Below, in pieces: positions 1 to 64,000 of a stretch of DNA of 64,000 nucleotides. Source of the DNA: Bacteroidota bacterium (GTDB taxonomy: Bacteria; Bacteroidota; Bacteroidia; B-17B0; Aurantibacillaceae). The stretch is from contig JACCXH010000052.1 in assembly GCA_013697245.1 (NCBI GenBank), positions 1-64,000 on the forward strand, given 5' to 3'. Every line of letters begins with the position of its first letter. Position 1 is the first letter of the stretch. A program made the position numbers and the translations under genes. The notes beneath the pieces were generated by a model that was given only the letters and a program-made list of their open reading frames with translations, searched no databases and had not been told where the DNA came from.

Positions 1-138
1 TTATTTGTGAAAGAAGTAATGGTAGACAGCGCCTTAATGGCAAAACGTTTACGTACTGCCCCACAAGGCCGTGGATACCGTATCCGCAAACGTTCAAATC
101 ATGTTACTTTAATTTTAGACACCAAAAACGCAAAATAG
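1..138 (+). CDS. rplV: 50S ribosomal protein L22, C-terminal end (partial)
   Basis: The frame is open from the first base of the window to a TAG at 136-138, giving 45 residues. They include [20 protein letters not shown], the conserved C-terminal beta-hairpin extension of L22 that reaches the peptide exit tunnel. The start lies upstream of the window. The stop is two bases before the rpsC start, so the genes are co-transcribed, as in the standard S10 operon order rplV-rpsC. Identity is secure; only the 5' part is missing. Confidence 0.93.
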
Positions 139-140
139 AA

Positions 141-893
141 ATGGGACAAAAAGTAAATCCAATTGGCTTCAGATTAGGAATCATCAAAGGATGGGATTCA
201 AACTGGTTTGGTGGTAAAGACTATGCAGATAAATTAGTTGAAGATAATACTATCAGAAACTATTTAAAAGCTCGTTTAGCAAAAGGTAGCATTTCTAAAA
301 TTGTTATCGAAAGAACTTTAAAATTGATCACTGTAACTATCAATACTGCACGTCCGGGTATCATTATCGGAAAAGGCGGTAAAGAAGTTGATAAATTAAA
401 AGAAGAGTTAAAGAAAATCACTACAAAAGAAATTCAAATAAATATCTTCGAAATTAAACGTCCGGAATTAGATGCACGCTTGGTTGCAGATTCTATCGCT
501 CGTCAGATCGAAGGCCGTATCTCTTTCCGTAGAGCAGCAAAAATGTCAATGGCTAGTACCATGCGTTTAGGTGCAGAAGGAATTAAAATTAAAGTATCTG
601 GCCGTTTAGGTGGTGCCGAAATGGCGCGTACTGAAGGTTACAAAGAGGGAAGAACTCCTTTACATACTTTACGCGCGGATATTGATTACGCTGTAGCAGA
701 AGCTCATACTTCATATGGCCGTATCGGAATTAAAGTTTGGATCTGCCGTGGCGAGATCTTCGGAAAACGCGATCTTTCTCCAAATGCAGGTTTAATGTCT
801 AAAGACAAAAAATCGGGTGGAAGCGGTGATCGTCCAAACAACGACCGTCCTAAGTTTAACGGTAAAAAAAGAACTAAAAGAGAAGAAAAATAA
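141..893 (+). CDS. rpsC: 30S ribosomal protein S3
   Basis: S3 (250 residues) sits at the mRNA entry channel of the small subunit. The N-terminus [14 protein letters not shown] is diagnostic. A type-2 KH RNA-binding domain carries the GKGG loop at residues 77-80, and the C-terminal S3 domain has [13 protein letters not shown]. From about residue 215 the protein ends in a Lys/Arg/Gly-rich tail, longer than the 233-residue E. coli protein. The ATG is two bases after the rplV stop. The following gap has a perfect 7-bp inverted repeat at 896-902/914-920. Confidence 0.98.
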
Positions 894-895
894 TA

Positions 896-920
896 TTGAA
901 GTAGATTAAATTCACTTCAA
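896..920 (+). other. Inverted repeat between rpsC and rplP
   Basis: TTGAAGT (896-902) and ACTTCAA (914-920) can form a perfect 7-bp stem around an 11-base AT-rich loop. There is no T-run after it, so it does not look like a terminator. It lies 33 bases before the rplP start and could be an mRNA-processing or stability element. The stem is clear; its function is unknown. Confidence 0.4.
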
Positions 921-953
921 CATTAATTAAAAACTAGGTTAAAAGAAGAAATC

Positions 954-1388
954 ATGTTACAACCAAAAAGATCAAAATATAGAAAATCTCAAAAGATGAA
1001 GATCAAGGGCGACGCAAAGCGTGGTCATGAATTGGCCTTCGGTTCTTTTGGAATTAAAGCAATGGACGAGTGCCGTATGACTGGTCGCCAGTTAGAAGCA
1101 GCCCGTATCGCAATTACCCGTTTCATGAAACGTGAAGGCCAGGTTTGGATCCGCGTGTTTCCTGATCGCCCGGTTACATCAAAACCTGCAGAGGTTCGTA
1201 TGGGTAAAGGTAAAGGTGCTCCGGAGTATTGGATGGTACCTGTTAAACGTGGCCGTATCTTATTTGAAGCAGAAGGCGTGCCTTTAGCAGTAGCAAAAGA
1301 AGCATTACGTTTAGCTGCACAAAAATTACCTATCGTTACAAAATTTATTGTACGTAGGGATTATGTTGAAGCAGAAGTTGCTAAATAA
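954..1388 (+). CDS. rplP: 50S ribosomal protein L16
   Basis: L16 (144 residues) binds 23S rRNA near the peptidyl-transferase centre and helps position A-site tRNA. The basic N-terminus [14 protein letters not shown] and the signature [13 protein letters not shown] are both present, and the length fits the family (136 in E. coli). It follows rpsC by 60 bases and precedes rpmC by 103 bases, larger gaps than elsewhere in the cluster. I see no Shine-Dalgarno sequence, as is usual in Bacteroidota. Confidence 0.98.
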
Positions 1389-1491
1389 TTGAATAATAAC
1401 AAATTAAGCAAGTTTTAGTTGAACCGTTACTTTAATTAAAAAATGTTTAAAAACCGGAATAAAAACCCGGAAATAAAACAAAAAACAAAAA

Positions 1492-1692
1492 ATGAAAAAT
1501 AAGGACAACATATCAGCTCTATCCGATCAGGAATTAATTGAGAAGATAAAAGAAGAAAAAGCAGGATTAAATAAAATGACATTAAACCATGCTATTTCAC
1601 CTGTAGAAAACCCTGCTGTGATCCGCGTTAATCGCAGAAATATAGCACGTATGTTAACTGTATTAAATAAACGTAACAAAGCATCTAAATAA
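1492..1692 (+). CDS. rpmC: 50S ribosomal protein L29
   Basis: L29 (66 residues) is a small two-helix protein at the tunnel exit, near the docking site for trigger factor and SRP. The order rplP-rpmC-rpsQ supports the call, as do the N-terminal acidic helix ([20 protein letters not shown]) and the C-terminal [18 protein letters not shown], which matches the family's RxxIARxxTxL pattern. The 103-base gap upstream is A-rich; I see no promoter in it. Confidence 0.95.
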
Positions 1693-1700
1693 ATTGCTTC

Positions 1701-1958
1701 ATGGAAGATAGAAATTTAAGAAAAGAAAAAATCGGTGTCGTAAAAAGTAACAAGATGGAAAAAAGCATCGTTGTTTCTGTAATACGTAAAGTAAAACACC
1801 CTAAATACGGAAAGTTCCTAAAGAAAACCAGCACATTCGTTGCTCATGATGAGAAGAACGAATGCAGCATTGGGGATACCGTTAAAATTGCAGAAACCCG
1901 CCCAATGAGCAAGACTAAGAACTGGCGTTTGGTTGAAGTTTTAGAAAAAGTTAAATAA
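1701..1958 (+). CDS. rpsQ: 30S ribosomal protein S17
   Basis: S17 (85 residues) is an OB-fold primary binder of 16S rRNA. The core [16 protein letters not shown]...[12 protein letters not shown] and the later [20 protein letters not shown] match the family motifs, and the length is normal. The gene starts 8 bases after rpmC, so it is in the same transcript, and is followed 30 bases later by rplN. Confidence 0.98.
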
Positions 1959-1988
1959 TAGACGTTAATCGTATAAAGAAATTTTAAG

Positions 1989-2357
1989 ATGATACAAACA
2001 GAATCGAGATTAACAGTAGCAGATAACAGCGGTGCCAAAGAGGTACTTGTTATTCGCGTATTAGGAGGTACTAAAAAACGTTACGCTTCAATTGGCGATA
2101 AAGTGGTAGTAACTGTAAAGCATGCATTACCCAGCGGTAATGTAAAAAAAGGTACAGTTAGTAAAGCGGTAATTGTTAGAACACGTAAAGAGATCAGCCG
2201 TGCTGATGGATCATATATCCGTTTTGACGATAACGCAGTAGTGTTATTGAATACAACTGATGAGATCCGTGGTACACGTATTTTCGGGCCAGTTGCCCGC
2301 GAATTACGCGACAAACAATTTATGAAAATCATTTCATTAGCACCGGAAGTGCTTTAA
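1989..2357 (+). CDS. rplN: 50S ribosomal protein L14
   Basis: L14 (122 residues) lies at the subunit interface, where it contacts S12 and h14 of 16S rRNA. It begins [19 protein letters not shown] and contains [16 protein letters not shown] and [13 protein letters not shown], all highly conserved. The length equals the bacterial standard. It sits between rpsQ and rplX, as expected. Nothing unusual is visible. Confidence 0.98.
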
Positions 2358-2375
2358 TTAAAAGAAATTTAAGTC

Positions 2376-2693
2376 ATGTCAAAAATAAAATTAAAAAAAG
2401 GCGATACTGTTAAGGTAATTTCTGGCGAAAGCAGAGGTACTACAGGTAAGATCGTTTCTATAGATGTTAAAAAAGAACGTGCCATTGTAGAAGGTGTTAA
2501 TATGGTTAGCAAAAGCGAAAAGCCAAGCGCTAAGAACACTAACGGTGGTATCGTTAAAAAAGAAGGTTCTATCCATATCTCAAACTTAATGTTTTTAGAA
2601 GGTGGTAAAACCGTTCGTTTAGGTCGTAAATTAAATGAGAAAACTCAAAAAATTGAGCGTATCTCTTCAAAAACTAAGGAGGCAGTTAAATAA
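2376..2693 (+). CDS. rplX: 50S ribosomal protein L24
   Basis: L24 (105 residues) is a KOW-domain assembly initiator of the large subunit. The KOW motif is at the N-terminus ([20 protein letters not shown]), followed by [14 protein letters not shown] and [16 protein letters not shown]. The stop codon shares one base with the rplE start in TAATG at 2691-2695, so translation of the two genes is probably coupled. Confidence 0.98.
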
Positions 2694-3259
2694 TGGCAAC
2701 AAAAACCTATCAACCTCGTTTAAAAGGTAAGTATGCAGAAGAAATAGTTCCTGCATTACAAAAACAATTTCAATACACATCATCGATGCAAGTTCCTAAA
2801 TTGGAAAAAATTTGCCTTAACCAGGGTATTGGTGATGCCGTATCTGATAAAAAAATGATCGAAGCAGCAGTAAAAGAAATGACCACTATTACCGGTCAAA
2901 AAGCTGTTCCGACCTATTCTACAAAAGATATCTCGAACTTTAAATTACGTAAGGGCGTTGCCATTGGTGTGCGTGTTACATTACGTGGCGATAAAATGTA
3001 CGAATTTTTAGATCGTTTAGTAGCAGCTTCATTACCACGTATTCGTGATTTTAAAGGTGTTAACGATAAAGGGTTTGATGGACGCGGAAATTATACTTTA
3101 GGTGTATCTGAGCAGATCATTTTCCCTGAAATAGATATTGATAAAGTAAGCAAGATCTCTGGTATGGACATTACATTTGTAACCAGTGCAGATACAGATA
3201 AAGAAGCACATGCTTTGTTAACAGAATTTGGTATTCCATTTAAAAAGAAAGAAAAATAA
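2693..3259 (+). CDS. rplE: 50S ribosomal protein L5
   Basis: L5 (188 residues) binds 5S rRNA in the central protuberance. Family motifs include [55 protein letters not shown] and the C-terminal [20 protein letters not shown]. It overlaps rplX and rpsN by one base at each end (TAATG both times), which suggests translational coupling of rplX-rplE-rpsN. It is slightly longer than E. coli L5 because of an N-terminal extension. Confidence 0.98.
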
Positions 3260-3528
3260 TGGCAAAAGAGTCAATGAAGGCCCGTGAGGTCAAACGTCAA
3301 AAATTAGTTGATAAATACGCTGCTAAACGTGCAGAGTTAAAAAAAGCTGGTGATTCAGTTGGATTACAAAAGTTACCACGTAACTCATCAAAAGTGCGTT
3401 TACGTAACCGTTGTAAATTAACCGGTCGTCCGCGTGGTTACATGCGCACCTTTGGTGTTAGTCGTGTTACCTTTCGCGAAATGGTGCTTTTCGGGTTAAT
3501 TCCGGGACTTACCAAATCAAGCTGGTAG
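3259..3528 (+). CDS. rpsN: 30S ribosomal protein S14, zinc-free long form
   Basis: S14 (89 residues) assembles late in the 30S head. The C-terminal [20 protein letters not shown] and ending [11 protein letters not shown] are diagnostic. The protein is the long form without the paired CxxC zinc knuckles of the short type, as in E. coli. It overlaps rplE by one base. After it the tight packing stops: 153 non-coding bases follow, holding a stem, a promoter and a second stem before rpsH. Confidence 0.97.
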
Positions 3529-3543
3529 AAAATACTTCCAGAT

Positions 3544-3562
3544 TTTAACCGACGGGGTTAAA
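3544..3562 (+). other. Stem-loop after rpsN
   Basis: TTTAACC (3544-3550) and GGTTAAA (3556-3562) form a 7-bp stem with a 5-base loop, starting 15 bases after the rpsN stop. It is followed by CCGGTAAAAATA rather than a T-run, so termination would be weak at best. It may mark a partial transcript boundary ahead of the internal promoter at 3578-3609. Confidence 0.35.
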
Positions 3563-3577
3563 CCGGTAAAAATAAAA

Positions 3578-3609
3578 TTGTGAGGTTACGGTAAATTGTT
3601 GTATATTTG
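3578..3609 (+). promoter_or_regulatory. Internal promoter before rpsH (Bacteroidota type)
   Basis: TTG at 3578-3580 and TATATTTG at 3602-3609, separated by 21 bases, match the Bacteroidota sigma-A consensus (TTG, then TAnnTTTG after roughly 17-23 bases). Transcription would begin a few bases downstream, giving rpsH a leader of about 65 bases. It lies in the widest gap of the spc region. This is the best promoter I found in the window. Confidence 0.65.
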
Positions 3610-3645
3610 CCCCCTCAAAAAAATAAAATAAATTGTTTCATATAA

Positions 3646-3664
3646 TTATTCCACTTTGGAATAA
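3646..3664 (+). promoter_or_regulatory. Stem-loop in the rpsH leader
   Basis: TTATTCC (3646-3652) pairs perfectly with GGAATAA (3658-3664) around a five-base loop, ACTTT. It ends 17 bases before the rpsH ATG and downstream of the predicted promoter, so it would be in the 5' untranslated RNA. In E. coli S8 represses its own operon by binding mRNA. Whether this AT-rich stem is an S8 target is inference; it lacks the obvious S8-site core. Confidence 0.4.
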
Positions 3665-3681
3665 CATATAAACTTAAAAAA

Positions 3682-4080
3682 ATGACAGATACAGTATCAG
3701 ATTACTTAACGCGTGTTAGAAACGCGATCAAAGCAAACCACCGCATCGTAGAAGTTCCGGCTTCTAATCTAAAAAAAGAGATCACCAAGATCCTTTTCGA
3801 AAAGGGGTACATTTTAAATTATAAATTTGAAAGTACAGAAAACAACCAGGGCGTAATTAAAATTGCGTTAAAATACCATCCTGTAACCAAGCTTCCTGCT
3901 ATCCGCACATTGGATCGCGTGTCTAGCCCGGGTTTACGTAAGTATTCAGGCGTTGATAAAATGCCGCGTGTATTAAATGGTTTAGGTATTGCCATCATTT
4001 CTACTTCAAAAGGTGTTATTACCGACAAAGAAGCTAAGAAGATGAATGTTGGCGGTGAAGTTCTATGTTATATTTCATAA
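3682..4080 (+). CDS. rpsH: 30S ribosomal protein S8
   Basis: S8 (132 residues) is a primary binder of 16S helix 21 and the classical translational repressor of the spc operon in E. coli. The N-terminus MTDTVSDYLTRVRNAIKANH and the C-terminal VLNGLGIAIISTSKGVITDKEAKKMNVGGEVL are the two halves of the S8 fold. The gene has its own apparent promoter (3578-3609) and a leader stem-loop, so it may start a separate transcript for rpsH onwards. Confidence 0.98.
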   Translation: MTDTVSDYLTRVRNAIKANHRIVEVPASNLKKEITKILFEKGYILNYKFESTENNQGVIKIALKYHPVTKLPAIRTLDRVSSPGLRKYSGVDKMPRVLNGLGIAIISTSKGVITDKEAKKMNVGGEVLCYIS

Positions 4081-4084
4081 TCAT

Positions 4085-4092
4085 AAAGGAGG
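4085..4092 (+). promoter_or_regulatory. Strong ribosome binding site of rplF
   Basis: AAAGGAGG lies 9 bases before the rplF ATG at 4102. A near-perfect Shine-Dalgarno sequence is unusual here: nearly every other gene in this cluster has only A-rich sequence before its start, the normal situation in Bacteroidota, where the anti-SD of 16S rRNA is largely unavailable. Confidence 0.6.
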
Positions 4093-4101
4093 AAAATTAA
4101 C

Positions 4102-4656
4102 ATGTCACGTATAGGAAAAGCCCCCATAGAAATACCAAAAGGAGTAGAGGTAATTGTAGCTAGCGGTTTAGTAACCGTTAAAGGCACAAAAGGAACATTA
4201 ACTCAAAAAGTAGATATAGATATTACTGTAGCAATTGAAGATGGTAAAGTGTTAGTTACACGTCCAACTGATCAAAAGCGCCACAGGGCATTACACGGTT
4301 TATACCGTTCTTTGATCGCTAATATGATCAAAGGTGTAAGCGAAGGATATAAAACTGAACAAGAATTAGTAGGCGTAGGTTACCGTGCTTCTAATAAAGG
4401 AAATATGTTAGAGTTATCATTAGGATATTCTCACAACATTAACTTCCAATTGCCTGTTGAAATAAAAGTTACTACTACAGCAGAAAAAGGTCAAAACCCT
4501 AAAATACTTTTAGAAAGTGCCGATAAACAATTAATAGGATTAGTTGCTGCTAAGATCAGAAGCTTACGTAAACCAGAGCCTTACAAAGGTAAAGGTATTA
4601 AGTTCGTAGGAGAACAACTGAGAAGAAAAGCTGGTAAATCGGCTTCTAAAAAATAA
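4102..4656 (+). CDS. rplF: 50S ribosomal protein L6
   Basis: L6 (184 residues) has two repeated alpha/beta domains and lies near the sarcin-ricin loop. It begins MSRIGKAPIEIPKGVEV and contains LVGVGYRASNKGNMLELSLGYSH; the C-terminus has RKPEPYKGKGIKF, the bacterial L6 signature. It is 21 bases after rpsH and is preceded by an unusually good Shine-Dalgarno sequence at 4085-4092. Confidence 0.98.
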   Translation: MSRIGKAPIEIPKGVEVIVASGLVTVKGTKGTLTQKVDIDITVAIEDGKVLVTRPTDQKRHRALHGLYRSLIANMIKGVSEGYKTEQELVGVGYRASNKGNMLELSLGYSHNINFQLPVEIKVTTTAEKGQNPKILLESADKQLIGLVAAKIRSLRKPEPYKGKGIKFVGEQLRRKAGKSASKK

Positions 4657-4692
4657 TTAAATAAATTTTTAATCATCCTAAAAATTGTAGAG

Positions 4693-5049
4693 ATGGCAGT
4701 AAATAAACAAGATAGAAGAACTAAAATAAAATTTAAACTTCGCAAAAGAATAAAAGGTACTACAGAAGCACCGCGTTTAAGCGTGTACCGTAGTAACTCT
4801 GAAATATATGCTCAATTAATTGAAGACAAAGGCGGAAAAACTTTATTAGCTGTTGGTTCAGTTGATAAATCAATTTCTTCTGCAAAAGTCAGCAAAATTG
4901 AAAAGGCAAAATTAGTAGGTAAGTTAATTGCCGAAAAAGCGGTTGCAAACGGGATCACAGCAGTGGTTTTTGATCGTAACGGGTTTTTGTACCATGGTAG
5001 AGTAAAATCGTTAGCCGAAGGTGCTCGCGAAGGAGGTTTAAAATTCTAA
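4693..5049 (+). CDS. rplR: 50S ribosomal protein L18
   Basis: L18 (118 residues) binds 5S rRNA together with L5 and L25. The basic N-terminus (KQDRRTKIKFKLRKRIKGT), then PRLSVYRSNSEIYAQLIEDK and the ending FDRNGFLYHGRVKSLAEGAR, are typical of the family. Size and position between rplF and rpsE are normal. Confidence 0.98.
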   Translation: MAVNKQDRRTKIKFKLRKRIKGTTEAPRLSVYRSNSEIYAQLIEDKGGKTLLAVGSVDKSISSAKVSKIEKAKLVGKLIAEKAVANGITAVVFDRNGFLYHGRVKSLAEGAREGGLKF

Positions 5050-5061
5050 TAAATAAGCAAG

Positions 5062-5580
5062 ATGTCTAAAGAAGTAGTAAAACGCGTTAAATCAAGCGAT
5101 ATAGAATTAAAAGATAAGTTAGTTGCCATCCAACGTGTAACTAAAGTTACAAAAGGTGGTCGTCACTTTAGCTTTTCTGCCATTGTTGTGGTTGGAAATG
5201 AAAAAGGAATTATCGGACAAGGTTTAGGTAAAGCTAACGAGGTAACTGATGCCATTACAAAAGGTATTGAAGATGCTAAGAAAAGTTTAGTTAAAGTGGC
5301 AGTATTAAATGGTACCGTGCCTCACGCACAAGAAGGTAAATTTGGTGGTGCACGTGTGTTCTTAAAGCCTGCAGCTCATGGTACTGGTGTAATTGCCGGT
5401 GGTGCGATGCGTGCAGTATTAGAGAGCGTTGGTGTTACAGATGTATTAGCTAAGTCTAAAGGATCAAGTAACCCGCACAACGTGGTTAAAGCAACATTGG
5501 ATGCTTTAATGAAAATGCGTGATGCTATCAGCATCTCTCAACAAAGAGGTATTAAATTAGATAGAGTGTTTAACGGTTAA
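5062..5580 (+). CDS. rpsE: 30S ribosomal protein S5
   Basis: S5 (172 residues) lines the mRNA entry tunnel and influences decoding accuracy. The N-terminal double-stranded RNA-binding-like domain has [20 protein letters not shown] and [12 protein letters not shown]. The C-terminal domain has [19 protein letters not shown] and [19 protein letters not shown]. It starts 12 bases after rplR and is followed by rpmD after 10 bases. Confidence 0.98.
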
Positions 5581-5590
5581 TAATTTAACA

Positions 5591-5770
5591 ATGGGAAAAG
5601 TAAAATTAACATTAATAAAAAGCATCGCTAAACGTAGCCCTTCACAAAAAGCAACTGTTGTAGCTTTAGGTTTAGGTAAAACTCATAGTTCAGTGATAAA
5701 AGAGTCTAGTCCTGCTATTGATGGCATGATCAGCAAATTAAAACATATTTTAAAAATTGAAAATATTTAA
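5591..5770 (+). CDS. rpmD: 50S ribosomal protein L30
   Basis: A small 59-residue frame beginning MGKVKLTLIKSIAKRSPSQK and continuing VALGLGKTHSSVIKESSPAI matches bacterial L30: an initial strand with lysines, then a GLGK..SSV segment. It fills the gap between rpsE and rplO, where L30 always lies in this operon, with 10 bases before it and 5 after. No alternative frame in this interval looks coding. Confidence 0.95.
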   Translation: MGKVKLTLIKSIAKRSPSQKATVVALGLGKTHSSVIKESSPAIDGMISKLKHILKIENI

Positions 5771-5775
5771 TTACC

Positions 5776-6225
5776 ATGAAATTAAGTGATTTAAAACCAG
5801 CAAAAGGTTCTGTAAAAACTAACTACCGTCGTGGCCGTGGCCAGGGATCGGGTGGTGGTGGAACTGCAACACGTGGACATAAAGGTGCTCAATCACGTTC
5901 AGGACACTCTAAAAAAGTAGGTTTTGAAGGTGGTCAAATGCCATTACAACGTCGTTTACCTAAATTCGGCTTTAAGAACGTTAATCGTATTAACCATAAC
6001 GGTATTAATTTAGATGCTATTCAAAAATTAGTGGATAATACTAAAATAACTGAAATTAACTTTGATGTTTTAGTGGCGAATGGTTTAGCTCACAAGAACG
6101 ATCTAATTAAAATAATGGGTCGTGGTAAATTAACAGCCGCAATAAAAATAACAGCACATGCCTTTACAGCAACAGCTAAAAAAGCTATTGAAGAAAAAGG
6201 TGGTACTATAAATGATACAAAATAA
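5776..6225 (+). CDS. rplO: 50S ribosomal protein L15
   Basis: L15 (149 residues) is a late-assembling large-subunit protein. Its N-terminal extended part is glycine- and arginine-rich (KTNYRRGRGQGSGGGGTATR), as in all L15s, followed by GFEGGQMPLQRRLPKFGFKN. The C-terminal globular domain ends normally. Its stop is three bases before the secY start, so it is tightly linked to secY. Confidence 0.97.
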   Translation: MKLSDLKPAKGSVKTNYRRGRGQGSGGGGTATRGHKGAQSRSGHSKKVGFEGGQMPLQRRLPKFGFKNVNRINHNGINLDAIQKLVDNTKITEINFDVLVANGLAHKNDLIKIMGRGKLTAAIKITAHAFTATAKKAIEEKGGTINDTK

Positions 6226-6228
6226 TAT

Positions 6229-7557
6229 ATGAAGCGTTTTATAGATACACTTCGGAACATTTGGACGATAGACGAACTTAAACAACGTATTTTATTAACG
6301 TTGGGTATGGTTCTTATTTATCGTTTAGGTTCTTATGTAGTGCTTCCGGGGATAAATGTAGATGCATTGAATGATGCTAAATCTGCAGATGCCGGTGGAA
6401 TCGTAGGTTTAATCAATATGTTTGCAGGTGGTGCATTCTTACGTGCCTCAATTTTTGGCTTAGGAATTATGCCTTACATTACTGCTTCCATTATTATTCA
6501 ATTATTGGGTATGGCAGTGCCGTATTTCCAAAAAATGCAACGCGAAGGAGAAAGTGGACGTAAGAAAATTAACCAGTACACACGTTTCTTAACTATTGGT
6601 GTTACTGCGGTTCAGGCTCCGGGTTATATTGCTTCTATTAAACAATCTGCTCCAAATGCATTTACAGATCTTTCTACTTTCTGGTGGATCCAATCTATCT
6701 TTATTTTAATTACCGGTACCATGTTTGTAATGTGGTTAGGCGAAAGAATTACAGATAAAGGTTTAGGTAACGGTATCTCTTTAATTATCATGATCGGTAT
6801 CATCTCACGTTTGCCTTTTGCTTTCTTATCAGAAGTAAAATCTAGAACGGCAGGTAACGGTGGTTTGATTATCTTCTTAATTGAAATTGTTATTTTATTG
6901 TTGGTAATTGTTGGTTCTATCCTACTCGTACAGGGCACACGGCGAATACCGGTACAGTTTGCGAAAAAAATTGTTGGTAACAAGCAATACGGCGGCGTTC
7001 GTCAGTATATCCCTTTAAAAGTAAATGCAGCAGGTGTAATGCCTATTATCTTTGCTCAGGCTATTATGTTCATTCCTTTAGCGATCACTAATTTCTCATC
7101 AAGCGGTGGTAGCATATTTAACGAGCGTTATGGCTTTTGGTACAATTTAATATTTGCAATTTTAATTATCCTGTTCACGTATTTTTATACCGCTATTATG
7201 GTTAATCCTAACCAACTGGCAGATGATATGAAACGTAATGGTGGTTTTATTCCGGGTGTTAAGCCGGGTAAAAAAACTGCTGAGTTCATTGACCAGGTAA
7301 TGAGCCGTATTACTTTACCGGGATCTATTTTTTTAGCGGGTGTGGCCGTAATGCCGGCATTTGCTCAAAAATTAGGAATAAACAGTGCTTTCGCCGATTT
7401 TTATGGTGGAACCTCTTTATTGATCCTTGTAGGTGTGGTTTTAGATACTTTACAACAGATAGAAACATATTTATTGAATCGTCATTATGACGGCTTAATG
7501 AAGTCGGGGAGGATAAAAGGACGTGGCGCTAATGCTATGATGGTGCAACAAGGTTAA
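6229..7557 (+). CDS. secY: Protein translocase subunit SecY
   Basis: SecY (442 residues) is the pore of the Sec translocon. Hydrophobic segments consistent with ten transmembrane helices run through the protein. It begins with the amphipathic helix FIDTLRNIWTIDELKQRILL, and LINMFAGGAFLRASIFGLGIMPYI is the plug and TM2 region. The cytosolic loop has GVRQYIPLKVNAAGVMPIIF and NPNQLADDMKRNGGFIPG, typical of bacterial SecY. Neither map nor adk, often found next to secY, lies between it and infA. Confidence 0.98.
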   Translation: MKRFIDTLRNIWTIDELKQRILLTLGMVLIYRLGSYVVLPGINVDALNDAKSADAGGIVGLINMFAGGAFLRASIFGLGIMPYITASIIIQLLGMAVPYFQKMQREGESGRKKINQYTRFLTIGVTAVQAPGYIASIKQSAPNAFTDLSTFWWIQSIFILITGTMFVMWLGERITDKGLGNGISLIIMIGIISRLPFAFLSEVKSRTAGNGGLIIFLIEIVILLLVIVGSILLVQGTRRIPVQFAKKIVGNKQYGGVRQYIPLKVNAAGVMPIIFAQAIMFIPLAITNFSSSGGSIFNERYGFWYNLIFAILIILFTYFYTAIMVNPNQLADDMKRNGGFIPGVKPGKKTAEFIDQVMSRITLPGSIFLAGVAVMPAFAQKLGINSAFADFYGGTSLLILVGVVLDTLQQIETYLLNRHYDGLMKSGRIKGRGANAMMVQQG

Positions 7558-7564
7558 TTAATAT

Positions 7565-7783
7565 ATGGCGAAACAGGCAAACATTGAAATTGACGGTACT
7601 ATTGTAGAAGCATTAAGCAATGCGATGTTTAGGGTGGAGTTGGAGAATGGACATGTGGTAACAGCGCACATCTCAGGAAAAATGAGAATGCACTACATTA
7701 AAATTCTGCCGGGAGATAAAGTGAAGTTGGAAATGAGCCCTTATGACTTATCAAAAGCGAGAATAACTTTTAGATACAAATAA
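7565..7783 (+). CDS. infA: Translation initiation factor IF-1
   Basis: IF-1 (72 residues) is a single OB-fold protein that occupies the 30S A site during initiation. The sequence [20 protein letters not shown], then [20 protein letters not shown] and ending [11 protein letters not shown], is full family length. It is 7 bases after secY and is followed by rpmJ, the usual order. Confidence 0.97.
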
Positions 7784-7802
7784 AATATTTATAATAGAAA
7801 AA

Positions 7803-7919
7803 ATGAAAGTAAGAGCATCCATAAAAAAACGTAGCAACGAATGCAAGATCGTTCGTCGCAAAGGAAGATTATACGTAATTAACAAAAAAAATCCAAAATT
7901 TAAACAAAGACAGAAGTAA
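7803..7919 (+). CDS. rpmJ: 50S ribosomal protein L36, zinc-free form
   Basis: A 38-residue frame, [20 protein letters not shown] followed by [18 protein letters not shown], is L36. The zinc ligands of the classical form (Cys11, Cys14, Cys27, His33) are reduced to Cys14 alone: position 11 is Ser, 27 is Asn-like and 33 is Phe. This is therefore the C-minus type that does not need zinc. It lies between infA and rpsM, as expected. Confidence 0.96.
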
Positions 7920-7923
7920 TTCT

Positions 7924-7931
7924 TATCTTTG
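7924..7931 (+). promoter_or_regulatory. Possible -7 box before rpsM
   Basis: TATCTTTG fits the Bacteroidota TAnnTTTG -7 consensus and lies 30 bases before the rpsM start, in the 42-base gap after rpmJ. I find no TTG 17-23 bases upstream, so the promoter is incomplete. It could be a weak start for the alpha-operon genes. Confidence 0.3.
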
Positions 7932-7961
7932 CAAACCTTTATAAAATAGTAGTTTAGAGAA

Positions 7962-8339
7962 ATGGCACGTATAGCAGGTATAGATTTACCAAAAAACAAA
8001 AGAGGCGTAATAGGTTTAACCTATATTTACGGTATTGGTCGCAGCAGAGCTGCAAAAATATTAAGCGACGCTGGAATTGCTCCGGATAAAAAAGTGAGTG
8101 ATTGGGATGACGATGAGCAAAACGCTATTCGTAATTTAATTAACAACGCTTTTAAAGTTGAAGGTGCTCTTAGATCTGAGACTCAGTTAAACATTAAACG
8201 TTTAACTGATATCAACTGTCTTCGTGGTATGCGCCACCGTAACGGTTTACCTGTTCGTGGGCAACGTACTAAAACAAATGCACGTACCCGTAAAGGTAAA
8301 CGTAAGACAATTGCTAACAAGAAAATGGCAGTTAAATAA
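7962..8339 (+). CDS. rpsM: 30S ribosomal protein S13
   Basis: S13 (125 residues) is in the 30S head and forms bridges B1a/B1b with the large subunit. It begins [26 protein letters not shown] (helix-two-turn-helix) and ends with the basic tail [20 protein letters not shown], which contacts P-site tRNA. Length is normal. It is the first gene of the classical alpha-operon order rpsM-rpsK-rpsD-rpoA-rplQ. Confidence 0.98.
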
Positions 8340-8368
8340 TAATTAATAAAGTATAAGTATTAAATAAA

Positions 8369-8779
8369 ATGGCAAAACAACCAACAGCAGCAGGAAATGT
8401 AAAAGCTACAACCCGTAAGCGTACTGTAAAAGTAGAAGCTACAGGCGAAGCTCATATCAATGCTACATTTAACAATATCATCATTTCATTAACTAACATC
8501 AACGGTCAGGTAATTAGCTGGAGTAGTGCTGGTAAAATGGGATTTAGAGGTTCTAAGAAAAATACACCGTATGCTGCGCAAATGGCAGCTGCAGACTGCA
8601 GTAAAGTTGCATTTGATGCAGGTTTACGTAAGGTAAAAGTGTATGTAAAAGGACCAGGTGCAGGAAGAGAAAGCGCTATCAGAACTATTGCAGCTACAGG
8701 AATTGAAGTTGCAGAGATCATGGATATCACACCTATCCCTCACAACGGTTGCCGTCCCCCTAAACGTCGTCGCGTATAA
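8369..8779 (+). CDS. rpsK: 30S ribosomal protein S11
   Basis: S11 (136 residues) is on the 30S platform, close to the mRNA at the E site. The conserved [54 protein letters not shown] and ending [15 protein letters not shown] are all present. It lies between rpsM and rpsD. The 142-base spacer after it holds three stem-loops ahead of rpsD. Confidence 0.98.
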
Positions 8780-8803
8780 AATAAAACATAAACAAATAGC
8801 CGG

Positions 8804-8897
8804 TCTCATCAAGGTGATGAGATTTGGAGTTACAAGTCTATAGGACTTATAACTTAAATAATAAAAAACCGATGAAGCAGAATAAGTACGCTTCATC
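8804..8897 (+). promoter_or_regulatory. Structured leader of rpsD (three stem-loops)
   Basis: The 142-base gap before rpsD contains three inverted repeats. TCTCATC (8804-8810) pairs with GATGAGA (8816-8822). AAGTC pairs with GACTT around TATAG at about 8834-8848. GATGAAGC (8871-8878) pairs with GCTTCATC (8890-8897). None is followed by a T-run. S4 is the autogenous translational repressor of this operon in E. coli and of rpsD in Bacillus, so an S4-binding leader is a reasonable inference. Confidence 0.5.
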
Positions 8898-8921
8898 ACA
8901 ACAAAAAAACAATTATTTAAA

Positions 8922-9527
8922 ATGGCAAGGTACACAGGTCCCAAATCAAAGATCGCGCGAAAATTCAGAGAACCAATATTTGGTCCTGATAAAGCGCTCG
9001 AAAAAAAGAACTACCCTCCGGGGCAGCATGGTAACACAAAAAAACGTGCAAAACAATCTGAATATGCTATTCAGTTAATGGAAAAGCAAAAAGCTAAGTA
9101 TACTTATGGTATCTTAGAAAAACAATTTGCCCGTACATTCGAAAAAGCAGCCCGTTCACACGGTATCACCGGTGAAGTATTGTTGCAATTAATTGAAAGT
9201 CGTTTAGACAATGTTGTTTACCGTTTAGGAATTGCTCCTACGCGTCGCGCAGCACGTCAATTAGTTTCTCATGCTCATATTACTGTAAATGGTGGCGTTG
9301 TAAACATCGCTTCGTTTACTTTAAAACCAGGTGATGTTATTGGTGTTCGTGAAAAGTCTCAATCTATGGAAGCAATTACGATCGCTCTTTCCGGCGCTGT
9401 AAATAAATTCCCTTGGTTAGAATTTGATAAGAATTCAATGACCGGCAAATTCATTAATCGTCCTGAACGTTCTCAGATCCCTGAGAATATTAAAGAACAG
9501 TTAATTGTCGAGTTGTACTCTAAATAA
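8922..9527 (+). CDS. rpsD: 30S ribosomal protein S4
   Basis: S4 (201 residues) nucleates 30S assembly and binds the five-way junction of 16S rRNA. It begins [20 protein letters not shown] and has no N-terminal zinc-binding cysteines. The S4 RNA-binding fold is at [20 protein letters not shown] and [20 protein letters not shown]. The separate long leader with inverted repeats (8780-8921) suggests autogenous control. Confidence 0.98.
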
Positions 9528-9563
9528 TAAAATAAATTAAATTAACCTATATAAGTATATAAT

Positions 9564-10556
9564 ATGGCAATATTAAATTTCGTAAAACCTGACAAGGTTA
9601 TTATGATTAATTCAACCGAAACTTCAGGACAATTTGAGTTCAGACCATTAGAACCTGGTTTTGGTATTACAATAGGTAACTCTTTACGTCGTATTTTATT
9701 ATCGTCGTTAGAAGGATATGCTGTAACCAGCTTACGCATCGAAGGTGTAGATCACGAATTCTCAACCATTAAAGGTGTTGTTGAAGACGTAACTGAAATA
9801 GTTTTAAATCTTAAACAAGTTAGATTTAAAAAGCAATTAGATAATCACGATAACGAAAAGATCACTGTTCATTTTGCCGGAAGCGAAAAATTTACTGCCG
9901 GTGATATTGGTAAATACGTTAATGGATTTCAAATTTTAAACCCTGATCTTGTAATTTTTAATTGCGATTCGTCTGTTCGTTTAAAAATGGAATTAACTGT
10001 TGAGCGTGGCCGTGGTTATGTTCCTGCAGAAGAGAACAAAACTAACAGCGCACCAAACGGAACAATTTTTATTGATTCTATTTACACGCCAATTAAAAAT
10101 GTAAAATACAATATCGAAAACTATCGTGTTGAACAAAAGACCGATTACGAACGTTTGATATTAGATATTATTACAGATGGTTCTATTCATCCAAAAGATG
10201 CATTAAAAGAAGCTGCTAAAATTTTAATATTCCATTTCATGTTGTTTTCTGATGAGAAAATTACATTAGATGCTGAAGAAAAACGTAATGAAGAAGAATT
10301 TGATGAAACAAGCCTTCACATGCGTCAATTATTAAAAACCAAGTTAGTAGACATGGATCTTTCAGTTCGCGCCCTAAACTGCTTAAAAGCGGCTGACGTT
10401 GAAACTTTAGGAGAACTTGTTTCATTTAACAAGAACGATCTATTAAAATTCAGAAATTTTGGTAAAAAATCATTAACTGAATTAGAAGACCTTGTTCAAA
10501 CTAAAGGTTTACAATTTGGAATGAATGTGATAAAATATAAATTAGATAAAGATTAA
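9564..10556 (+). CDS. rpoA: DNA-directed RNA polymerase subunit alpha
   Basis: The alpha subunit (330 residues) dimerises to nucleate RNA polymerase. The N-terminal domain has [20 protein letters not shown] and [18 protein letters not shown] linker rich in Glu (about residues 230-245) leads to the C-terminal domain, with [20 protein letters not shown] and [17 protein letters not shown], which binds UP elements and activators. It is in standard order after rpsD; the next gene, rplQ, follows after 74 bases of repeated heptamers. Confidence 0.98.
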
Positions 10557-10566
10557 TAACAATTTT

Positions 10567-10621
10567 AAAGTTCAAAGTTCAAAGTTTAAAATTTTGGATC
10601 TTGAATTTTGAATCTTGAATC
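10567..10621 (+). repeat. Two opposed runs of heptanucleotide repeats
   Basis: Between rpoA and rplQ, AAAGTTC, AAAGTTC and AAAGTTT run in tandem at 10567-10587. After a short AT spacer come TTGGATC, TTGAATT, TTGAATC and TTGAATC at 10594-10621. The two runs are roughly complementary, so the RNA could fold into an AT-rich hairpin. No T-run follows, and the rplQ start is 10 bases further on. Confidence 0.6.
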
Positions 10622-10630
10622 ATAAAAGAA

Positions 10631-11116
10631 ATGAGACACGGAGATAAAATAAATAATTTAGGTAGAAAAACCGCTCACCGCCACGCTTTGTTAATGAACT
10701 TAGCTTGCGCTTTGATCGATAACAAACGTATTTTTACTACCCTTGCTAAAGCAAAAGCTTTACGCGTATATATTGAGCCGCTTATTACAAAAAGTAAAGA
10801 CGATACTACCCATAGCCGTCGTGTTGCTTTTTCTTACTTAAAAAGAAAAGAAACAGTAAGCGAACTTTTCAAAGAAGTTGCAACTAAAGTAGCAAACCGT
10901 AATGGTGGTTATACTCGCATTATTAAAACTGGTAATCGCCAGGGTGATGCTGCTGAAATGGCCATGATCGAGTTAGTAGACTTTAACGATATTTACAACA
11001 ACAGTAAATCATCTGCAGAAGGTACGGCTAAGAAAACTACACGTCGTAGCAAAGGTGCTAAAAAAGACACTACTAAAGCTAAAAAAGACGATACAGAAAA
11101 AACTGCTGAAGCTTAA
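10631..11116 (+). CDS. rplQ: 50S ribosomal protein L17
   Basis: L17 (161 residues) lies near the tunnel exit. It begins [20 protein letters not shown] and contains [24 protein letters not shown], both conserved. From about residue 120 there is an extra Lys/Thr/Ala-rich, low-complexity tail not found in the 127-residue E. coli protein; such tails are common in Bacteroidota. This is the last gene of the cluster, with a strong terminator starting 16 bases after the stop. Confidence 0.97.
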
Positions 11117-11132
11117 TACCATAATCAATTTT

Positions 11133-11169
11133 AACCCCCGTTCCTCAGTAGGAGCGGGGGTTTTGTTTT
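11133..11169 (+). terminator. Intrinsic terminator of the ribosomal cluster
   Basis: AACCCCCG, T and TCCT at 11133-11145 pair with AGGA, G and CGGGGGTT at 11150-11162. This gives a 13-bp stem with one G-U pair and a CAGT loop, running into TTTTGTTTT. It sits just after rplQ and ends the long transcript. Confidence 0.9.
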
Positions 11170-11195
11170 ATTGGAATTTGATAAAAAAAAATAGC

Positions 11196-11215
11196 TTTGC
11201 GATAACCTCGTCCGC
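11196..11215 (-). repeat. 20-bp dispersed repeat, copy A
   Basis: The 20 bases at 11196-11215 match 12498-12517 at 17 of 20 positions (TTTGCGA, two variable bases, ACCTCGT, one variable, CGC). Each copy lies 40-51 bases beyond the stop of a minus-strand gene. Function unknown. Confidence 0.5.
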
Positions 11216-11265
11216 CAGCTGAAGCAATTGCCCCGTGTTAGTGCTAGTGGATTTTATTATAATTA

Positions 11266-12300
11266 CTAATATGGAGTCAGGTCAGAGTAAAATTTAATTT
11301 GCTGTTTTTGATTATTTAAGACTCTAATAACTGCTTTTTTAAGTTTTGCTTTTGCAGTATACAAACGAATAATTTCCCCACCTGATATTCCACAGGTCAT
11401 ACAACTATTATAAGTTACACGATTTGATGCTTTCTCAGAAATTGTTGCTAATTGACCGTTAGAGTTAAAGCTTCCTGATGGACCATTAAATGAAACTTTT
11501 ACAAGTCCGGCTATTGTTGAACGTGCGATAACTTGTCCGTTTTCAGAATCAATAATTAAAAAATTTGGCATTCCCGCGTATAGGTCAACTTTTACATAAA
11601 GAGTTTTTGGGTCTTTACTGTTTTTGGATTCTAAAAGTTCTTGTCTTGATACTAATTTAAAGGGAAAGTCGTAATTTGATTTCATATCTTCTTCAGATAA
11701 TTCGCACGATTCTTTGTCGATTAATAATGTTTTCGAAGCTAATTTAGTATTAAGTTGCGTTTGATCAAATTGTTTATCATAATCAAATAATGTTTTCATT
11801 TTTTTTGTTAAAAGCAAAAGGTCGGCATACGAAACAACATCGTCCTCCAATGAAACTTTAAAGAACTTGTCATATTTGTCATAACTTTTATTTCCTTTTT
11901 TATTTGTAAGGACTTGAATAATTGCAATATTGTAATACATAAATTCTACACCCTCGTTTGAAGCTGCCTCGTGCATCATTATAGCAGATTTAGATAATTC
12001 GTCTTCAGTTAACGAGGTTATTTTTGATTCAAGTATAAATTCTATTGGGGTATCTTTCCAATATTCTGTAAATACTTTTTTAGTGATTTCGTTGTCTCTT
12101 TTAACATTCGCTTTGTATGATTCTATAAGATTTTGTTTGCCTTTCTTATTCAATTCCTCAATTGTCTTTGGATTTTCTTCTTGAAGAGCGATAAGTAGTT
12201 TTCTTTTTTTGAATTCATTAGTAAACGAAAAATCGTCACCAGAATAGCAATTAATAGTTGCGGCTAAACTAATTAAAATTGTCAGAATGGATTTTTTCAT
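11266..12300 (-). CDS. Exported protein of unknown function
   Basis: I do not recognise this 344-residue protein. It starts MKKSILTILISLAATINCYS, a clear export signal; the Cys at about residue 18 could make it a lipoprotein, but the preceding residues are a poor lipobox. The mature part is mixed alpha/beta and charged. Near the C-terminus is SCMTCGISGGEIIRLYTAK, with a CxxC pair that might bind metal or form a disulfide. It stands alone, with no close neighbour upstream on the same strand. Its spacers resemble those of the next gene, hinting at an accessory module. Confidence 0.7.
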   Translation of the reverse strand: MKKSILTILISLAATINCYSGDDFSFTNEFKKRKLLIALQEENPKTIEELNKKGKQNLIESYKANVKRDNEITKKVFTEYWKDTPIEFILESKITSLTEDELSKSAIMMHEAASNEGVEFMYYNIAIIQVLTNKKGNKSYDKYDKFFKVSLEDDVVSYADLLLLTKKMKTLFDYDKQFDQTQLNTKLASKTLLIDKESCELSEEDMKSNYDFPFKLVSRQELLESKNSKDPKTLYVKVDLYAGMPNFLIIDSENGQVIARSTIAGLVKVSFNGPSGSFNSNGQLATISEKASNRVTYNSCMTCGISGGEIIRLYTAKAKLKKAVIRVLNNQKQQIKFYSDLTPY

Positions 12301-12463
12301 AATTGTCTGTTTTAAGTTTTAAAGTTATTAATTTTATTATTGTGTCTAATCATTGGCACTAACGTTTTCCGACTACAAGTAGTTGGTGTTTTGGAACACT
12401 CAACTGTCTATACCCACAAATGTTTATATGAAGATACAAATGTTTGTTAGCAAAGCTAAAGAA

Positions 12464-12494
12464 AATTTATTGTCTGCGAAGCAGGCAATAAATT
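12464..12494. repeat. Long perfect-type hairpin in an accessory spacer
   Basis: Bases 12464-12477 pair with 12481-12494 to give a 14-bp stem (one G-U pair) closed by a three-base GAA loop. No T-run follows on either strand. It lies in the 256-base gap between the two minus-strand genes at 11266 and 12557. Confidence 0.6.
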
Positions 12495-12497
12495 GGT

Positions 12498-12517
12498 TTT
12501 GCGACGACCTCGTTCGC
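12498..12517 (-). repeat. 20-bp dispersed repeat, copy B
   Basis: This is the second copy of the element at 11196-11215, in the same orientation and with 3 differences. It is directly beside the 14-bp hairpin at 12464-12494 and 40 bases beyond the stop of the SRPBCC gene. Confidence 0.5.
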
Positions 12518-12556
12518 GCCAATTACTTTTATTTGCTGTTAACGGTTCGGGCTTCT

Positions 12557-13060
12557 TTATTCATATTGGTAAGGTTCTTTATCAATTGTCATTTGTCTGA
12601 TGTTTTCTATTACCCTTTTCATATAAGCTTTCCAGAAGATCTTGGTGAAAAGCCAATTCATAGGATAAAATAATGGAAAGTTTGCATGTAAAGTATAGGT
12701 ATATTCAATTAAAATTTTGTTCTTTTCAAGTTCAGTTGTTTGCCACTCTCCAACAAACTTATAAAAACCTAACATCCAAGATTGAAAATCGCTAACTTCA
12801 ATTTTCCAATATTTGTTTTCTATTCGCTCAATAACTTTGTCAACAGAACTAAATCCACCTTTTTGAGTCATTGATTTGTCTACGAAAATTCTTTTACTTG
12901 AGCCAGGTTGTCCCCAACCTGTGTCCTCTGTACAATATTTAACTTTTGGTGTAAATCCATATCCAGTATGGACTTTAGTTACATCACAAAGTATTGGCGA
13001 CTTAAATGCTCTCTCTAGTGAGCAATTAAAAATTGTAGTTACCTTTACTTTAATTTCCAT
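12557..13060 (-). CDS. SRPBCC (START-like) family protein
   Basis: A 167-residue protein with the pattern of a polyketide-cyclase/START-like fold. It has an initial strand (MEIKVKVTTIFNCSLERAF), the typical 'F ... P' helix, a central set of strands, and a long amphipathic C-terminal helix from about residue 135. Such proteins have a deep hydrophobic cavity and bind lipids or other small molecules; the ligand here cannot be read. There is no signal peptide, so it is cytoplasmic. The gene stands alone on the minus strand between repeat-rich spacers. Confidence 0.7.
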   Translation of the reverse strand: MEIKVKVTTIFNCSLERAFKSPILCDVTKVHTGYGFTPKVKYCTEDTGWGQPGSSKRIFVDKSMTQKGGFSSVDKVIERIENKYWKIEVSDFQSWMLGFYKFVGEWQTTELEKNKILIEYTYTLHANFPLFYPMNWLFTKIFWKAYMKRVIENIRQMTIDKEPYQYE

Positions 13061-13183
13061 AAACGTTTTTGTTATGTATTTTTAAATTTATCGTCCTAAG
13101 CCTTATCGCTAACTAATGGCTAAGTGCAACAAATAAACCGTTTATATTCGTTTGTAAATATTTGTAAAAGTTTGTTGTCATTT

Positions 13184-14023
13184 TCAGAGTTCGCTCAACA
13201 AAAAACTATCTTTTTTTCTTACGCCTTTTTCGTTTTTTTCGAGGCTTACGCACTCAATGCTATTATCGTGTTCAAAAAATAATTTCCAGTTATTCTCTAC
13301 TGCTTTGGTTAAGATTAGTTCTTTTTCCTGCATGGTGGCTAGTGGCCTCATGTCATAACCCATTACGTAGGGCAGGGGTATGTGTGCTGCACTTGGTATA
13401 AGGTCGGCCATATAAGCAATGGTAGTATCGTTATAATTAATAATTGGCAACATCATGGCTTCGGTATGCCCATATACTTCTAAAAAAGTTAAGCCGGGTA
13501 TTAGTTCTGTATTGCTATCAATAAAATTTAATTGCCCGCTTTCTTGTATGGGTAAAATATTCTCTTTTAAAAAACTTGCTTTTTCGCGCGGGTTAGGGTT
13601 CATGGCCCAATCCCAATGTTTTTTATTACTGTAATATTTTGCATTCTTAAACGCTGGCTCCAGCTTCGTGCGATCACTGTTATATTTGATGCTTCCGCCG
13701 CAATGGTCAAAGTGCAAATGCGTCAAAACCATATCCGTTATGTCATCACTCGTAAAACCGTATTTGTTCAACGATCCTTCAAGGCTATCGTTTCCATGCA
13801 AATAATAGTAGCCAAAAAATTTCGCATCTTGTTTATTGCCCATGCCGTTATCTATTAAAATAAGGCGGCCATTGTCTTCTATTAACAGGCAACGCATCGC
13901 CCAGCTGCACATATTATTTTCGTCAGCTGGGTTTAATTTGTTCCAGATAGTTTTTGGTACCACGCCAAACATGGCGCCCCCATCTAATTTAAAATGCCCG
14001 GTATTTATTGAGTAAAGTTTCAT
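13184..14023 (-). CDS. MBL-fold metallohydrolase
   Basis: This 279-residue protein has the metallo-beta-lactamase zinc motif HLHFDHCGG at about residues 102-110, plus later GHTEAMM and a further His near HDNSIE. Enzymes of this fold with a similar layout include lactonases and other hydrolases. The opening MKLYSINTGHFKLDGGAMFG with a GVVP segment occurs in many Bacteroidota homologues of unproven substrate. No signal peptide is seen. A terminator at 14068-14099 separates it from the protease gene upstream, so it is expressed alone. Fold is sure; substrate is unknown. Confidence 0.85.
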   Translation of the reverse strand: MKLYSINTGHFKLDGGAMFGVVPKTIWNKLNPADENNMCSWAMRCLLIEDNGRLILIDNGMGNKQDAKFFGYYYLHGNDSLEGSLNKYGFTSDDITDMVLTHLHFDHCGGSIKYNSDRTKLEPAFKNAKYYSNKKHWDWAMNPNPREKASFLKENILPIQESGQLNFIDSNTELIPGLTFLEVYGHTEAMMLPIINYNDTTIAYMADLIPSAAHIPLPYVMGYDMRPLATMQEKELILTKAVENNWKLFFEHDNSIECVSLEKNEKGVRKKDSFLLSEL

Positions 14024-14061
14024 TCAAAATGTTTAGGTTATGAAGGTAAGCTTTTGTTCTA

Positions 14062-14099
14062 AAACAAAAAACCCACCACTGTTTTAAGCGATGGGTTTT
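14062..14099 (-). terminator. Intrinsic terminator after the M43 protease gene
   Basis: On the minus strand, AAAACCCATCGCT (14099-14087) pairs with AGTGGTGGGTTTT (14080-14068): 13 bp including two G-U pairs, with a 6-base loop, followed by TTGTTTT. It ends transcription of the gene at 14122-16422, before the MBL hydrolase gene. Confidence 0.8.
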
Positions 14100-14121
14100 A
14101 AAAGGTGAAATTTTATTTTTT

Positions 14122-16422
14122 TTAACGTGTTATAACAACTTTCTTTATTACTCTTTCAGTTCCGTTAGAAACTTCAATAAAATAAATTCCATCAGGCCTA
14201 CTGCTTAGATCTATGTTTATTAAATTATTGGTAACGTTCTCTAACTTATCATTTGAGATCTGTTGCCCTAATGGATTGTAGATCCTTACATTCACATCTT
14301 CTTCTTTAGGCAAGGTAAATATTAAACTTAAATGACCCGTGCTTGGGTTTGGCATTACGGTAATGTTTGAGTTAAACACAGTTGTATTTTCATGTATACC
14401 AACAATTGGCCTGCAGGTAATTTGTGGTAATATGGCCAATTGAACTTTAGCATTTTTGTTGTAACGCAAGGTCCTCCAGTTATTACTGTATTGAAGCAAC
14501 CAACTGCTTGAATCGTTACTTAAATTGGTTTTGGTATTACTAAAGATCTTAATTGAATCTACTGCCGAACCCCAAGGTGTTTGCACAGCAGCAAAGAAAC
14601 CACTGTTAGGGATCTGCACCGGAGGATTAAATGTGTACTTCCACGGAATTATTTTTGTTGTAGTAAAGGTATAAGTTGGGCTTCCACAATATTTAACGGT
14701 AACTGTTTTATTGGTAGCTGCTGCAATTTTACCTAAGCTATCGCCTTTTTGCACGATCAATGAGTTCGGGCCAAAGCCAACTGTTCCGCCATAAATTTTA
14801 CAAAAGATCTGCGTTGCTAAAGTAGCCGGAGTTGCTTTTGTTCCTAAACTATCAAATAATACAATGACGCTGTTTACCTGTGGTACAGGCGTATCGCTAT
14901 AGGTTGAAGAAGGATAGTATTGCGCAAACTCTTTGTCTTTATAACAATTCGTTCCGGTTAAAAATCCTGCATAACCCGTTTGACAACCAATAAATAAAGG
15001 ATTATTTCCGGATGCATAAGTAGTTAATGTATCTACTTTTTTGATCATACGTAAAGTGTCAATACAAACGGCTGGTTTAGGACACGTTTGAAGTGGGCCA
15101 AAAACATAAGAATAATTAGAAACGTTTACAGTATTAGTAGCGGTTAAAAACAAAGTGTAGGTTGTTAAACTACCAAACGTAATGGATGGTGCAGCAACTG
15201 TATTATTAGGTGTAAAGGTAACTGTGTTTGGTGATGCGCTCCAAACATATGTTGGTGCAGGGCCACCGGTTGAAGTATTATTAGGTGTGATGGGTTGGCC
15301 AACACATGGATTTTGAATATCAAAACTTGCAACGGCAGGTCCGGGAGCTGTTGTTACACTGCTAACGCATAAACCATGCGTACCTAATAAAGTACGGTAG
15401 GTACCCTGGCTCATTGTTGTTTGAATACGCGTTCTTTGATCTGGCGTAAACATAAACATACACCTGTCATCAGAATAATCCATAATATTTTGTGTCATTT
15501 CGCCTTGTGGGCTTTGCCCTGCGCCACAAAGATTTACATGAAAAGGATAAGAACTTGGGCAACCAAAGTTGGCAGCAGCTGCAGGAGGAGTATCTGTGCA
15601 ATAATCGGTTAAACAATTACCGTCTCCCCATACGTGGCGCAAACCTAACCAGTGTCCGGCTTCGTGAGATAATGTTCTTCCAAGATCATAATTAGGCGCA
15701 TAGTTAGGGCCGGGGGCATAACCCGGTGCGTTTGAACCAACCGAATTGGTAACACACCAAACACCATCGTTTGTAGCACCGCCACCACCCGCAATTCCGG
15801 GTAATGTTGTACCTGCGGGAAAAGTAGCATAACCTAATAACCCGCTGCTTGGGCTTTGATCACTGATCCAAACATTAAAATATTTTGTAGGGGCCCAAAT
15901 CGTTGCAGGTTTAACGGTATTATTTATAAAAGTTTGAATAGCACTAACAGTAGATGGATTTGTTGCAAATTGTGTTAGCGCATTTATCCTGTCAATACCT
16001 CTTTCAGGTAAAACACCACCGGTTGGATCTTTTACAGCCAAACAGAATTGAACATTTGTATTTGAAATTAAATTTGAGAAAGTATTTATACCCGCAGGTT
16101 GTCCTGGTGCTATATAACCAATTCCACCATAATCTTCATTTAAAACTTTTATCTGTGCTTTGATCCTGTTCGAATCAATATTTGGATAAGTACCAACAGC
16201 TTGTCCTGAATGTAGTACGTGAAATATTACAGGAATGGTGTAGTTAGTCATTTGTGCCTTTCCGGTTTGTAAATTAGCTTTAAATTTTTCAACTTCTTTA
16301 TTGAACCAGTCGTTCCACTCTTGCGATGGAGGAGTTGTTCCGCAAGTACGATTTAAAATTTGCGCGTTTGAAAATGTAAAGCTTAAAAATGCAAAACCGG
16401 AAATAAGTAATTTTTTGATCAT
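14122..16422 (-). CDS. Secreted M43-family zinc metalloprotease with T9SS type A signal
   Basis: The 766-residue protein begins with a signal peptide (MIKKLLISGFAFLSFTFSNA). The catalytic domain has the zinc motif HEAGHWLGLRH at residues 253-263 and the Met-turn NIMDYSDD at about 312-319, as in the pappalysin/cytophagalysin (M43) group, with Cys pairs around DYCTDTPP. A PKD-like domain (about 365-450) follows, then a region shared with the next gene, and finally a T9SS type A C-terminal domain (PNPSTGHLSLIF ... GIYFIEVSNGTERVIKKVV). It should cross the inner membrane by Sec and the outer membrane by the T9SS and act at the surface or outside the cell. Confidence 0.93.
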   Translation of the reverse strand: MIKKLLISGFAFLSFTFSNAQILNRTCGTTPPSQEWNDWFNKEVEKFKANLQTGKAQMTNYTIPVIFHVLHSGQAVGTYPNIDSNRIKAQIKVLNEDYGGIGYIAPGQPAGINTFSNLISNTNVQFCLAVKDPTGGVLPERGIDRINALTQFATNPSTVSAIQTFINNTVKPATIWAPTKYFNVWISDQSPSSGLLGYATFPAGTTLPGIAGGGGATNDGVWCVTNSVGSNAPGYAPGPNYAPNYDLGRTLSHEAGHWLGLRHVWGDGNCLTDYCTDTPPAAAANFGCPSSYPFHVNLCGAGQSPQGEMTQNIMDYSDDRCMFMFTPDQRTRIQTTMSQGTYRTLLGTHGLCVSSVTTAPGPAVASFDIQNPCVGQPITPNNTSTGGPAPTYVWSASPNTVTFTPNNTVAAPSITFGSLTTYTLFLTATNTVNVSNYSYVFGPLQTCPKPAVCIDTLRMIKKVDTLTTYASGNNPLFIGCQTGYAGFLTGTNCYKDKEFAQYYPSSTYSDTPVPQVNSVIVLFDSLGTKATPATLATQIFCKIYGGTVGFGPNSLIVQKGDSLGKIAAATNKTVTVKYCGSPTYTFTTTKIIPWKYTFNPPVQIPNSGFFAAVQTPWGSAVDSIKIFSNTKTNLSNDSSSWLLQYSNNWRTLRYNKNAKVQLAILPQITCRPIVGIHENTTVFNSNITVMPNPSTGHLSLIFTLPKEEDVNVRIYNPLGQQISNDKLENVTNNLINIDLSSRPDGIYFIEVSNGTERVIKKVVITR

Positions 16423-16610
16423 GTGGTTGTTTTTTTTTGATGGTTAAATTTATGAAAAAGCAACGGCATCACAAATTTTTTCACTCACTCAAAAACACTT
16501 TTAACTCAATACCCTGCTAAATTTTTAGATTTTGAGGAAAATATCAAATTAAAACATATTGGTGATTGGTATTACTTTTCAATAAGGCTTTATCCCAAAA
16601 ACTAAACATT

Positions 16611-16641
16611 AAAAAAAAGCCCCTTTTGTGGAGGAGCTTTT
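16611..16641 (-). terminator. Intrinsic terminator after the protease paralogue
   Basis: On the minus strand, AAAAGCTCC (16641-16633) pairs with GGGGCTTTT (16623-16615): 9 bp with one G-U pair and a 9-base loop, followed by TTTT. It lies 5 bases after the stop of the gene at 16646-17917. Confidence 0.8.
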
Positions 16642-16645
16642 AGTT

Positions 16646-17917
16646 TTAATTATTTAAAATTATTTTTTTGACGACCTTTTCGTTACCATTGGCGATCTCA
16701 ATAAAATAAATTCCCGCAGGCCTGTTCCGCAGGTCAATATTAAGAACATTATTAGATACATTTTGTACTTTATCTGACGAGATCTGCTGACCTAAAGGAT
16801 TTATGATCCTTACCGTTACATCTTCCTGTTTTGATAATGTAAATATTAAACTGAATTGCCCATTACTTGGGTTTGGCATAACCGTAATATTTGAATTAAA
16901 ATCCGTTGTATGAACTTCTATACCTGCAATTGGCCTGCAAGAAATAATTGGTAAAATTCCTAACTGAATTTTGGTGTTCTTATTATAACGAAAAGTTCTC
17001 CAGTTATTCGTGTATTGTAATAACCAGGCGCTTGAATCGTTGGTTGTATTGTATTTTGTATTACTGAAGATCCTGATAGAATCGAGTGGGGAATTATAAG
17101 GTGTTTCTACAGCGGCAAAAAAACCGGAAGTAGGTATTATGGCTCCTCCAAAATTAAATTTGAAAGGAATTATTTTTGTTGTGGTAAATGTGTAGGTTTT
17201 TGTTCCGCAATATTGGATAGTTACAGTTTTGTTTGTACTGCCGGCAATGTTCCCTAAAAGATCAGATACCTGGGTAATTAAAGAGTTTGGGCCTGCACCA
17301 ATAGTACCGCCGTATAGTTTACAATAAATTGGTACACCTGCGGCCGAAGATCCGGCTTTTGTTCCTAAGCTATCAAACAATACAATGACGCTATTTACCT
17401 GCGGTATTGGGGTATTACTATAACTTGATGGCGCATAGTATTGGGCAAATTCTTTTTCCTTATAACAATTTGTTCCGGTTAAAAAACCCGCAAATCCTGT
17501 TTGGCAGCCCAATATCAAACTGTTATTTGCGGCGGCATAGGTTTTTAATGTATCAATATTTTTAATTATTCTTATTGTATCTAAACAAACAGGGCAGGTG
17601 GTAACACCATTAATGGCCTGAGAATAACTCGATGTTCCAAGTGAATTTGTTGCAACCAAAGTAATGGTATAATTACCCGGACCAAGCGTAATTGTTGGGC
17701 TTGTTGCACTTGCTGTTGGAAGTATCGTAGATGTTGAAGGGAATATTGACCAACCAAAAGTTAAGGTGGCACTACCTGCAGAAGTATTTGTTGGTACAAA
17801 GCTTCCATTAATGCAGGGTTGGCCCGCTAAACTAAAACCGGCAGCAGGAGCCTGTGCTTTAATAAGCAGCGAACCCAGTAATGCCAAACAAAATAATTGT
17901 AATTTTTTACTCATCAT
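16646..17917 (-). CDS. Secreted PKD / T9SS type A protein, paralogue of the M43 protease tail
   Basis: The 423-residue protein has a signal peptide (KLQLFCLALLGSLLIKAQA), a PKD-like domain, and then about 300 residues closely similar to the C-terminal part of the neighbouring protease. Both share GCQTG.AGFLTGTNCY, QVNSVIVLFDSLGTKA, GPNSLI and FTTTKIIP, then NSNITVMPNPS and a type A sorting domain. It has no protease domain. The two genes are 223 bases apart on the same strand, each with its own terminator. The shared central region is of unknown function, perhaps a substrate- or surface-binding domain. Confidence 0.85.
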   Translation of the reverse strand: MMSKKLQLFCLALLGSLLIKAQAPAAGFSLAGQPCINGSFVPTNTSAGSATLTFGWSIFPSTSTILPTASATSPTITLGPGNYTITLVATNSLGTSSYSQAINGVTTCPVCLDTIRIIKNIDTLKTYAAANNSLILGCQTGFAGFLTGTNCYKEKEFAQYYAPSSYSNTPIPQVNSVIVLFDSLGTKAGSSAAGVPIYCKLYGGTIGAGPNSLITQVSDLLGNIAGSTNKTVTIQYCGTKTYTFTTTKIIPFKFNFGGAIIPTSGFFAAVETPYNSPLDSIRIFSNTKYNTTNDSSAWLLQYTNNWRTFRYNKNTKIQLGILPIISCRPIAGIEVHTTDFNSNITVMPNPSNGQFSLIFTLSKQEDVTVRIINPLGQQISSDKVQNVSNNVLNIDLRNRPAGIYFIEIANGNEKVVKKIILNN

Positions 17918-17974
17918 AAAATTTTAATTTTATTAAAGATATAAAAAAAAACAATAAAAATTACAAAGATCTGA

Positions 17975-20404
17975 TCAGAGTTTATTTAACCGCGCAAATT
18001 TTAAAAGTAAGTTTTTTGTACCTTCTTTTTCAAATTGAATTGTCGCCTTAGTTTCCGGCCAATTCCCTTCTAAAAGAACAATCTGGCCTTTACCAAATTT
18101 TTCATGAGAAACGAGGTCACCTTGTTGTAAGGATTTATTTAAAACCAAGTCGATAGGAGTAGAGGAGCTAGTGGCAAACTTTGAGTTTAAACTGATGAGT
18201 TTTTTTTGTGGTGGGTTAAAATTTAAAGTAGAGTTTGATTTAGCTGATGTATTTAAATTTTTATTTTTTCCGAAACCAATTTCTTTTTTTGAACCGTCAT
18301 TAAAATCATTCCTGAATTTATCAAAGGTATCGTCACCAAAAGGATGGATGCTTTGTTCTTCAGGATAATCTAAATATTTACTGTCTATCTCATCAATAAA
18401 CCTGCTTGGTTCGCAATAAAGAACGTTGCCGTAACGGTAACGCATAGTTGCAAAGCTAAGTGTAGCTTGCTTTTCGGCACGGGTAATAGCTACATAAAAC
18501 AAACGTCTTTCTTCTTCCAGGTCACTTCTGCTATTCAATGATAATTGTGAAGGAAATAAATTTTCTTCTAAGCCAACAACAAAAACATATTTAAATTCTA
18601 AACCTTTTGCGGCATGAATCGTCATTAAGCTTACTTCATCCGCATTTTTATCACTGTCCTTATCCTTATCGGTAAGCAAAGTAATTTCCTGCATAAATTC
18701 ATCCAGTGTTTTTACTTTGTTATCACTTTCTTCTGCAAATAAATTTGTGTCGTCTTTTGTAAGAGATGCTTTTAGTACCTCGTTCAATTCTTCTTCTTGC
18801 GGCGTTCTTGGCTGCTCAACAAAATCTTTTACGCCATTCAATAATTCCTGTACGTTCTCGTATCTTGCCTGTCCTTCAGGGGTTTTATCAGCATATAGTT
18901 CTTTAACTATGCCCGAGTTTACTGCAATTTGATTTCCTAATTCAAAAGCATCTTTATACGGTAATAATAAATTATATGATTTTATTTGTGCTACAAAATC
19001 AATAATTTTAGAAGCAATACCGGCATTTATGCCAAGACCTGAATTAAAATCTTTTAAATTGCTGATCACTGTCCACATACTGATATCATGCTCTGCAGCG
19101 GCCACACTTATTTTATCGAGTGTACTTTGACCAATTCCCCTTGCCGGATAATTAATAATGCGTTTTAAACTCTCATCATCATTGTTATTTATAGTAAGTC
19201 GGTAATAAGCAAGCACATCTTTAATTTCTTTGCGTTGATAAAAACTCAAGCCGCCATATATTCTGTATGGGATATTTAATCTTAACAAAGATTCTTCAAA
19301 TGCGCGTGATTGAGCATTGGTGCGATAAAGAATGGCAAAGTCGCTGTTTAACGCGTTTTCCTGCATGCGGATCTCTGATAAACTGGCTACTATTTTTTGT
19401 CCTTCTTCGTTATCGGTGCTTGCTTTAATTATTTTTATTTTTTGTCCTTCTTCGTTATCTGTAAAAACTACTTTCTTGAATTGTTCTTTGTTGTTGGCTA
19501 TAATATGATTAGCTGCGCCAACAATTATTTTGGTGCTACGGTAATTTTGTTCCAGCTTAAATGTTTTAAGATCAGGATAATCTTTTTCGAAATTTAAAAT
19601 ATTTTGAATGTTGGCACCTCTAAATGCATAGATGCTTTGTGCATCATCGCCCACAACGCTTATGTTCTCGAACTTGGCAGCCAGTTGCTTGATGATCACG
19701 TACTGAGAAAAGTTGGTATCCTGGTACTCATCTACCAATATATATTTAAATTTATCCTGATACTTTAATAACACATTTGGAAAATCCCTGAACAATACAT
19801 TTGTTTGATACAAGAGATCGTCAAAATCCATGGCGCCGGTCTTAAAATTTCTTTTTTGATAATTTAAGTACACCTGGCCAAGCATTGGCTTTCTGCTAGC
19901 CTGATCTTCTGCCTGTGTAATAGGATTATTCAGATAAGCACCCGCCGAGATCAATTTATTTTTTGCATCACTTATCCTGTTAAGCACCATAGATGGCTTA
20001 TAGATCTTATCATCTAAATTAAGCTGTTTTAAAATTTCTTTTATAACACCCTTACTGTCGTCAGTATCGTAAATAGTGAAGTTGTTTGGGTAACCTAATT
20101 TTTCAGCTTCGATGCGTAATATTTTTGCAAAAATGCTGTGAAAGGTACCCATCCAAAGGTTTTTTGCTTCTTTTTCGCCCACAATTCTTGCAATACGTGC
20201 TTTCATTTCGCGGGCGGCTTTATTGGTAAAAGTAAGTGCTAAAATGTTAAAAGCATCCGTCCCTTTTTCCATTATATGGGCAATTCGGTAGGTTAAAACC
20301 CTTGTTTTTCCGGAGCCTGCTCCGGCAATGATCATAACCGGACCTTCAGTAGCCACTGTTGCAGCTCGCTGCGCAGGGTTAAGTTCATCTAAATAGTGGT
20401 CCAT
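17975..20404 (-). CDS. ATP-dependent DNA helicase, UvrD/PcrA type
   Basis: This 809-residue SF1A helicase unwinds DNA 3'-5' in nucleotide-excision and mismatch repair and clears stalled polymerases. It has a Q-motif (LNPAQRAAT), Walker A AGAGSGKTR at residues 27-35, motif II VDEYQDTN, motif III GDDAQSIYAFRGA, motif IV LEQNYRS, motif V MTIHAAKGLEF and motif VI YVAITRAEK. The C-terminal domain GDLVSHEKFGKGQIVLLEG is the Tudor-like module that in PcrA/UvrD contacts RNA polymerase. No partner genes are nearby. uvrD or pcrA would both be acceptable names. Confidence 0.96.
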   Translation of the reverse strand: MDHYLDELNPAQRAATVATEGPVMIIAGAGSGKTRVLTYRIAHIMEKGTDAFNILALTFTNKAAREMKARIARIVGEKEAKNLWMGTFHSIFAKILRIEAEKLGYPNNFTIYDTDDSKGVIKEILKQLNLDDKIYKPSMVLNRISDAKNKLISAGAYLNNPITQAEDQASRKPMLGQVYLNYQKRNFKTGAMDFDDLLYQTNVLFRDFPNVLLKYQDKFKYILVDEYQDTNFSQYVIIKQLAAKFENISVVGDDAQSIYAFRGANIQNILNFEKDYPDLKTFKLEQNYRSTKIIVGAANHIIANNKEQFKKVVFTDNEEGQKIKIIKASTDNEEGQKIVASLSEIRMQENALNSDFAILYRTNAQSRAFEESLLRLNIPYRIYGGLSFYQRKEIKDVLAYYRLTINNNDDESLKRIINYPARGIGQSTLDKISVAAAEHDISMWTVISNLKDFNSGLGINAGIASKIIDFVAQIKSYNLLLPYKDAFELGNQIAVNSGIVKELYADKTPEGQARYENVQELLNGVKDFVEQPRTPQEEELNEVLKASLTKDDTNLFAEESDNKVKTLDEFMQEITLLTDKDKDSDKNADEVSLMTIHAAKGLEFKYVFVVGLEENLFPSQLSLNSRSDLEEERRLFYVAITRAEKQATLSFATMRYRYGNVLYCEPSRFIDEIDSKYLDYPEEQSIHPFGDDTFDKFRNDFNDGSKKEIGFGKNKNLNTSAKSNSTLNFNPPQKKLISLNSKFATSSSTPIDLVLNKSLQQGDLVSHEKFGKGQIVLLEGNWPETKATIQFEKEGTKNLLLKFARLNKL

Positions 20405-20471
20405 TGTGTAAAATTAGATAAACTTTTGCTGTTGTTTTAGCTTTCATTTTTAGAAGATTTAAACAAATTAG

Positions 20472-20488
20472 TTTACTCACTAAACCCT
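20472..20488 (+). promoter_or_regulatory. 17-base upstream element, copy 1
   Basis: TTTACTCACTAAACCCT recurs with one change at 24054-24070. Both copies end 86 bases before the start codon of one of the paired surface-protein genes, taking 24156 as the second start. The surrounding bases are much less alike. It may be a regulatory site shared by the pair. Confidence 0.45.
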
Positions 20489-20573
20489 TGCTTTCAGTAA
20501 ATATATATAGCGCTTTAAATTATATTAAAAATAGACAGTATTATTAAACTTATTTTTACTAAAACTTTAATTA

Positions 20574-23500
20574 ATGAAAAACCATTTCATATTTCTATTT
20601 CTCCTTGTATTCTCCGGAACAACTGTTTTTAGCCAGGCTCCAAGTTGCCCAAGTAATTTTGTTTATATTCATAATTCCCCTCAAATTCAGCAGCAATCTG
20701 TAAACCCCTTAGGGCCTGCTGCAACTGTTGTTTTAAGCAGTATGCCTGCAGGTTCAGGCGGTTTAGCAGTTGGCCCGGCTTTTGGTTTTCCGGCACCCAA
20801 CCCAACCTGGTGGACCACCTCGGGCGGAACATTTTGGTATTACAACAATACAGGTACATGGTCAAATACAGGCCATAGCACATCTAATGCTTCTGCAGTT
20901 AATATTGGTGGCGGAGGCGGCGCAATTTATAATTTAGTTGGTTCAACCGGACAGGTTTATAAATACACAGGAGCCGGTGCAGCAACTTTATTGGTTACCA
21001 TTCCAACTTTCGGCGGCGGCGGGCCATATGACCTTGTTGCCGACATGAATGATAATTGGTACATCTTAAAAACAAACGGGCCTCAAAACATGCAGGTATA
21101 TAATTCTGCAGGTGTTCTGTTATGCAGTTATACACTGGCAAATGCCCCGGTATCATCTGCAGGCGGTGGTTTTGCGATCATTAATAATACTGTTTATTAT
21201 ACAAACGCCGGTGCGCATGCAGGTAATATTATTCCAGGTAACTCAACTATTACATTTACCCCTGTTACTTTAAATGGCGGCGGCGATTGGGCTAATTGTG
21301 CTTTACCGGTTCCAACAAGTAGTATTATTGCGCCACAAGGAGGAACATTAACCTGTTCGCTACCATCGTTACAATTGGTGGCTATGATCAATCCAAATGG
21401 AGCGGTTGGTATGTTAAGCGTTACCCCGGCATCAACCTTAAACGTCTGTACCTATACATGGTCTGGCCCAGGTATTATTGCCGGCCAATTCACACCCACG
21501 ATCACAGTTAACCAACCCGGTGTTTACAGTTATACAACTTGCACGGGCAGCTGCCCATCCTATTCACTTAATAATTCTTATACGGTTGTTGGTCAACCAT
21601 CGGTTTTAAATCCAACAATTACTGCACCCACTTGTATGTCGGGTAATGCCGTATTGTCTGTAATGCCTAATAATACGGCAACAAATACGATTCTTTGGTC
21701 GGGGCCCGGTATAACATCAGGGCAGGGAACTGCAACCATAAATATTAACAGCGCAGGTTTATACTCCGTAACAATAACAGCCGTTAGTAGTCCATGCGCA
21801 GGTACTGCCACCATTAATGTATTGGCAAACCCTACTTTGGCGATGGCATACAGCAGTCCAACGGTCTGTGCCCAGAACTTAAACAACTCTCCTAACTCAA
21901 TTACTTTAACCGCTTCGGGAGCAAGTAATTATACTTTGTTAACCAGTAGTAATTACGCTTCATCGTCGTCGAGTATATCGCCAATGGTATTAACGCCGGT
22001 GGGCCCGTTTTCATCCAACCCATCTGTTGCCACAAGTACATTGATTGGTACAAATGGTGTTTGTTCTGCAACAATTACTTCTAACTTCTCAATTTTACCC
22101 AACCCAACGGTAACTGTTACACCAACGGCAACGAGTGTTTGCCAGGGAAATAATTTTACGTTCAATGCTTCCGGTGCGGCTAATTATATTTGGTCGCCGG
22201 CTACCGGTTTAAATACAACCACGGGAAGTGCAGTAATAGCTAGCCCTGCAATTACTACCGTGTATTCGGTTATGGGATCAAGTTTAGGCTGCAATGCGGC
22301 AATACAAACCGCTACATTAACTGTTTTACCAATACCTACTGTTGCTATTACTCCAAACACACCAACAATTTGTGTAGGGGGAAATATTAATTTAACCGCT
22401 AATAGTAATGCAACTACATTTAACTGGTCGCCATCCCTTGGTTTAAATAATACTACAAATGCTGTTGTAACGGCTAATCCACCTTCTACCCAAACTTATA
22501 CAGTATTGGTTAATTTAAGCAGTTGCACAAACACAGCGGTAGTAACGGTTTCTGTAATTGTGGTACCAAATCTATTAACGAATGTATCTGCACCAATTAT
22601 TTGTCAGGGACAAAACACAAATATTAATGTAAATGGCGCAACTGGTTACAATTGGTCGCCAACCACAGGTTTAAATACATCCACAGGACCTTTTGTTATT
22701 GCCTCACCGGCAGTAAGCACCAATTATATTATTACAGGCTTTAATGGTGTATGTACCGCTTCTGCCAGTGTATTTATTGATGTTGTTCCAGCGCCAAACA
22801 TTACGATCACGTCTCCTGAATACCAGATCTGCTATGGTAAATCAACACAGATAACTGCATCGGGCGCACAGAACTTTACATGGTCGCCTTCATCTGCAGG
22901 TCTATCCAGCACTACAGGATCGGTTGTAACAGCAACACCATCAGCAAATGTTAATTATACTATTATAGGATATAATCAAAGTGGCAGTGTAACGTGTACT
23001 CAGCAAATGAGCTATTCAGTAATTGTTGTTCCTATTGCTGTTGCATTAGTTTCACCAAGTGTTGCAATTTGTGAAGGCGCAAAAACTATGTTAACTGCCA
23101 GCGGTGGCAATACAGTCATATGGTCGCCAACAGTAGGATTAAATACTAGTTCGGGAGGCGGAGTTATTGCCAGCCCAAGCGTTTCAACACTTTATACAGT
23201 AGATGTTTCATATGACGGATTCTGCGGCGGGTCAAATACAGTATTTGTAAAAGTAAATCCAAATCCAAAAGTTACGGCAGGAAGAGATACTACCATTAAT
23301 TTAGACCAACCGATGTTCTTAAGCGCAACCGGAACCGGCACAATGACTTGGACGGATGGCGAGGCTATTATGTGCAGTGTTTGTCCCAATAGTCAGGTAT
23401 TTGCAACCAGAAATAGTTGTTATACTATAGAAACTATTAATGATTTTGGTTGTAAAGCAAAAGATGATATGTGTATTGAGGTGACCAAAGAATTTGGTGT

Positions 23501-23765
23501 TTATATTCCAAACGCGTTCTCTCCAAATGGAGATGGCTTAAATGATGAATTCATAATATCGGGTTATAATATTTCTGAAGTAACCATGGATATATTTGAC
23601 CGTTGGGGTGAAAAAATATTCACTTCTAAAGACATGTTGGTAGGCTGGAAAGGCACATATAAGAACATTTTATGCGAAGAGGCGGTTTATATATACAAAA
23701 TATCTTACAAAGGATTAGATGGCAAAAAAGTAAATAAAACTGGCCATGTAACTTTAAACAAATAA
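20574..23765 (+). CDS. Large T9SS type B surface protein (gliding-type C-terminal domain)
   Basis: This 1063-residue protein begins with a signal peptide (MKNHFIFLFLLVFSGTTVFS). The first ~250 residues are Gly/Asn/Thr-rich and propeller-like (VYKYTGAGAATLLVTIP, YDLVADMNDNWYILKT). Ig/PKD-like repeats of roughly 75-90 residues follow, each with NYIWSPATGLNTTTG-type motifs. The C-terminal ~90 residues are a CHU_C/type B sorting domain (VYIPNAFSPNGDGLNDEF, DRWGEKIF). The final ~330 residues are nearly the same as in the next gene. It probably acts as an adhesin or filament at the cell surface. Confidence 0.9.
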   Translation: MKNHFIFLFLLVFSGTTVFSQAPSCPSNFVYIHNSPQIQQQSVNPLGPAATVVLSSMPAGSGGLAVGPAFGFPAPNPTWWTTSGGTFWYYNNTGTWSNTGHSTSNASAVNIGGGGGAIYNLVGSTGQVYKYTGAGAATLLVTIPTFGGGGPYDLVADMNDNWYILKTNGPQNMQVYNSAGVLLCSYTLANAPVSSAGGGFAIINNTVYYTNAGAHAGNIIPGNSTITFTPVTLNGGGDWANCALPVPTSSIIAPQGGTLTCSLPSLQLVAMINPNGAVGMLSVTPASTLNVCTYTWSGPGIIAGQFTPTITVNQPGVYSYTTCTGSCPSYSLNNSYTVVGQPSVLNPTITAPTCMSGNAVLSVMPNNTATNTILWSGPGITSGQGTATININSAGLYSVTITAVSSPCAGTATINVLANPTLAMAYSSPTVCAQNLNNSPNSITLTASGASNYTLLTSSNYASSSSSISPMVLTPVGPFSSNPSVATSTLIGTNGVCSATITSNFSILPNPTVTVTPTATSVCQGNNFTFNASGAANYIWSPATGLNTTTGSAVIASPAITTVYSVMGSSLGCNAAIQTATLTVLPIPTVAITPNTPTICVGGNINLTANSNATTFNWSPSLGLNNTTNAVVTANPPSTQTYTVLVNLSSCTNTAVVTVSVIVVPNLLTNVSAPIICQGQNTNINVNGATGYNWSPTTGLNTSTGPFVIASPAVSTNYIITGFNGVCTASASVFIDVVPAPNITITSPEYQICYGKSTQITASGAQNFTWSPSSAGLSSTTGSVVTATPSANVNYTIIGYNQSGSVTCTQQMSYSVIVVPIAVALVSPSVAICEGAKTMLTASGGNTVIWSPTVGLNTSSGGGVIASPSVSTLYTVDVSYDGFCGGSNTVFVKVNPNPKVTAGRDTTINLDQPMFLSATGTGTMTWTDGEAIMCSVCPNSQVFATRNSCYTIETINDFGCKAKDDMCIEVTKEFGVYIPNAFSPNGDGLNDEFIISGYNISEVTMDIFDRWGEKIFTSKDMLVGWKGTYKNILCEEAVYIYKISYKGLDGKKVNKTGHVTLNK

Positions 23766-23775
23766 AATTGATCGT

Positions 23776-23993
23776 GTTCTGTGTTTATGTAAGAGCATAT
23801 TTAAATTTATTTAATTAAAATTGTTATTGAATATTTTTAGGTGAAATAAGGCGGGTTTTGCAGCAATAGTGAAATTAATTATTGCTAAAAATCCAACGAA
23901 GTTGCAGACAAAAAGGTCAATAAGAATGAGGTTAAATAAATATTAAACATGCTCTAGGAGGTGTGGGTTTGTGTTTCCACACCTTTTTCTTTT
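23776..23993 (+). repeat. Structured non-coding 3' element, copy 1
   Basis: This ~218-base sequence begins 10 bases after the stop of the gene at 20574 and is repeated at 27293-27509 with about 13 differences by eye and one indel. It contains no plausible frame. A two-part hairpin (23853-23859/23888-23894 and 23863-23868/23880-23885) and a terminal terminator stem (23959-23967/23976-23984) are preserved in both copies, with changes that turn A-U or G-C pairs into G-U pairs. Most of the 390-base gap 23766-24155 is this element plus the upstream element of the next gene. Confidence 0.8.
23959..23993 (+). terminator. Intrinsic terminator ending 3' element copy 1
   Basis: AGGTGTGGG (23959-23967) pairs with TCCACACCT (23976-23984), the innermost pair being G-U. 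The loop is 8 bases and TTTTCTTTT follows. Confidence 0.85.
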
Positions 23994-24053
23994 AAGTCTA
24001 TTAATGAGCCCTTCGCACCTAAACATTTATAAACATTCTTTTTAACAAAGCTC

Positions 24054-24070
24054 TTTACTCACCAAACCCT
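24054..24070 (+). promoter_or_regulatory. 17-base upstream element, copy 2
   Basis: TTTACTCACCAAACCCT, with one difference from 20472-20488, ends 86 bases before ATG 24156. That is the same distance as copy 1 has from its gene, and it supports 24156 as the real start rather than the in-frame ATG at 24120. Confidence 0.45.
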
Positions 24071-24155
24071 ATCCTTTAATAATTATAGAATGTGTTTTAA
24101 ATTTTTGTGAAAAATACACATGAAATATGCCGTAAATTTATACAAAATCGATTTA

Positions 24156-27100
24156 ATGAAATTATCAACAAAAATTGCTCTTGCTATTATCCCTTTGATC
24201 AGCGCTGTAACAGGTATTTCTCAAAACTGCCCTAGTTTAGGTCCCGATCAGTTTTTACCTTGTGGTGTAAATCAAACTGTATTAACGGCCAACCTAACTA
24301 CTTGTAATCCCTCAACAATTACAGCAAATCAAACTACAACTTATTCAGTTACTAATATTCCTTTTGCAGCTCAACCAACAGTTGGCGCAACTAACGTACC
24401 ACTTAGCGATGACTCGCAGGCGGGGCCATTTAACATTGGCTTTTCATTTTGCTTTTTCGGAAACACCTATACTCAAATGTATATTGGTTCTAACGGATGG
24501 ATATCTTTCTCTGCCGGACAGCCTGTAACATTTGCATCATCGCCAATTCCAAGTGCCAGTGGAAGTGTGGCTAAAAATTGTATCATGGGTCCATGGCAGG
24601 ATTGGTATCCTCAAACAAATTTACAAAACGTAAGTTACCAAACCCTTGGTACTGCGCCTTGCAGAAGGTTAGTTGTTAGCTGGAAAGATATTCAAATGTA
24701 TTCTTGCTGGGCAAGCCAAGGTTTAGGAAATTTTCAAATCGTTATTTACGAAGGAACAAATTTAATTGAAAATCATATCGGAAATAAACCTAATTGTGTG
24801 GGTTGGTCTGGTGGAACCGGTGTACAAGGGCTTCATAACCTCGCAGGCACAGTTGGTATAACTGTTCCGGGAAGAAATTCAACTCAATGGACAACAGTAA
24901 ATAATGCTTACAGGTACTCACCTGCGGGTGCACCCGTTAATCCAACTTTAACCTGGTTTGCAGTAGGTAATCCTGTTCCATTAGGAACCGGACCAACACT
25001 TACAGTTACTCCTCCCGTTGGTGGACAGCAATATACTTGTCATTTTGTTTACCCTGCCTGTTATGTAGGTTTTGATAGTTGTATTCCAAACGCTGCTGGT
25101 AATTCACCCGATACTGTTTTGGTTGTTCCGGGTTTAGCAGGTATCAATCCAACTATTACAGCACCCACTTGTATTAATGGTCCAACTCAAATTTCTGTTG
25201 CGCCAAACTCTGCTACAAATATCGTTCAGTGGACAGGTCCGGGGATTATAGGTTCTACAACCTCTCCAACTATTACAGTAAATGCTACTGGTATTTATTC
25301 AGTTGTGATCAGTAACGCAGTAAATACCTGCACAGGGTCGGCAAGTGTATTGGTATCACAAACGCCAACATTAAATATTGCCAGTACAACAAATACGATG
25401 TGTTCGTTTAACTCTAATGGATCTTTAAACACCGCTAACTTAACGGCAAGCGGGGCAACAAATTACACATGGACAAATATTTCAGGGATGTTAAATACTA
25501 CCGGGTCAAATACAGCTACGATTATTTCAGTTACGCCAATACCCGGTTTTGCTACCGGCTCTGCAACATTAGTAGGGGTAAATGGCCCATGTTCAAATAC
25601 CATCTCCTTTAATATTGCTATCATTCCAAATCCAACCATAGCCGTTACAAGTGCCAGCGTTTGCCAAGGGCTTGGGAATACTTTGGTAGCAAGTGGCGCA
25701 GCAAATTATAACTGGTCGCCTTCTTCAGGTTTATCTGCAACAAACGTAGCTACTGTTACAGCTAATCCAAATATTACAACGGTTTATAGTGTTATTGGTA
25801 ATAATTTAGGTTGTAATAGTACAACTCAAACAACTACTTTAACGGTAGTGCCAAATCCAACAATTACTGTTACACCATTAACAAATACAATTTGTGCAGG
25901 TGGTAATATGAATTTAACGGCTAACGGTGCTTCAACTTATAACTGGGCGCCAAATACAGGTTTAAATACTACAACAGGCGCAATTGTTAATGCCGGCCCG
26001 GCTTCTACAACAAATTATACAGTTATTGGTTCTGCTGCATCTTGCACAGGTTCGGCAGTTTACCAGGTATCTGTAATTATAGTTCCAAATTTAATAACTA
26101 CGGTGTCCAGAGATATTATTTGTAACGGTACAACCTCTAACCTTAATGTAAATGGCGCTAATGGTTATGTATGGGCACCTACAACAGGTTTAAATTCACC
26201 AACAGGTGCGTTTGTTGTAGCTTCACCTCCTACCACTACAAATTATACTGTAACAGGTTTTAATGGGGTTTGTACCGCTTCGGCAAGTGTCTTGTTAACG
26301 GTTGTTCAATTACCAAATTTAACTATCAGCTCACCTGAATACCAGATCTGCTATGGTAAATCAACACCGATCTATGCATCAGGTGCACAAAACTATACTT
26401 GGTCGCCTAATAATGGTTTATCAAGTACAACCAATTCAAATGTAATAGCTACACCTTCTGCTAACATAAATTATACAGTGGTAGGTTATAATCAAACAGG
26501 TACGGTTGTTTGTCCGCAACAAATGAGCTATTCAATAATTGTAGTTCCTATTTCTGTGGCTTTAGTTTCGCCAAGCATTGCACTTTGTGAAGGCGAAAAA
26601 ACCATGTTAACGGCCAGTGGTGGTAATACGATATTGTGGACACCAACAGTAGGTTTAAGCAGTGGTAGTGGCGGCGGAGTTATTGCCAGTCCAAGCGTTT
26701 CAACACTTTATACAGTAGATGTTTCTTATGACGGATTCTGCGGAGGCTCAAATACGGTATTTGTAAAAGTAAATCCAAATCCAAAAGTTACGGCAGGAAG
26801 AGATACTATCATTAACTTAGAACAACCAATGTTCTTAAGTGCAAGCGGCACCGGCACAATGACGTGGACAGACGGTGAGGCCATTATGTGCCGTGTTTGC
26901 CCGAACAGTCAGGTTTTTGCTACCAGAAATAGTTGTTATACAATTGAAACCATTAATGACTTTGGTTGTAAAGCAAAAGATGAAATGTGTATTGAAGTAA
27001 CTGTTGATTTTGGTGTTTATATTCCAAATTCATTTACGCCAAATGGGGATGGTATAAACGATGAGTTCTTAATTTCGGGGTACAATATCTCAGATATAAC

Positions 27101-27281
27101 CATGGATGTATTTGACCGTTGGGGCGAAAAACTATTCACCTCAAAAGAAATAACAACCGGCTGGAAAGGTAATTACAAGAATCTTCCATGCGAGGAGGCT
27201 GTTTATATTTATAAAGTAACTTATAAAGGACTAGATGGCAAAAGAGTAAATAAAACAGGCCATGTAACTCTAAACAGATAA
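24156..27281 (+). CDS. Large T9SS type B surface protein, paralogue of the gene at 20574
   Basis: About 1041 residues from ATG 24156. I prefer this start to ATG 24120 because the signal peptide begins there (MKLSTKIALAIIPLISAVTG) and the shared upstream element is then at equal distance. The head (to about residue 270) differs from its paralogue: FNIGFSFCFFGNTYTQMYIG and SNGWISFSAG resemble beta-sandwich adhesion modules. PKD/Ig-like repeats follow. The last ~330 residues, including the CHU_C domain (VYIPNSFTPNGDGINDEF, FDRWGEKLF), match the paralogue closely. Probably an adhesin exported by the T9SS. Confidence 0.9.
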   Translation: MKLSTKIALAIIPLISAVTGISQNCPSLGPDQFLPCGVNQTVLTANLTTCNPSTITANQTTTYSVTNIPFAAQPTVGATNVPLSDDSQAGPFNIGFSFCFFGNTYTQMYIGSNGWISFSAGQPVTFASSPIPSASGSVAKNCIMGPWQDWYPQTNLQNVSYQTLGTAPCRRLVVSWKDIQMYSCWASQGLGNFQIVIYEGTNLIENHIGNKPNCVGWSGGTGVQGLHNLAGTVGITVPGRNSTQWTTVNNAYRYSPAGAPVNPTLTWFAVGNPVPLGTGPTLTVTPPVGGQQYTCHFVYPACYVGFDSCIPNAAGNSPDTVLVVPGLAGINPTITAPTCINGPTQISVAPNSATNIVQWTGPGIIGSTTSPTITVNATGIYSVVISNAVNTCTGSASVLVSQTPTLNIASTTNTMCSFNSNGSLNTANLTASGATNYTWTNISGMLNTTGSNTATIISVTPIPGFATGSATLVGVNGPCSNTISFNIAIIPNPTIAVTSASVCQGLGNTLVASGAANYNWSPSSGLSATNVATVTANPNITTVYSVIGNNLGCNSTTQTTTLTVVPNPTITVTPLTNTICAGGNMNLTANGASTYNWAPNTGLNTTTGAIVNAGPASTTNYTVIGSAASCTGSAVYQVSVIIVPNLITTVSRDIICNGTTSNLNVNGANGYVWAPTTGLNSPTGAFVVASPPTTTNYTVTGFNGVCTASASVLLTVVQLPNLTISSPEYQICYGKSTPIYASGAQNYTWSPNNGLSSTTNSNVIATPSANINYTVVGYNQTGTVVCPQQMSYSIIVVPISVALVSPSIALCEGEKTMLTASGGNTILWTPTVGLSSGSGGGVIASPSVSTLYTVDVSYDGFCGGSNTVFVKVNPNPKVTAGRDTIINLEQPMFLSASGTGTMTWTDGEAIMCRVCPNSQVFATRNSCYTIETINDFGCKAKDEMCIEVTVDFGVYIPNSFTPNGDGINDEFLISGYNISDITMDVFDRWGEKLFTSKEITTGWKGNYKNLPCEEAVYIYKVTYKGLDGKRVNKTGHVTLNR

Positions 27282-27292
27282 ATTTTTATAGC

Positions 27293-27509
27293 GTTCTGTG
27301 TTTATGTAAGAGTATATTTAAATTTATTTAATAAAATTGTTATTGAATATTTTTAGGCGAAACAAGGCGGATTTTGCAGCAATAGTGAGATTAATTATTG
27401 CGAAAAATCCAACAAAGTTGCAGCCAAAAAGGGCAATAAGAATGAGATGAAATAAATATTAAACATGCTCTAGGAGGTGTGGGTTTGTGTTCCCACACCT
27501 TTTTCTTTT
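27293..27509 (+). repeat. Structured non-coding 3' element, copy 2
   Basis: Second copy of 23776-23993, starting 11 bases after the stop of the paralogous gene. It folds in the same way: outer stem 27369-27375/27404-27410, inner stem 27379-27384/27396-27401, and terminal stem 27475-27483/27492-27500. Here the pairs that are G-U in copy 1 are A-U and G-C. By eye it is about 94% identical to copy 1, whereas the last ~300 coding bases before it are only about 80% identical. It fills most of the 305-base gap 27282-27586. Confidence 0.8.
27475..27509 (+). terminator. Intrinsic terminator ending 3' element copy 2
   Basis: AGGTGTGGG (27475-27483) pairs with CCCACACCT (27492-27500) as a perfect 9-bp stem with an 8-base loop, then TTTTCTTTT. 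Confidence 0.88.
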
Positions 27510-27586
27510 ATTAAATCAAAAATGGGCTGTTAAAAACATTCTTTTTCTATTATTTCCGGCTTTTTTATTAAGGCTAAATTAGGAGG

Positions 27587-30517
27587 ATGAACAAGTTCTC
27601 CATAATTTTTATTCCGTTAATAATTTTTGCTGCATTTTCTTTCCAGGATCCTCCTAAAATAAAAAAAGATCCTGATTTTTTAAACTCACAAAATAAATGG
27701 GTCGATTCTGTTTTTAACTCATTAACTCCCGACCAGCGTCTTGCGCAACTCTTTATGGTGGCTGCATACAGCAATAAAGACCTTAAACATGCCAAAGAAA
27801 TAAAAGACCTTGTGGTAAATTATAATATTGGCGGATTGATCTGGATGCAGGGCGGACCGGTTAGACAAGGTAAATTAGCAAACTACTATCAAAGCGTTGC
27901 AAAAACACCTTTGCTTTATAGTATTGATGGCGAGTGGGGTTTAGCCATGCGATTGGATAGTACTATTCGTTATCCAAAACAAATGACCCTGGGTGCCATA
28001 CAAAATGATTCTTTAATTTATTTAATGGGAAGGCAGATCGCTAAAGAATGTAAGCGCTTAGGTATTCACGTAAATTTTGCACCTGTGGCGGATGTAAATA
28101 ACAATCCCTTAAACCCGGTTATTGGCATGCGCAGCTTTGGCGAGAACAAATATAAAGTGGCTCAAAAAGCTTACATGTATATGCAAGGGATGCAGGACGA
28201 AAAAGTAATGGCAAATGGAAAACATTTTCCCGGCCATGGCGATACGGATAGCGACTCACATAAAACATTGCCATACATTGGTCACTCAAAAGAACGCTTA
28301 GATTCGTTAGAGTTATACCCTTTCCAATATTTGTTTGATAGAGGCCTTGCAAGCATTATGGTGGCGCATTTAAACATACCTAGTCTTGATACAACAAAAA
28401 ATTTAGCATCTACCTTATCGCCAAATGTGGTGAACGATCTTTTAAAAAATAAAATGGGGTTTAAAGGTTTGATCTTCACAGATGCTTTGAATATGAAAGG
28501 CGTTTCAAAATTCTATGGCCCGGGATTGGTAGATGTAAAGGCTCTTTTAGCCGGTAACGATGTGTTATTGTTTAGCGAAGATGTGCCAAAAGCGATAGAC
28601 GAAATTAATAAAGCAATTAATGAAGGTAAAATAGTTCGTAGTGAAATAGATGCACGTTGCAAAAAAATACTGATGGCAAAATACTGGTGCGGTTTAAATA
28701 TTAAGCCGGAGATAGTTACCCGTAATTTGTATAAAGAATTAAATACAAAAGCCGGCGAAGAGCTGAATTATAAGCTGGCAGAAGCTTCTATAACTTTGTT
28801 AAAGAACGAGAATGATTTTTTACCAATAAAAAAATCAGATAGCTTAAAAATTGTAGAAGTATCTTTTGGTGTTGAAGAAGAGAACTCTTTATATACTACC
28901 GTAAAAAATTACGCTTATGTAGAACATGTTGGTCTATCACACGATGCCAAACTTCCTGCAATAAACACCGTATTTGAAAAAATAAAAAGAGCTGATGTTG
29001 TTATTCTACAATTGAACAAGGCAACTTTAAAGGCAGAGAATAATTATGGAGTAGGCACACAGACCTTAAAGTTAATGGATTCCATTGCTATATTAAAACC
29101 AAGCGTATTGGTATTGTTAACCAACCCTTACATTTTAAATAAGATCACTTCTGTTTCAAATTACAAGGCTGTTGTTTTAGGATATGAATATATGCCAACG
29201 ATATTAAAAGCAACCGCTAATGCCATTTTAGGTTTTGGAAAAGTAAATGGTAAATTACCTGTAAGCACTAATTTGTTTAAGGTAGAAACCGGTTTAACCC
29301 TTGAGCCATCTTTTTTTCCGAAACAAAAATCAATAAAGGAAAATTTCAAAAAAAAAAAATTTGGCGCCATAGATAGTTTGGCCTTGTTTGGAATAGAGGA
29401 AAAAGCTTATCCGGGTTGCCAGATAGTTGCTTTTAAAGATGGCGAATTGATCTACCAAAAATCTTTCGGAAATTTTACTTACGATCCGGATTCAAAACCG
29501 GTTGATAATGGCACTATTTACGATCTGGCAAGCATTACTAAAATTTCGGCATCAGCCCTTGCACTTATGAAATTAAAAACAGAAGATCTTGTAGATTATA
29601 AAAAAACATTAGGCTTTTATTTACCCGAATTGGTTGGTACCGATAAAGAAAATATGATCATTGAAGATGTATTAACGCACCAGGCCGGGTTACAGGCCTG
29701 GATCCCTTTTTATTTACGTACGCTTAAAAAGAATGACGAATTTAAGCCCGGTTTTTATAATAAAAAAGCAACAGAAAAATACCCAACAAGGGTGGCTAAA
29801 AATTTATATGTGGTAAAAGGTTTTAACGATTCTATCTTTAAAAGGATCATCAGTTCAAAACTTGAAACGCCAGGCAAATACTTGTATAGCGACCTTGGTT
29901 ATTATTTTATCCAGAAAATTATTGAACAACAAAGCAAGAAAAAGCTGGACGAATATGTAAGCGATATCTATTTTAAATTAGGAATAGAATTAACCTATCA
30001 ACCCTTAAAAAAGTATTCTATTATTCAAATTGCGCCAACCGAGAACGATTCTAAGTTCAGGAAGCAAATAGTGCAAGGTTTTGTACACGACCCGGGAGCA
30101 GCTTTATTAGGAGGTATTGCAGGCCATGCAGGTTTGTTTGGTAATGCTTTAGATTTGGCAAAGTTAATGCAGCTATATTTAAATAAAGGGGAATTGAATG
30201 GTATAAGAATATTAGATAGCAATGTTGTAAAGGATTTTACTTCCTGCCATTTTTGCCCAACCAACCGTCGTGGTTTATGTTTTGAAAAACCTGAACAGGA
30301 TGATAAAAAAGATAGTCCTGTCACTTCGGAGTGTAGCCCCGAAAGCTTTGGCCATAGTGGATTTACGGGCACCTTTGCCTGGGCCGATCCAAAAAATGGT
30401 TTAGTGTATGTATTTTTAAGTAACCGGGTTTACCCTGATGTGGACCCCAATAAATTAGCGAAGTTAGGAATAAGAGGAAAGATCCACCATGCATTTTATG
30501 AAGCATTAAAAAATTAA
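27587..30517 (+). CDS. GH3 beta-N-acetylhexosaminidase fused to a serine beta-lactamase-like domain
   Basis: A 976-residue exported protein (signal MNKFSIIFIPLIIFAAFSFQ). Residues ~35-390 are a NagZ-like GH3 domain with KHFPGHGDTDSDSH at 212-225 and the presumed nucleophile Asp299 in FTDALNMKG, followed by a GH3 C-terminal domain to ~570. Residues ~595-976 form a penicillin-binding/beta-lactamase-type hydrolase with SITK (649-652), YSD (767-769) and HSG (923-925). Both active sites look intact. It could cleave GlcNAc-anhydroMurNAc or similar glycans and also act as an esterase or D,D-peptidase in the periplasm. AGGAGG at 27581-27586 abuts the ATG, too close to act as its Shine-Dalgarno sequence. 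Confidence 0.92.
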   Translation: MNKFSIIFIPLIIFAAFSFQDPPKIKKDPDFLNSQNKWVDSVFNSLTPDQRLAQLFMVAAYSNKDLKHAKEIKDLVVNYNIGGLIWMQGGPVRQGKLANYYQSVAKTPLLYSIDGEWGLAMRLDSTIRYPKQMTLGAIQNDSLIYLMGRQIAKECKRLGIHVNFAPVADVNNNPLNPVIGMRSFGENKYKVAQKAYMYMQGMQDEKVMANGKHFPGHGDTDSDSHKTLPYIGHSKERLDSLELYPFQYLFDRGLASIMVAHLNIPSLDTTKNLASTLSPNVVNDLLKNKMGFKGLIFTDALNMKGVSKFYGPGLVDVKALLAGNDVLLFSEDVPKAIDEINKAINEGKIVRSEIDARCKKILMAKYWCGLNIKPEIVTRNLYKELNTKAGEELNYKLAEASITLLKNENDFLPIKKSDSLKIVEVSFGVEEENSLYTTVKNYAYVEHVGLSHDAKLPAINTVFEKIKRADVVILQLNKATLKAENNYGVGTQTLKLMDSIAILKPSVLVLLTNPYILNKITSVSNYKAVVLGYEYMPTILKATANAILGFGKVNGKLPVSTNLFKVETGLTLEPSFFPKQKSIKENFKKKKFGAIDSLALFGIEEKAYPGCQIVAFKDGELIYQKSFGNFTYDPDSKPVDNGTIYDLASITKISASALALMKLKTEDLVDYKKTLGFYLPELVGTDKENMIIEDVLTHQAGLQAWIPFYLRTLKKNDEFKPGFYNKKATEKYPTRVAKNLYVVKGFNDSIFKRIISSKLETPGKYLYSDLGYYFIQKIIEQQSKKKLDEYVSDIYFKLGIELTYQPLKKYSIIQIAPTENDSKFRKQIVQGFVHDPGAALLGGIAGHAGLFGNALDLAKLMQLYLNKGELNGIRILDSNVVKDFTSCHFCPTNRRGLCFEKPEQDDKKDSPVTSECSPESFGHSGFTGTFAWADPKNGLVYVFLSNRVYPDVDPNKLAKLGIRGKIHHAFYEALKN

Positions 30518-30533
30518 ATCATAACTTTAAAAA

Positions 30534-31757
30534 TTGAAACTTTTAATCTTAACACAATATTTTCCGCCTGAAGTTGGCGCTCCTCAAAACAGGCTATTTG
30601 AGTTGGCAGTGCGTTTGCATAAACTGGGGGTTGATATAGCGGTGCTAACTGCTATGCCTAATTATCCGCAAATGCAGGTCTACCAGGCATACGCTGGTAA
30701 AAAATATTTTTACGAAGAAATGGAAGGCATAAAGATCCATCGTTCTTTTATTTACGCTTCAAAAAATAAATCTATTCTAAGCCGCTTACGCAATTATTTT
30801 TCGTTTGTTATTTCAAGTGCCAGGACAGGAAAAGCAAAACTGGGCAATTTTGATTTTTTATTGTGCGAATCTCCACCATTATTTTTAGGATACAGTGCTT
30901 TACGTTTGGCAAAACAAAAAAAAGCCAGGCTAATATTTAATGTAAGCGATCTTTGGCCCGAAAGCGCTGAGAAATTAGGAGTAGTAAATAATAAGTTGCT
31001 TTTAAAATTGGCCTATAACTTAGAAGAGAAATTATACAAACGCTCAACGCTTGTTACCGGACAAACCCAAGGTATTTGCACAAACATTAATACCCGTTTT
31101 CCGGACGTAAAAACATATTGGTTGCCAAATGGCGTAGACCTTAATTATTATGATCCATCGAAAGTAAAAGAAAGCGACTGGCGCAAAAAAAATAATTTTT
31201 TGCCGGATGATATTATTTTGCTGTATGCCGGTATTATTGGCATAGCGCAAGGTTTAGAGGTTATCTTAAATTCTGCAAAAAAATTTAATGATAACTCTAA
31301 TCTAAAATTCGTATTCATTGGCAGCGGACCTGAAAAAGAAAAACTGGTAAAATTAAAAGCAGAACAAAAATTAGATCATGTTTTTTTCTTTGATGCGATC
31401 TCAAAAGTAGAAATGCCTTCCGTATTAAAAACTATAAATGCGGCCATAATACCCTTACGCAAACTAGATCTTTTCTTGGGAGCCATTCCATCAAAGATAT
31501 TTGAGAACCTTGCCATGGAGGTGCCAATAATTTTAGGAGTGGATGGTGAGGCACGGCAATTATTTATTGATAAAGGAAATGCAGGTTATTATTTTGAACC
31601 AGAAAACGTGGAAGATCTTACAAATGCAATTTTAAAACTTATTAGCGATAAGGCCATTGCCGCACAATTGGGAAAGAATGGAAGGCATTTTGTAAACGAA
31701 TTTTTTAATCGCGAGAATATTGCCAATGGTTTTTACGAACGCTTAAAAGATTTATGA
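30534..31757 (+). CDS. Glycosyltransferase family 4 (WbuB-like)
   Basis: A 407-residue GT-B enzyme. The start is TTG at 30534, giving KLLILTQYFPPEVGAPQNRL, the usual N-terminus of this group; no ATG is available near it. The donor-site half carries LYAGIIGIAQGLEVIL, FIGSGPEKEKL, and the E(x7)E-type segment around IPSKIFENLAMEVPIILG. It transfers a sugar from a nucleotide donor, probably on to a lipid-linked glycan at the cytoplasmic face. It is 16 bases after the GH3 fusion gene and 78 bases before the ligase-like gene, so the three may be one transcript. Confidence 0.9.
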   Translation: MKLLILTQYFPPEVGAPQNRLFELAVRLHKLGVDIAVLTAMPNYPQMQVYQAYAGKKYFYEEMEGIKIHRSFIYASKNKSILSRLRNYFSFVISSARTGKAKLGNFDFLLCESPPLFLGYSALRLAKQKKARLIFNVSDLWPESAEKLGVVNNKLLLKLAYNLEEKLYKRSTLVTGQTQGICTNINTRFPDVKTYWLPNGVDLNYYDPSKVKESDWRKKNNFLPDDIILLYAGIIGIAQGLEVILNSAKKFNDNSNLKFVFIGSGPEKEKLVKLKAEQKLDHVFFFDAISKVEMPSVLKTINAAIIPLRKLDLFLGAIPSKIFENLAMEVPIILGVDGEARQLFIDKGNAGYYFEPENVEDLTNAILKLISDKAIAAQLGKNGRHFVNEFFNRENIANGFYERLKDL

Positions 31758-31835
31758 CCCTTTTAATTGTTGGTAATTTTTTAATATACCTTCTGTTTGA
31801 ATTTATAACTTAGGCATGCAAAATTTGTTGCCAAA

Positions 31836-33059
31836 ATGAACCTGAGCTTAAAACAACGACTCTTTTATTTTTTTCCAACCTTGCTGTGCTTTTGCCTGCC
31901 TTTTGGATCGCTTGTTCTATCAGGTTTAATTGTTTTGTGGACCATCGTTTCATTATTTAATATTGATAAAGAACAATTTAAAAAAGGTATTGCCAATAAG
32001 AATCTTTGGTGGTTACTGGTGTTTTTTATTTATACGTTAATAAGTGCATTATTTTCTTCAAATAAAGCCGAGGCCGGTTTTAGTATAGAAATTAAAATGT
32101 GTTTTTTGCTATTTCCTTTTTTGTTTTTTTGTTTTAAATGGCCCATTGCTGTTATTAAGCGTTGCATTGTTTCTTTTGTTTCAGGTTGTTTCTTTGCTTG
32201 TTTGGTGCTAGTTGCAAGAGCTTGTTATTATGCAACTACAGGCCATACGGAGTACTTCTTTTACACCCAATTCTCGTTATTCATTCACGCATCTTATTTT
32301 GCCATGTATCTTATTTTGGCTATTGCTTTAATTGTTTTACTTTATCCGGATTGGTTTAAAACTCAAAAAAATGTTACTTATACATCTTATCTTTTTGTTA
32401 TCACTTTTATAATTACCATTTTTTTATGCTCTTCAAAATTAGGCCTAATAAGTTTTTTTATTTCAGCACCGTTGATCTCGTTTTATAAATACCGCAGCTT
32501 GTTGAATGTAAAAAAAATAAGTTATTTAATAATCGGTATTATTGTACTTGGTTTCTTTTCCTATAAACTATTTCCCGAAGCATTTAATCGACTTTCTTCT
32601 TTAACAACCGTTTCATCATCATCATCATCATTAGATAAAACTTCATCAGAAAGTACTACGGTAAGGATCCTGATTTGGGAACAATGTATCCAGATCATGA
32701 AAGATAATTTTTGGTTTGGTACAGGAGTTGGCGATGCGAATGATGCGCTTTACGGTTCTTACGAAGCAAATGGTTTAACAGGTGCCTTCTCGCATAAGTT
32801 CAATGCGCACAATCAATATTTTCAAACATTTATTGGGCTGGGGGTTATTGGCTTTTTGATTTTGTTATCGCTTACGGTTGGTTATTTGGTAAAAGGTATT
32901 ATTAAAAAACATTTTTTATTGTTCTTATTCTCATTGCTTATTGTTCTAAATTTTACTGTAGAAAGTATGCTACAGGCTTCCGCCGGTGTTTTATTTTTTG
33001 TATTTTTCTTTTGTCTTTTTAATTTAGTTAACGAGGAGGAGTTATTAAGTGAAGGATAA
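31836..33059 (+). CDS. O-antigen ligase / Wzy-like polymerase membrane protein
   Basis: 407 residues with about ten hydrophobic segments. A large periplasmic stretch in the middle (about 260-335) contains the conserved IWEQCIQIMKDNFWFGTGVG and HNQYFQTFIGLGVIGFLIL, hallmarks of the WaaL/Wzy_C family. A serine run at about residues 255-268 is a low-complexity insert. It would join or polymerise glycan chains at the periplasmic face, fitting the adjacent glycosyltransferase. Its end overlaps the next gene by 11 bases. Confidence 0.85.
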   Translation: MNLSLKQRLFYFFPTLLCFCLPFGSLVLSGLIVLWTIVSLFNIDKEQFKKGIANKNLWWLLVFFIYTLISALFSSNKAEAGFSIEIKMCFLLFPFLFFCFKWPIAVIKRCIVSFVSGCFFACLVLVARACYYATTGHTEYFFYTQFSLFIHASYFAMYLILAIALIVLLYPDWFKTQKNVTYTSYLFVITFIITIFLCSSKLGLISFFISAPLISFYKYRSLLNVKKISYLIIGIIVLGFFSYKLFPEAFNRLSSLTTVSSSSSSLDKTSSESTTVRILIWEQCIQIMKDNFWFGTGVGDANDALYGSYEANGLTGAFSHKFNAHNQYFQTFIGLGVIGFLILLSLTVGYLVKGIIKKHFLLFLFSLLIVLNFTVESMLQASAGVLFFVFFFCLFNLVNEEELLSEG

Positions 33060-34716
33060 ATTTATTCTTGTGTTGTTTTTTATAACTGCGCTTTCTTTTT
33101 CGCAGGAAAACGAATACCGCTGGCCATTAGATTCACCAAGGGTTATAACCGGTAATTATGGCGAGTTGCGTCCAAACCATTTTCATGCAGGTTTAGATTT
33201 TTCTACTAATAACTTAATGAACTTACCGGTATATGCCACCGAAAGTGGTTATGTATCGCGAGTAAAGATCAGTTCGGTTGGTTATGGTAAATCTGTTTAC
33301 ATCACACATCCAAATGGGAAAGTAAGCGTTTATTGCCATCTGAATTCTTTAAATCCTGCATTAACAGAGCTGGTAAAAAAAGAGCAGTATGCTAAAAAAT
33401 ATTATGAAGTAGAGATCTTTCCGAAACCAAAAACTATTCAAATAAAAAAAGGCGAACTGTTTGCGCTATCCGGAAATACTGGCAATTCAACCGGACCTCA
33501 TTTACATTTTGAAATAAGGGATGAAAAGACCGAAATGCCATTAAATCCATTACAATTTTTTGAAGTTAATGATACTATTCTGCCTATTATTCAAAATATC
33601 GCTTTTTATAGTTTGGCTGATACCACGGATCCTAAATTTTTAATTTCATCTCCCGTAAAAAAATTAAAGAACGATAGTTTATTTGTTACTCGAGATTCTA
33701 TCATTTTAAAAAACTCTATTCTTGGTTTTGCTTTTAGTGCCTTTGATCAACTTGTTCCAAAAGGCAATTCCAACAATGTTTTTAGCGCTAATCTTTTTTT
33801 CGACGGACGGCTGATCTACTCTCATTCATTAGACAGCATAAGTTTTGATGATGCCCGATATGTAAATGAATTTAGTGAAAGTGTTGAGTTAAGTAAAAAA
33901 GAAACCATTAAACTTCAGAAATGTTTTTTACCAACACTTTATCCTCCGGGATTTTATGATAATTGTTTTAATAAAGGACGGATACTTTTATTTGATACAA
34001 ATTATCATAATATTAAATTAGTGGTGTTTGATGAAAGCGCAAACGAACGCGCTATTCAATTGTATGTAAAGACGAGGAATTTTAATTATTATTCTAAGGC
34101 CATTAATAGCGACGTATTTGTTGATTGCACAAGGGATTTTATGATCAGTAAAAATAAATTGCAGATCTATATTCCTGCAAAAACTTTATATCATTCAACC
34201 GGTTTGATATTTGAAAATACAGTTGAATCTACCGGTAAATTAATTATTTTACCAAGCGAAGCCAACCTCAGATCTACTTCTATTGTTGGTTTTGAAGTGC
34301 CTCAAAAATTACTTAAAAATAAAACGAAACTCATATTAAAGAGCGGCTCATCTACTTTTTATCCAATTAATAATAAAGATTCTGTGTTTTATTCAGTACG
34401 GAATTTTGGATGGTTCCAGTTAGAAACTGATACCGTGGCTCCAAAAGTAAAAACCAAATTAACCTCCGCTCAAATCCTAAAAGTAAAAAAATGGGAAACT
34501 TTTATGTTTGTAATAAATGATGAATTGAGTGGTGTTTATAAATACAATTTATACATTAATGATAAATGGGTTATTGGTGAATACGATGCCAAAAGCGATC
34601 AACTTACTTACCATTTTGATACCGATACGCCACCCGGAGACTTGCCATTTAAGTTGGAAGTAGAGGATAGAGTAGGTAACAAAACCGTTTTTGAATATTT
34701 CTTAAAGCGAAAATAA
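33049..34716 (+). CDS. M23-family metallopeptidase (LytM domain)
   Basis: A 555-residue exported protein starting at GTG 33049, inside the end of the previous gene, with GAGGAGGA 9-16 bases upstream as a good ribosome binding site. The signal peptide is MKDKFILVLFFITALSFS. The LytM domain at about 30-165 has HFHAGLD (His46, Asp50) and HLHFEIRD (His151, His153), so the zinc site is complete. The remaining ~390 residues are beta-rich and of unknown function. It probably cuts peptidoglycan cross-links, or is a surface endopeptidase. Confidence 0.92.
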   Translation: MKDKFILVLFFITALSFSQENEYRWPLDSPRVITGNYGELRPNHFHAGLDFSTNNLMNLPVYATESGYVSRVKISSVGYGKSVYITHPNGKVSVYCHLNSLNPALTELVKKEQYAKKYYEVEIFPKPKTIQIKKGELFALSGNTGNSTGPHLHFEIRDEKTEMPLNPLQFFEVNDTILPIIQNIAFYSLADTTDPKFLISSPVKKLKNDSLFVTRDSIILKNSILGFAFSAFDQLVPKGNSNNVFSANLFFDGRLIYSHSLDSISFDDARYVNEFSESVELSKKETIKLQKCFLPTLYPPGFYDNCFNKGRILLFDTNYHNIKLVVFDESANERAIQLYVKTRNFNYYSKAINSDVFVDCTRDFMISKNKLQIYIPAKTLYHSTGLIFENTVESTGKLIILPSEANLRSTSIVGFEVPQKLLKNKTKLILKSGSSTFYPINNKDSVFYSVRNFGWFQLETDTVAPKVKTKLTSAQILKVKKWETFMFVINDELSGVYKYNLYINDKWVIGEYDAKSDQLTYHFDTDTPPGDLPFKLEVEDRVGNKTVFEYFLKRK

Positions 34717-34729
34717 ATTATTTTGCTTT
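34704..34729. terminator. Possible bidirectional terminator between convergent genes
   Basis: AAAGC and AAAATAA at 34704-34716 can pair with TTATTTT and GCTTT at 34718-34729 across a minimal loop, spanning both stop codons of the convergent genes ending at 34716 and 34718. The stem is AT-rich and the T-runs are interrupted, so it is only a candidate. Confidence 0.4.
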
Positions 34730-35125
34730 CATTTTATTTCCTTTGGCATCGTGCGTTACTTCCGCCAATTTAAGCGCTTCCATCAATGGTGGAATATACA
34801 TGCCAACACGGCCGCGCAAACCTTTCTTTAAGCCATACCAGCCGCCAACCGGGTTTTTTGTTGAACGTCCCCACGCTTCTACAGTTCCATCTTTCGCAGG
34901 TTTCTGTTCATCAGCGCTTCCTAGTTCCATCCAATCGCCATGTTTTTTTAGCATCGCATGAAGGTCGTTTAAAATACGCATATCGTAATGCAAAACTGTT
35001 TTGCCAACGGTGCACACTAAAATTTCTTTTCCATCTTTTTCATCAGCATGCATCGTGAACTCTGAAGATAAAGGCGGGGTTTTTAAAACTAATGGTTTTT
35101 CTTTTGTGCCAATTTTATTTTTCAT
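34718..35125 (-). CDS. Conserved small protein of unknown function
   Basis: 135 residues, cytoplasmic. The pattern KPLVLKTPPLSSEFTMHADE, ILVCTVGKTVLHYDMR, HGDWMELGSADEQKPAKDGT and GWYGLKKGLRGRVGMYIPPL looks like a compact, widely conserved family (I recall it as one of the DUF68xx domains, not verified). Conserved Trp, Gly and Arg residues suggest a ligand- or nucleic-acid-binding fold, but no function can be stated. It is the last gene of the unit led by the ECF sigma factor, 11 bases after the gene at 35136. Confidence 0.65.
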   Translation of the reverse strand: MKNKIGTKEKPLVLKTPPLSSEFTMHADEKDGKEILVCTVGKTVLHYDMRILNDLHAMLKKHGDWMELGSADEQKPAKDGTVEAWGRSTKNPVGGWYGLKKGLRGRVGMYIPPLMEALKLAEVTHDAKGNKMKAK

Positions 35126-35135
35126 AATGTAAGTT

Positions 35136-35450
35136 TTAAGAGTTAAAGATAGTTGTTGATGAGCCTACAAGGTCAAGGAGTTCTTGCTTTGGCGGAGTTT
35201 CAAGTCCTCCTGCTTTTAGTTGTTCCTGAAAATGTTTGAAGGATGGTAACTCGTTCAATGTTATTTGATCATCATCTGAATTAAAGAATGCTGTATGTGT
35301 AAATGTTTTACCATCTGCGGCTAAACAAGCATTGTAATTAATGCCTTTATGATCCATCTTTTGAAGATCGGCCATTACATTTTTTATATTGTTTTGATTT
35401 TGCCCGGCATATTCTGCCTTCGTGCTATAAGTTACTTTAACTATTTTCAT
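35136..35450 (-). CDS. Small dimeric alpha/beta-barrel-like protein (tentative)
   Basis: 104 residues. MKIVKVTYSTKAEYAGQNQN, KGINYNACLAADGKTFTHTA and LPSFKHFQEQLKAGG fit the ferredoxin-like fold of antibiotic-biosynthesis monooxygenase/EthD-type stress proteins: strand, helix, strands, with an F..F core. The catalytic role is unknown. It lies between the SRPBCC gene (20 bases) and the 34718 gene (11 bases) on the same strand, so the three are co-transcribed. Confidence 0.55.
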   Translation of the reverse strand: MKIVKVTYSTKAEYAGQNQNNIKNVMADLQKMDHKGINYNACLAADGKTFTHTAFFNSDDDQITLNELPSFKHFQEQLKAGGLETPPKQELLDLVGSSTTIFNS

Positions 35451-35469
35451 GTTATTTAATTTTATAATG

Positions 35470-35946
35470 CTATTTTGAATTCATTATTGTTTCCGCTTCT
35501 TTTTTAAGATCGCTTGCAAAGCGGTCAAATGATTCGTCAAAAGAAGGGATCATTTTAGCGAATAGAGGGAATACAGGGCCTTCAATTTTTTCTGTCATCT
35601 TAAAAGTTGTTGTTCCATTTGAGTTTTTTGTGAGTGTAAAAATGCGTGTTCCCATGCCATCTCCCCAAACAAGTTTTTTTTCTTTTTCAAATTCCTTTAC
35701 TTTTAACTTGAATTTTCTTTCGGGCGAAAGCGGTGACTTTAAAATAATTGTTTCGCCCAGAGCAATGTTCCCCTCAATTGATAGCACTGTTGAATTCCAT
35801 CTTGACGCATCAGAAGCTTTGGTTAATAAGGACCAGATAATTGCTGGGTCTGCATTAATTTCAGTACTTACAGAGGTTGTGCGGCTAAAGGTTTTTCTTA
35901 CCGTTGTGGCCTTGCCTGTTTTAGCCATTGTTGCTGTTGTTGACAT
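35470..35946 (-). CDS. SRPBCC family protein
   Basis: 158 residues. SVSTEINADPAIIWSLLTKA with SRWNSTVLSIEGNIALGETI is typical of the polyketide-cyclase/AHSA1-like SRPBCC fold, as are FKLKVKEFEKEKKLVWGDGM and the C-terminal helix ending KKEAETIMNSK. About 18 extra residues precede the domain. It binds a hydrophobic ligand, unknown here. It is 56 bases downstream of the sigma factor stop and shares its direction. Confidence 0.75.
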   Translation of the reverse strand: MSTTATMAKTGKATTVRKTFSRTTSVSTEINADPAIIWSLLTKASDASRWNSTVLSIEGNIALGETIILKSPLSPERKFKLKVKEFEKEKKLVWGDGMGTRIFTLTKNSNGTTTFKMTEKIEGPVFPLFAKMIPSFDESFDRFASDLKKEAETIMNSK

Positions 35947-36001
35947 ATCTTTATTTATTAATTGTTTCTATTTTGACGAACAGGCAGAACAAAAGGATAG
36001 G

Positions 36002-36805
36002 CTAATCGGGTTTTTTTTCCAAATATTTTTCCATCACTTGTCTATTATGTTCTAAATGATGAAGTTGCAGCTCAGAGGCTTTTGATTTAAATGGATCAAT
36101 CTCACGCATGATCTGCATCCGGAGGTCAAATAAGTGTTCCTTTTCTCCTTTTTCTGCTTCTTTAACCAAGTCAATTTTCATTAACTCTACTTGTGTATTT
36201 TGTTTCGGATTAAAAATGCCATTCAATTCAGAACACTGGTGACAAACACCTTCTTTATTAATTAAAGCACATCTGCCTTCAAAGATATTTATCATTTTAC
36301 CACGCCCAGTATGAAGATAATATTTTACCATCGCTTCTGTAGTATCAAGTATGGTGGTGATCTCGTTTATTTTAAATTCATATACTTCTTTTAAAAAAAT
36401 ACAAAGTTGTTGTTCTAATGGTAACGATTTTGAAATGCAGGTAAAACAAAACGCAATATGTTCTTTGGCTTCGAACTGACCGTGAGGTGAGGTCGTTCGT
36501 ATGTTCATTGCTTCCTGAAAAAATTGTTTATTGGATAAAGCCGCTGCTTTGGTAATATCTGTTACATTTTCTACCCAACGTTTTTGTGCGCGTAAATTAT
36601 CTTTTGCGAGATTAGATGCAATAGTAAAGAACCAGGTCTTTAAAGAAGAATCGCCGCGGAAAGTATTTATTTTTTCAACCGCTTTTAAATAAGTATCCTG
36701 CGCAATATCTTCGGCATCTGCAACACTGGCGGTAATTCTTAAAAGGTAGGAACGTAGTTGCCCTATATTGCTTTCAAATTCTCGGTTTAATAATTCTACG
36801 GTCAT
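36002..36805 (-). CDS. ECF-type sigma factor with Cys-containing C-terminal extension
   Basis: 267 residues from ATG 36805; an ATG 36 bases upstream is less likely. Region 2 is visible as RSYLLRITASVADAEDIAQD and KTWFFTIASNLAKDNLRAQK, and region 4 as LPLEQQLCIFLKEVYEFKIN with a helix-turn-helix at EITTILDTTEAMVKYYLHTG. About 95 residues follow region 4 and include GRCALINKEGVCHQCSELNG, a Cys-rich motif that may bind zinc or sense redox state, then a helical, charged tail. No separate anti-sigma gene is nearby, so the extension may control activity. It would direct polymerase to its own unit: SRPBCC, barrel-like and unknown genes. Confidence 0.85.
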   Translation of the reverse strand: MTVELLNREFESNIGQLRSYLLRITASVADAEDIAQDTYLKAVEKINTFRGDSSLKTWFFTIASNLAKDNLRAQKRWVENVTDITKAAALSNKQFFQEAMNIRTTSPHGQFEAKEHIAFCFTCISKSLPLEQQLCIFLKEVYEFKINEITTILDTTEAMVKYYLHTGRGKMINIFEGRCALINKEGVCHQCSELNGIFNPKQNTQVELMKIDLVKEAEKGEKEHLFDLRMQIMREIDPFKSKASELQLHHLEHNRQVMEKYLEKKPD

Positions 36806-36873
36806 GTTAAGTAAAAATAAACATTCCGATGATGGTATCAAATGATTTGTATATTAAAAAGAAAAAGTTAAAG

Positions 36874-37356
36874 CTATGCTTTTGTTTTTATGGGGATCCA
36901 GATCTCTTCTTCGGAAGAAGGATCGTTATTCTTATATTTTTCGCCTAATAGCTCAAAATGAGGCCTGTTATCAACTACGTAATTTGAGTTTGGTATCCAG
37001 GTAGAGAAAATGTATTCAAAAATTTTGGCATTGGTGCTTAGGCCTTTATAATCAAAAACGGCGTATAGGCCGCCGGGTAAAATGAAAGATTCCATATTAT
37101 CAGAGACCTCATTAAAGTCGCTTACTTCAATGGCGGCCCATTTGGTAAATTCAATAGTGATATCAAAATTTTTAAAATTGAAAGTAGGGGGATAAACTTG
37201 TATTGAAAAAAGATCATTGCTAAGTTTGTTCTTAATTTCTTTTCTAACCGGCATAAAGGCTTGCCAGAGTTTAAAAGTAGCATTGTTGGCAATGCTCATA
37301 ATTAATTTTTTACCAATTAATTTTTTTTGAGCCAGCGTTTCAATTCTTGGTTGCAT
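36874..37356 (-). CDS. GyrI-like small-molecule-binding domain protein
   Basis: 160 residues with the layout of the GyrI-like/AraC effector-binding domain: an N-terminal strand IETLAQKKLIGKKLIMSI, a middle WAAIEVSDF segment, PGGLYAVFDYKG, and the typical ending RPHFELLGEKYKNNDPSSEE EIWIPI. It has no DNA-binding domain, so it is a stand-alone binder, possibly of drugs or cationic lipophiles. It lies 68 bases upstream of the sigma gene and 8 bases downstream of the gene at 37364. Confidence 0.75.
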   Translation of the reverse strand: MQPRIETLAQKKLIGKKLIMSIANNATFKLWQAFMPVRKEIKNKLSNDLFSIQVYPPTFNFKNFDITIEFTKWAAIEVSDFNEVSDNMESFILPGGLYAVFDYKGLSTNAKIFEYIFSTWIPNSNYVVDNRPHFELLGEKYKNNDPSSEEEIWIPIKTKA

Positions 37357-37363
37357 TAAAGAA

Positions 37364-38248
37364 TTATTTATCGGGAGCGCCTTGTTTTACATATTCGCCA
37401 TTATTGTATTCTTCGGTCGAAGTAATAATACCGTTCCTATCATAATAATAGGTCATGCCATGTGGCTTACCATCTTTAAAATTTACAAGCATAAAAACCC
37501 GGTTGTGATGGTATAATTTAAGTTCCCCTTCTGGCTTGCCATTAATGCATTTGCCTTCCCTTTCTTTTGAACCATCTTCGTTATAAAAAACAAAATTGCC
37601 CTCGCTGGTATTTCCGGCAGGATCATAACACATTCTTAAACCATACATTTTGTCATCTTGATAGGTACATGTATATTCAATATTCCCATTTTTGTGATAA
37701 AGAATAGTTGGGCCATGTCTTTTCCCTGCTTTATAAGTTACGAGATTACTCCTTTTATTATTATGAGAGTATGTTATCTTTTTGTTTAATTGACCACTGC
37801 TATATTCAGAAACAAGACTTGTATCACCATTTTCATAGAACTCCATTAATCTACCTTCGATTTGTCCATCTTTGTAATTTGACACATTACGTATAGAGCC
37901 AAAAGCATCATAAAAACTTAATTGCACCCCTTCTTTTTTACCATTTATATAATTATATATTGAAGAAATATTACCGTTTTTACAAAAATATATGATTTTT
38001 CCATTTAACAACCCATTGACATAATTAGCTTCTGAATATTTGGTTTTACCATCCTGAAAAAAAACATTTTGTTTGGTTAAAACCCCATTTAGTTTATAAT
38101 TTATCGATTGAATTTTTTTAGTGTTTGAATTAACTTCTTCTTGAATCGTATTGCTGTAATAGGTTGTATCGATAGTATTGACATCTTGAGTAAAATACTG
38201 GTTACTAAAAAAGGTGGAAACGAAAAATAAAATGAATTTTGTTTTCAT
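37364..38248 (-). CDS. YwqK/MORN-variant repeat protein, exported
   Basis: 294 residues. A signal peptide (MKTKFILFFVSTFFSNQYFT) is followed by at least eight copies of a ~23-residue MORN-variant repeat of the form G..NGKIIYFCKNGNISSIYNY, G.KEGVQLSFYDAFG and G..HGPTILYHKNGN. This pattern defines the YwqK family, which automated pipelines often label as a toxin-antitoxin antitoxin; no toxin is next to it, and that name has little support here. Probable surface or periplasmic protein, role unknown. Confidence 0.8.
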   Translation of the reverse strand: MKTKFILFFVSTFFSNQYFTQDVNTIDTTYYSNTIQEEVNSNTKKIQSINYKLNGVLTKQNVFFQDGKTKYSEANYVNGLLNGKIIYFCKNGNISSIYNYINGKKEGVQLSFYDAFGSIRNVSNYKDGQIEGRLMEFYENGDTSLVSEYSSGQLNKKITYSHNNKRSNLVTYKAGKRHGPTILYHKNGNIEYTCTYQDDKMYGLRMCYDPAGNTSEGNFVFYNEDGSKEREGKCINGKPEGELKLYHHNRVFMLVNFKDGKPHGMTYYYDRNGIITSTEEYNNGEYVKQGAPDK

Positions 38249-38259
38249 ATATCTATTAT

Positions 38260-39423
38260 TTATTTAACTATCAATTTCCCTTGTCTTACTTCATGTTTTG
38301 TATTGGTAAGACGATACGTGTAAACGCCTTTATCTTTTCCTTCAAGCTCAATAACAGCAGAATTATCTTTAGCTATTGTTTCTAAAATTAGTTTTCCGCT
38401 AATATCAAATACTTCAATGGTATTTCCTTTTTCAATATTCTGGAAAGTAAATTTACCGCTGCTCGGGTTTGGGAAGATCAAAGCTTGTTCGACAATTTTT
38501 GTATTTTGCTTTATGCCTACATCATTAACCGGCGCCAAAGTTCTAAAATGCCAAACAGGCGAAAATACACTAAAGTGACCGCCATTGTTGGTCATTACAC
38601 GCCAATAATACTTTGTGTTTGGAGGTAAAACGCTTGAAGTTACAAATTGTAGGTTGCCGGTGTTAAGTGTAGTTGTGCCAGTAGCAAATGTAGAATCTTG
38701 AGAAAAATTTACTGTATAAATAATACCATCACTTTGCGCGTTCCATTTTAAGAAAGTTTGCGTAAGAGTATCTACATTTGTGGCTCCATTAATTGGGGTA
38801 GTTAAATTTGGCGGATTTGGAATTGTATCGTTAGAACCAATATAAGTCACAAACATTTCAATTTTTACCAATGGATTGTCATTAACATCTCTTGGAGCAT
38901 TTACAATTGTATCTACAAAATTTATACCGGATGTTACACGACCATATACTGAGTATTGGCCATTAAGACTAGCTGCTGCAGCATGACAAATAAAAAATTG
39001 TGATGTAGCACTGTTAATGTTAGAACTTCTTGCGGCAGATAAAATACCTCTTACATGTTTTGCAGCAGAAAACTCTGCATTCACAGTTGGTTGTCCGGCC
39101 TGACCTTGCCCCCAGGTTGGTTTAGGTCCGTGTCTTGAGTTGGGGTCGCCACCTTGGATCACAAATCCCGGTATTACGCGATGAAATGCAGTCGTATCAT
39201 AAAAGCTTTTGCTTACAAGGCTGTCAAAATTACGAGTGTGTTTTAATGCAATATTTGGAAAAAGTTCCACATTAATAATTCCTAATGTTGCGTTATTACG
39301 CTTGGTTAAAATTTGAAATCTCGGCTTACCGGTATACACACCGGTGTAGGTATATGATGTTTGAGAATAAATTTCTCCAAACATAAATATGGCTGTAAAT
39401 AAAAGAGTAATTTTTTTTATCAT
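38260..39423 (-). CDS. Secreted cyclophilin-type peptidyl-prolyl isomerase with T9SS type A signal
   Basis: About 387 residues from ATG 39423, where the signal peptide begins (MIKKITLLFTAIFMFGEIYS); the ATG 33 bases upstream is less plausible. The cyclophilin domain (about 30-200) has FHRVIPGFVIQGGDPNSR, with conserved active-site Arg and Phe, and RSSNINSATSQFFICHA. A fibronectin III-like domain (about 205-300) follows, then a C-terminal sorting domain (IFPNPSSGKFTFQNI ... GVYTYRLTNTKHEVRQGKL). Carriage by the T9SS would place a prolyl isomerase at the cell surface, perhaps to fold exported adhesins. Confidence 0.9.
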   Translation of the reverse strand: MIKKITLLFTAIFMFGEIYSQTSYTYTGVYTGKPRFQILTKRNNATLGIINVELFPNIALKHTRNFDSLVSKSFYDTTAFHRVIPGFVIQGGDPNSRHGPKPTWGQGQAGQPTVNAEFSAAKHVRGILSAARSSNINSATSQFFICHAAAASLNGQYSVYGRVTSGINFVDTIVNAPRDVNDNPLVKIEMFVTYIGSNDTIPNPPNLTTPINGATNVDTLTQTFLKWNAQSDGIIYTVNFSQDSTFATGTTTLNTGNLQFVTSSVLPPNTKYYWRVMTNNGGHFSVFSPVWHFRTLAPVNDVGIKQNTKIVEQALIFPNPSSGKFTFQNIEKGNTIEVFDISGKLILETIAKDNSAVIELEGKDKGVYTYRLTNTKHEVRQGKLIVK

Positions 39424-39548
39424 GTGTTTTGTTTTGAATGATAGATAAATGTACAAATTTTTCGGATTTGTTGCAAGTTTTTACCACAGAGCCAATGAGA
39501 AAAAGCTTCACCCTTTCATGCCTCTCCATCGTAGAGGAAACTGAAATG

Positions 39549-40205
39549 TTACGCTCCCTTCTCCTTTGGAGAAGGGCTGGGGATGAGGCTTAAATACTCA
39601 ACCGTCTCAAGCCCTTTGTTAAAAAGCAGATCGAGGATACTTAAGTTGGGTTCAAAAGAAAATTTACTTTCGAAAGTTTGATAATAGGGCGAAGTTAATT
39701 TTGAAGCAACCACTGTATCTTTTGTAAATTCAATTTTGGGATGGATGTTATTTCTAAAGTCTAAACAATCAGCCGGTTCTTTTTCAAATACTGTAGTAAA
39801 AGAAAGATCTTTTTTAAGTTTTAATAATTTAAGTACCAATTTTAATTGTTCTGAATTATAATCCATTAAAAATTTAAATTCTTTTGTATAAAAATAATTT
39901 ATTTCTTCTTCAAAGAATTCAAAGTATGGCGAATTCTTATAAGCGCTTGTTAATGCACGCCAATGATTAATCTGCCAGTTCTCATTATAAGAGATCTCCA
40001 CATCTTTAATAAGTTCTTTTATATTTATTTTTTTTATAGGAATGGATAGATCTAATTTACCGTTGGCCGTTAAGATCTGTGTACGGTTGCGATAACTTTG
40101 TTTTTGGTAATTCTCATAACTTTCGATGGTAATTCGCTCTGAATTTAAAATATAATAAAAATAATGCAGGTTGGGCCAGTACGCCGTGCTTAATAATACC
40201 TTCAT
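39549..40205 (-). CDS. WbqC family protein with repeat-derived C-terminus
   Basis: 218 residues. MKVLLSTAYWPNLHYFYYIL, the YENYQKQSYRNRTQIL segment and DLSIPIKK are WbqC-family hallmarks; these proteins are often linked to glycan or exopolysaccharide loci. Its start overlaps the stop of the S26 gene by four bases (ATGA). The last residues, LSLIPSPSPKEKGA, are encoded by a palindromic repeat at 39556-39576, so the native end of the protein was probably a few residues earlier. Confidence 0.85.
   Translation of the reverse strand: MKVLLSTAYWPNLHYFYYILNSERITIESYENYQKQSYRNRTQILTANGKLDLSIPIKKINIKELIKDVEISYNENWQINHWRALTSAYKNSPYFEFFEEEINYFYTKEFKFLMDYNSEQLKLVLKLLKLKKDLSFTTVFEKEPADCLDFRNNIHPKIEFTKDTVVASKLTSPYYQTFESKFSFEPNLSILDLLFNKGLETVEYLSLIPSPSPKEKGA
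39556..39576. repeat. REP-like palindrome inside the WbqC C-terminus
   Basis: CCCTTCTCC (39556-39564) pairs perfectly with GGAGAAGGG (39568-39576) around TTT. The wider pattern (CTCCCTTCTCC ... GAGAAGGGCTGGGGATGAGG) is one I recognise as a common intergenic repeat in Bacteroidota. It overlaps the coding end of the WbqC gene. Confidence 0.6.
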
Positions 40206-41110
40206 TTTTTTGTTTGCTTAATTACCCAAATGCTTTTACCAATAATATAATTATCCGGTAAAAAACCCCATTTACGAGAATCGTTGGCATTATCGCGGTT
40301 ATCGCCTAAAGTAAAATAATAGTTACGTTTTACAATGTAACGCTTACTTAAAACATCGTTAATAAAAATACTATCGTTCTTAATTCTTAAAGTATTCTTT
40401 TCATGATCCTGTATCAGTCTTTTATAAAAAACAATATTGATCGTGTCAAGCAGTATCACATCATCTTTTTTAGGAATATACAATTTACCATAGTTATCCA
40501 TGTTCCATTTATAATTGATGGAGTAGGGGAAACAAGATAGATCGGAGCTATTATCTTTTTCAGTTTCTAATTCAATGCTTTCTATAACGGCCAATCTTTT
40601 TAAACTATCTGCTTTAAATTTTGTGAGTGAAAAACTATAATCATTTTTTTCTGAGATGGCGCTTCCTTCAGTTAAATTATGTCTTGCTAAAATAAGACTA
40701 TCCATGGCATTTGCCGTTTTAATATGATAGTTATGTTTGATGGTAATGGTATCTTCTATTGGCATACCATTTATATAAACCACTTTATCAATGATAGCAA
40801 TACTATCGCCGGGTAGGCCAATTAAACGTTGAAAAAAATAAGTAGTTGGGGCAGTTGAATCTTTTTCGGGAAATTTAATGTAAACAATATCGTTAGTGTT
40901 TAAGCTGATGCCAAATTTTTTAACTAAAAGTACATCTCCAAAGTGAAAGGTTGCCTGCATATCCAGATTATTTACTTTTCGGATATCGAAAATAAATTTT
41001 CTTAAAAAAATAAATGAAAGCAGTGCTATTAATGCGGCAAAAAACCAGGTTTGTCTTTTTACAAAATCAACTATGTTTTTTATTTGATCGATGATTTTTG
41101 AAGTTTTAAT
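40202..41110 (-). CDS. Catalytically degenerate signal peptidase I-like (S26) protein
   Basis: The first ATG is at 40960 (252 residues), but the frame stays open to about 41110 and encodes a membrane anchor, TWFFAALIALLSFIFL, that the short form would lose. No ATG, GTG or TTG lies upstream, so the start is an unusual codon, perhaps ATT 41110 overlapping the end of lepB by 31 bases. The fold is S26: IGLPGDS and GDNRDNANDSRKWGF are kept. The catalytic Ser is replaced by Asp (LDMQATFHFGD against SSLEKSLMVGD of its neighbour) and the catalytic Lys by Gln (FFQRLIGLPGD against VKRCVGIAGD). It cannot be a normal peptidase and may help or regulate its neighbour. Confidence 0.75.
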   Translation of the reverse strand: MKTSKIIDQIKNIVDFVKRQTWFFAALIALLSFIFLRKFIFDIRKVNNLDMQATFHFGDVLLVKKFGISLNTNDIVYIKFPEKDSTAPTTYFFQRLIGLPGDSIAIIDKVVYINGMPIEDTITIKHNYHIKTANAMDSLILARHNLTEGSAISEKNDYSFSLTKFKADSLKRLAVIESIELETEKDNSSDLSCFPYSINYKWNMDNYGKLYIPKKDDVILLDTINIVFYKRLIQDHEKNTLRIKNDSIFINDVLSKRYIVKRNYYFTLGDNRDNANDSRKWGFLPDNYIIGKSIWVIKQTKK

Positions 41111-42834
41111 TTACGTCGGTTATTCCACTTATTTAAACCCCAAATAAGTAAAATAGTTACAATAAAAGGTATTTTTATTGAATGTAAATTACCATCATCA
41201 ACATAACATAAAAAACGTTCCCACCTAAATTTGCCTTCTTTACTGTTCTTAAACAACGAACCCATCACCGATTTTCCGCTAACAGGGTTATTCTCAGCAT
41301 ACTTCATGCTAAACCAAACAAAAAATGGCGAACCAACAACATGGTCATATGGTACCATGCCCCAGCTACGGCTATCGGCGCTATTATGACGGTTATCGCC
41401 CATCATAAAATAATAATCCTGTTTAAAGGTGTAGCTCGTAATTGGTTTGCCATCATAAAAAACCTGCGCACCTTGTTTAATAACCTGGTGTATACCGTCA
41501 TCATAGGTGTTCAGTATTTTTTCGTACAAACAAATATTGTGTGTGTCTATTGGTAATGTCAGCCCACTTTTAGGAATTAATAAAGGACCAAAATTATCGT
41601 TGTTCCAGGCATAGGCTGGGTCATGCGGAAAGATTGAAGATTCGCGCGCACCTGCAGGCTCAATTTTTTTGGTGATAGATACAACGCCCGGAATTTTTTT
41701 AACCTGCTCAACAACATCCACCGGCATATTAAGCGCATACACAACACTATCTTTTGATTCGGCCGCATTAAAGGCCTCGCCGGCATTTATATCTAACCTA
41801 TCTAATTCAACAGGGCTTGATAAAAATGCCCTGGCTTGGTTGGTGCATCTTACATAATAAAAATGCTGGGCCTTTGCCGGCATTTTTTGCATAACGTCAT
41901 TAATGTAAACATCTGAGTTGCGCACTTCCAGTTTATCGCCGGCAATACCTACGCAACGTTTTACATAATGCTCGCGTTTATCCACGGGTCGCGCAACAAT
42001 ATCGCCAAATTGTGAGGGAGAGGAATTTACATATTCCCATGCCTGCCTGTATGCAGCATTTTTACTTTGGGTTGGGTCTCTTTTCAATTCATCCTCGGCA
42101 TACCTTCTTACTATCTGGTAATAACTTTGGTTTTGTTGTTTTAAAGCAACTGTATCACCATCAGGGTAATTAAATACAACAATGTCATCGTTCTTTACCG
42201 AACCAAAACCCGGTAGTCTAAAATAGGGAAGCTTGATCCACTCTAAATATGATTTTTTTGTCTCGCTTAAAGGTAAAGTATGATGCGCGAAAGGAAAAGC
42301 CAATGGTGTTTGCGGGATCTTTGGTCCGTAGGCAAATTTATTTACGAATAAAAAGTCGCCTACCATTAATGATTTTTCTAAAGAGGAAGTTGGGATCGTA
42401 AATGCTTCAATAAAATAGCCACGAATGATGGAAGCTGCAATTACTGCAAAAACAATAGGGTCTATCCAATTTTTGATCAGCTTACTTGGTTCTATCTTAA
42501 ATTTATCAAGCCCCACAAATTTAGCAGTATCATCAAAACCTAATTTTACAAAAAAGATGTAAGGTAAAATAGATGCAAAAAGCAGGTCGTTATTACTTGG
42601 TTTATTAAAGGCGCGCGCCACATTAAAACCATATACGCCATACATTAAAATATTAACGCCCGGCACTATCATAATTAAACACCACCACCAGGGTTTACCA
42701 AGAAGTTTAGAAAGTATGTAAAAATTATAAACCGGTATCCATCCTTTCCAGCTTTCGATACCGGCTTTGGTGAATAATTTGCTAAGGCCAAAAAACGAAG
42801 CAAGAACTAAAGCTAAAAAAATATAATTTCCCAT
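41080..42834 (-). CDS. lepB: Signal peptidase I
   Basis: 584 residues, long for the family. Four N-terminal hydrophobic segments (to about residue 100, a DUF5684-like module with WKGWIPVYNFYILSKLLGKP) precede the usual anchor IVFAVIAASIIRGYFI. The catalytic Ser is residue 151 in TSSLEKSLMVGD, and Lys292 is in VKRCVGIAGDK; GDNRHNSADSRSWGM is box E. Between them lies a large extra region (about 160-285 and 310-480). A final hydrophobic segment is near residue 560. It removes signal peptides from Sec-exported proteins, including the T9SS cargo encoded nearby. Its stop overlaps the degenerate S26 gene. Confidence 0.93.
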   Translation of the reverse strand: MGNYIFLALVLASFFGLSKLFTKAGIESWKGWIPVYNFYILSKLLGKPWWWCLIMIVPGVNILMYGVYGFNVARAFNKPSNNDLLFASILPYIFFVKLGFDDTAKFVGLDKFKIEPSKLIKNWIDPIVFAVIAASIIRGYFIEAFTIPTSSLEKSLMVGDFLFVNKFAYGPKIPQTPLAFPFAHHTLPLSETKKSYLEWIKLPYFRLPGFGSVKNDDIVVFNYPDGDTVALKQQNQSYYQIVRRYAEDELKRDPTQSKNAAYRQAWEYVNSSPSQFGDIVARPVDKREHYVKRCVGIAGDKLEVRNSDVYINDVMQKMPAKAQHFYYVRCTNQARAFLSSPVELDRLDINAGEAFNAAESKDSVVYALNMPVDVVEQVKKIPGVVSITKKIEPAGARESSIFPHDPAYAWNNDNFGPLLIPKSGLTLPIDTHNICLYEKILNTYDDGIHQVIKQGAQVFYDGKPITSYTFKQDYYFMMGDNRHNSADSRSWGMVPYDHVVGSPFFVWFSMKYAENNPVSGKSVMGSLFKNSKEGKFRWERFLCYVDDGNLHSIKIPFIVTILLIWGLNKWNNRRKLKLQKSSIK

Positions 42835-42940
42835 AAATGTAAAAGGTAAAAATAAGGATTTATAAAAACATTAAACGATTGTTTTTTAAGCATATTATTT
42901 TATGGTTGTTAATATTTGTTAGCTACTTTAATTACCTAAA

Positions 42941-42992
42941 GATTTCGCAGATTACAACGATTTTTTTTTAAAATAATTAAATCTGCGATATC
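42941..42992. repeat. Imperfect inverted repeat in the lepB-thrS gap
   Basis: The 302-base divergent gap 42835-43136 contains GATTTCGCAGATT (42941-42953), nearly complementary to AATCTGCGATATC (42980-42992), and a further AAATCTGCGGC. The 'aaatctgcg' phrase resembles short dispersed repeats common in this phylum. I see no convincing promoter in the rest of the gap. A 6-bp stem (43107-43112/43120-43125) lies just before the thrS ATG. Confidence 0.45.
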
Positions 42993-43136
42993 AGTGAAAT
43001 CTGCGGCTGTTTTTTATAGATTTAAACTAGAACTCGCAGCAAAAAATTAATCTTCTAAAGTTAGCGTAATTACTTACTTATATCTATCTTTACTCTCGAA
43101 AAATAAACCTGCTTTGTTTGCAGGTATTTAAAAAAT

Positions 43137-45086
43137 ATGATAAAAATAACTCTCCCCGATGGTTCAATTCGCGAGTACGAAAAAGGAACTTCATCAATGG
43201 ACATCGCTAAAAGCATTAGCGAAGGCTTAGCCAGAAACGTATTAGCCGCAAAAGTAAACAACGAAGTTTGGGATGCAACTCGCCCCATTAACTCAGATGC
43301 CACATTAAGTTTATTAACATGGAACGATGCGCTTGGTAAAGAAACCATGTGGCATTCATCTGCTCACATTATGGCCGAAGCATTAGAGGCTTTATACCCG
43401 GGAGTGAAATTCTGGGTTGGACCTCCATTAGAAAATGGTTTTTATTATGATGTGGATCTTGACGGACAAGTTCTAACACCTGCTGATTTTGAAAAGATCG
43501 AGCAAAAAATGTTAGAACTGGCAAGGCAAAACAATGTTTATGTTAGAAAAGAGATATCTAAAGCGGATGCTATAAACTATTTTACCGATAAGAACGATCA
43601 CTATAAATTAGATCTTTTGGAGCGCCTGGATGATGGCAACATTACACTTTACACACAGGGTAACTTTACCGATCTTTGCCGCGGCCCGCACATACCAAGT
43701 ACAGGTTTTATTAAAGCGGCTAAAATTTTAAATATTGCCGGCGCTTATTGGAAAGGTGACGAAAAAAATAAAATGCTTACCCGCATTTATGGTATTACTT
43801 TTCCAAAAGATAAAGAGCTAAAAGAATATTTGGTTCTGTTAGAAGAAGCTAAAAAACGCGATCATCGCAAATTAGGTAAGGAACTGGAATTATTTTGTTT
43901 CTCCGAAAAAGTAGGTATGGGCTTGCCTTTATGGCTGCCAAAAGGCGCTATGTTGCGCGAGCGTTTAATAAACTTTATGCAAAAAGCGCAGCTTAAAGCA
44001 GGTTATTTACCCGTTGTTACGCCGCACATAGGGCAAAAAGAATTATATGTTTGCTCTGGTCACTATGAAAAATATGGAGCAGATTCGTTTCAACCAATTA
44101 AAACCCCGCATGAAGGTGAGGAGTTTTATTTGAAGCCAATGAATTGCCCGCATCACTGCGAAATTTATAAAGCATCGCCAAAATCTTATAAAGACCTGCC
44201 ACAGCGTTATGCAGAGTTTGGAACAGTTTACCGTTACGAACAAAGAGGTGAGTTACACGGTTTGACTCGTGTGCGTGGCTTTACACAAGATGATGCCCAT
44301 TTATTTTGCCGACCCGACCAGGTGAAGGAAGAATTTTTAAAAGTAATTGATCTGGTTCTTTATGTTTTTAATGCATTGGATTTTAAAGATTATACGGCAC
44401 AAATTTCTTTGCGCGATCCTGAAAATAAAACTAAATACATTGGTACCGATGAGAATTGGGCTTTAGCAGAACAGGCCATTATTGAGTCGGCCGCCGAAAA
44501 AGGATTAAAGACCGTAACCGAATTAGGGGAGGCTGCTTTTTATGGCCCAAAGCTTGATTTTATGGTGAAAGATGCTTTAGGAAGAAAATGGCAATTAGGA
44601 ACTATACAGGTAGATTATAATTTACCCGAGCGTTTTGAATTAGAATATACAGGTAGCGATAATCAAAAGCACCGCCCTGTAATGATTCACAGAGCGCCAT
44701 TTGGCAGTTTAGAACGCTTTATTGCGGTGCTGATCGAGCATTGTGCGGGTAATTTTCCATTATGGTTAACACCCGATCAGTTTGCTATTTTACCAATAAG
44801 CGAGAAGTATAACGCTTACGCCGAAAAAGTATCTGAGATCCTAAAAAATGCCGAATTACGTGGTTTTGTGGATGATCGTAACGAAACCATTGGCAAAAAG
44901 ATAAGAGACAACGAAGTTAAAAAGGTGCCTTTTATGTTAATTGTTGGCGAAAAAGAGGAGTCTGAGCAGAAAGTAGCGCTTAGAGCTCATGGAAAAGGCG
45001 ATGTTGGGGAATTCTCGGCAAATGATTTTGTAAAATATGTGAACCAAATTATAGAAAATGATTTTAATCAAAAATTAAATTCTTAA
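43137..45086 (+). CDS. thrS: Threonyl-tRNA synthetase
   Basis: ThrRS (649 residues) charges tRNA-Thr. It has an N-terminal TGS domain ([20 protein letters not shown]), the editing (SAD) domain with [11 protein letters not shown] and later [13 protein letters not shown], and a class II catalytic core with [33 protein letters not shown] and the [11 protein letters not shown] motif. The anticodon-binding domain ends the protein. All key zinc ligands (Cys in MNCPHHC and two His) are visible. It is followed after 45 bases by infC, as is common. Confidence 0.98.
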
Positions 45087-45121
45087 ATTTGTAATAATAA
45101 AAATAAGTAAAACTAAAAAGC

Positions 45122-45126
45122 GGAGG
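45122..45126 (+). promoter_or_regulatory. Ribosome binding site fixing the infC start
   Basis: GGAGG, five bases before ATC 45132, in a phylum where such sites are rare. Together with the conserved N-terminal domain it points to the AUC start. Confidence 0.7.
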
Positions 45127-45131
45127 CATCT

Positions 45132-45764
45132 ATCAACAATAAAAAACCAAACTTTATAAAACCTGCAACTACAACATCAACAACAAGCAATGCAGCAAAG
45201 CCAGTATTTAAACAGCCAAGAGGCTTAAAGGCCGGATTTAAACGTCCGGGCGTAAAAGAAGAACAACACAAGATCAACGAAAGGATCTATGCCAAAAGTG
45301 TACGTGTGGTTGGCGACGGAATTGAAGCAGGGGTTTACCCAATTGCCGAAGCCTTAGCAATGGCAAAAGCAGAGGGCCTTGATCTTGTTGAGATAGCGCC
45401 TAATGTTGACCCACCGGTTTGTAAAATTGTAGATTATGGTAAATTTCTTTACGAGCAAAAAAAGAAAGCTAAAGAAATGAAAGCCAAAGCTGCGAAGATC
45501 GTTATTAAAGATATTCGTTTTGGGCCGCATACAGATGACCACGATTTTAATTTCAAGAAAAATCACGCGATGAAATTTTTACAGGAAGGCTGTAAAGTGA
45601 AGGCTTATGTTTTCTTTAGAGGTCGTGAGATCGTTTTTAAAGTACAAGGTGAGATCTTATTATTGCGTTTTGCAAATGAATTAGAAGAGTGGGGTAAAGC
45701 AGAGCAATTGCCTGTTTTAGAGGGTAAAAAAATGCAAATGGTAATTGGTCCAAGAAAAAAATAA
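45132..45764 (+). CDS. infC: Translation initiation factor IF-3 (AUC start)
   Basis: IF-3 (210 residues from ATC 45132) prevents premature subunit joining and checks the start codon. The conserved part begins [16 protein letters not shown] and continues with [40 protein letters not shown] and [15 protein letters not shown] start at GTG 45306 would cut off the N-terminal domain. The frame is open upstream to ATC 45132, which follows GGAGG (45122-45126) by five bases. AUU/AUC starts are characteristic of infC and underlie its autoregulation. About 45 low-complexity Thr/Lys/Asn residues precede the conserved domain. Confidence 0.93.
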
Positions 45765-45787
45765 AATCAAAATTTAAATATATTAAG

Positions 45788-45816
45788 AAGGCAAGCAGAA
45801 ATGTTTGCCTTTTTTT
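45788..45816 (+). terminator. Intrinsic terminator directly after infC
   Basis: AAGGCAAGCA (45788-45797) pairs with TGTTTGCCTT (45802-45811), 10 bp with one G-U and a GAAA loop, then a run of T to 45816. It lies 24 bases after the infC stop. The remaining bases to 46056 hold no gene I can support. Confidence 0.9.
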
Positions 45817-46056
45817 ATTACCAAAAATTTTACCAGTGAGATGCAGAGAGCAATGAGAATCAAAAGAAAATTAATTTATCCTTGGTGTAACTTTGTGTTC
45901 TTAGTGCCCTGGTGAATAAATTGGGTAAGCTTATTTCTCCCATCTATAAGAATTAATCGAGGTTTTATTATGTTCTTTTATAATTGGACAAATGATTATA
46001 AAAGATAAATGTTTACCAAAAAATTTAATGTGATTTTAGTTAGCGCATATTGTTTA

Positions 46057-47091
46057 CTACCACTTGCTAAACCCTTTGTATAAATAATTTGTATTTTTTA
46101 TTTTAATAAATATTTCTAGTCCACCTTTGTTCTTAGATGTTTGTTGCAAAGTAGACAGGTTCACATCATAGGATGCACCGAACATTATTTTTTTTATTTC
46201 AATAAATGTATTTATCGCTAAGGCATCTTTAAATCTGTAAAAAGCGCCAAACCCAACGGAGGTGGTTTTTTTTAAGCCGGTAATATATGAATCTCCGCTT
46301 AATTGATAATGAAACATAGTTCCTAAAATAACTTCACTTGCACCACCCTGGTATTGCAGCATGAGCGACGGTGAGATAGAGAAGGGCGAACCTGAAAAAG
46401 AATAATTAAATGATTCATATAAATTAAAACGCATTAATAATCGTTCATTGCTGTTTTTATAAAACGAATAATTTGGTTTATTGATATGTGCAACCGAAAA
46501 GCCAAGTGTGTTAGACGGCTCGGTAGTTACAGCGAATTTTTTACCATTCTTCTTATTTATCAATGCAATTCCTGCACCAAGGTCGACAATGGAAACAGAT
46601 TGCTGAATTTTATTTTCGTTTGGCAGAGATGAGTTATAGTTAAAGCCATCGTATTGAGAACCCCATGTTTGATTAATACCTGATAACGTTTTTTGTGCAA
46701 ATCCAACAGATACACCCGAAGTTAAAAAATTTCGGTCGTTTAATTTTAAAGAATAATTAAGAGGTAAACTGCCGGCAACCGTTGTTAATTTGCTATCTCC
46801 TGATTTATCATAACCAAAGCTTAAGCCTGTTGAGAAAAAACCTTTATTTTTTTTCTTGTTTTTAGTAGGTATTTGTTTATTAATAAAAGCTGAGTAGGTT
46901 GTAAAACCTCGTGTAAAAGTATTCCACTGTGATTTATACTGGAGTCCGGCTTCAAAAGAATTAATAACACCAAAAGCTGCAGGATTAATTGTTTGTGGCG
47001 CAATAAAATATTGTGTCAGGTGAATGTCCTGGCAAAATATATTTTTAACCACAAGCATTAAAATTACAATACAAATTTTTTTCATTTTCAA
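46057..47091 (-). CDS. PorP/SprF family T9SS outer-membrane protein
   Basis: 344 residues with a signal peptide (KICIVILMLVVKNIFCQ), then QDIHLTQYFIAPQTINPAAF, a standard opening of the PorP/SprF family. Alternating strands, frequent aromatic residues and an amphipathic end are those of an outer-membrane beta-barrel. In Flavobacterium such proteins (SprF) are needed to secrete or attach the adjacent type B cargo (SprB). Here it is 50 bases downstream of, and co-directional with, the giant repeat gene, so it is probably that protein's partner. Confidence 0.92.
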   Translation of the reverse strand: MKMKKICIVILMLVVKNIFCQDIHLTQYFIAPQTINPAAFGVINSFEAGLQYKSQWNTFTRGFTTYSAFINKQIPTKNKKKNKGFFSTGLSFGYDKSGDSKLTTVAGSLPLNYSLKLNDRNFLTSGVSVGFAQKTLSGINQTWGSQYDGFNYNSSLPNENKIQQSVSIVDLGAGIALINKKNGKKFAVTTEPSNTLGFSVAHINKPNYSFYKNSNERLLMRFNLYESFNYSFSGSPFSISPSLMLQYQGGASEVILGTMFHYQLSGDSYITGLKKTTSVGFGAFYRFKDALAINTFIEIKKIMFGASYDVNLSTLQQTSKNKGGLEIFIKIKNTNYLYKGFSKW

Positions 47092-47140
47092 ATATTTAAT
47101 TTGTTATGCTATTATTGGATAACTTTAATTTTAAACGCTC

Positions 47141-50100
47141 TTATCTTGAAAGCGTTACGTTTCCTTTTTTAACTATTTTTTCTCCATTTACAAATTCCGC
47201 AGTCAGTTGATAAATAAAAACTGCATCATTTTGCATAACGCCGTTATATGTTCCATCCCAGCAATGAGACCTATCCTCACTCTCAAAAACTTTTTCTCCC
47301 CAGCGGTTATAAAGCTGAATGTTCATGGAAGTAATACAGTTTCCGTATACGCACCAAAAATCATTAAAGCCGTCGTTATTAGGACTAAAGGCAGAAGGCA
47401 CAAATGCGTCTCCACAAATTATATCTACTTCAACAATTACTGTATTCGTTACAAGACAGCCGTTATTATCTGTTATTGTTACAGTGTATATGGTTGTTGA
47501 AGCCGGTGCCACGGTATTAGTATCACAGTTATTACAGTTTATTCCAAAAGAAGGAGACCAAGCATAAGTATTTCCTGGAGCTCCATTACCAAATAATGTA
47601 CTCGAAGAGCCATATATAATCTTAGGTGGTTGTGCATAGGCTGTAACAGATTGAGGTGTATAAACTACAACAGCAAATACAGTTGAAGAATTACAAGGAG
47701 CAATGCCGGCGCTTACGGTGTAGGTTGTATTGGCAGGGGGGGCAACAATAATTGTAGTTGTACTGTCACCTGTATCCCAGGTATAATTTATTCCTCCATG
47801 GGCGGTCAGATTAAGTGTATTGCCCAAACAAACTGTTTGAGTTCCACTAATAGTTAGTGTTGGTTGTATCAATACATTTAAGAATACAGTACCCGTGTTT
47901 ACGCAACCATTGCCATCCGTACCAATTACACTATAGGTTGTCGGAGTCACCGGGCTTACAAATTGCGAAGACAAAACAGAGGCATTGCTCCATACATATG
48001 TACTGGCGCCGCTAGAAGAGAGTAAAGCGCTTTGGCCTGCACATATAACGGATGGGGATGTAATGGTTATAATTGGCAGTAGATTTACTATCACCGTTGA
48101 TATTGTTGATGATTTACAACCATTGATATCCTGCCCGGTTACGCTATAGGTTGTATTTTGTATTGGTGTTGCTATAACATTTGGTTGATTGGTGGTGTTT
48201 AAATTTGTGGGTGGTGTCCACGTGTAATTTGTCGCCCCCGATACACTAACGTTTGCAGAATTGCCGTAACAGATAGTATGATCTGAAGTAGATAAAACCG
48301 GCAACGGATTTACTAAAACGCTGGTGGTAGTTGCGCTAAAACAACCTTCGGGGCTAACGCCGGAGATTGTATAAGTTGTACTTATTGTGGGTGTTGCAGT
48401 TACAGTTGGATTATTTGGATTTGATAATGTATTAGAAGGGGTCCAGGTATAACCAGACGCACCATTTATAGTTAATAATGCACTTGAACCAAAACACATT
48501 GTATTACTTGTAACTGTTAAATTCGGTAAAGGGTTAACAACTACAATGGTCGTATTTGTTTTAACACATCCATTGGCATCCATTCCCGTAATGCTGTAAA
48601 CGGTTGTAGAAAGCGGGCTTGCAGTGACAGTAATTGCAGTACTATTGTTAAGAGTAGCAGATGGAGACCATGTGTAGTTAACAGCACCACTAGCACTTAT
48701 AGGCGCACTTTGAGAAAAACAGATGGTGTTACTTGTTGCTGCTACATTAGGTAAAGGATTTACGAGTACAGATGCGGTATTTGTTTTAATACACCCGTTT
48801 GCATCCATACCGGTAACTGTATAAATTGTTGTGACTAATGGATTAGCTGTTACGGATGGCGTTATGCTGCTACTTAATGCAGTAGCAGGAGACCACGTAT
48901 AATTTGTTGCACCGTTCGCACTGATGGATGTACTTTGTAATAAGCAAATAGTAGCGTTACTTGCCGTAACATTAGGTAACGGATTTACTATGACCTGTGT
49001 AGTGTTCGTTTTCATGCAACCGTTCGCGTCAACACCGGTTATTGTGTATACTGTTGTAACCGTTGGATTAGCAGTAACATTTGCAGTTAAACTATTATTT
49101 AGAGTTGCAGCTGGAGTCCAAGTATAATTAACAGCCCCACTTGCGGCAAGCGTTCCGCTCAATAAGGTACAAATTGTATTACTCGTTGCAGCAACGTTTG
49201 GTAAAGGATTCACAACAACTGTAGATGTGTTTATATTTAAGCAGCCATTTGCATCAACACCGGTTATAGTGTATACCGTCGTAACCGTTGGACTAGCAGT
49301 CACATTTGCAGTTACACTATTGTTTAAAGTACCGGATGGTGCCCAGGTATAATTAACAGCTCCGCTTGCGGCAAGCGTTCCACTCAATAAAGTACAAATT
49401 GTATTACTTGTTGCTGCAACATTAGGTAAAGGATTTACAAAAACTGTAGTAGTGCTTGTTTTTAAACAACCATTGATGTCCATACCTGTAACACTGTATA
49501 CTGTTGTTGTTAATGGGTTGGCTGTTACGTTAGACGCTGTATTGCTGCTTAAAGTAGCGGCAGGTGTCCAGGTATAATTAATGGCACCATTAGCAGCAAT
49601 AGTTCCACTTTGTAATGTACAAATAGTATTGCTGGTTGCTGTTACATTTGGCAAAGGGTTAACGGTTATGGCTGTGACGGATGAAGAAGAACAACCATTT
49701 ATGGCAAGACCTGTAACAGTATAGGTTGTTGTAAGTGTTGGATTTGCTATTACAGTTGGCGATATTGAATTATTTAATGTTGCCGATGGAAGCCACGTAT
49801 AGCTATTTGCACCGCTAACCGAAACGTTTGCCGAATTGCCAAAGCAAATAGTAGTATTTGTTGGCGTTATACTCAGCGTTGGATTCGGTTTTATAATTAC
49901 TACTGCAGTATCATTAGAAAGACAGGTATTTCGATTGACCGTGACTATATAATTTGTAGTAATGTTAGAGGTTGTTGCATTTACCCCTGTAACTAAGGGG
50001 TTTGAAATTGTACCAGAACTAAGATTTGTAACTGGCGTCCAACTGTAAGAATAATTCGTTATTGGATTGTATCCAATAATGGCAGTCTGCCCGGGACAAA

Positions 50101-53100
50101 TGCTGGTGTCAATGGCAGTTTTCCTTAAAGGTAAATTTAATACGATCTGCGAAGCGTTACAGGAGCAATGATTTATTGCGGTATCAAGCACTGCAATTAA
50201 ATGACAGGCCGCCCCGGAAGGAATGTTTAAAGTGTAATTGTAAGCATAAGTTCCGTTACTTGGTATAGCCGCATTGAGAGTGTGGGTAGTTATTAAAATA
50301 TCACCAACATTATATATACCATTTGAATTTACATCGTTATAGTAACTAATAACTGTGCTGTTAGAAGAATTTAATGTTTGCCCGGTATTGTTGATCGTGA
50401 AATTGACATAACCCGTTTCTCCCGTTGGGGGATTGGGAACAGAGTAACCGCCGGCATTAATAAGTGTTAAATAACTTTTATATGTAAATATTGGTAATGT
50501 ATCTCCACCTGTAACAACCTGTACACCGCAAAAACTATTAGTAAGTGTACATAATAAAGCCGAACTGCTTGTTGTTTTAGCTTCAAAATTTGAAATATTA
50601 CAGGCCAATTGAATTGGATTCCCGGTATAATTTATATTAAAAACCGTACTGTCGTTTGGTGCAATACCTGTTGGTAATTTCCATGCTAAATTTTGGGTGT
50701 TGTTAATTATAGTTATTGAAGGAATTGTATTTACAGGTGGGTTACTAATCCCAGCAAATGAGGCCGCAACATAAGAAACACCATAAGGTAATATAACCCT
50801 TATAGAATCTGAATTACCAAAAGAAAGTGGCCCTAAATTCTGGCTTGAAACTCTAAGTACAGAAGCATTATTGCAAGGCGAAATAAAAGTACTTTTTAAA
50901 ACTGTATTGGTAGTATATGGTATTGATGCACCCGCAATTCCTAATTGAGAGGATAGCGAAACTAATTGACCCGTTGAAGCGCCACAGCCACTAACGCCAA
51001 AAAAACTAAAGCTCGCTAAACTTCCGGAAGTATAACCACAGGTTGTTCGCACCTTAAATTTAATTTTAACCGCGTTATTTCCTACACTTAAAATACCCGG
51101 TAATCCATTTGCTCCAATACTTGGCGAAGCAACAGAAATATTATATTGATAAGTTGTGCCTCCAATAAATATAGGATCACTAATAGTTACATATGGATTT
51201 ATTATTGGATAGGATAGTTGTGAACTGCCGGGAATGATAATAACACCCACAGGAATATTTACATTAACCGTTAAATTGTAAACACTTCCTAATTGAACAT
51301 TTGTACCTATTACCTCGTAACTGGCTGTATCGCACAGATTAATTATTGTCGATGGTGTAATAACATTCGTGATAAGCAATGGCGATTGTGGTGTTGATTT
51401 AAGTGTGATCTTTTTTGTTATACATGGATAACTTGCGAGTATAACAGGATAGCCCTGACAGTTCCATCCGGCATGAACAATTATACTGTCTTGCGCGCAG
51501 GAGGTGTATGTGCCATATAACCTGTAATTTTTTATAGTACTGCTTGGAAATGTACCAAGCTGATATATTCCACCAACAGGCGTTAGCGTTGCGCTGGTTG
51601 AAAGGTCCACTACTGTATTAATGGTAATACCTGAAATAGTTGGAACAGAGAACCATGTACTGTTTGCCGGCGAGTTGGTAGTATTTGATAAGGAAATATC
51701 CCAGCTAACCACATTACTCGTAGCATTAATAAATGGCAATGGTGATTGTAAGAAAATGGAAGGACCAACATAAGTGATCGCATCTTGCGTATTATCGTTA
51801 CTAACGTTTAAAGTTGTTGTAGAAGGCAAATAGCCTGATGGTTTAAATGTCCAATAATAACCTATGTTTTGAGCTACGTTTTGAATAACACCGCAACTTG
51901 GTTCGATCGTGGCTGAAAATACGCCATAAAAACCATCGTCACTTGGAGTTATTGAAGGAACAGAGGCGGATGTAAAAAAGGATCCAACAGGAAACACTAA
52001 TGTATTAGTTGCAGCACTTATTGGGGCAATGGTAAAAACCGGTGAACTGGAAGCGTTGAAGGTCCCCATTGTTCTTGTATCATAAAAACTAGCTGCTACA
52101 AATTTATAGCCTGCCGGTAAAACCGTTTTTAATGTATCAATACGTGCCCAGTTCCTATATTCAAAAGGAAATAAATTTCCTCCGGCATAATTACTGCAAC
52201 ACGGCCCGATTGATAAATAATAATTTTGTGTGATCACAGCCTGGTTACAGTCGGTAACATTATAACTGTTTGGTCCGTAATTGGTATAATAATAACCAAT
52301 AATTGAAAAATTACCCTGGAATGTATTACATGAAAAAATATTAACCGGATTTGTTGGATTAGGGATATCAGAAACTATAAATGTATTTGTTGTTGATGAA
52401 GGAAGAATAGCGCCACCAATATTGGTTGTAACTTTATACTGAGGTTCAAAAATTAAAGAATCATTATTAATAAATACAAAGCCCGGACTAACCCCGCCGC
52501 TGGCAATTAAGGCAGTAGCGCTAAGATCATAATTAAAAGTAGTTGCCGGTAAAGCTGCGGCAACACTATTAATATTACAGGTAGCAAACAAAGCGTTTAG
52601 CCGGTAGATCCTTAATTTACCTCCAAGTGAGGTTAAATTATTACCATTAGAGATCGTTGAATTTGCATAACAATATTGCCAGGTCGGATTTGCTACACTT
52701 GTTTTTACTTTTGCATAAAAACTGGATGTAACAGTATCGCCATACATAGCACGCGATCTTTTAATTTTTGCGAAATTCAAAGATCCAAAACCATCAGGTA
52801 AGCCATCATCATTATTATCCGGTGCACCATAGCTTGTTCGTTTAATATCATAATTTAAAAAATTTAAACCTGTACATGTAACAGGGCAAACCAAATTTAA
52901 ATTAAAGTTGCTCGAAATAAGCAGCATTTCGCAAGTACAGGCAGCAGAAGGCGAATAATAAATACCTACACCAATTGTACCCGGGCCACTTACACAGCTG
53001 GCACAATTACCCGTAAGATCAATTAAAAGTTGCGCTTGTTCTAATGTGCTGTATAAGGTAGAATTAAATGGTGGCGAACCTGTAAACATAGCCGTTATAA

Positions 53101-54667
53101 CATTGCCAACCTGCACAACACTTGCCGGTAAAAATGTTGCAGTGCCCACACTATTTATGATCTGAATAGTATTAGGAGAATAAGTATAACAAGGAGACAC
53201 AGTAAAAGTTATTTTTAAATAAGCATCGTTTAATGCCGGCGAACTATTATAAACACCGTTAAGAAGATAATTGAATGTACTGGTTTGCCCTGCTATGATC
53301 GTAGAAGGAGAACCATTATTTACAAGATTGAAAATATAATTTTGACTATAAACCTGGCCCCACGACGCAGGCACTACATAATTGTTTAAACAAATACTTT
53401 GATACGAGGCATTGTAAGCCCATCCATTGTAATAACCATAACCAACATTACAGCAGCTTTGAGTTTTCCAGCTTATTCTTACTGTATCACCCGCATTGAT
53501 GGCTGGTATCGTTAATTCAACTGCTCCTTTTGGACTTCCAGACAAACAACCGGCGGCGCTTGCAGAAGTACTTGTGGGTGCTAAAGGAGAAGGGGCGCCA
53601 GCGTTCACTTTTATGGTAATGCTTGCAAGAATTATTTCTGTTTGTTGGGAAGGATCATAATAGTTTGGCCCCGACGTTTGGTAAATGTTTAACAAAGTAT
53701 TAATGGCCTGTCCGGCACCCGTATTTACTATTTTAAGAGTTTGCTGGCTAAAATTTCCGGTGCCCAGGCACGGATTTACGGCTGGTTGCGCAGTAATTAC
53801 CAGATTTGGCACAAAGCTTGGAAATATGACGTTTGCTGTTGAAACAGAGGTTTGACAGGCTTGTGCATTACATCCCCAAGCTGAAGTAAATGTAGAAAGA
53901 ACAGACGAACAATTAAGAATATTAACCGTTTCACAAATAGTAATACTTTCCCCTGTTTCAAACAAAGCGTTATTATTGCCGATTGCTGTAAAATTCGAAC
54001 CATTTAATACATAAGTTTCTGTTGTTCCAACGCTCGTCCAGGCTCCGGGTGAGGCAGCCGTAATTTGTATGCCATTGCCATGAACATCCGTAAGGGTAAA
54101 TGTGCTCAACTCTCCTGTGCCGCCATTTGTTATGGTAATGCATCTTGTAAAAGTGCCTCCAATAGTACCGCTGAAAGACTGATTGGTAATAGTTGTTATA
54201 GATAAATTAGGTTGCTTTACAAAAAAAAGTTGCGTTGTATGCAGATCAAATGTCGTATTAGATCCTGCTGTATAGTTGACCTGTATTTTGTTTTCTGTTG
54301 GTAACCCTAAACTTAAATAATTTAAAATATTACAATCGGCCGATGCCGTGTAGGTTATAACTACGGATGTAAGGGAAGGGAGGTTAGCTAAACTAAATGT
54401 TGGAGCATTTGATGGAACGGTAGTAAGCTGCGTAGCGTTAGTAACTGAACCTATTTGATAATTAATACCGCTTGGCATCGTTAAACTTACTGTAATATTT
54501 GTAAGATTAAAGGCCGAAGGATTATTGATAGTAAAAGAAAAAACTTTTGCCTGCCCGCAAATAGTTATACTACTTGGAACCGTTGATGAAATTGTGATGT
54601 AACCGCCGGTGGAAAGTGCTTTTAAAGAAAATAAACTTAAGATCAGAAACAGGTAGATTTTTCTCAT
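47141..54667 (-). CDS. Giant repeat adhesin, T9SS type B (SprB-like)
   Basis: About 2508 residues from ATG 54667, where a signal peptide starts (MRKIYLFLILSLFSLKALST); an ATG 30 bases further up is less likely. The first ~1500 residues are a chain of DUF11-like and other beta-sandwich domains (ISGITINTVVDLSTSATLTP and similar). Then come tandem Ig-like units of exactly 75 residues (VNPLPNVAATSNTIC ... NYTWTP ... VYTITGVDANGC) between about 48075 and 49650. The C-terminus is a CHU_C/type B sorting domain (FVPSAFSPNNDGFNDFW, YNRWGEKVFESED). A PorP/SprF gene follows. Most probably a surface filament for adhesion or gliding. Confidence 0.92.
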   Translation of the reverse strand: MRKIYLFLILSLFSLKALSTGGYITISSTVPSSITICGQAKVFSFTINNPSAFNLTNITVSLTMPSGINYQIGSVTNATQLTTVPSNAPTFSLANLPSLTSVVITYTASADCNILNYLSLGLPTENKIQVNYTAGSNTTFDLHTTQLFFVKQPNLSITTITNQSFSGTIGGTFTRCITITNGGTGELSTFTLTDVHGNGIQITAASPGAWTSVGTTETYVLNGSNFTAIGNNNALFETGESITICETVNILNCSSVLSTFTSAWGCNAQACQTSVSTANVIFPSFVPNLVITAQPAVNPCLGTGNFSQQTLKIVNTGAGQAINTLLNIYQTSGPNYYDPSQQTEIILASITIKVNAGAPSPLAPTSTSASAAGCLSGSPKGAVELTIPAINAGDTVRISWKTQSCCNVGYGYYNGWAYNASYQSICLNNYVVPASWGQVYSQNYIFNLVNNGSPSTIIAGQTSTFNYLLNGVYNSSPALNDAYLKITFTVSPCYTYSPNTIQIINSVGTATFLPASVVQVGNVITAMFTGSPPFNSTLYSTLEQAQLLIDLTGNCASCVSGPGTIGVGIYYSPSAACTCEMLLISSNFNLNLVCPVTCTGLNFLNYDIKRTSYGAPDNNDDGLPDGFGSLNFAKIKRSRAMYGDTVTSSFYAKVKTSVANPTWQYCYANSTISNGNNLTSLGGKLRIYRLNALFATCNINSVAAALPATTFNYDLSATALIASGGVSPGFVFINNDSLIFEPQYKVTTNIGGAILPSSTTNTFIVSDIPNPTNPVNIFSCNTFQGNFSIIGYYYTNYGPNSYNVTDCNQAVITQNYYLSIGPCCSNYAGGNLFPFEYRNWARIDTLKTVLPAGYKFVAASFYDTRTMGTFNASSSPVFTIAPISAATNTLVFPVGSFFTSASVPSITPSDDGFYGVFSATIEPSCGVIQNVAQNIGYYWTFKPSGYLPSTTTLNVSNDNTQDAITYVGPSIFLQSPLPFINATSNVVSWDISLSNTTNSPANSTWFSVPTISGITINTVVDLSTSATLTPVGGIYQLGTFPSSTIKNYRLYGTYTSCAQDSIIVHAGWNCQGYPVILASYPCITKKITLKSTPQSPLLITNVITPSTIINLCDTASYEVIGTNVQLGSVYNLTVNVNIPVGVIIIPGSSQLSYPIINPYVTISDPIFIGGTTYQYNISVASPSIGANGLPGILSVGNNAVKIKFKVRTTCGYTSGSLASFSFFGVSGCGASTGQLVSLSSQLGIAGASIPYTTNTVLKSTFISPCNNASVLRVSSQNLGPLSFGNSDSIRVILPYGVSYVAASFAGISNPPVNTIPSITIINNTQNLAWKLPTGIAPNDSTVFNINYTGNPIQLACNISNFEAKTTSSSALLCTLTNSFCGVQVVTGGDTLPIFTYKSYLTLINAGGYSVPNPPTGETGYVNFTINNTGQTLNSSNSTVISYYNDVNSNGIYNVGDILITTHTLNAAIPSNGTYAYNYTLNIPSGAACHLIAVLDTAINHCSCNASQIVLNLPLRKTAIDTSICPGQTAIIGYNPITNYSYSWTPVTNLSSGTISNPLVTGVNATTSNITTNYIVTVNRNTCLSNDTAVVIIKPNPTLSITPTNTTICFGNSANVSVSGANSYTWLPSATLNNSISPTVIANPTLTTTYTVTGLAINGCSSSSVTAITVNPLPNVTATSNTICTLQSGTIAANGAINYTWTPAATLSSNTASNVTANPLTTTVYSVTGMDINGCLKTSTTTVFVNPLPNVAATSNTICTLLSGTLAASGAVNYTWAPSGTLNNSVTANVTASPTVTTVYTITGVDANGCLNINTSTVVVNPLPNVAATSNTICTLLSGTLAASGAVNYTWTPAATLNNSLTANVTANPTVTTVYTITGVDANGCMKTNTTQVIVNPLPNVTASNATICLLQSTSISANGATNYTWSPATALSSSITPSVTANPLVTTIYTVTGMDANGCIKTNTASVLVNPLPNVAATSNTICFSQSAPISASGAVNYTWSPSATLNNSTAITVTASPLSTTVYSITGMDANGCVKTNTTIVVVNPLPNLTVTSNTMCFGSSALLTINGASGYTWTPSNTLSNPNNPTVTATPTISTTYTISGVSPEGCFSATTTSVLVNPLPVLSTSDHTICYGNSANVSVSGATNYTWTPPTNLNTTNQPNVIATPIQNTTYSVTGQDINGCKSSTISTVIVNLLPIITITSPSVICAGQSALLSSSGASTYVWSNASVLSSQFVSPVTPTTYSVIGTDGNGCVNTGTVFLNVLIQPTLTISGTQTVCLGNTLNLTAHGGINYTWDTGDSTTTIIVAPPANTTYTVSAGIAPCNSSTVFAVVVYTPQSVTAYAQPPKIIYGSSSTLFGNGAPGNTYAWSPSFGINCNNCDTNTVAPASTTIYTVTITDNNGCLVTNTVIVEVDIICGDAFVPSAFSPNNDGFNDFWCVYGNCITSMNIQLYNRWGEKVFESEDRSHCWDGTYNGVMQNDAVFIYQLTAEFVNGEKIVKKGNVTLSR
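48075..49875 (-). repeat. Tandem 225-bp coding repeats (75 residues each)
   Basis: The anchor G-G-(T/C)-A-(A/G)-G/A-G at the repeat start recurs at 48075, 48300, 48525, 48750, 48975, 49200, 49425 and 49650: eight anchors separated by exactly 225 bases, with no indel. Flanking copies outside this range are out of register. Neighbouring units are more similar in protein than distant ones. Confidence 0.85.
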
Positions 54668-54796
54668 ATCGTAAATATAATATATATATACCCGCAAATT
54701 ATAATACTCTACGAGAAATTTTTTTATTAAAACGCTTTAGATGCCGCGGCCACCCTTCTAAATTAGAAATAATCCTTTTTAGCGTGTGGCAAAACG

Positions 54797-57454
54797 TTAA
54801 TTCACAATAAATTTCTTCACACCTAACTTTTCCATACTTGAAACCCTTAAATAGTATACTCCTGATGAAAGATTTAAATTCAGGTTAAGTTTTTTTTCGG
54901 TTGTATTTTGAGAAAAAATTATTTTGCCCATAACATCTAAAAGTTCAATTGTTTTTAAGGTTTCATTACCATTAAAATCCACATTAAACTTTCCATCATT
55001 CATGCTCGGATAAAGTTCGAAAGAAAGGGTTTGTTTTTCAATCTTATTTATATTAGTTATCACTGTATAATTTGTTTCCCAAATACCTCTGCCGAAAGTA
55101 GAAACATATACCTTATTTAAAGGCACGTTAAATTCTATATCACTTACGATTACATTTGGTAAACCAAAACTATTACTTATCCAACTTGTATTACCAAAGG
55201 TTAAAATGTAAACCCCAATATCTGTTGCAATCATTAGATTATTTGTGCCGGGAATTTGCTTCAGACAATTTACAGGTAAGTTTGGCAAATTATACGATAT
55301 ATTCTGCCAGGTTACTCCACCGTTAGTTGTGGTAAAAACTTTATTGCCTGCGCTAAAACCTGCCATTGTAACGTAAGCAATATTAGGGTTAGTTTCATTA
55401 ATTTCAATGGCAGTATAATACAAACTATCAGGTAAATTATTAGTAATATTTGTAAAACTTATTCCCCCATTTGTGGTTTTAAATATTATGCCTGGAATTC
55501 CTAGTTCATACCTAACCCTTCTTGCCGCATAAACAATCAGGCTATTTGTAGCCGATACGGCCAGCGCACTTATTTCCGTTTTAGTGTTTGTAATGGTGTT
55601 GGTATAAATAGATGCCATTGCTGTCCAAGTGTTTCCGCCATCTATTGATTTCACTACATTTTCGTTACCAATATACAATACTCCGGGATTACTGTAGTCG
55701 GCTGCTATTGGCGTTACCCATTCACAGGCCTCGCTATTAATATTTGTATTCAAGTAATTGCTCGAAACACCATCGTTATTACTATTATGGAAATTACCAT
55801 ACTGGTTAGCTCCAATAATACGAGTATTATTAAGTGGATCTAAATAATTATCCATTCCGTCTCCTCCAAGAATTGTAGACCATGTTCCTGCCTTATAATA
55901 AAACGTGGCATTATCCTGTGCGCCGGCAGCCAGCCTGCCGCTTGTGTTTTTTGAGCTTGATAAACGATAAAAAGATGAGATCTGCATGCCGTTGTTTAAT
56001 TTTGTCCAATTCGTTGGCCAAGCATTTGTCGTCCAACTACTAATAGCAATTGTTGGTGTTCGATAAACGCCACCGTCGCTGCAAACAAAATATTGATTAG
56101 TTCCGGGTTGCCTGTCTATAAAATGAATATCGCCGTGTAATGTTGGACCATAACTCGTGGTCCAGTGTGAGATTGGATTAAAATTAACGGCGCCATCTGT
56201 TGAGCCCCAAAGATTAACACCACCCACATACACAGTAGTTTTTATTGTAGGGTGAACTAATAAACCAAGATCATAATTACCTTGCCCACCAGGGCTTGTG
56301 CCTTGGCCTGCTTCTAATATATTTAAATTAGGCGGCACAAACGTCCAGTTAACACCGGCGTTTGTACTTTTATAAAAACCATATAAACCACCATTTACAT
56401 CAACAGCAAGGGCATAAATATAATTTGGATCCGAAGCTGATATGGCCAATTTAACACGCTGAACGCTTCCTGTTAAAGGCATGCCGGTATTCAGCATATT
56501 CCAGGTATTTCCAAAATCAGTCGATTTATAAACACCGGCATTACCAAGATTTGAATTCAAAATCCAACCAGTTGCGCCATACAAAATGTTAGGGTTTCCC
56601 GGATCGCGTTGCAGATCCCAAAAAAGCGAATCCAGTTTTTTAACCCAGGTAGTACCGCCGTTGGTTGATTTATACATGCCACTAGCACCACATGCTACAA
56701 GGTCGTTACCGTTGGCAGGGTTTACCATTACTTTTCTTATTAATGAGGCATCGCCCTGAGTTAATTGAAATGTTAAACCTGTTTGCGTCCAGGTAATACC
56801 GCCATCTGTAGTTTTATAAACACCTAACCCGTAATGCGAATTTCTCTTTCTTCCATTTAAAAACAAACTCACCCCTATGTATTCAAAATCGCATACAGAA
56901 ATATACATGGTGTTTGGATTGGAGGGATCAATACTGATATCACTAATTCTGGTTATCGGAAGATTATCTGTAAGAGGTATCCAGCTTGTGCCATTATTAG
57001 TTGTTTTCCACACGCCACCCTGTGCAACACCTACAAAATAAGTATTTGAATTAGTGGGATGGAAGGCAATACAATTTATTCTACCAATTCCATTTTCCAT
57101 ATAACCTGTTAAGTTCGTTGGCAAAACGTTTGGTCCGGATGGTGACCAAACCGATGACGTATTTGAAGCGTCTTGTTGCTGTTTTAAATTAGCCATGTTT
57201 ATAGCCGCTTCAATATAATCTTCAAAACCTGCAGGTTCACCTTTTGCGTCTGTATGAAACTGCTGATCATATTCCCATCTTTTAAAACTTTTCCAATGTT
57301 TTAACTTTGACAGATCATTTTTCTTTTTAAAATCATCAAATTGTTTTTGTACTTCTTTGAATGTTAATGCTCTGCCCGTATGGTTTTTAGTAAAGCTTTG
57401 CGTATACATAAAACATGAAATCAAACTAAGCAAAATAGTAAAAAAGAGTTTCAT
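54797..57454 (-). CDS. Secreted Asp-box (BNR) beta-propeller protein with T9SS type A signal
   Basis: 885 residues with a signal peptide (MKLFFTILLSLISCFMYTQS). At least seven Asp-box motifs of the type S/T-x-(D/N)-x-G-x-(S/T)-W are visible: KTTNNGTSW, YKTTDGGITW, YKSTNGGTTW, YKSTDFGNTW, SIDGGNTW, KTTNGGISF and TTTNGGVTW. They indicate one or two beta-propellers like those of sialidases and exo-xyloglucanases. No catalytic Arg triad could be identified. A type A sorting domain ends the protein (ELYPSMNDGKFNVDF ... GVYYLRVSSMEKLGVKKF). Secreted, possibly a glycan-binding or glycan-cleaving enzyme. Confidence 0.88.
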   Translation of the reverse strand: MKLFFTILLSLISCFMYTQSFTKNHTGRALTFKEVQKQFDDFKKKNDLSKLKHWKSFKRWEYDQQFHTDAKGEPAGFEDYIEAAINMANLKQQQDASNTSSVWSPSGPNVLPTNLTGYMENGIGRINCIAFHPTNSNTYFVGVAQGGVWKTTNNGTSWIPLTDNLPITRISDISIDPSNPNTMYISVCDFEYIGVSLFLNGRKRNSHYGLGVYKTTDGGITWTQTGLTFQLTQGDASLIRKVMVNPANGNDLVACGASGMYKSTNGGTTWVKKLDSLFWDLQRDPGNPNILYGATGWILNSNLGNAGVYKSTDFGNTWNMLNTGMPLTGSVQRVKLAISASDPNYIYALAVDVNGGLYGFYKSTNAGVNWTFVPPNLNILEAGQGTSPGGQGNYDLGLLVHPTIKTTVYVGGVNLWGSTDGAVNFNPISHWTTSYGPTLHGDIHFIDRQPGTNQYFVCSDGGVYRTPTIAISSWTTNAWPTNWTKLNNGMQISSFYRLSSSKNTSGRLAAGAQDNATFYYKAGTWSTILGGDGMDNYLDPLNNTRIIGANQYGNFHNSNNDGVSSNYLNTNINSEACEWVTPIAADYSNPGVLYIGNENVVKSIDGGNTWTAMASIYTNTITNTKTEISALAVSATNSLIVYAARRVRYELGIPGIIFKTTNGGISFTNITNNLPDSLYYTAIEINETNPNIAYVTMAGFSAGNKVFTTTNGGVTWQNISYNLPNLPVNCLKQIPGTNNLMIATDIGVYILTFGNTSWISNSFGLPNVIVSDIEFNVPLNKVYVSTFGRGIWETNYTVITNINKIEKQTLSFELYPSMNDGKFNVDFNGNETLKTIELLDVMGKIIFSQNTTEKKLNLNLNLSSGVYYLRVSSMEKLGVKKFIVN

Positions 57455-57638
57455 TATTATATAATTTTAAATTAGGATAAAAATCAGATTGAATTTATTG
57501 GCAATATTAAAATAAACAAATTAAATTTTTCTCCTAGTATTTAATAAAGTGTATTGATTGTATTTTTTTTTTACAATTATCAAAAGGTGATTTCATAGTT
57601 GTATTATCTTTAATTACACAATTTAATGAAATAACAAG

Positions 57639-60600
57639 TTACTTAATTAAATTAATATGACCAGTAAATTCTTTTGCTTTACCCTTGTTAGTGGTAACGT
57701 TAATTTTCCACACGTATACATCGCTTTTGCACAATTCCCCTTTGTAAAAACCGTCCCAGCCTTTAGATTGTGTATCATTAGTGCTAAAGATTTGAGCCCC
57801 CCAACGATCAAAAACCATGAAACTATAATTTTTATCAGAATAGCCAGACATAACAGGATAAAACAAATCATTCAAATTATCCTCGTTAGGTGTAAACGTG
57901 TTAGGAATGTAAAAAAGAAATTCATCATCTATTACAATAGCTTTTGATATAGTATCACTGCACTGCCCGTTAGAAGCTATTAAAGTTACCAAAAATGTAC
58001 CCGCATCTTGAAAAGTATAACTTGGATTGGTTTGATAAGAGAATATTGTATTTACATTATACCAAACATAAGATGAGGCGCCGGCGCTCAAATTAGTAAA
58101 GTTAACTTCGGGTTCCAAAATACTTGGTTTATCAGGAGTAAAGCTAAAATTGGCCCTTGGCTTATTGTATACAGTAATTAGATTAGCATAATTAATACTG
58201 GTAGTGCAACCTGCAATTGATGTGATTGTGAGACCGGCATTATACGTGCCACCTTCCGAAAAACAAATATCAGGATTATAAAGTGATGACGCTGTAACAA
58301 TACCAGTAGAATTATTGGTGAACGACCAATTATAAGAATAATTAATGTTTTGGTTTTGACTTAGGCTAAAGGATGCGCAAATCGGAGAACAACCAAACAA
58401 TTTATCATTTACTAAACTAGCATTAGGTTTTGGATTAATAATTATAGCAATGTTAGCTGCTTTTTGGCAGCCATTATTATCTGTTACCATTAATGTAAAA
58501 TTTGTATTTGCTGCCGGGCTAACATTTAGTGCCGATGCATTGCTCCCGCTTGGCGACCATATATAAGAATAAGGTGCCGTGCCACCATTAACAGTTGATA
58601 TAATGTTTGTGTTTTGACCTTCGCATAGAGTTGTATTGCCATTTAAGCCTACATAAAGCGCCGGCGGTTGATTAATGTTTGCAAAGAGTGTTTGAGAACA
58701 ACCATTCGCATCACTAACCTGAATAGAATAATTGCCTGCTGATAGACTATTTAAATTAAAAGGGAAGGATGATACATTACTAATTTGATTATTGTTGTTA
58801 AGATTGGTTATAACAAAAGGGGCTAAACCTCCACCAAGATTGTTTATCTGAATTGCTCCATTATTGTTTGCAAAACAATTTATTTGGTTTAAAACCATAA
58901 TGTTTGCAGTAAATACCGGTGTACTAGATACTACAACAGAAGTAAATGAAGAACATCCGTTTGCAGGATTTGTTACAGTTAAAGAGAAAGTGGAAGGAGT
59001 GTAGATAGTATAATTACTACTAGAGGGGCCGCCGCTCCATTGATAAATAACACCTCCTGTTGTTGAAGTGCCGGAAAGTGTGATTGAAGTTGTGTGACAA
59101 TCAAGATTGCCCGACTGAGTTGCGGATATATTTGGAACACTTGTGTTTTGGATAACAGATAAAGATGATTGCACAAAGCATCCGTTAACCGGATTCGTAA
59201 CTGTGAAAGTATAATTGCCGGCTGAAATTGCAGTGGCAACAGGCAGTGTTGCTACGCCCACAACATTAGGAGACCACGAATAGGTAACACCGCTTGTAGT
59301 AGAGCTGCCAATAAGGGTTACCGACGTATTTGCACAAGTCAATGTTCCTGGAATAGTTGTTGAAATGTTAGGCATATTTGTATTTTGACTCACTGAAATA
59401 ATACTAGTACTCATGCAACCATTTACAGTATTGTAAGCACTAAATGTATAATTACCCGCAGATGTTGCTATTGCAGTGCTTGTGCTTACGTTTTGAGGAG
59501 ACCAACTATAAGTTACACCACTTGTTGTTGAAGTGCCAATTAGCGTTACACTTGTTGTTAAACAAGTTAAACTTGCAGGTTGAGTTATAGAAATATTAGG
59601 GAAAGCGCCGTTTTGTGTAACTGCAACAACTGTGCTACTTACGCAACCATTACTTGGATCGGAAACAGTAAGCGAATAATTTCCGGCAGTTGTAGCAATT
59701 GCTGTGTTAGTAGTTACATTTTGCGGAGCCCAACTATAAGTTACACCGCTTGTTGCGGAAGTCCCGGTTAGCGTTACTAATGTATTTGTGCAGGTTAACG
59801 TTGCAGGCGTTGTTGCTGAAATAATTGGAGCATTGGTATTTTGAGATACAAATAGCACCGTTTGAGTTGAACAGCCATTTAAAGGGTTTGTAACTGTTAA
59901 TGAATAATTTCCGGCACTTGTGGCAATAGTTGTATTGGTATTTACATTTTGCGGAGTCCAACTATAAATTACACCGCTTGTTGCGGAAGTTCCGGTAAGA
60001 TTTACGAATGTATTAGTACATGTTAGAGTTGCAGAAGTTGTTGCGGAAATAGATGGCGATAGCGTATTTTGAGTTATGCTTAATGTTTGCGAAGTTGAGC
60101 AGCCATTTATTGAATTTGATGATGTTGCCGTATAAATACCCGTTGCATTAACGGTGGATGGATTAGTAGCATTAACTAACAAACCACCATTCCAAACTAT
60201 TATATTATTTGAGCTAACACCTGTTAATATTACACTTGTGTTTAAGCAGGTTAAAACACCACTAGCAGATACTGAAAGTATTGGCATAGTTGTGTTTTGT
60301 GTAACTGCAACTATTGAAGAAGAGGTGCAACCATTAAGTGGATTAGTTATTTCTAATGTATAGTTGCCAGCCATTGTAACAACGGCTGTGCTAGTACTTA
60401 CATTTTGCGGGGTCCAACTATAAGTTACACCACTTGTTGTTGAAGTGCCAATTAGTGTTACACTTGTTGTTAAACAAGTTAAACTTGCGGGCTGAGTTAT
60501 AGAAATATTAGGAAAAGCACCGTTTTGCATAACCGCCACAATTGTGCTATTAACGCAACTGTTTAATGGATTAATTGCCGTTAATGTATAGTTGCCCGCA

Positions 60601-63600
60601 GAGTTTACAGTAACGACTGGTAGTGTAGCTGCACTTATTACATTGGGTGACCACGAATAAGTTACACCGCTTGTTGTACTATTACCTGTAATAGTAACGG
60701 AGGGATTACTACAAGTTAAACTACCGCTAACATTTGCGGAAATATTTGGAACGACTGTATTTTGCAGTACGGATTGTACTAACTGTGCATTACAGCCATT
60801 TATTGAATCTGTAACAGTAAAAGTATAATTACCTGCACTTGTTGCTATAGCAGTGCTTGTTGTTACGTTTTGCGGAGACCATGAATAAGTTACACCACTT
60901 GTTATTGAATTTCCTAAGAGTGTTAAACTTGTAGTTAAACAATTCAGCGTTGCTGGCTGGGTAATACTTATGTTAGGGATAGAAGTGTTTTGGCTTACTG
61001 CAATAACAGATGTAGAAACACAACCACTTAAAGTATGAGTTACGGTAAGCGAATAATTACCTGCAATAGATGCAACTGTTGTATTGGTAGCCACATTTTG
61101 CGGAGACCATGAATAATTTACACCGCTTGTTGTGGAATTACCAACTAGTGTTATGCTTGTTGCCAAGCAAGTTAGCGTTGCTGGTTGGGTAATACTTATA
61201 TTAGGGCTAGTAGTGTTTTGGTTTACAGCAACAACACTTAAGCTTGTACAACCGCTTACCGTATTGGTTACTGTAAGCGAATAATTACCTGAAGCACTTG
61301 CAACTGCGGTATTGGTAGTTACATTTTGTGGAGCCCAACTATAACTTACACCACTTGTAGTTGAGTTACCAATTAACGTTACACCTGCTGTTAAACAAGT
61401 TAATGTGGCTGGTTGAGTAATACTTATATTAGGCATGTTTGTATTACTTAAAACTGTAACCACGGCTGTATTGGTGCATGCACCCTGAGCGATGGTTACC
61501 GTGTAATTACCTGGTTGATTAACCACAACTGATGGCGTTGCCGAACCGCTTAAAATGCCGGGTCCACTCCATGTGTAAGTAACAACTCCTGTTGTAGTAG
61601 TTGTTGCATTTAATGTTACAGTGTTTGGATTACAATTTAAAGTAACCGGCGATACCGCTGTAAGATTTGGCGCTAGACCACCGGGAAGTATAGTTGCGGT
61701 AAAAGTTGTACTGCAACCATTAGCGCTTGTAATTATATAAGTATGTGTACCAACTGATACAGAATTTATTGTATATGGTAAATTTACATTGGCGACTATG
61801 GTTGTAGCGCCCTCTGTAATGGTATAATTTGGCACACCATTACTTACGCTGTTAATAGTAATAGAGCCTGTGGCCGAAGCGCAACTGGCATTTGCTGAAG
61901 TTATATTTGCCGTGAGTGTTGACACAGGGCCTGTTAAAGTAAAACTTTGCACATTTACAATATTGCAATTACTTGTAATAGTGCAATTATACACCCCAGG
62001 GCACAAACCACTAATACTATGCGTTGTTAAAGTTGTATTTAATACGCTTACGGCATTACTCCACTGGTAACTATAAGGCGCCTCACCACACGTTACACTT
62101 AAAGTGGCCACTCCGTTGCAGGAACAGGCAGTAGGGTTTACTTGGCTTTGAGTATAGGTTGGAAGTATAGGTATAAATTTCATAATAAAAGCATCATGAG
62201 GCATATAATAAACTCCACCGTTATAAGTTGCATCAAAATAAGCACCACCACCTGGGTTTACAAGGGCAGTACTATTAGGGTTATTCCAAGCAATTGGATC
62301 CTGCATATAACCTACACCAAATAAATTGCCGAACACATCAATACTAAGGGCAGCAGCGCCACCATAAGCTGGGCCATTTGTATAGGTACTCCAAATTTTA
62401 GCACCTGTATAAGAAAACTTAAGTAAAGCCAAGTCATAACTATTAGGGCCAGATTGACCCAAATTTAGAGTAGCATATCCGCAGCCGATGGCAGGCAGGG
62501 CAGCCTTATAGGAAGCAAAAGCTGCGTATAAATTACCACAGGCATCCACAGCAAGTTCATTACTAAAATCCTCTGAAAAATTTGACAAGGTGTTGTTGAC
62601 GTTTGCTCCAACGCAGGTGGCCCATAACCTTGTGCCGGAACTGTTAAATTTAAGAATGAAAATATCTAAAGAATTACCTCCTAATCCCAAAAATGATTGG
62701 TTGTAGGCACCTGGCAGATTTAATGTTGGGAAGTTGGGGGATTCGGTATTTCCACCAACGAATAAATTACCAGAGGGATCTACAACAAGCGAATATATAT
62801 CATCTTTGAGATTGCCACCATAAAATGTTGACCATATTAGTGCCCCTGTATTTGTGAATTTTGAAATAAAGCCATCATAAAGACCTGCAATAACGGATTG
62901 ATTATACGCGCTAGGCACATTGACCAATGGAAAATTAGGTGAACTTGTTCTGCCTCCAACGTATAAGTTATTTAAATTATCGATGGCAACGCTATAGGCT
63001 TTTTCACCGCCAGAACCACCATAATAAGTACCCCAAAGTAATGTGCCGCCGTTACTAAGCTTAATAATAAACGCGTCCAGCGAAGCCCAAGAAAAAGGTG
63101 GAGTAATATTGGGTTGATTGTAGGCCCCGGCCAAATTTTGAACCGGGAAATTAGACGACTGAGTATACCCTACAATAAAAACATTATTTGCCAAATCTAT
63201 TTCAATATCGAAAGGGCAATCATCAGTACTTCCGCCATAATAAGTAGCCCAAAGCCTTAATCCATTATTATTAAATTTTAGAATAAAAACATCCTGATCG
63301 CCAGCAATTACAGATTGGTTGTACGCGCCGGCAAGATTTTGCAAAGGCATATTAGAAGCAGTTGTTCCACCAGTTACAAATAGATTGTTTAAGGCATCAA
63401 TGGAAACGGCAGGACCATGCGTAGAAGCAATATTATTAATACCAGTATTATTACCACCGTAATTGGTAGACCAAAGTAACACGCCGCTGTTACTAAATTT
63501 AGAAATAAAAATAATATTATAAGGAAAAGATGTTGACTGAAAATAAGAACTAGATAAAGGTGTTAATATTGGGAAGTTGCTGGATGATACTGAACGACCA

Positions 63601-64000
63601 GCAACAAACAAATTACCATTTGAATCAGTATCACAAGAATTAGCAATCTCGCCGCCATTACCACCAAAAAAAGTACCCCACACCAATTGGGGGTCTATAA
63701 CCAAAATTTCATTCGCATTGTAGTTGTCGGTATTAATGGCTACTTCGTAAGAAAATGCGGTGCCCTTTTGTGTGTTTAAAGTTGGCATGCTATCTGCTAA
63801 TTGTATATTACCCGCTCCAGAATATAAAAGGGTATTGTTTTTTTTAATACTGTAGTTAGATTTAATACTATTTTGCTCGTTACCCTGGTAACAGAGCAAC
63901 TCACCTTCGGTTATTTGGCCCAACTCATTTTTAAAATGTATTTGGTTATTTTTTATACCTAACTCGCCACTACCTTCGTAAATTAATTTTACTTGTTGGG
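57639..64000 (-). CDS. Very large SBBP/Ig-repeat surface protein, T9SS type B (5' end outside window)
   Basis: At least 2119 residues; the frame is open to the edge of the window, so the start is missing, and a TTG at 63923 is internal. The first ~75 residues resemble the domain that precedes SBBP repeats (LLYSGAGNIQLADSMPTLNT). Then six or more SBBP propeller repeats (LVWGTFFGGNGGE, NLFVAGRSVSSSNFPI) run to about residue 560. Short SprB-like units and about ten Ig-like units of 76 or 79 residues follow (NISITQPATLTC ... GVTYSWSPQNV). A PKD domain comes next, and the CHU_C sorting domain (YIPNTFTPNEDNLNDLFYPV, FDRWGAQIFS). A surface-exposed adhesin by inference. Confidence 0.9.
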   Translation of the reverse strand, partial: QQVKLIYEGSGELGIKNNQIHFKNELGQITEGELLCYQGNEQNSIKSNYSIKKNNTLLYSGAGNIQLADSMPTLNTQKGTAFSYEVAINTDNYNANEILVIDPQLVWGTFFGGNGGEIANSCDTDSNGNLFVAGRSVSSSNFPILTPLSSSYFQSTSFPYNIIFISKFSNSGVLLWSTNYGGNNTGINNIASTHGPAVSIDALNNLFVTGGTTASNMPLQNLAGAYNQSVIAGDQDVFILKFNNNGLRLWATYYGGSTDDCPFDIEIDLANNVFIVGYTQSSNFPVQNLAGAYNQPNITPPFSWASLDAFIIKLSNGGTLLWGTYYGGSGGEKAYSVAIDNLNNLYVGGRTSSPNFPLVNVPSAYNQSVIAGLYDGFISKFTNTGALIWSTFYGGNLKDDIYSLVVDPSGNLFVGGNTESPNFPTLNLPGAYNQSFLGLGGNSLDIFILKFNSSGTRLWATCVGANVNNTLSNFSEDFSNELAVDACGNLYAAFASYKAALPAIGCGYATLNLGQSGPNSYDLALLKFSYTGAKIWSTYTNGPAYGGAAALSIDVFGNLFGVGYMQDPIAWNNPNSTALVNPGGGAYFDATYNGGVYYMPHDAFIMKFIPILPTYTQSQVNPTACSCNGVATLSVTCGEAPYSYQWSNAVSVLNTTLTTHSISGLCPGVYNCTITSNCNIVNVQSFTLTGPVSTLTANITSANASCASATGSITINSVSNGVPNYTITEGATTIVANVNLPYTINSVSVGTHTYIITSANGCSTTFTATILPGGLAPNLTAVSPVTLNCNPNTVTLNATTTTTGVVTYTWSGPGILSGSATPSVVVNQPGNYTVTIAQGACTNTAVVTVLSNTNMPNISITQPATLTCLTAGVTLIGNSTTSGVSYSWAPQNVTTNTAVASASGNYSLTVTNTVSGCTSLSVVAVNQNTTSPNISITQPATLTCLATSITLVGNSTTSGVNYSWSPQNVATNTTVASIAGNYSLTVTHTLSGCVSTSVIAVSQNTSIPNISITQPATLNCLTTSLTLLGNSITSGVTYSWSPQNVTTSTAIATSAGNYTFTVTDSINGCNAQLVQSVLQNTVVPNISANVSGSLTCSNPSVTITGNSTTSGVTYSWSPNVISAATLPVVTVNSAGNYTLTAINPLNSCVNSTIVAVMQNGAFPNISITQPASLTCLTTSVTLIGTSTTSGVTYSWTPQNVSTSTAVVTMAGNYTLEITNPLNGCTSSSIVAVTQNTTMPILSVSASGVLTCLNTSVILTGVSSNNIIVWNGGLLVNATNPSTVNATGIYTATSSNSINGCSTSQTLSITQNTLSPSISATTSATLTCTNTFVNLTGTSATSGVIYSWTPQNVNTNTTIATSAGNYSLTVTNPLNGCSTQTVLFVSQNTNAPIISATTPATLTCTNTLVTLTGTSATSGVTYSWAPQNVTTNTAIATTAGNYSLTVSDPSNGCVSSTVVAVTQNGAFPNISITQPASLTCLTTSVTLIGTSTTSGVTYSWSPQNVSTSTAIATSAGNYTFSAYNTVNGCMSTSIISVSQNTNMPNISTTIPGTLTCANTSVTLIGSSTTSGVTYSWSPNVVGVATLPVATAISAGNYTFTVTNPVNGCFVQSSLSVIQNTSVPNISATQSGNLDCHTTSITLSGTSTTGGVIYQWSGGPSSSNYTIYTPSTFSLTVTNPANGCSSFTSVVVSSTPVFTANIMVLNQINCFANNNGAIQINNLGGGLAPFVITNLNNNNQISNVSSFPFNLNSLSAGNYSIQVSDANGCSQTLFANINQPPALYVGLNGNTTLCEGQNTNIISTVNGGTAPYSYIWSPSGSNASALNVSPAANTNFTLMVTDNNGCQKAANIAIIINPKPNASLVNDKLFGCSPICASFSLSQNQNINYSYNWSFTNNSTGIVTASSLYNPDICFSEGGTYNAGLTITSIAGCTTSINYANLITVYNKPRANFSFTPDKPSILEPEVNFTNLSAGASSYVWYNVNTIFSYQTNPSYTFQDAGTFLVTLIASNGQCSDTISKAIVIDDEFLFYIPNTFTPNEDNLNDLFYPVMSGYSDKNYSFMVFDRWGAQIFSTNDTQSKGWDGFYKGELCKSDVYVWKINVTTNKGKAKEFTGHINLIK
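59146..61448 (-). repeat. Tandem 228/237-bp coding repeats in the SBBP/Ig protein
   Basis: A TTTTG anchor at the start of each unit recurs at 59146, 59383, 59611, 59839, 60067, 60295, 60523, 60760, 60988 and 61216, and a variant at 61444. Spacings are 237, 228, 228, 228, 228, 228, 237, 228, 228 and 228. All are multiples of three, so units are 76 residues, with two of 79. Confidence 0.8.

What the first reader, a model, noticed from the sequence alone, without database searches (positions are those of the whole stretch)
23776..27509. A ~218-base structured non-coding element is duplicated behind two paralogous surface-protein genes
Copies at 23776-23993 and 27293-27509 differ at about 13 positions by eye with one indel (about 94% identical), yet no frame fits. 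The last ~300 coding bases before them are only about 80% identical, so the non-coding part is better conserved than its coding neighbour. Two hairpins and a terminator are preserved; the changed stem positions I could pair keep pairing (A-U to G-U at 27371/27408 against 23855/23892; G-C to G-U at the top of the terminator stem). This could be a 3'UTR-derived small RNA, a processing element, or a tract kept alike by gene conversion.
Basis: seen in the sequence. Interest (0 to 1): 0.75.

Follow-up and report, generated by a model that had tools for sequence, protein, structure and literature searches.

The report
Jumping hairpin element copied between paralogs
The repeated non-coding stretch is a short DNA element that jumps around the genomes of Bacteroidia and folds into a long hairpin; it landed behind one surface-protein gene and was most likely copied behind the gene next to it when the tail of one gene overwrote the tail of the other.

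Summary
In detail: 23776-23993 and 27293-27509 match at 205 of 217 aligned bases with one gap, while 12 of 27 fourfold sites in the last 100 codons differ. The tract is a ~20 nt leader, a 161-162 bp palindromic element (23793-23954; 27310-27470) and a separate intrinsic terminator. The element belongs to a dispersed mobile family: terminal inverted repeats (GAGCCTGTTTAAA...), TAA/TTA target duplications, length 160-163 bp in 42 of 56 and 24 of 26 copies, six places in this genome, 18 of 40 same-genus and 24 of 395 sampled class genomes. Its transposase is not identified (one IS1182-type gene has similar ends), so it is MITE-like with unknown partner. Its hairpin covaries strongly, but failed pairs are G-T and A-C about equally, so RNA-level selection is not shown. 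Relatives carry the same gene pair without the element, and gene A here carries the terminator type typical of B, so the shared tail most likely arose by gene conversion. New member of a known kind, with one unusual feature: a structurally conserved hairpin of nearly fixed length across about ten families.

The parts
20574..23765 (+). Gene A, 1063 aa, secreted surface protein with C-terminal type IX (type B, CHU_C) sorting domain
   Evidence: PF13585 E 3.2e-18; TIGR04131
24120..27281 (+). Gene B, 1053 aa, paralog of A with the same sorting domain
   Evidence: PF13585 E 3.6e-17; TIGR04131; A/B identity 0.21-0.27 in the first 400 alignment columns, 0.78-0.90 in columns 800-1100
23163..23312 (+). 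Coding block 94% identical to its counterpart in gene B (fourfold 5 of 27 differ), a second patch of possible conversion
   Evidence: neighbouring blocks 80% and 88%
23772..23792 (+). B-type leader before the element in copy A
   Evidence: 19 matches, 2 substitutions, 1 gap against copy B; similar leader before the terminator in element-free relatives
23790..23792 (+). Left 3-bp target repeat TAA, copy A
   Evidence: right partner is TAG, one base different
23793..23954 (+). MITE-like palindromic element, copy A (162 bp)
   Evidence: R1 hit 140.9 bits, full length
23793..23812 (+). Left terminal inverted repeat, copy A
   Evidence: sequence; family consensus GAGCCTGTTTAAA
23935..23954 (-). Right terminal inverted repeat, copy A
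   Evidence: sequence
23955..23957 (+). Right 3-bp target repeat, copy A (TAG, decayed)
23959..23993 (+). Intrinsic terminator A, B-type (AGGTGTGGG...CCACACC TTTTT), also present without the element in relatives
27307..27309 (+). Left 3-bp target repeat TAA, copy B
27310..27470 (+). MITE-like palindromic element, copy B (161 bp)
   Evidence: R1 hit 152.1 bits, full length
27471..27473 (+). Right 3-bp target repeat, copy B (TAG, same decay as copy A)
27475..27509 (+). Intrinsic terminator B

Best explanation
Each copy is a 161-162 bp non-autonomous, MITE-like mobile element sitting between a stop codon and an older intrinsic terminator. It inserted once, into a TAA target behind one of two old tandem surface-protein paralogs, most likely B. 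It then spread to the other paralog when a gene-conversion tract holding leader, element and terminator (and, patchily, coding sequence) was copied from one gene to the other. Shown: the family, its terminal repeats, target duplications, mobility, the element-free relatives and the B-type tail on gene A. Inferred: that a transposase not yet identified (IS5- or IS1182-like) moved it; that insertion came before the last conversion; that conversion ran from B to A; and that at this site the hairpin now does nothing essential.
For: Family: 18 of 40 same-genus genomes (E<=1e-3), 31 of 87 genomes of the family, 5 of 10 genera (E<=1e-7), 24 of 395 sampled genomes of the class, 12 of 197 genera; own genome 6 distinct places, one weak (E 1.1e-4). 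Target duplication: 3-bp flanks equal in 22 of 56 copies against 9.3 expected, highest of 10,000 shuffles 18; in 26 copies from seven other families 22 of 26 against 9.0, 0 of 10,000 shuffles as high. Mobility: identical copies without shared flanks (L234/L235, L230/L231, L032/L050), three copies of 97.5-98.1% in G038, and L037 of this genome against L053 of another species 96.3% without shared flanks. Conversion: A against B 0.09-0.28 aa identity in the first 400 alignment columns (G003 has no A residues in the first 100), means between orthologs 0.38-0.87; in columns 800-1100 A/B is 0.78-0.90 here, 0.87-0.90 in G013 and 0.95-1.0 in G003, means between orthologs 0.68-0.79. JACD and G012 have unrelated terminators behind A and G023 a related but different one, while B has the AGGTGTGGG-type terminator in all five relatives with both genes; here, in G003 and in G013 A has that type. 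Both window copies share the altered TAG flank and are 93.2% alike; the mean identity of the other 44 aligned copies to the two is at most 74.0%.
Against: At fourfold sites the coding tails (columns 800-1100) of A and B differ here at 53 of 117, as much as B differs from B of G003 (47 of 115) and not much less than A from A of G003 (63 of 111), so recent conversion here rests on the 3'UTR and one coding block, not on the whole tail. JACD and G012 show no clear excess of A/B likeness. No transposase with the exact ends was found (PF01609 16 of 40 genomes, PF13340 1, PF13586 1, PF13359 3); the nearest is an IS1182-family gene (L139). The window copies have unequal flanks (TAA/TAG). Two independent insertions are not strictly excluded. 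Length and internal loops are conserved more than a dead MITE needs.
Confidence: 0.82

Rival explanations
1. The element is a functional structured RNA (3'UTR-derived small RNA or mRNA processing/stability element) that is kept by selection and happens to be mobile.
For: Strong covariation in 46 copies: 179 cells with changes on both sides against 54 in shuffles, 0 of 500; 93.9% cells paired against 81.3% shuffled and at most 53.2% when slid. The + strand folds about 10 kcal/mol better than the - strand in 45 of 46 and 30 of 31 copies of a class-wide set. Tandem copies in the window's family lie mostly sense, 12 against 3, p 0.035.
Against: In the 26 pairs common to the + and - optimised structures G-T and A-C cells are even (25 and 23; events 20 and 14), which points to strand-neutral constraint; each strand's own optimum is biased its own way (46/26 and 28/99). 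The strand difference can come from shared ancestry of the internal loops. The orientation bias is not repeated outside the family (5 sense, 8 antisense). No Rfam match at gathering scores, only two far below. The element is absent from 8 comparable 3'UTRs.
Confidence: 0.12
2. Covariation is mutational: template switching inside a quasi-palindrome keeps the arms alike, without selection. (This concerns why the hairpin is conserved and can hold together with the best explanation.)
For: The mechanism is proposed for RNA hairpins in PMC8794818 (title and start of abstract in the listing). The G-T/A-C evenness fits a DNA-level process.
Against: Double changes do not cluster on neighbouring pairs of the same branch (4 against 2.3 expected, 377 of 2000 shuffles as high). 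Mismatched loops (GAGGC opposite AACGAAG) persist in most copies of the class-wide alignment, where template switching would tend to erase them.
Confidence: 0.25
3. Two independent insertions of the same element at the same place behind A and B.
For: The AT-rich spot before a conserved terminator is alike in both genes.
Against: Same altered TAG flank, same orientation, leader and terminator also near-identical, and the two copies are 93.2% alike while the next copies average 74.0%.
Confidence: 0.04
4. Simple recent tandem duplication of gene plus 3'UTR.
For: Two genes in tandem with matching tails.
Against: Five relatives have the same A/B pair before the same downstream gene, and N-terminal parts of A and B are 0.21-0.27 identical here.
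Confidence: 0.01

Closest known systems
Bacterial MITEs as reviewed by Delihas 2007 (PMC2229807) and in Genes 2024 (PMC10969869)
   Same: Under 200 bp, A+T-rich, no protein, terminal inverted repeats, target duplication, intergenic, transcript a long stem-loop (passages seen)
   Different: Most copies hold one length (160-163 bp) and one covarying hairpin with conserved internal loops across about ten families of one class; PMC10969869 has no match for 'Bacteroid' or 'Flavobacteri'
Correia / NEMIS elements of Neisseria (PMC2649163, PMC2229807)
   Same: Palindromic mobile element of similar size near genes; RNA hairpin on which RNase III can act (start of abstract in listing; passage)
   Different: Other sequence, other phylum; no full promoter of the Bacteroidota consensus in 46 copies (0 matches, 1.0 expected; consensus recalled); RNase III action untested
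IS5 family, IS1031 group
   Same: 3-bp target (PMC2516522 passage); ends beginning GAG and TNA targets are recalled, not from a call
   Different: No IS5-type transposase with these ends found in the genus
IS1182 family element in G008 (L139 about 591-2363, 529-aa transposase, NF033551 434.9 bits against cut-off 270)
   Same: Both ends GAGGCTGTCTCAAAA, 3 mismatches from the element's consensus end; the first ten bases equal the ends of the G007 and G226 sub-families
   Different: Flanks TAA and TTC, no equal 3-bp repeat; no element copy with exactly these ends was seen
BrickBuilt MITE of Porphyromonas gingivalis (PMC4596501)
   Same: MITE in Bacteroidota, always intergenic (passages)
   Different: Carries 23-nt tandem repeats, 84-991 nt long; the present element is nearly fixed in size
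REP palindromes and REPINs
   Same: Intergenic palindromes
   Different: 20-40 bp units (start of abstract of PMC3733652 in listing); mobilisation without a 3-bp duplication is recalled

Membership tests
MITE | Terminal inverted repeats | tested here: met
   GAG at the left and CTC at the right end in 38 of 56 copies, with GAGCCTGTTTAAA-like repeats
MITE | Target site duplication | tested here: met
   22 of 56 in the family (9.3 expected); 22 of 26 outside it (9.0 expected); window copies TAA/TAG, unequal
MITE | Short, A+T-rich, no coding capacity | tested here: met
   160-163 bp in 42 of 56 copies, GC 0.23-0.40; no ORF of 100 aa in the window copies
MITE | Dispersed multi-copy, mobile | tested here: met
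   six places in 399 kb of G226, three of them weak
MITE | Ends shared with an autonomous element that supplies the transposase | tested here: inconclusive
   no exact match; one IS1182-type gene with similar ends
IS5 family / IS1031 group derivative | IS5-type transposase with matching ends | tested here: inconclusive
   none in the genus genomes searched; other families not searched for transposases
IS1182 family derivative | IS1182 transposase with matching ends and target | tested here: inconclusive
   ends similar, 3 mismatches, flanks not a 3-bp repeat
Correia-like element | Outward promoters and RNase III cleavage | tested here: inconclusive
   full Bacteroidota promoter consensus absent, -7 half in excess; RNase III not testable here
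Known Rfam RNA family | Score above a family's gathering cut-off | tested here: not met
   0 matches in the window; best sub-threshold 17.8 bits against 60
Trans-acting small RNA | Stable transcript | not testable with these tools
   no RNA-seq available
Gene conversion tract | Paralogs more alike within a species than orthologs between species in one segment only | tested here: met
   amino acids in columns 800-1100 and 3'UTR/terminator type; fourfold sites of the coding tail here do not show it

The most novel reading that the evidence does not exclude
A class-wide mobile hairpin of Bacteroidia whose whole length, fold and asymmetric internal loops are under selection because the folded nucleic acid (cruciform, single strand or RNA) is what the mobilising protein recognises, not only the terminal repeats; that is, a mobile element kept as a structure and served by a still unidentified transposase.
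Probability: 0.2. Interest if true: 0.65.

Novelty: new member of a known kind. Interest (0 to 1): 0.4.

Why it matters
It shows how non-coding DNA better conserved than its coding neighbour can come from patchy gene conversion carrying a mobile element rather than from RNA function. It also gives Bacteroidia a large hairpin-element family that I did not find described (listings), with a covariance model, clean target duplications and young identical copies, from which transposase, target choice and the cause of structural conservation can be tested.

Tried and rejected
Coding function of the tract: no ORF of 100 aa or more. Known RNA family: none. tRNA or tmRNA: none in the window.

Blastn alone gave only the two window copies in this genome; the covariance model gave six places.

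Autonomous partner: four transposase families in 40 same-genus genomes, exact and relaxed end patterns, and one 359 kb contig of G226, a genome outside the family with several copies; no exact partner. The one gene bounded by similar ends is IS1182-type (L139). Plasmids, phages and viral contigs: no match to the queries tried.

Promoter function: no full Bacteroidota consensus in 46 copies (0, 1.0 expected); the -7 half alone is in excess (33 against 15.8), not followed up. Enrichment between divergent genes in the window's family (26 of 49 sites against 21.9% of intergenic bases, p 1.8e-6) was not seen in copies outside it (9 of 26 against 31.6% in G226), so I do not build on it.

RNA-strand selection: the fold asymmetry favours the + strand, but the drift of pairs does not.

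Rows dropped: one search used 56 of the places, not all. Alignment A3 holds 36 of those 56 plus 10 of 14 family loci L151-L164; dropped were second copies of a site, one identical copy, copies with inserts or deviant length, and low-scoring ones. Alignment A4 holds 12 copies of the family and 19 of the 26. One search excluded 2 of 51 sites, 4 of 30. Searches used 6 of the 9 loci (L065, L068, L069 left out as distant). The class search scored at most 7 candidates per genome.

Full report
WHAT IS THERE. The two tracts are real and as alike as described: 205 matches, 12 substitutions, 1 gap, against 79-81% identity and 12 of 27 different fourfold sites in the last 100 codons. They fold strongly (z -5.2 and -6.1), but as a single long imperfect hairpin followed by a separate terminator.

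THE TRACT HAS SEPARABLE PARTS. A blastn search of 40 same-genus genomes found two main kinds of match: the hairpin of about 165 nt (67-79% identity, several copies in some genomes) and the terminator alone (87-97%). Reading the flanks showed a family with fixed ends, GAGCCTGTTTAAA and its complement, 160-163 bp long in 18 of 19 extracted copies; the other has a 22-bp insert. Over 56 copies 42 are 160-163 bp; the rest run from 142 to 199 bp. A covariance model (R1) found it in 18 of 40 same-genus genomes, with six distinct places in this genome, two of them in the window and one weak; in 31 of 87 genomes of the family and 5 of 10 genera (the 'order' search covered 87 genomes too, all of this family); and in 24 of 395 genomes sampled from the class, 12 of 197 genera, ten families of which one (f54) has only a weak hit. 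In 399 kb of G226 it hit six places, three of them weak, which by proportion suggests some 60 per genome (inference).

IT TRANSPOSES. The three bases flanking the element are equal in 22 of 56 copies of the window's family (9.3 expected, maximum 18 in 10,000 shuffles) and in 22 of 26 copies from other families of the class (9.0 expected, none of 10,000). Of the 22 equal ones in the family 21 are TAA or TTA. Identical copies sit at sites that share no flank 12-mer, and four pairs of old copies are shared at the same site by two species. In the window the flanks are TAA and TAG in both copies: one old, slightly decayed insertion seen twice.

HOW IT CAME TO LIE BEHIND BOTH GENES. Five related genomes have the A/B pair before the same downstream gene, judged by the ORF ends printed (loci); a sixth, G031, has one gene. 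N-terminal parts of A and B are unlike within a species (0.09-0.28 in the first 400 columns) and alike between orthologs; in columns 800-1100 the A/B identity is 0.95-1.0 in G003 (fourfold differences 8 of 140), 0.87-0.90 in G013, 0.82-0.86 in G023 and 0.78-0.90 here, against means of 0.68-0.79 between orthologs, while JACD and G012 show no clear excess. At fourfold sites the coding tail here does not look recently converted: 53 of 117 differ between A and B, 47 of 115 between this B and that of G003, 63 of 111 between the A genes. Only some blocks are close (23163-23312: 5 of 27). The 3'UTR gives the clearer signal. In JACD and G012 gene A ends in an unrelated terminator, and in G023 in a related but different one, whereas gene B has the AGGTGTGGG-type terminator in all five; here and in G003 and G013 gene A has the B type. 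The simplest reading is repeated, patchy conversion from B to A over the tail. None of the 8 B-type 3'UTRs in the relatives holds the element. So it inserted in this lineage and, since the A and B copies are 93.2% alike with the same leader, flank and terminator, was copied later than the coding tails last exchanged. This is why the non-coding part is better conserved than the coding part next to it.

IS THE HAIRPIN FUNCTIONAL? The family covaries: on a MAFFT alignment of 46 copies 22 of 34 pairs have changes on both sides, 179 such cells against 54 in shuffles (0 of 500), 93.9% paired against at most 53.2% in slid versions. In a class-wide set of 31 it is 27 of 41 pairs, with conserved unpaired blocks such as GAGGC and AACGAAG. 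The + strand folds better in 45 of 46 and 30 of 31 copies, which is expected if the loops are inherited. A test that would favour RNA, more G-U than A-C among failed pairs, is even when only pairs common to both strand optima are used: 25 against 23 cells, 20 against 14 events. With the + optimised structure it is 46 against 26 and with the - optimised one 28 against 99, each biased by its choice. Clustering of double changes, which template switching would give, is not seen. I therefore hold the hairpin to be conserved as a palindromic structure, cause open, and I do not claim an RNA role at this site.

CONTEXT. Copies of the window's family lie mainly between divergent genes (26 of 49 against 21.9% of intergenic bases) and rarely between tandem genes (15 of 49 against 69%). 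This was not repeated for copies outside the family (9 divergent and 13 tandem of 26; background 31.6% and 55.1%, from G226 only). The gene calls are mechanical. I treat it as retention of old copies, unproven.

KNOWN OR NEW. By its ends, target repeats, size and dispersal it is a MITE in the sense of PMC2229807 (passages and one section read). The partner is not identified. An IS5/IS1031 origin rests on the 3-bp target (PMC2516522 passage) and recall. An IS1182-type gene in G008 has ends similar to the G007 and G226 sub-families but no equal 3-bp flanks. I found no description of the element in the listings or by its letters (one hit, an unrelated DNAzyme paper). The library is open-access only, and I could not consult ISfinder.

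Noticed in passing
window 27587-30517: One 976-aa gene joins a family 3 glycosyl hydrolase and a beta-lactamase/PBP4B-like domain; a gene with the same start and end follows gene B in the relatives (by eye).
   Followed up: no
window 47141-54697 (-): A 2518-aa gene on the other strand also ends in a type B type IX sorting domain.
   Followed up: no
window 57639-63923 (-): A 2094-aa ORF was listed and not searched.
   Followed up: no
L085:1501-1702; L048:1501-1684: Elements in G017 share the terminal repeats but have other cores (202 bp and 184 bp); G017 also has solo ends without an evident partner.
   Followed up: partly
L139 about 591-2363: A 529-aa IS1182-family transposase gene in G008 is bounded by GAGGCTGTCTCAAAA repeats, similar to the ends of some sub-families of the element: a lead for the mobiliser.
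   Followed up: partly
46 element copies (A3): The -7 promoter half TAnnTTTG is in excess (33 against 15.8 in shuffles) although no full promoter consensus is present.
   Followed up: no
L061 (G003) gene pair: A and B tails are almost identical over about 300 codons, a very recent conversion in another species.
   Followed up: yes
L037 (this genome, contig 30) and L053 (G003): 96.3% identical element copies at sites without shared flanks in two species, suggesting recent movement or transfer.
   Followed up: partly
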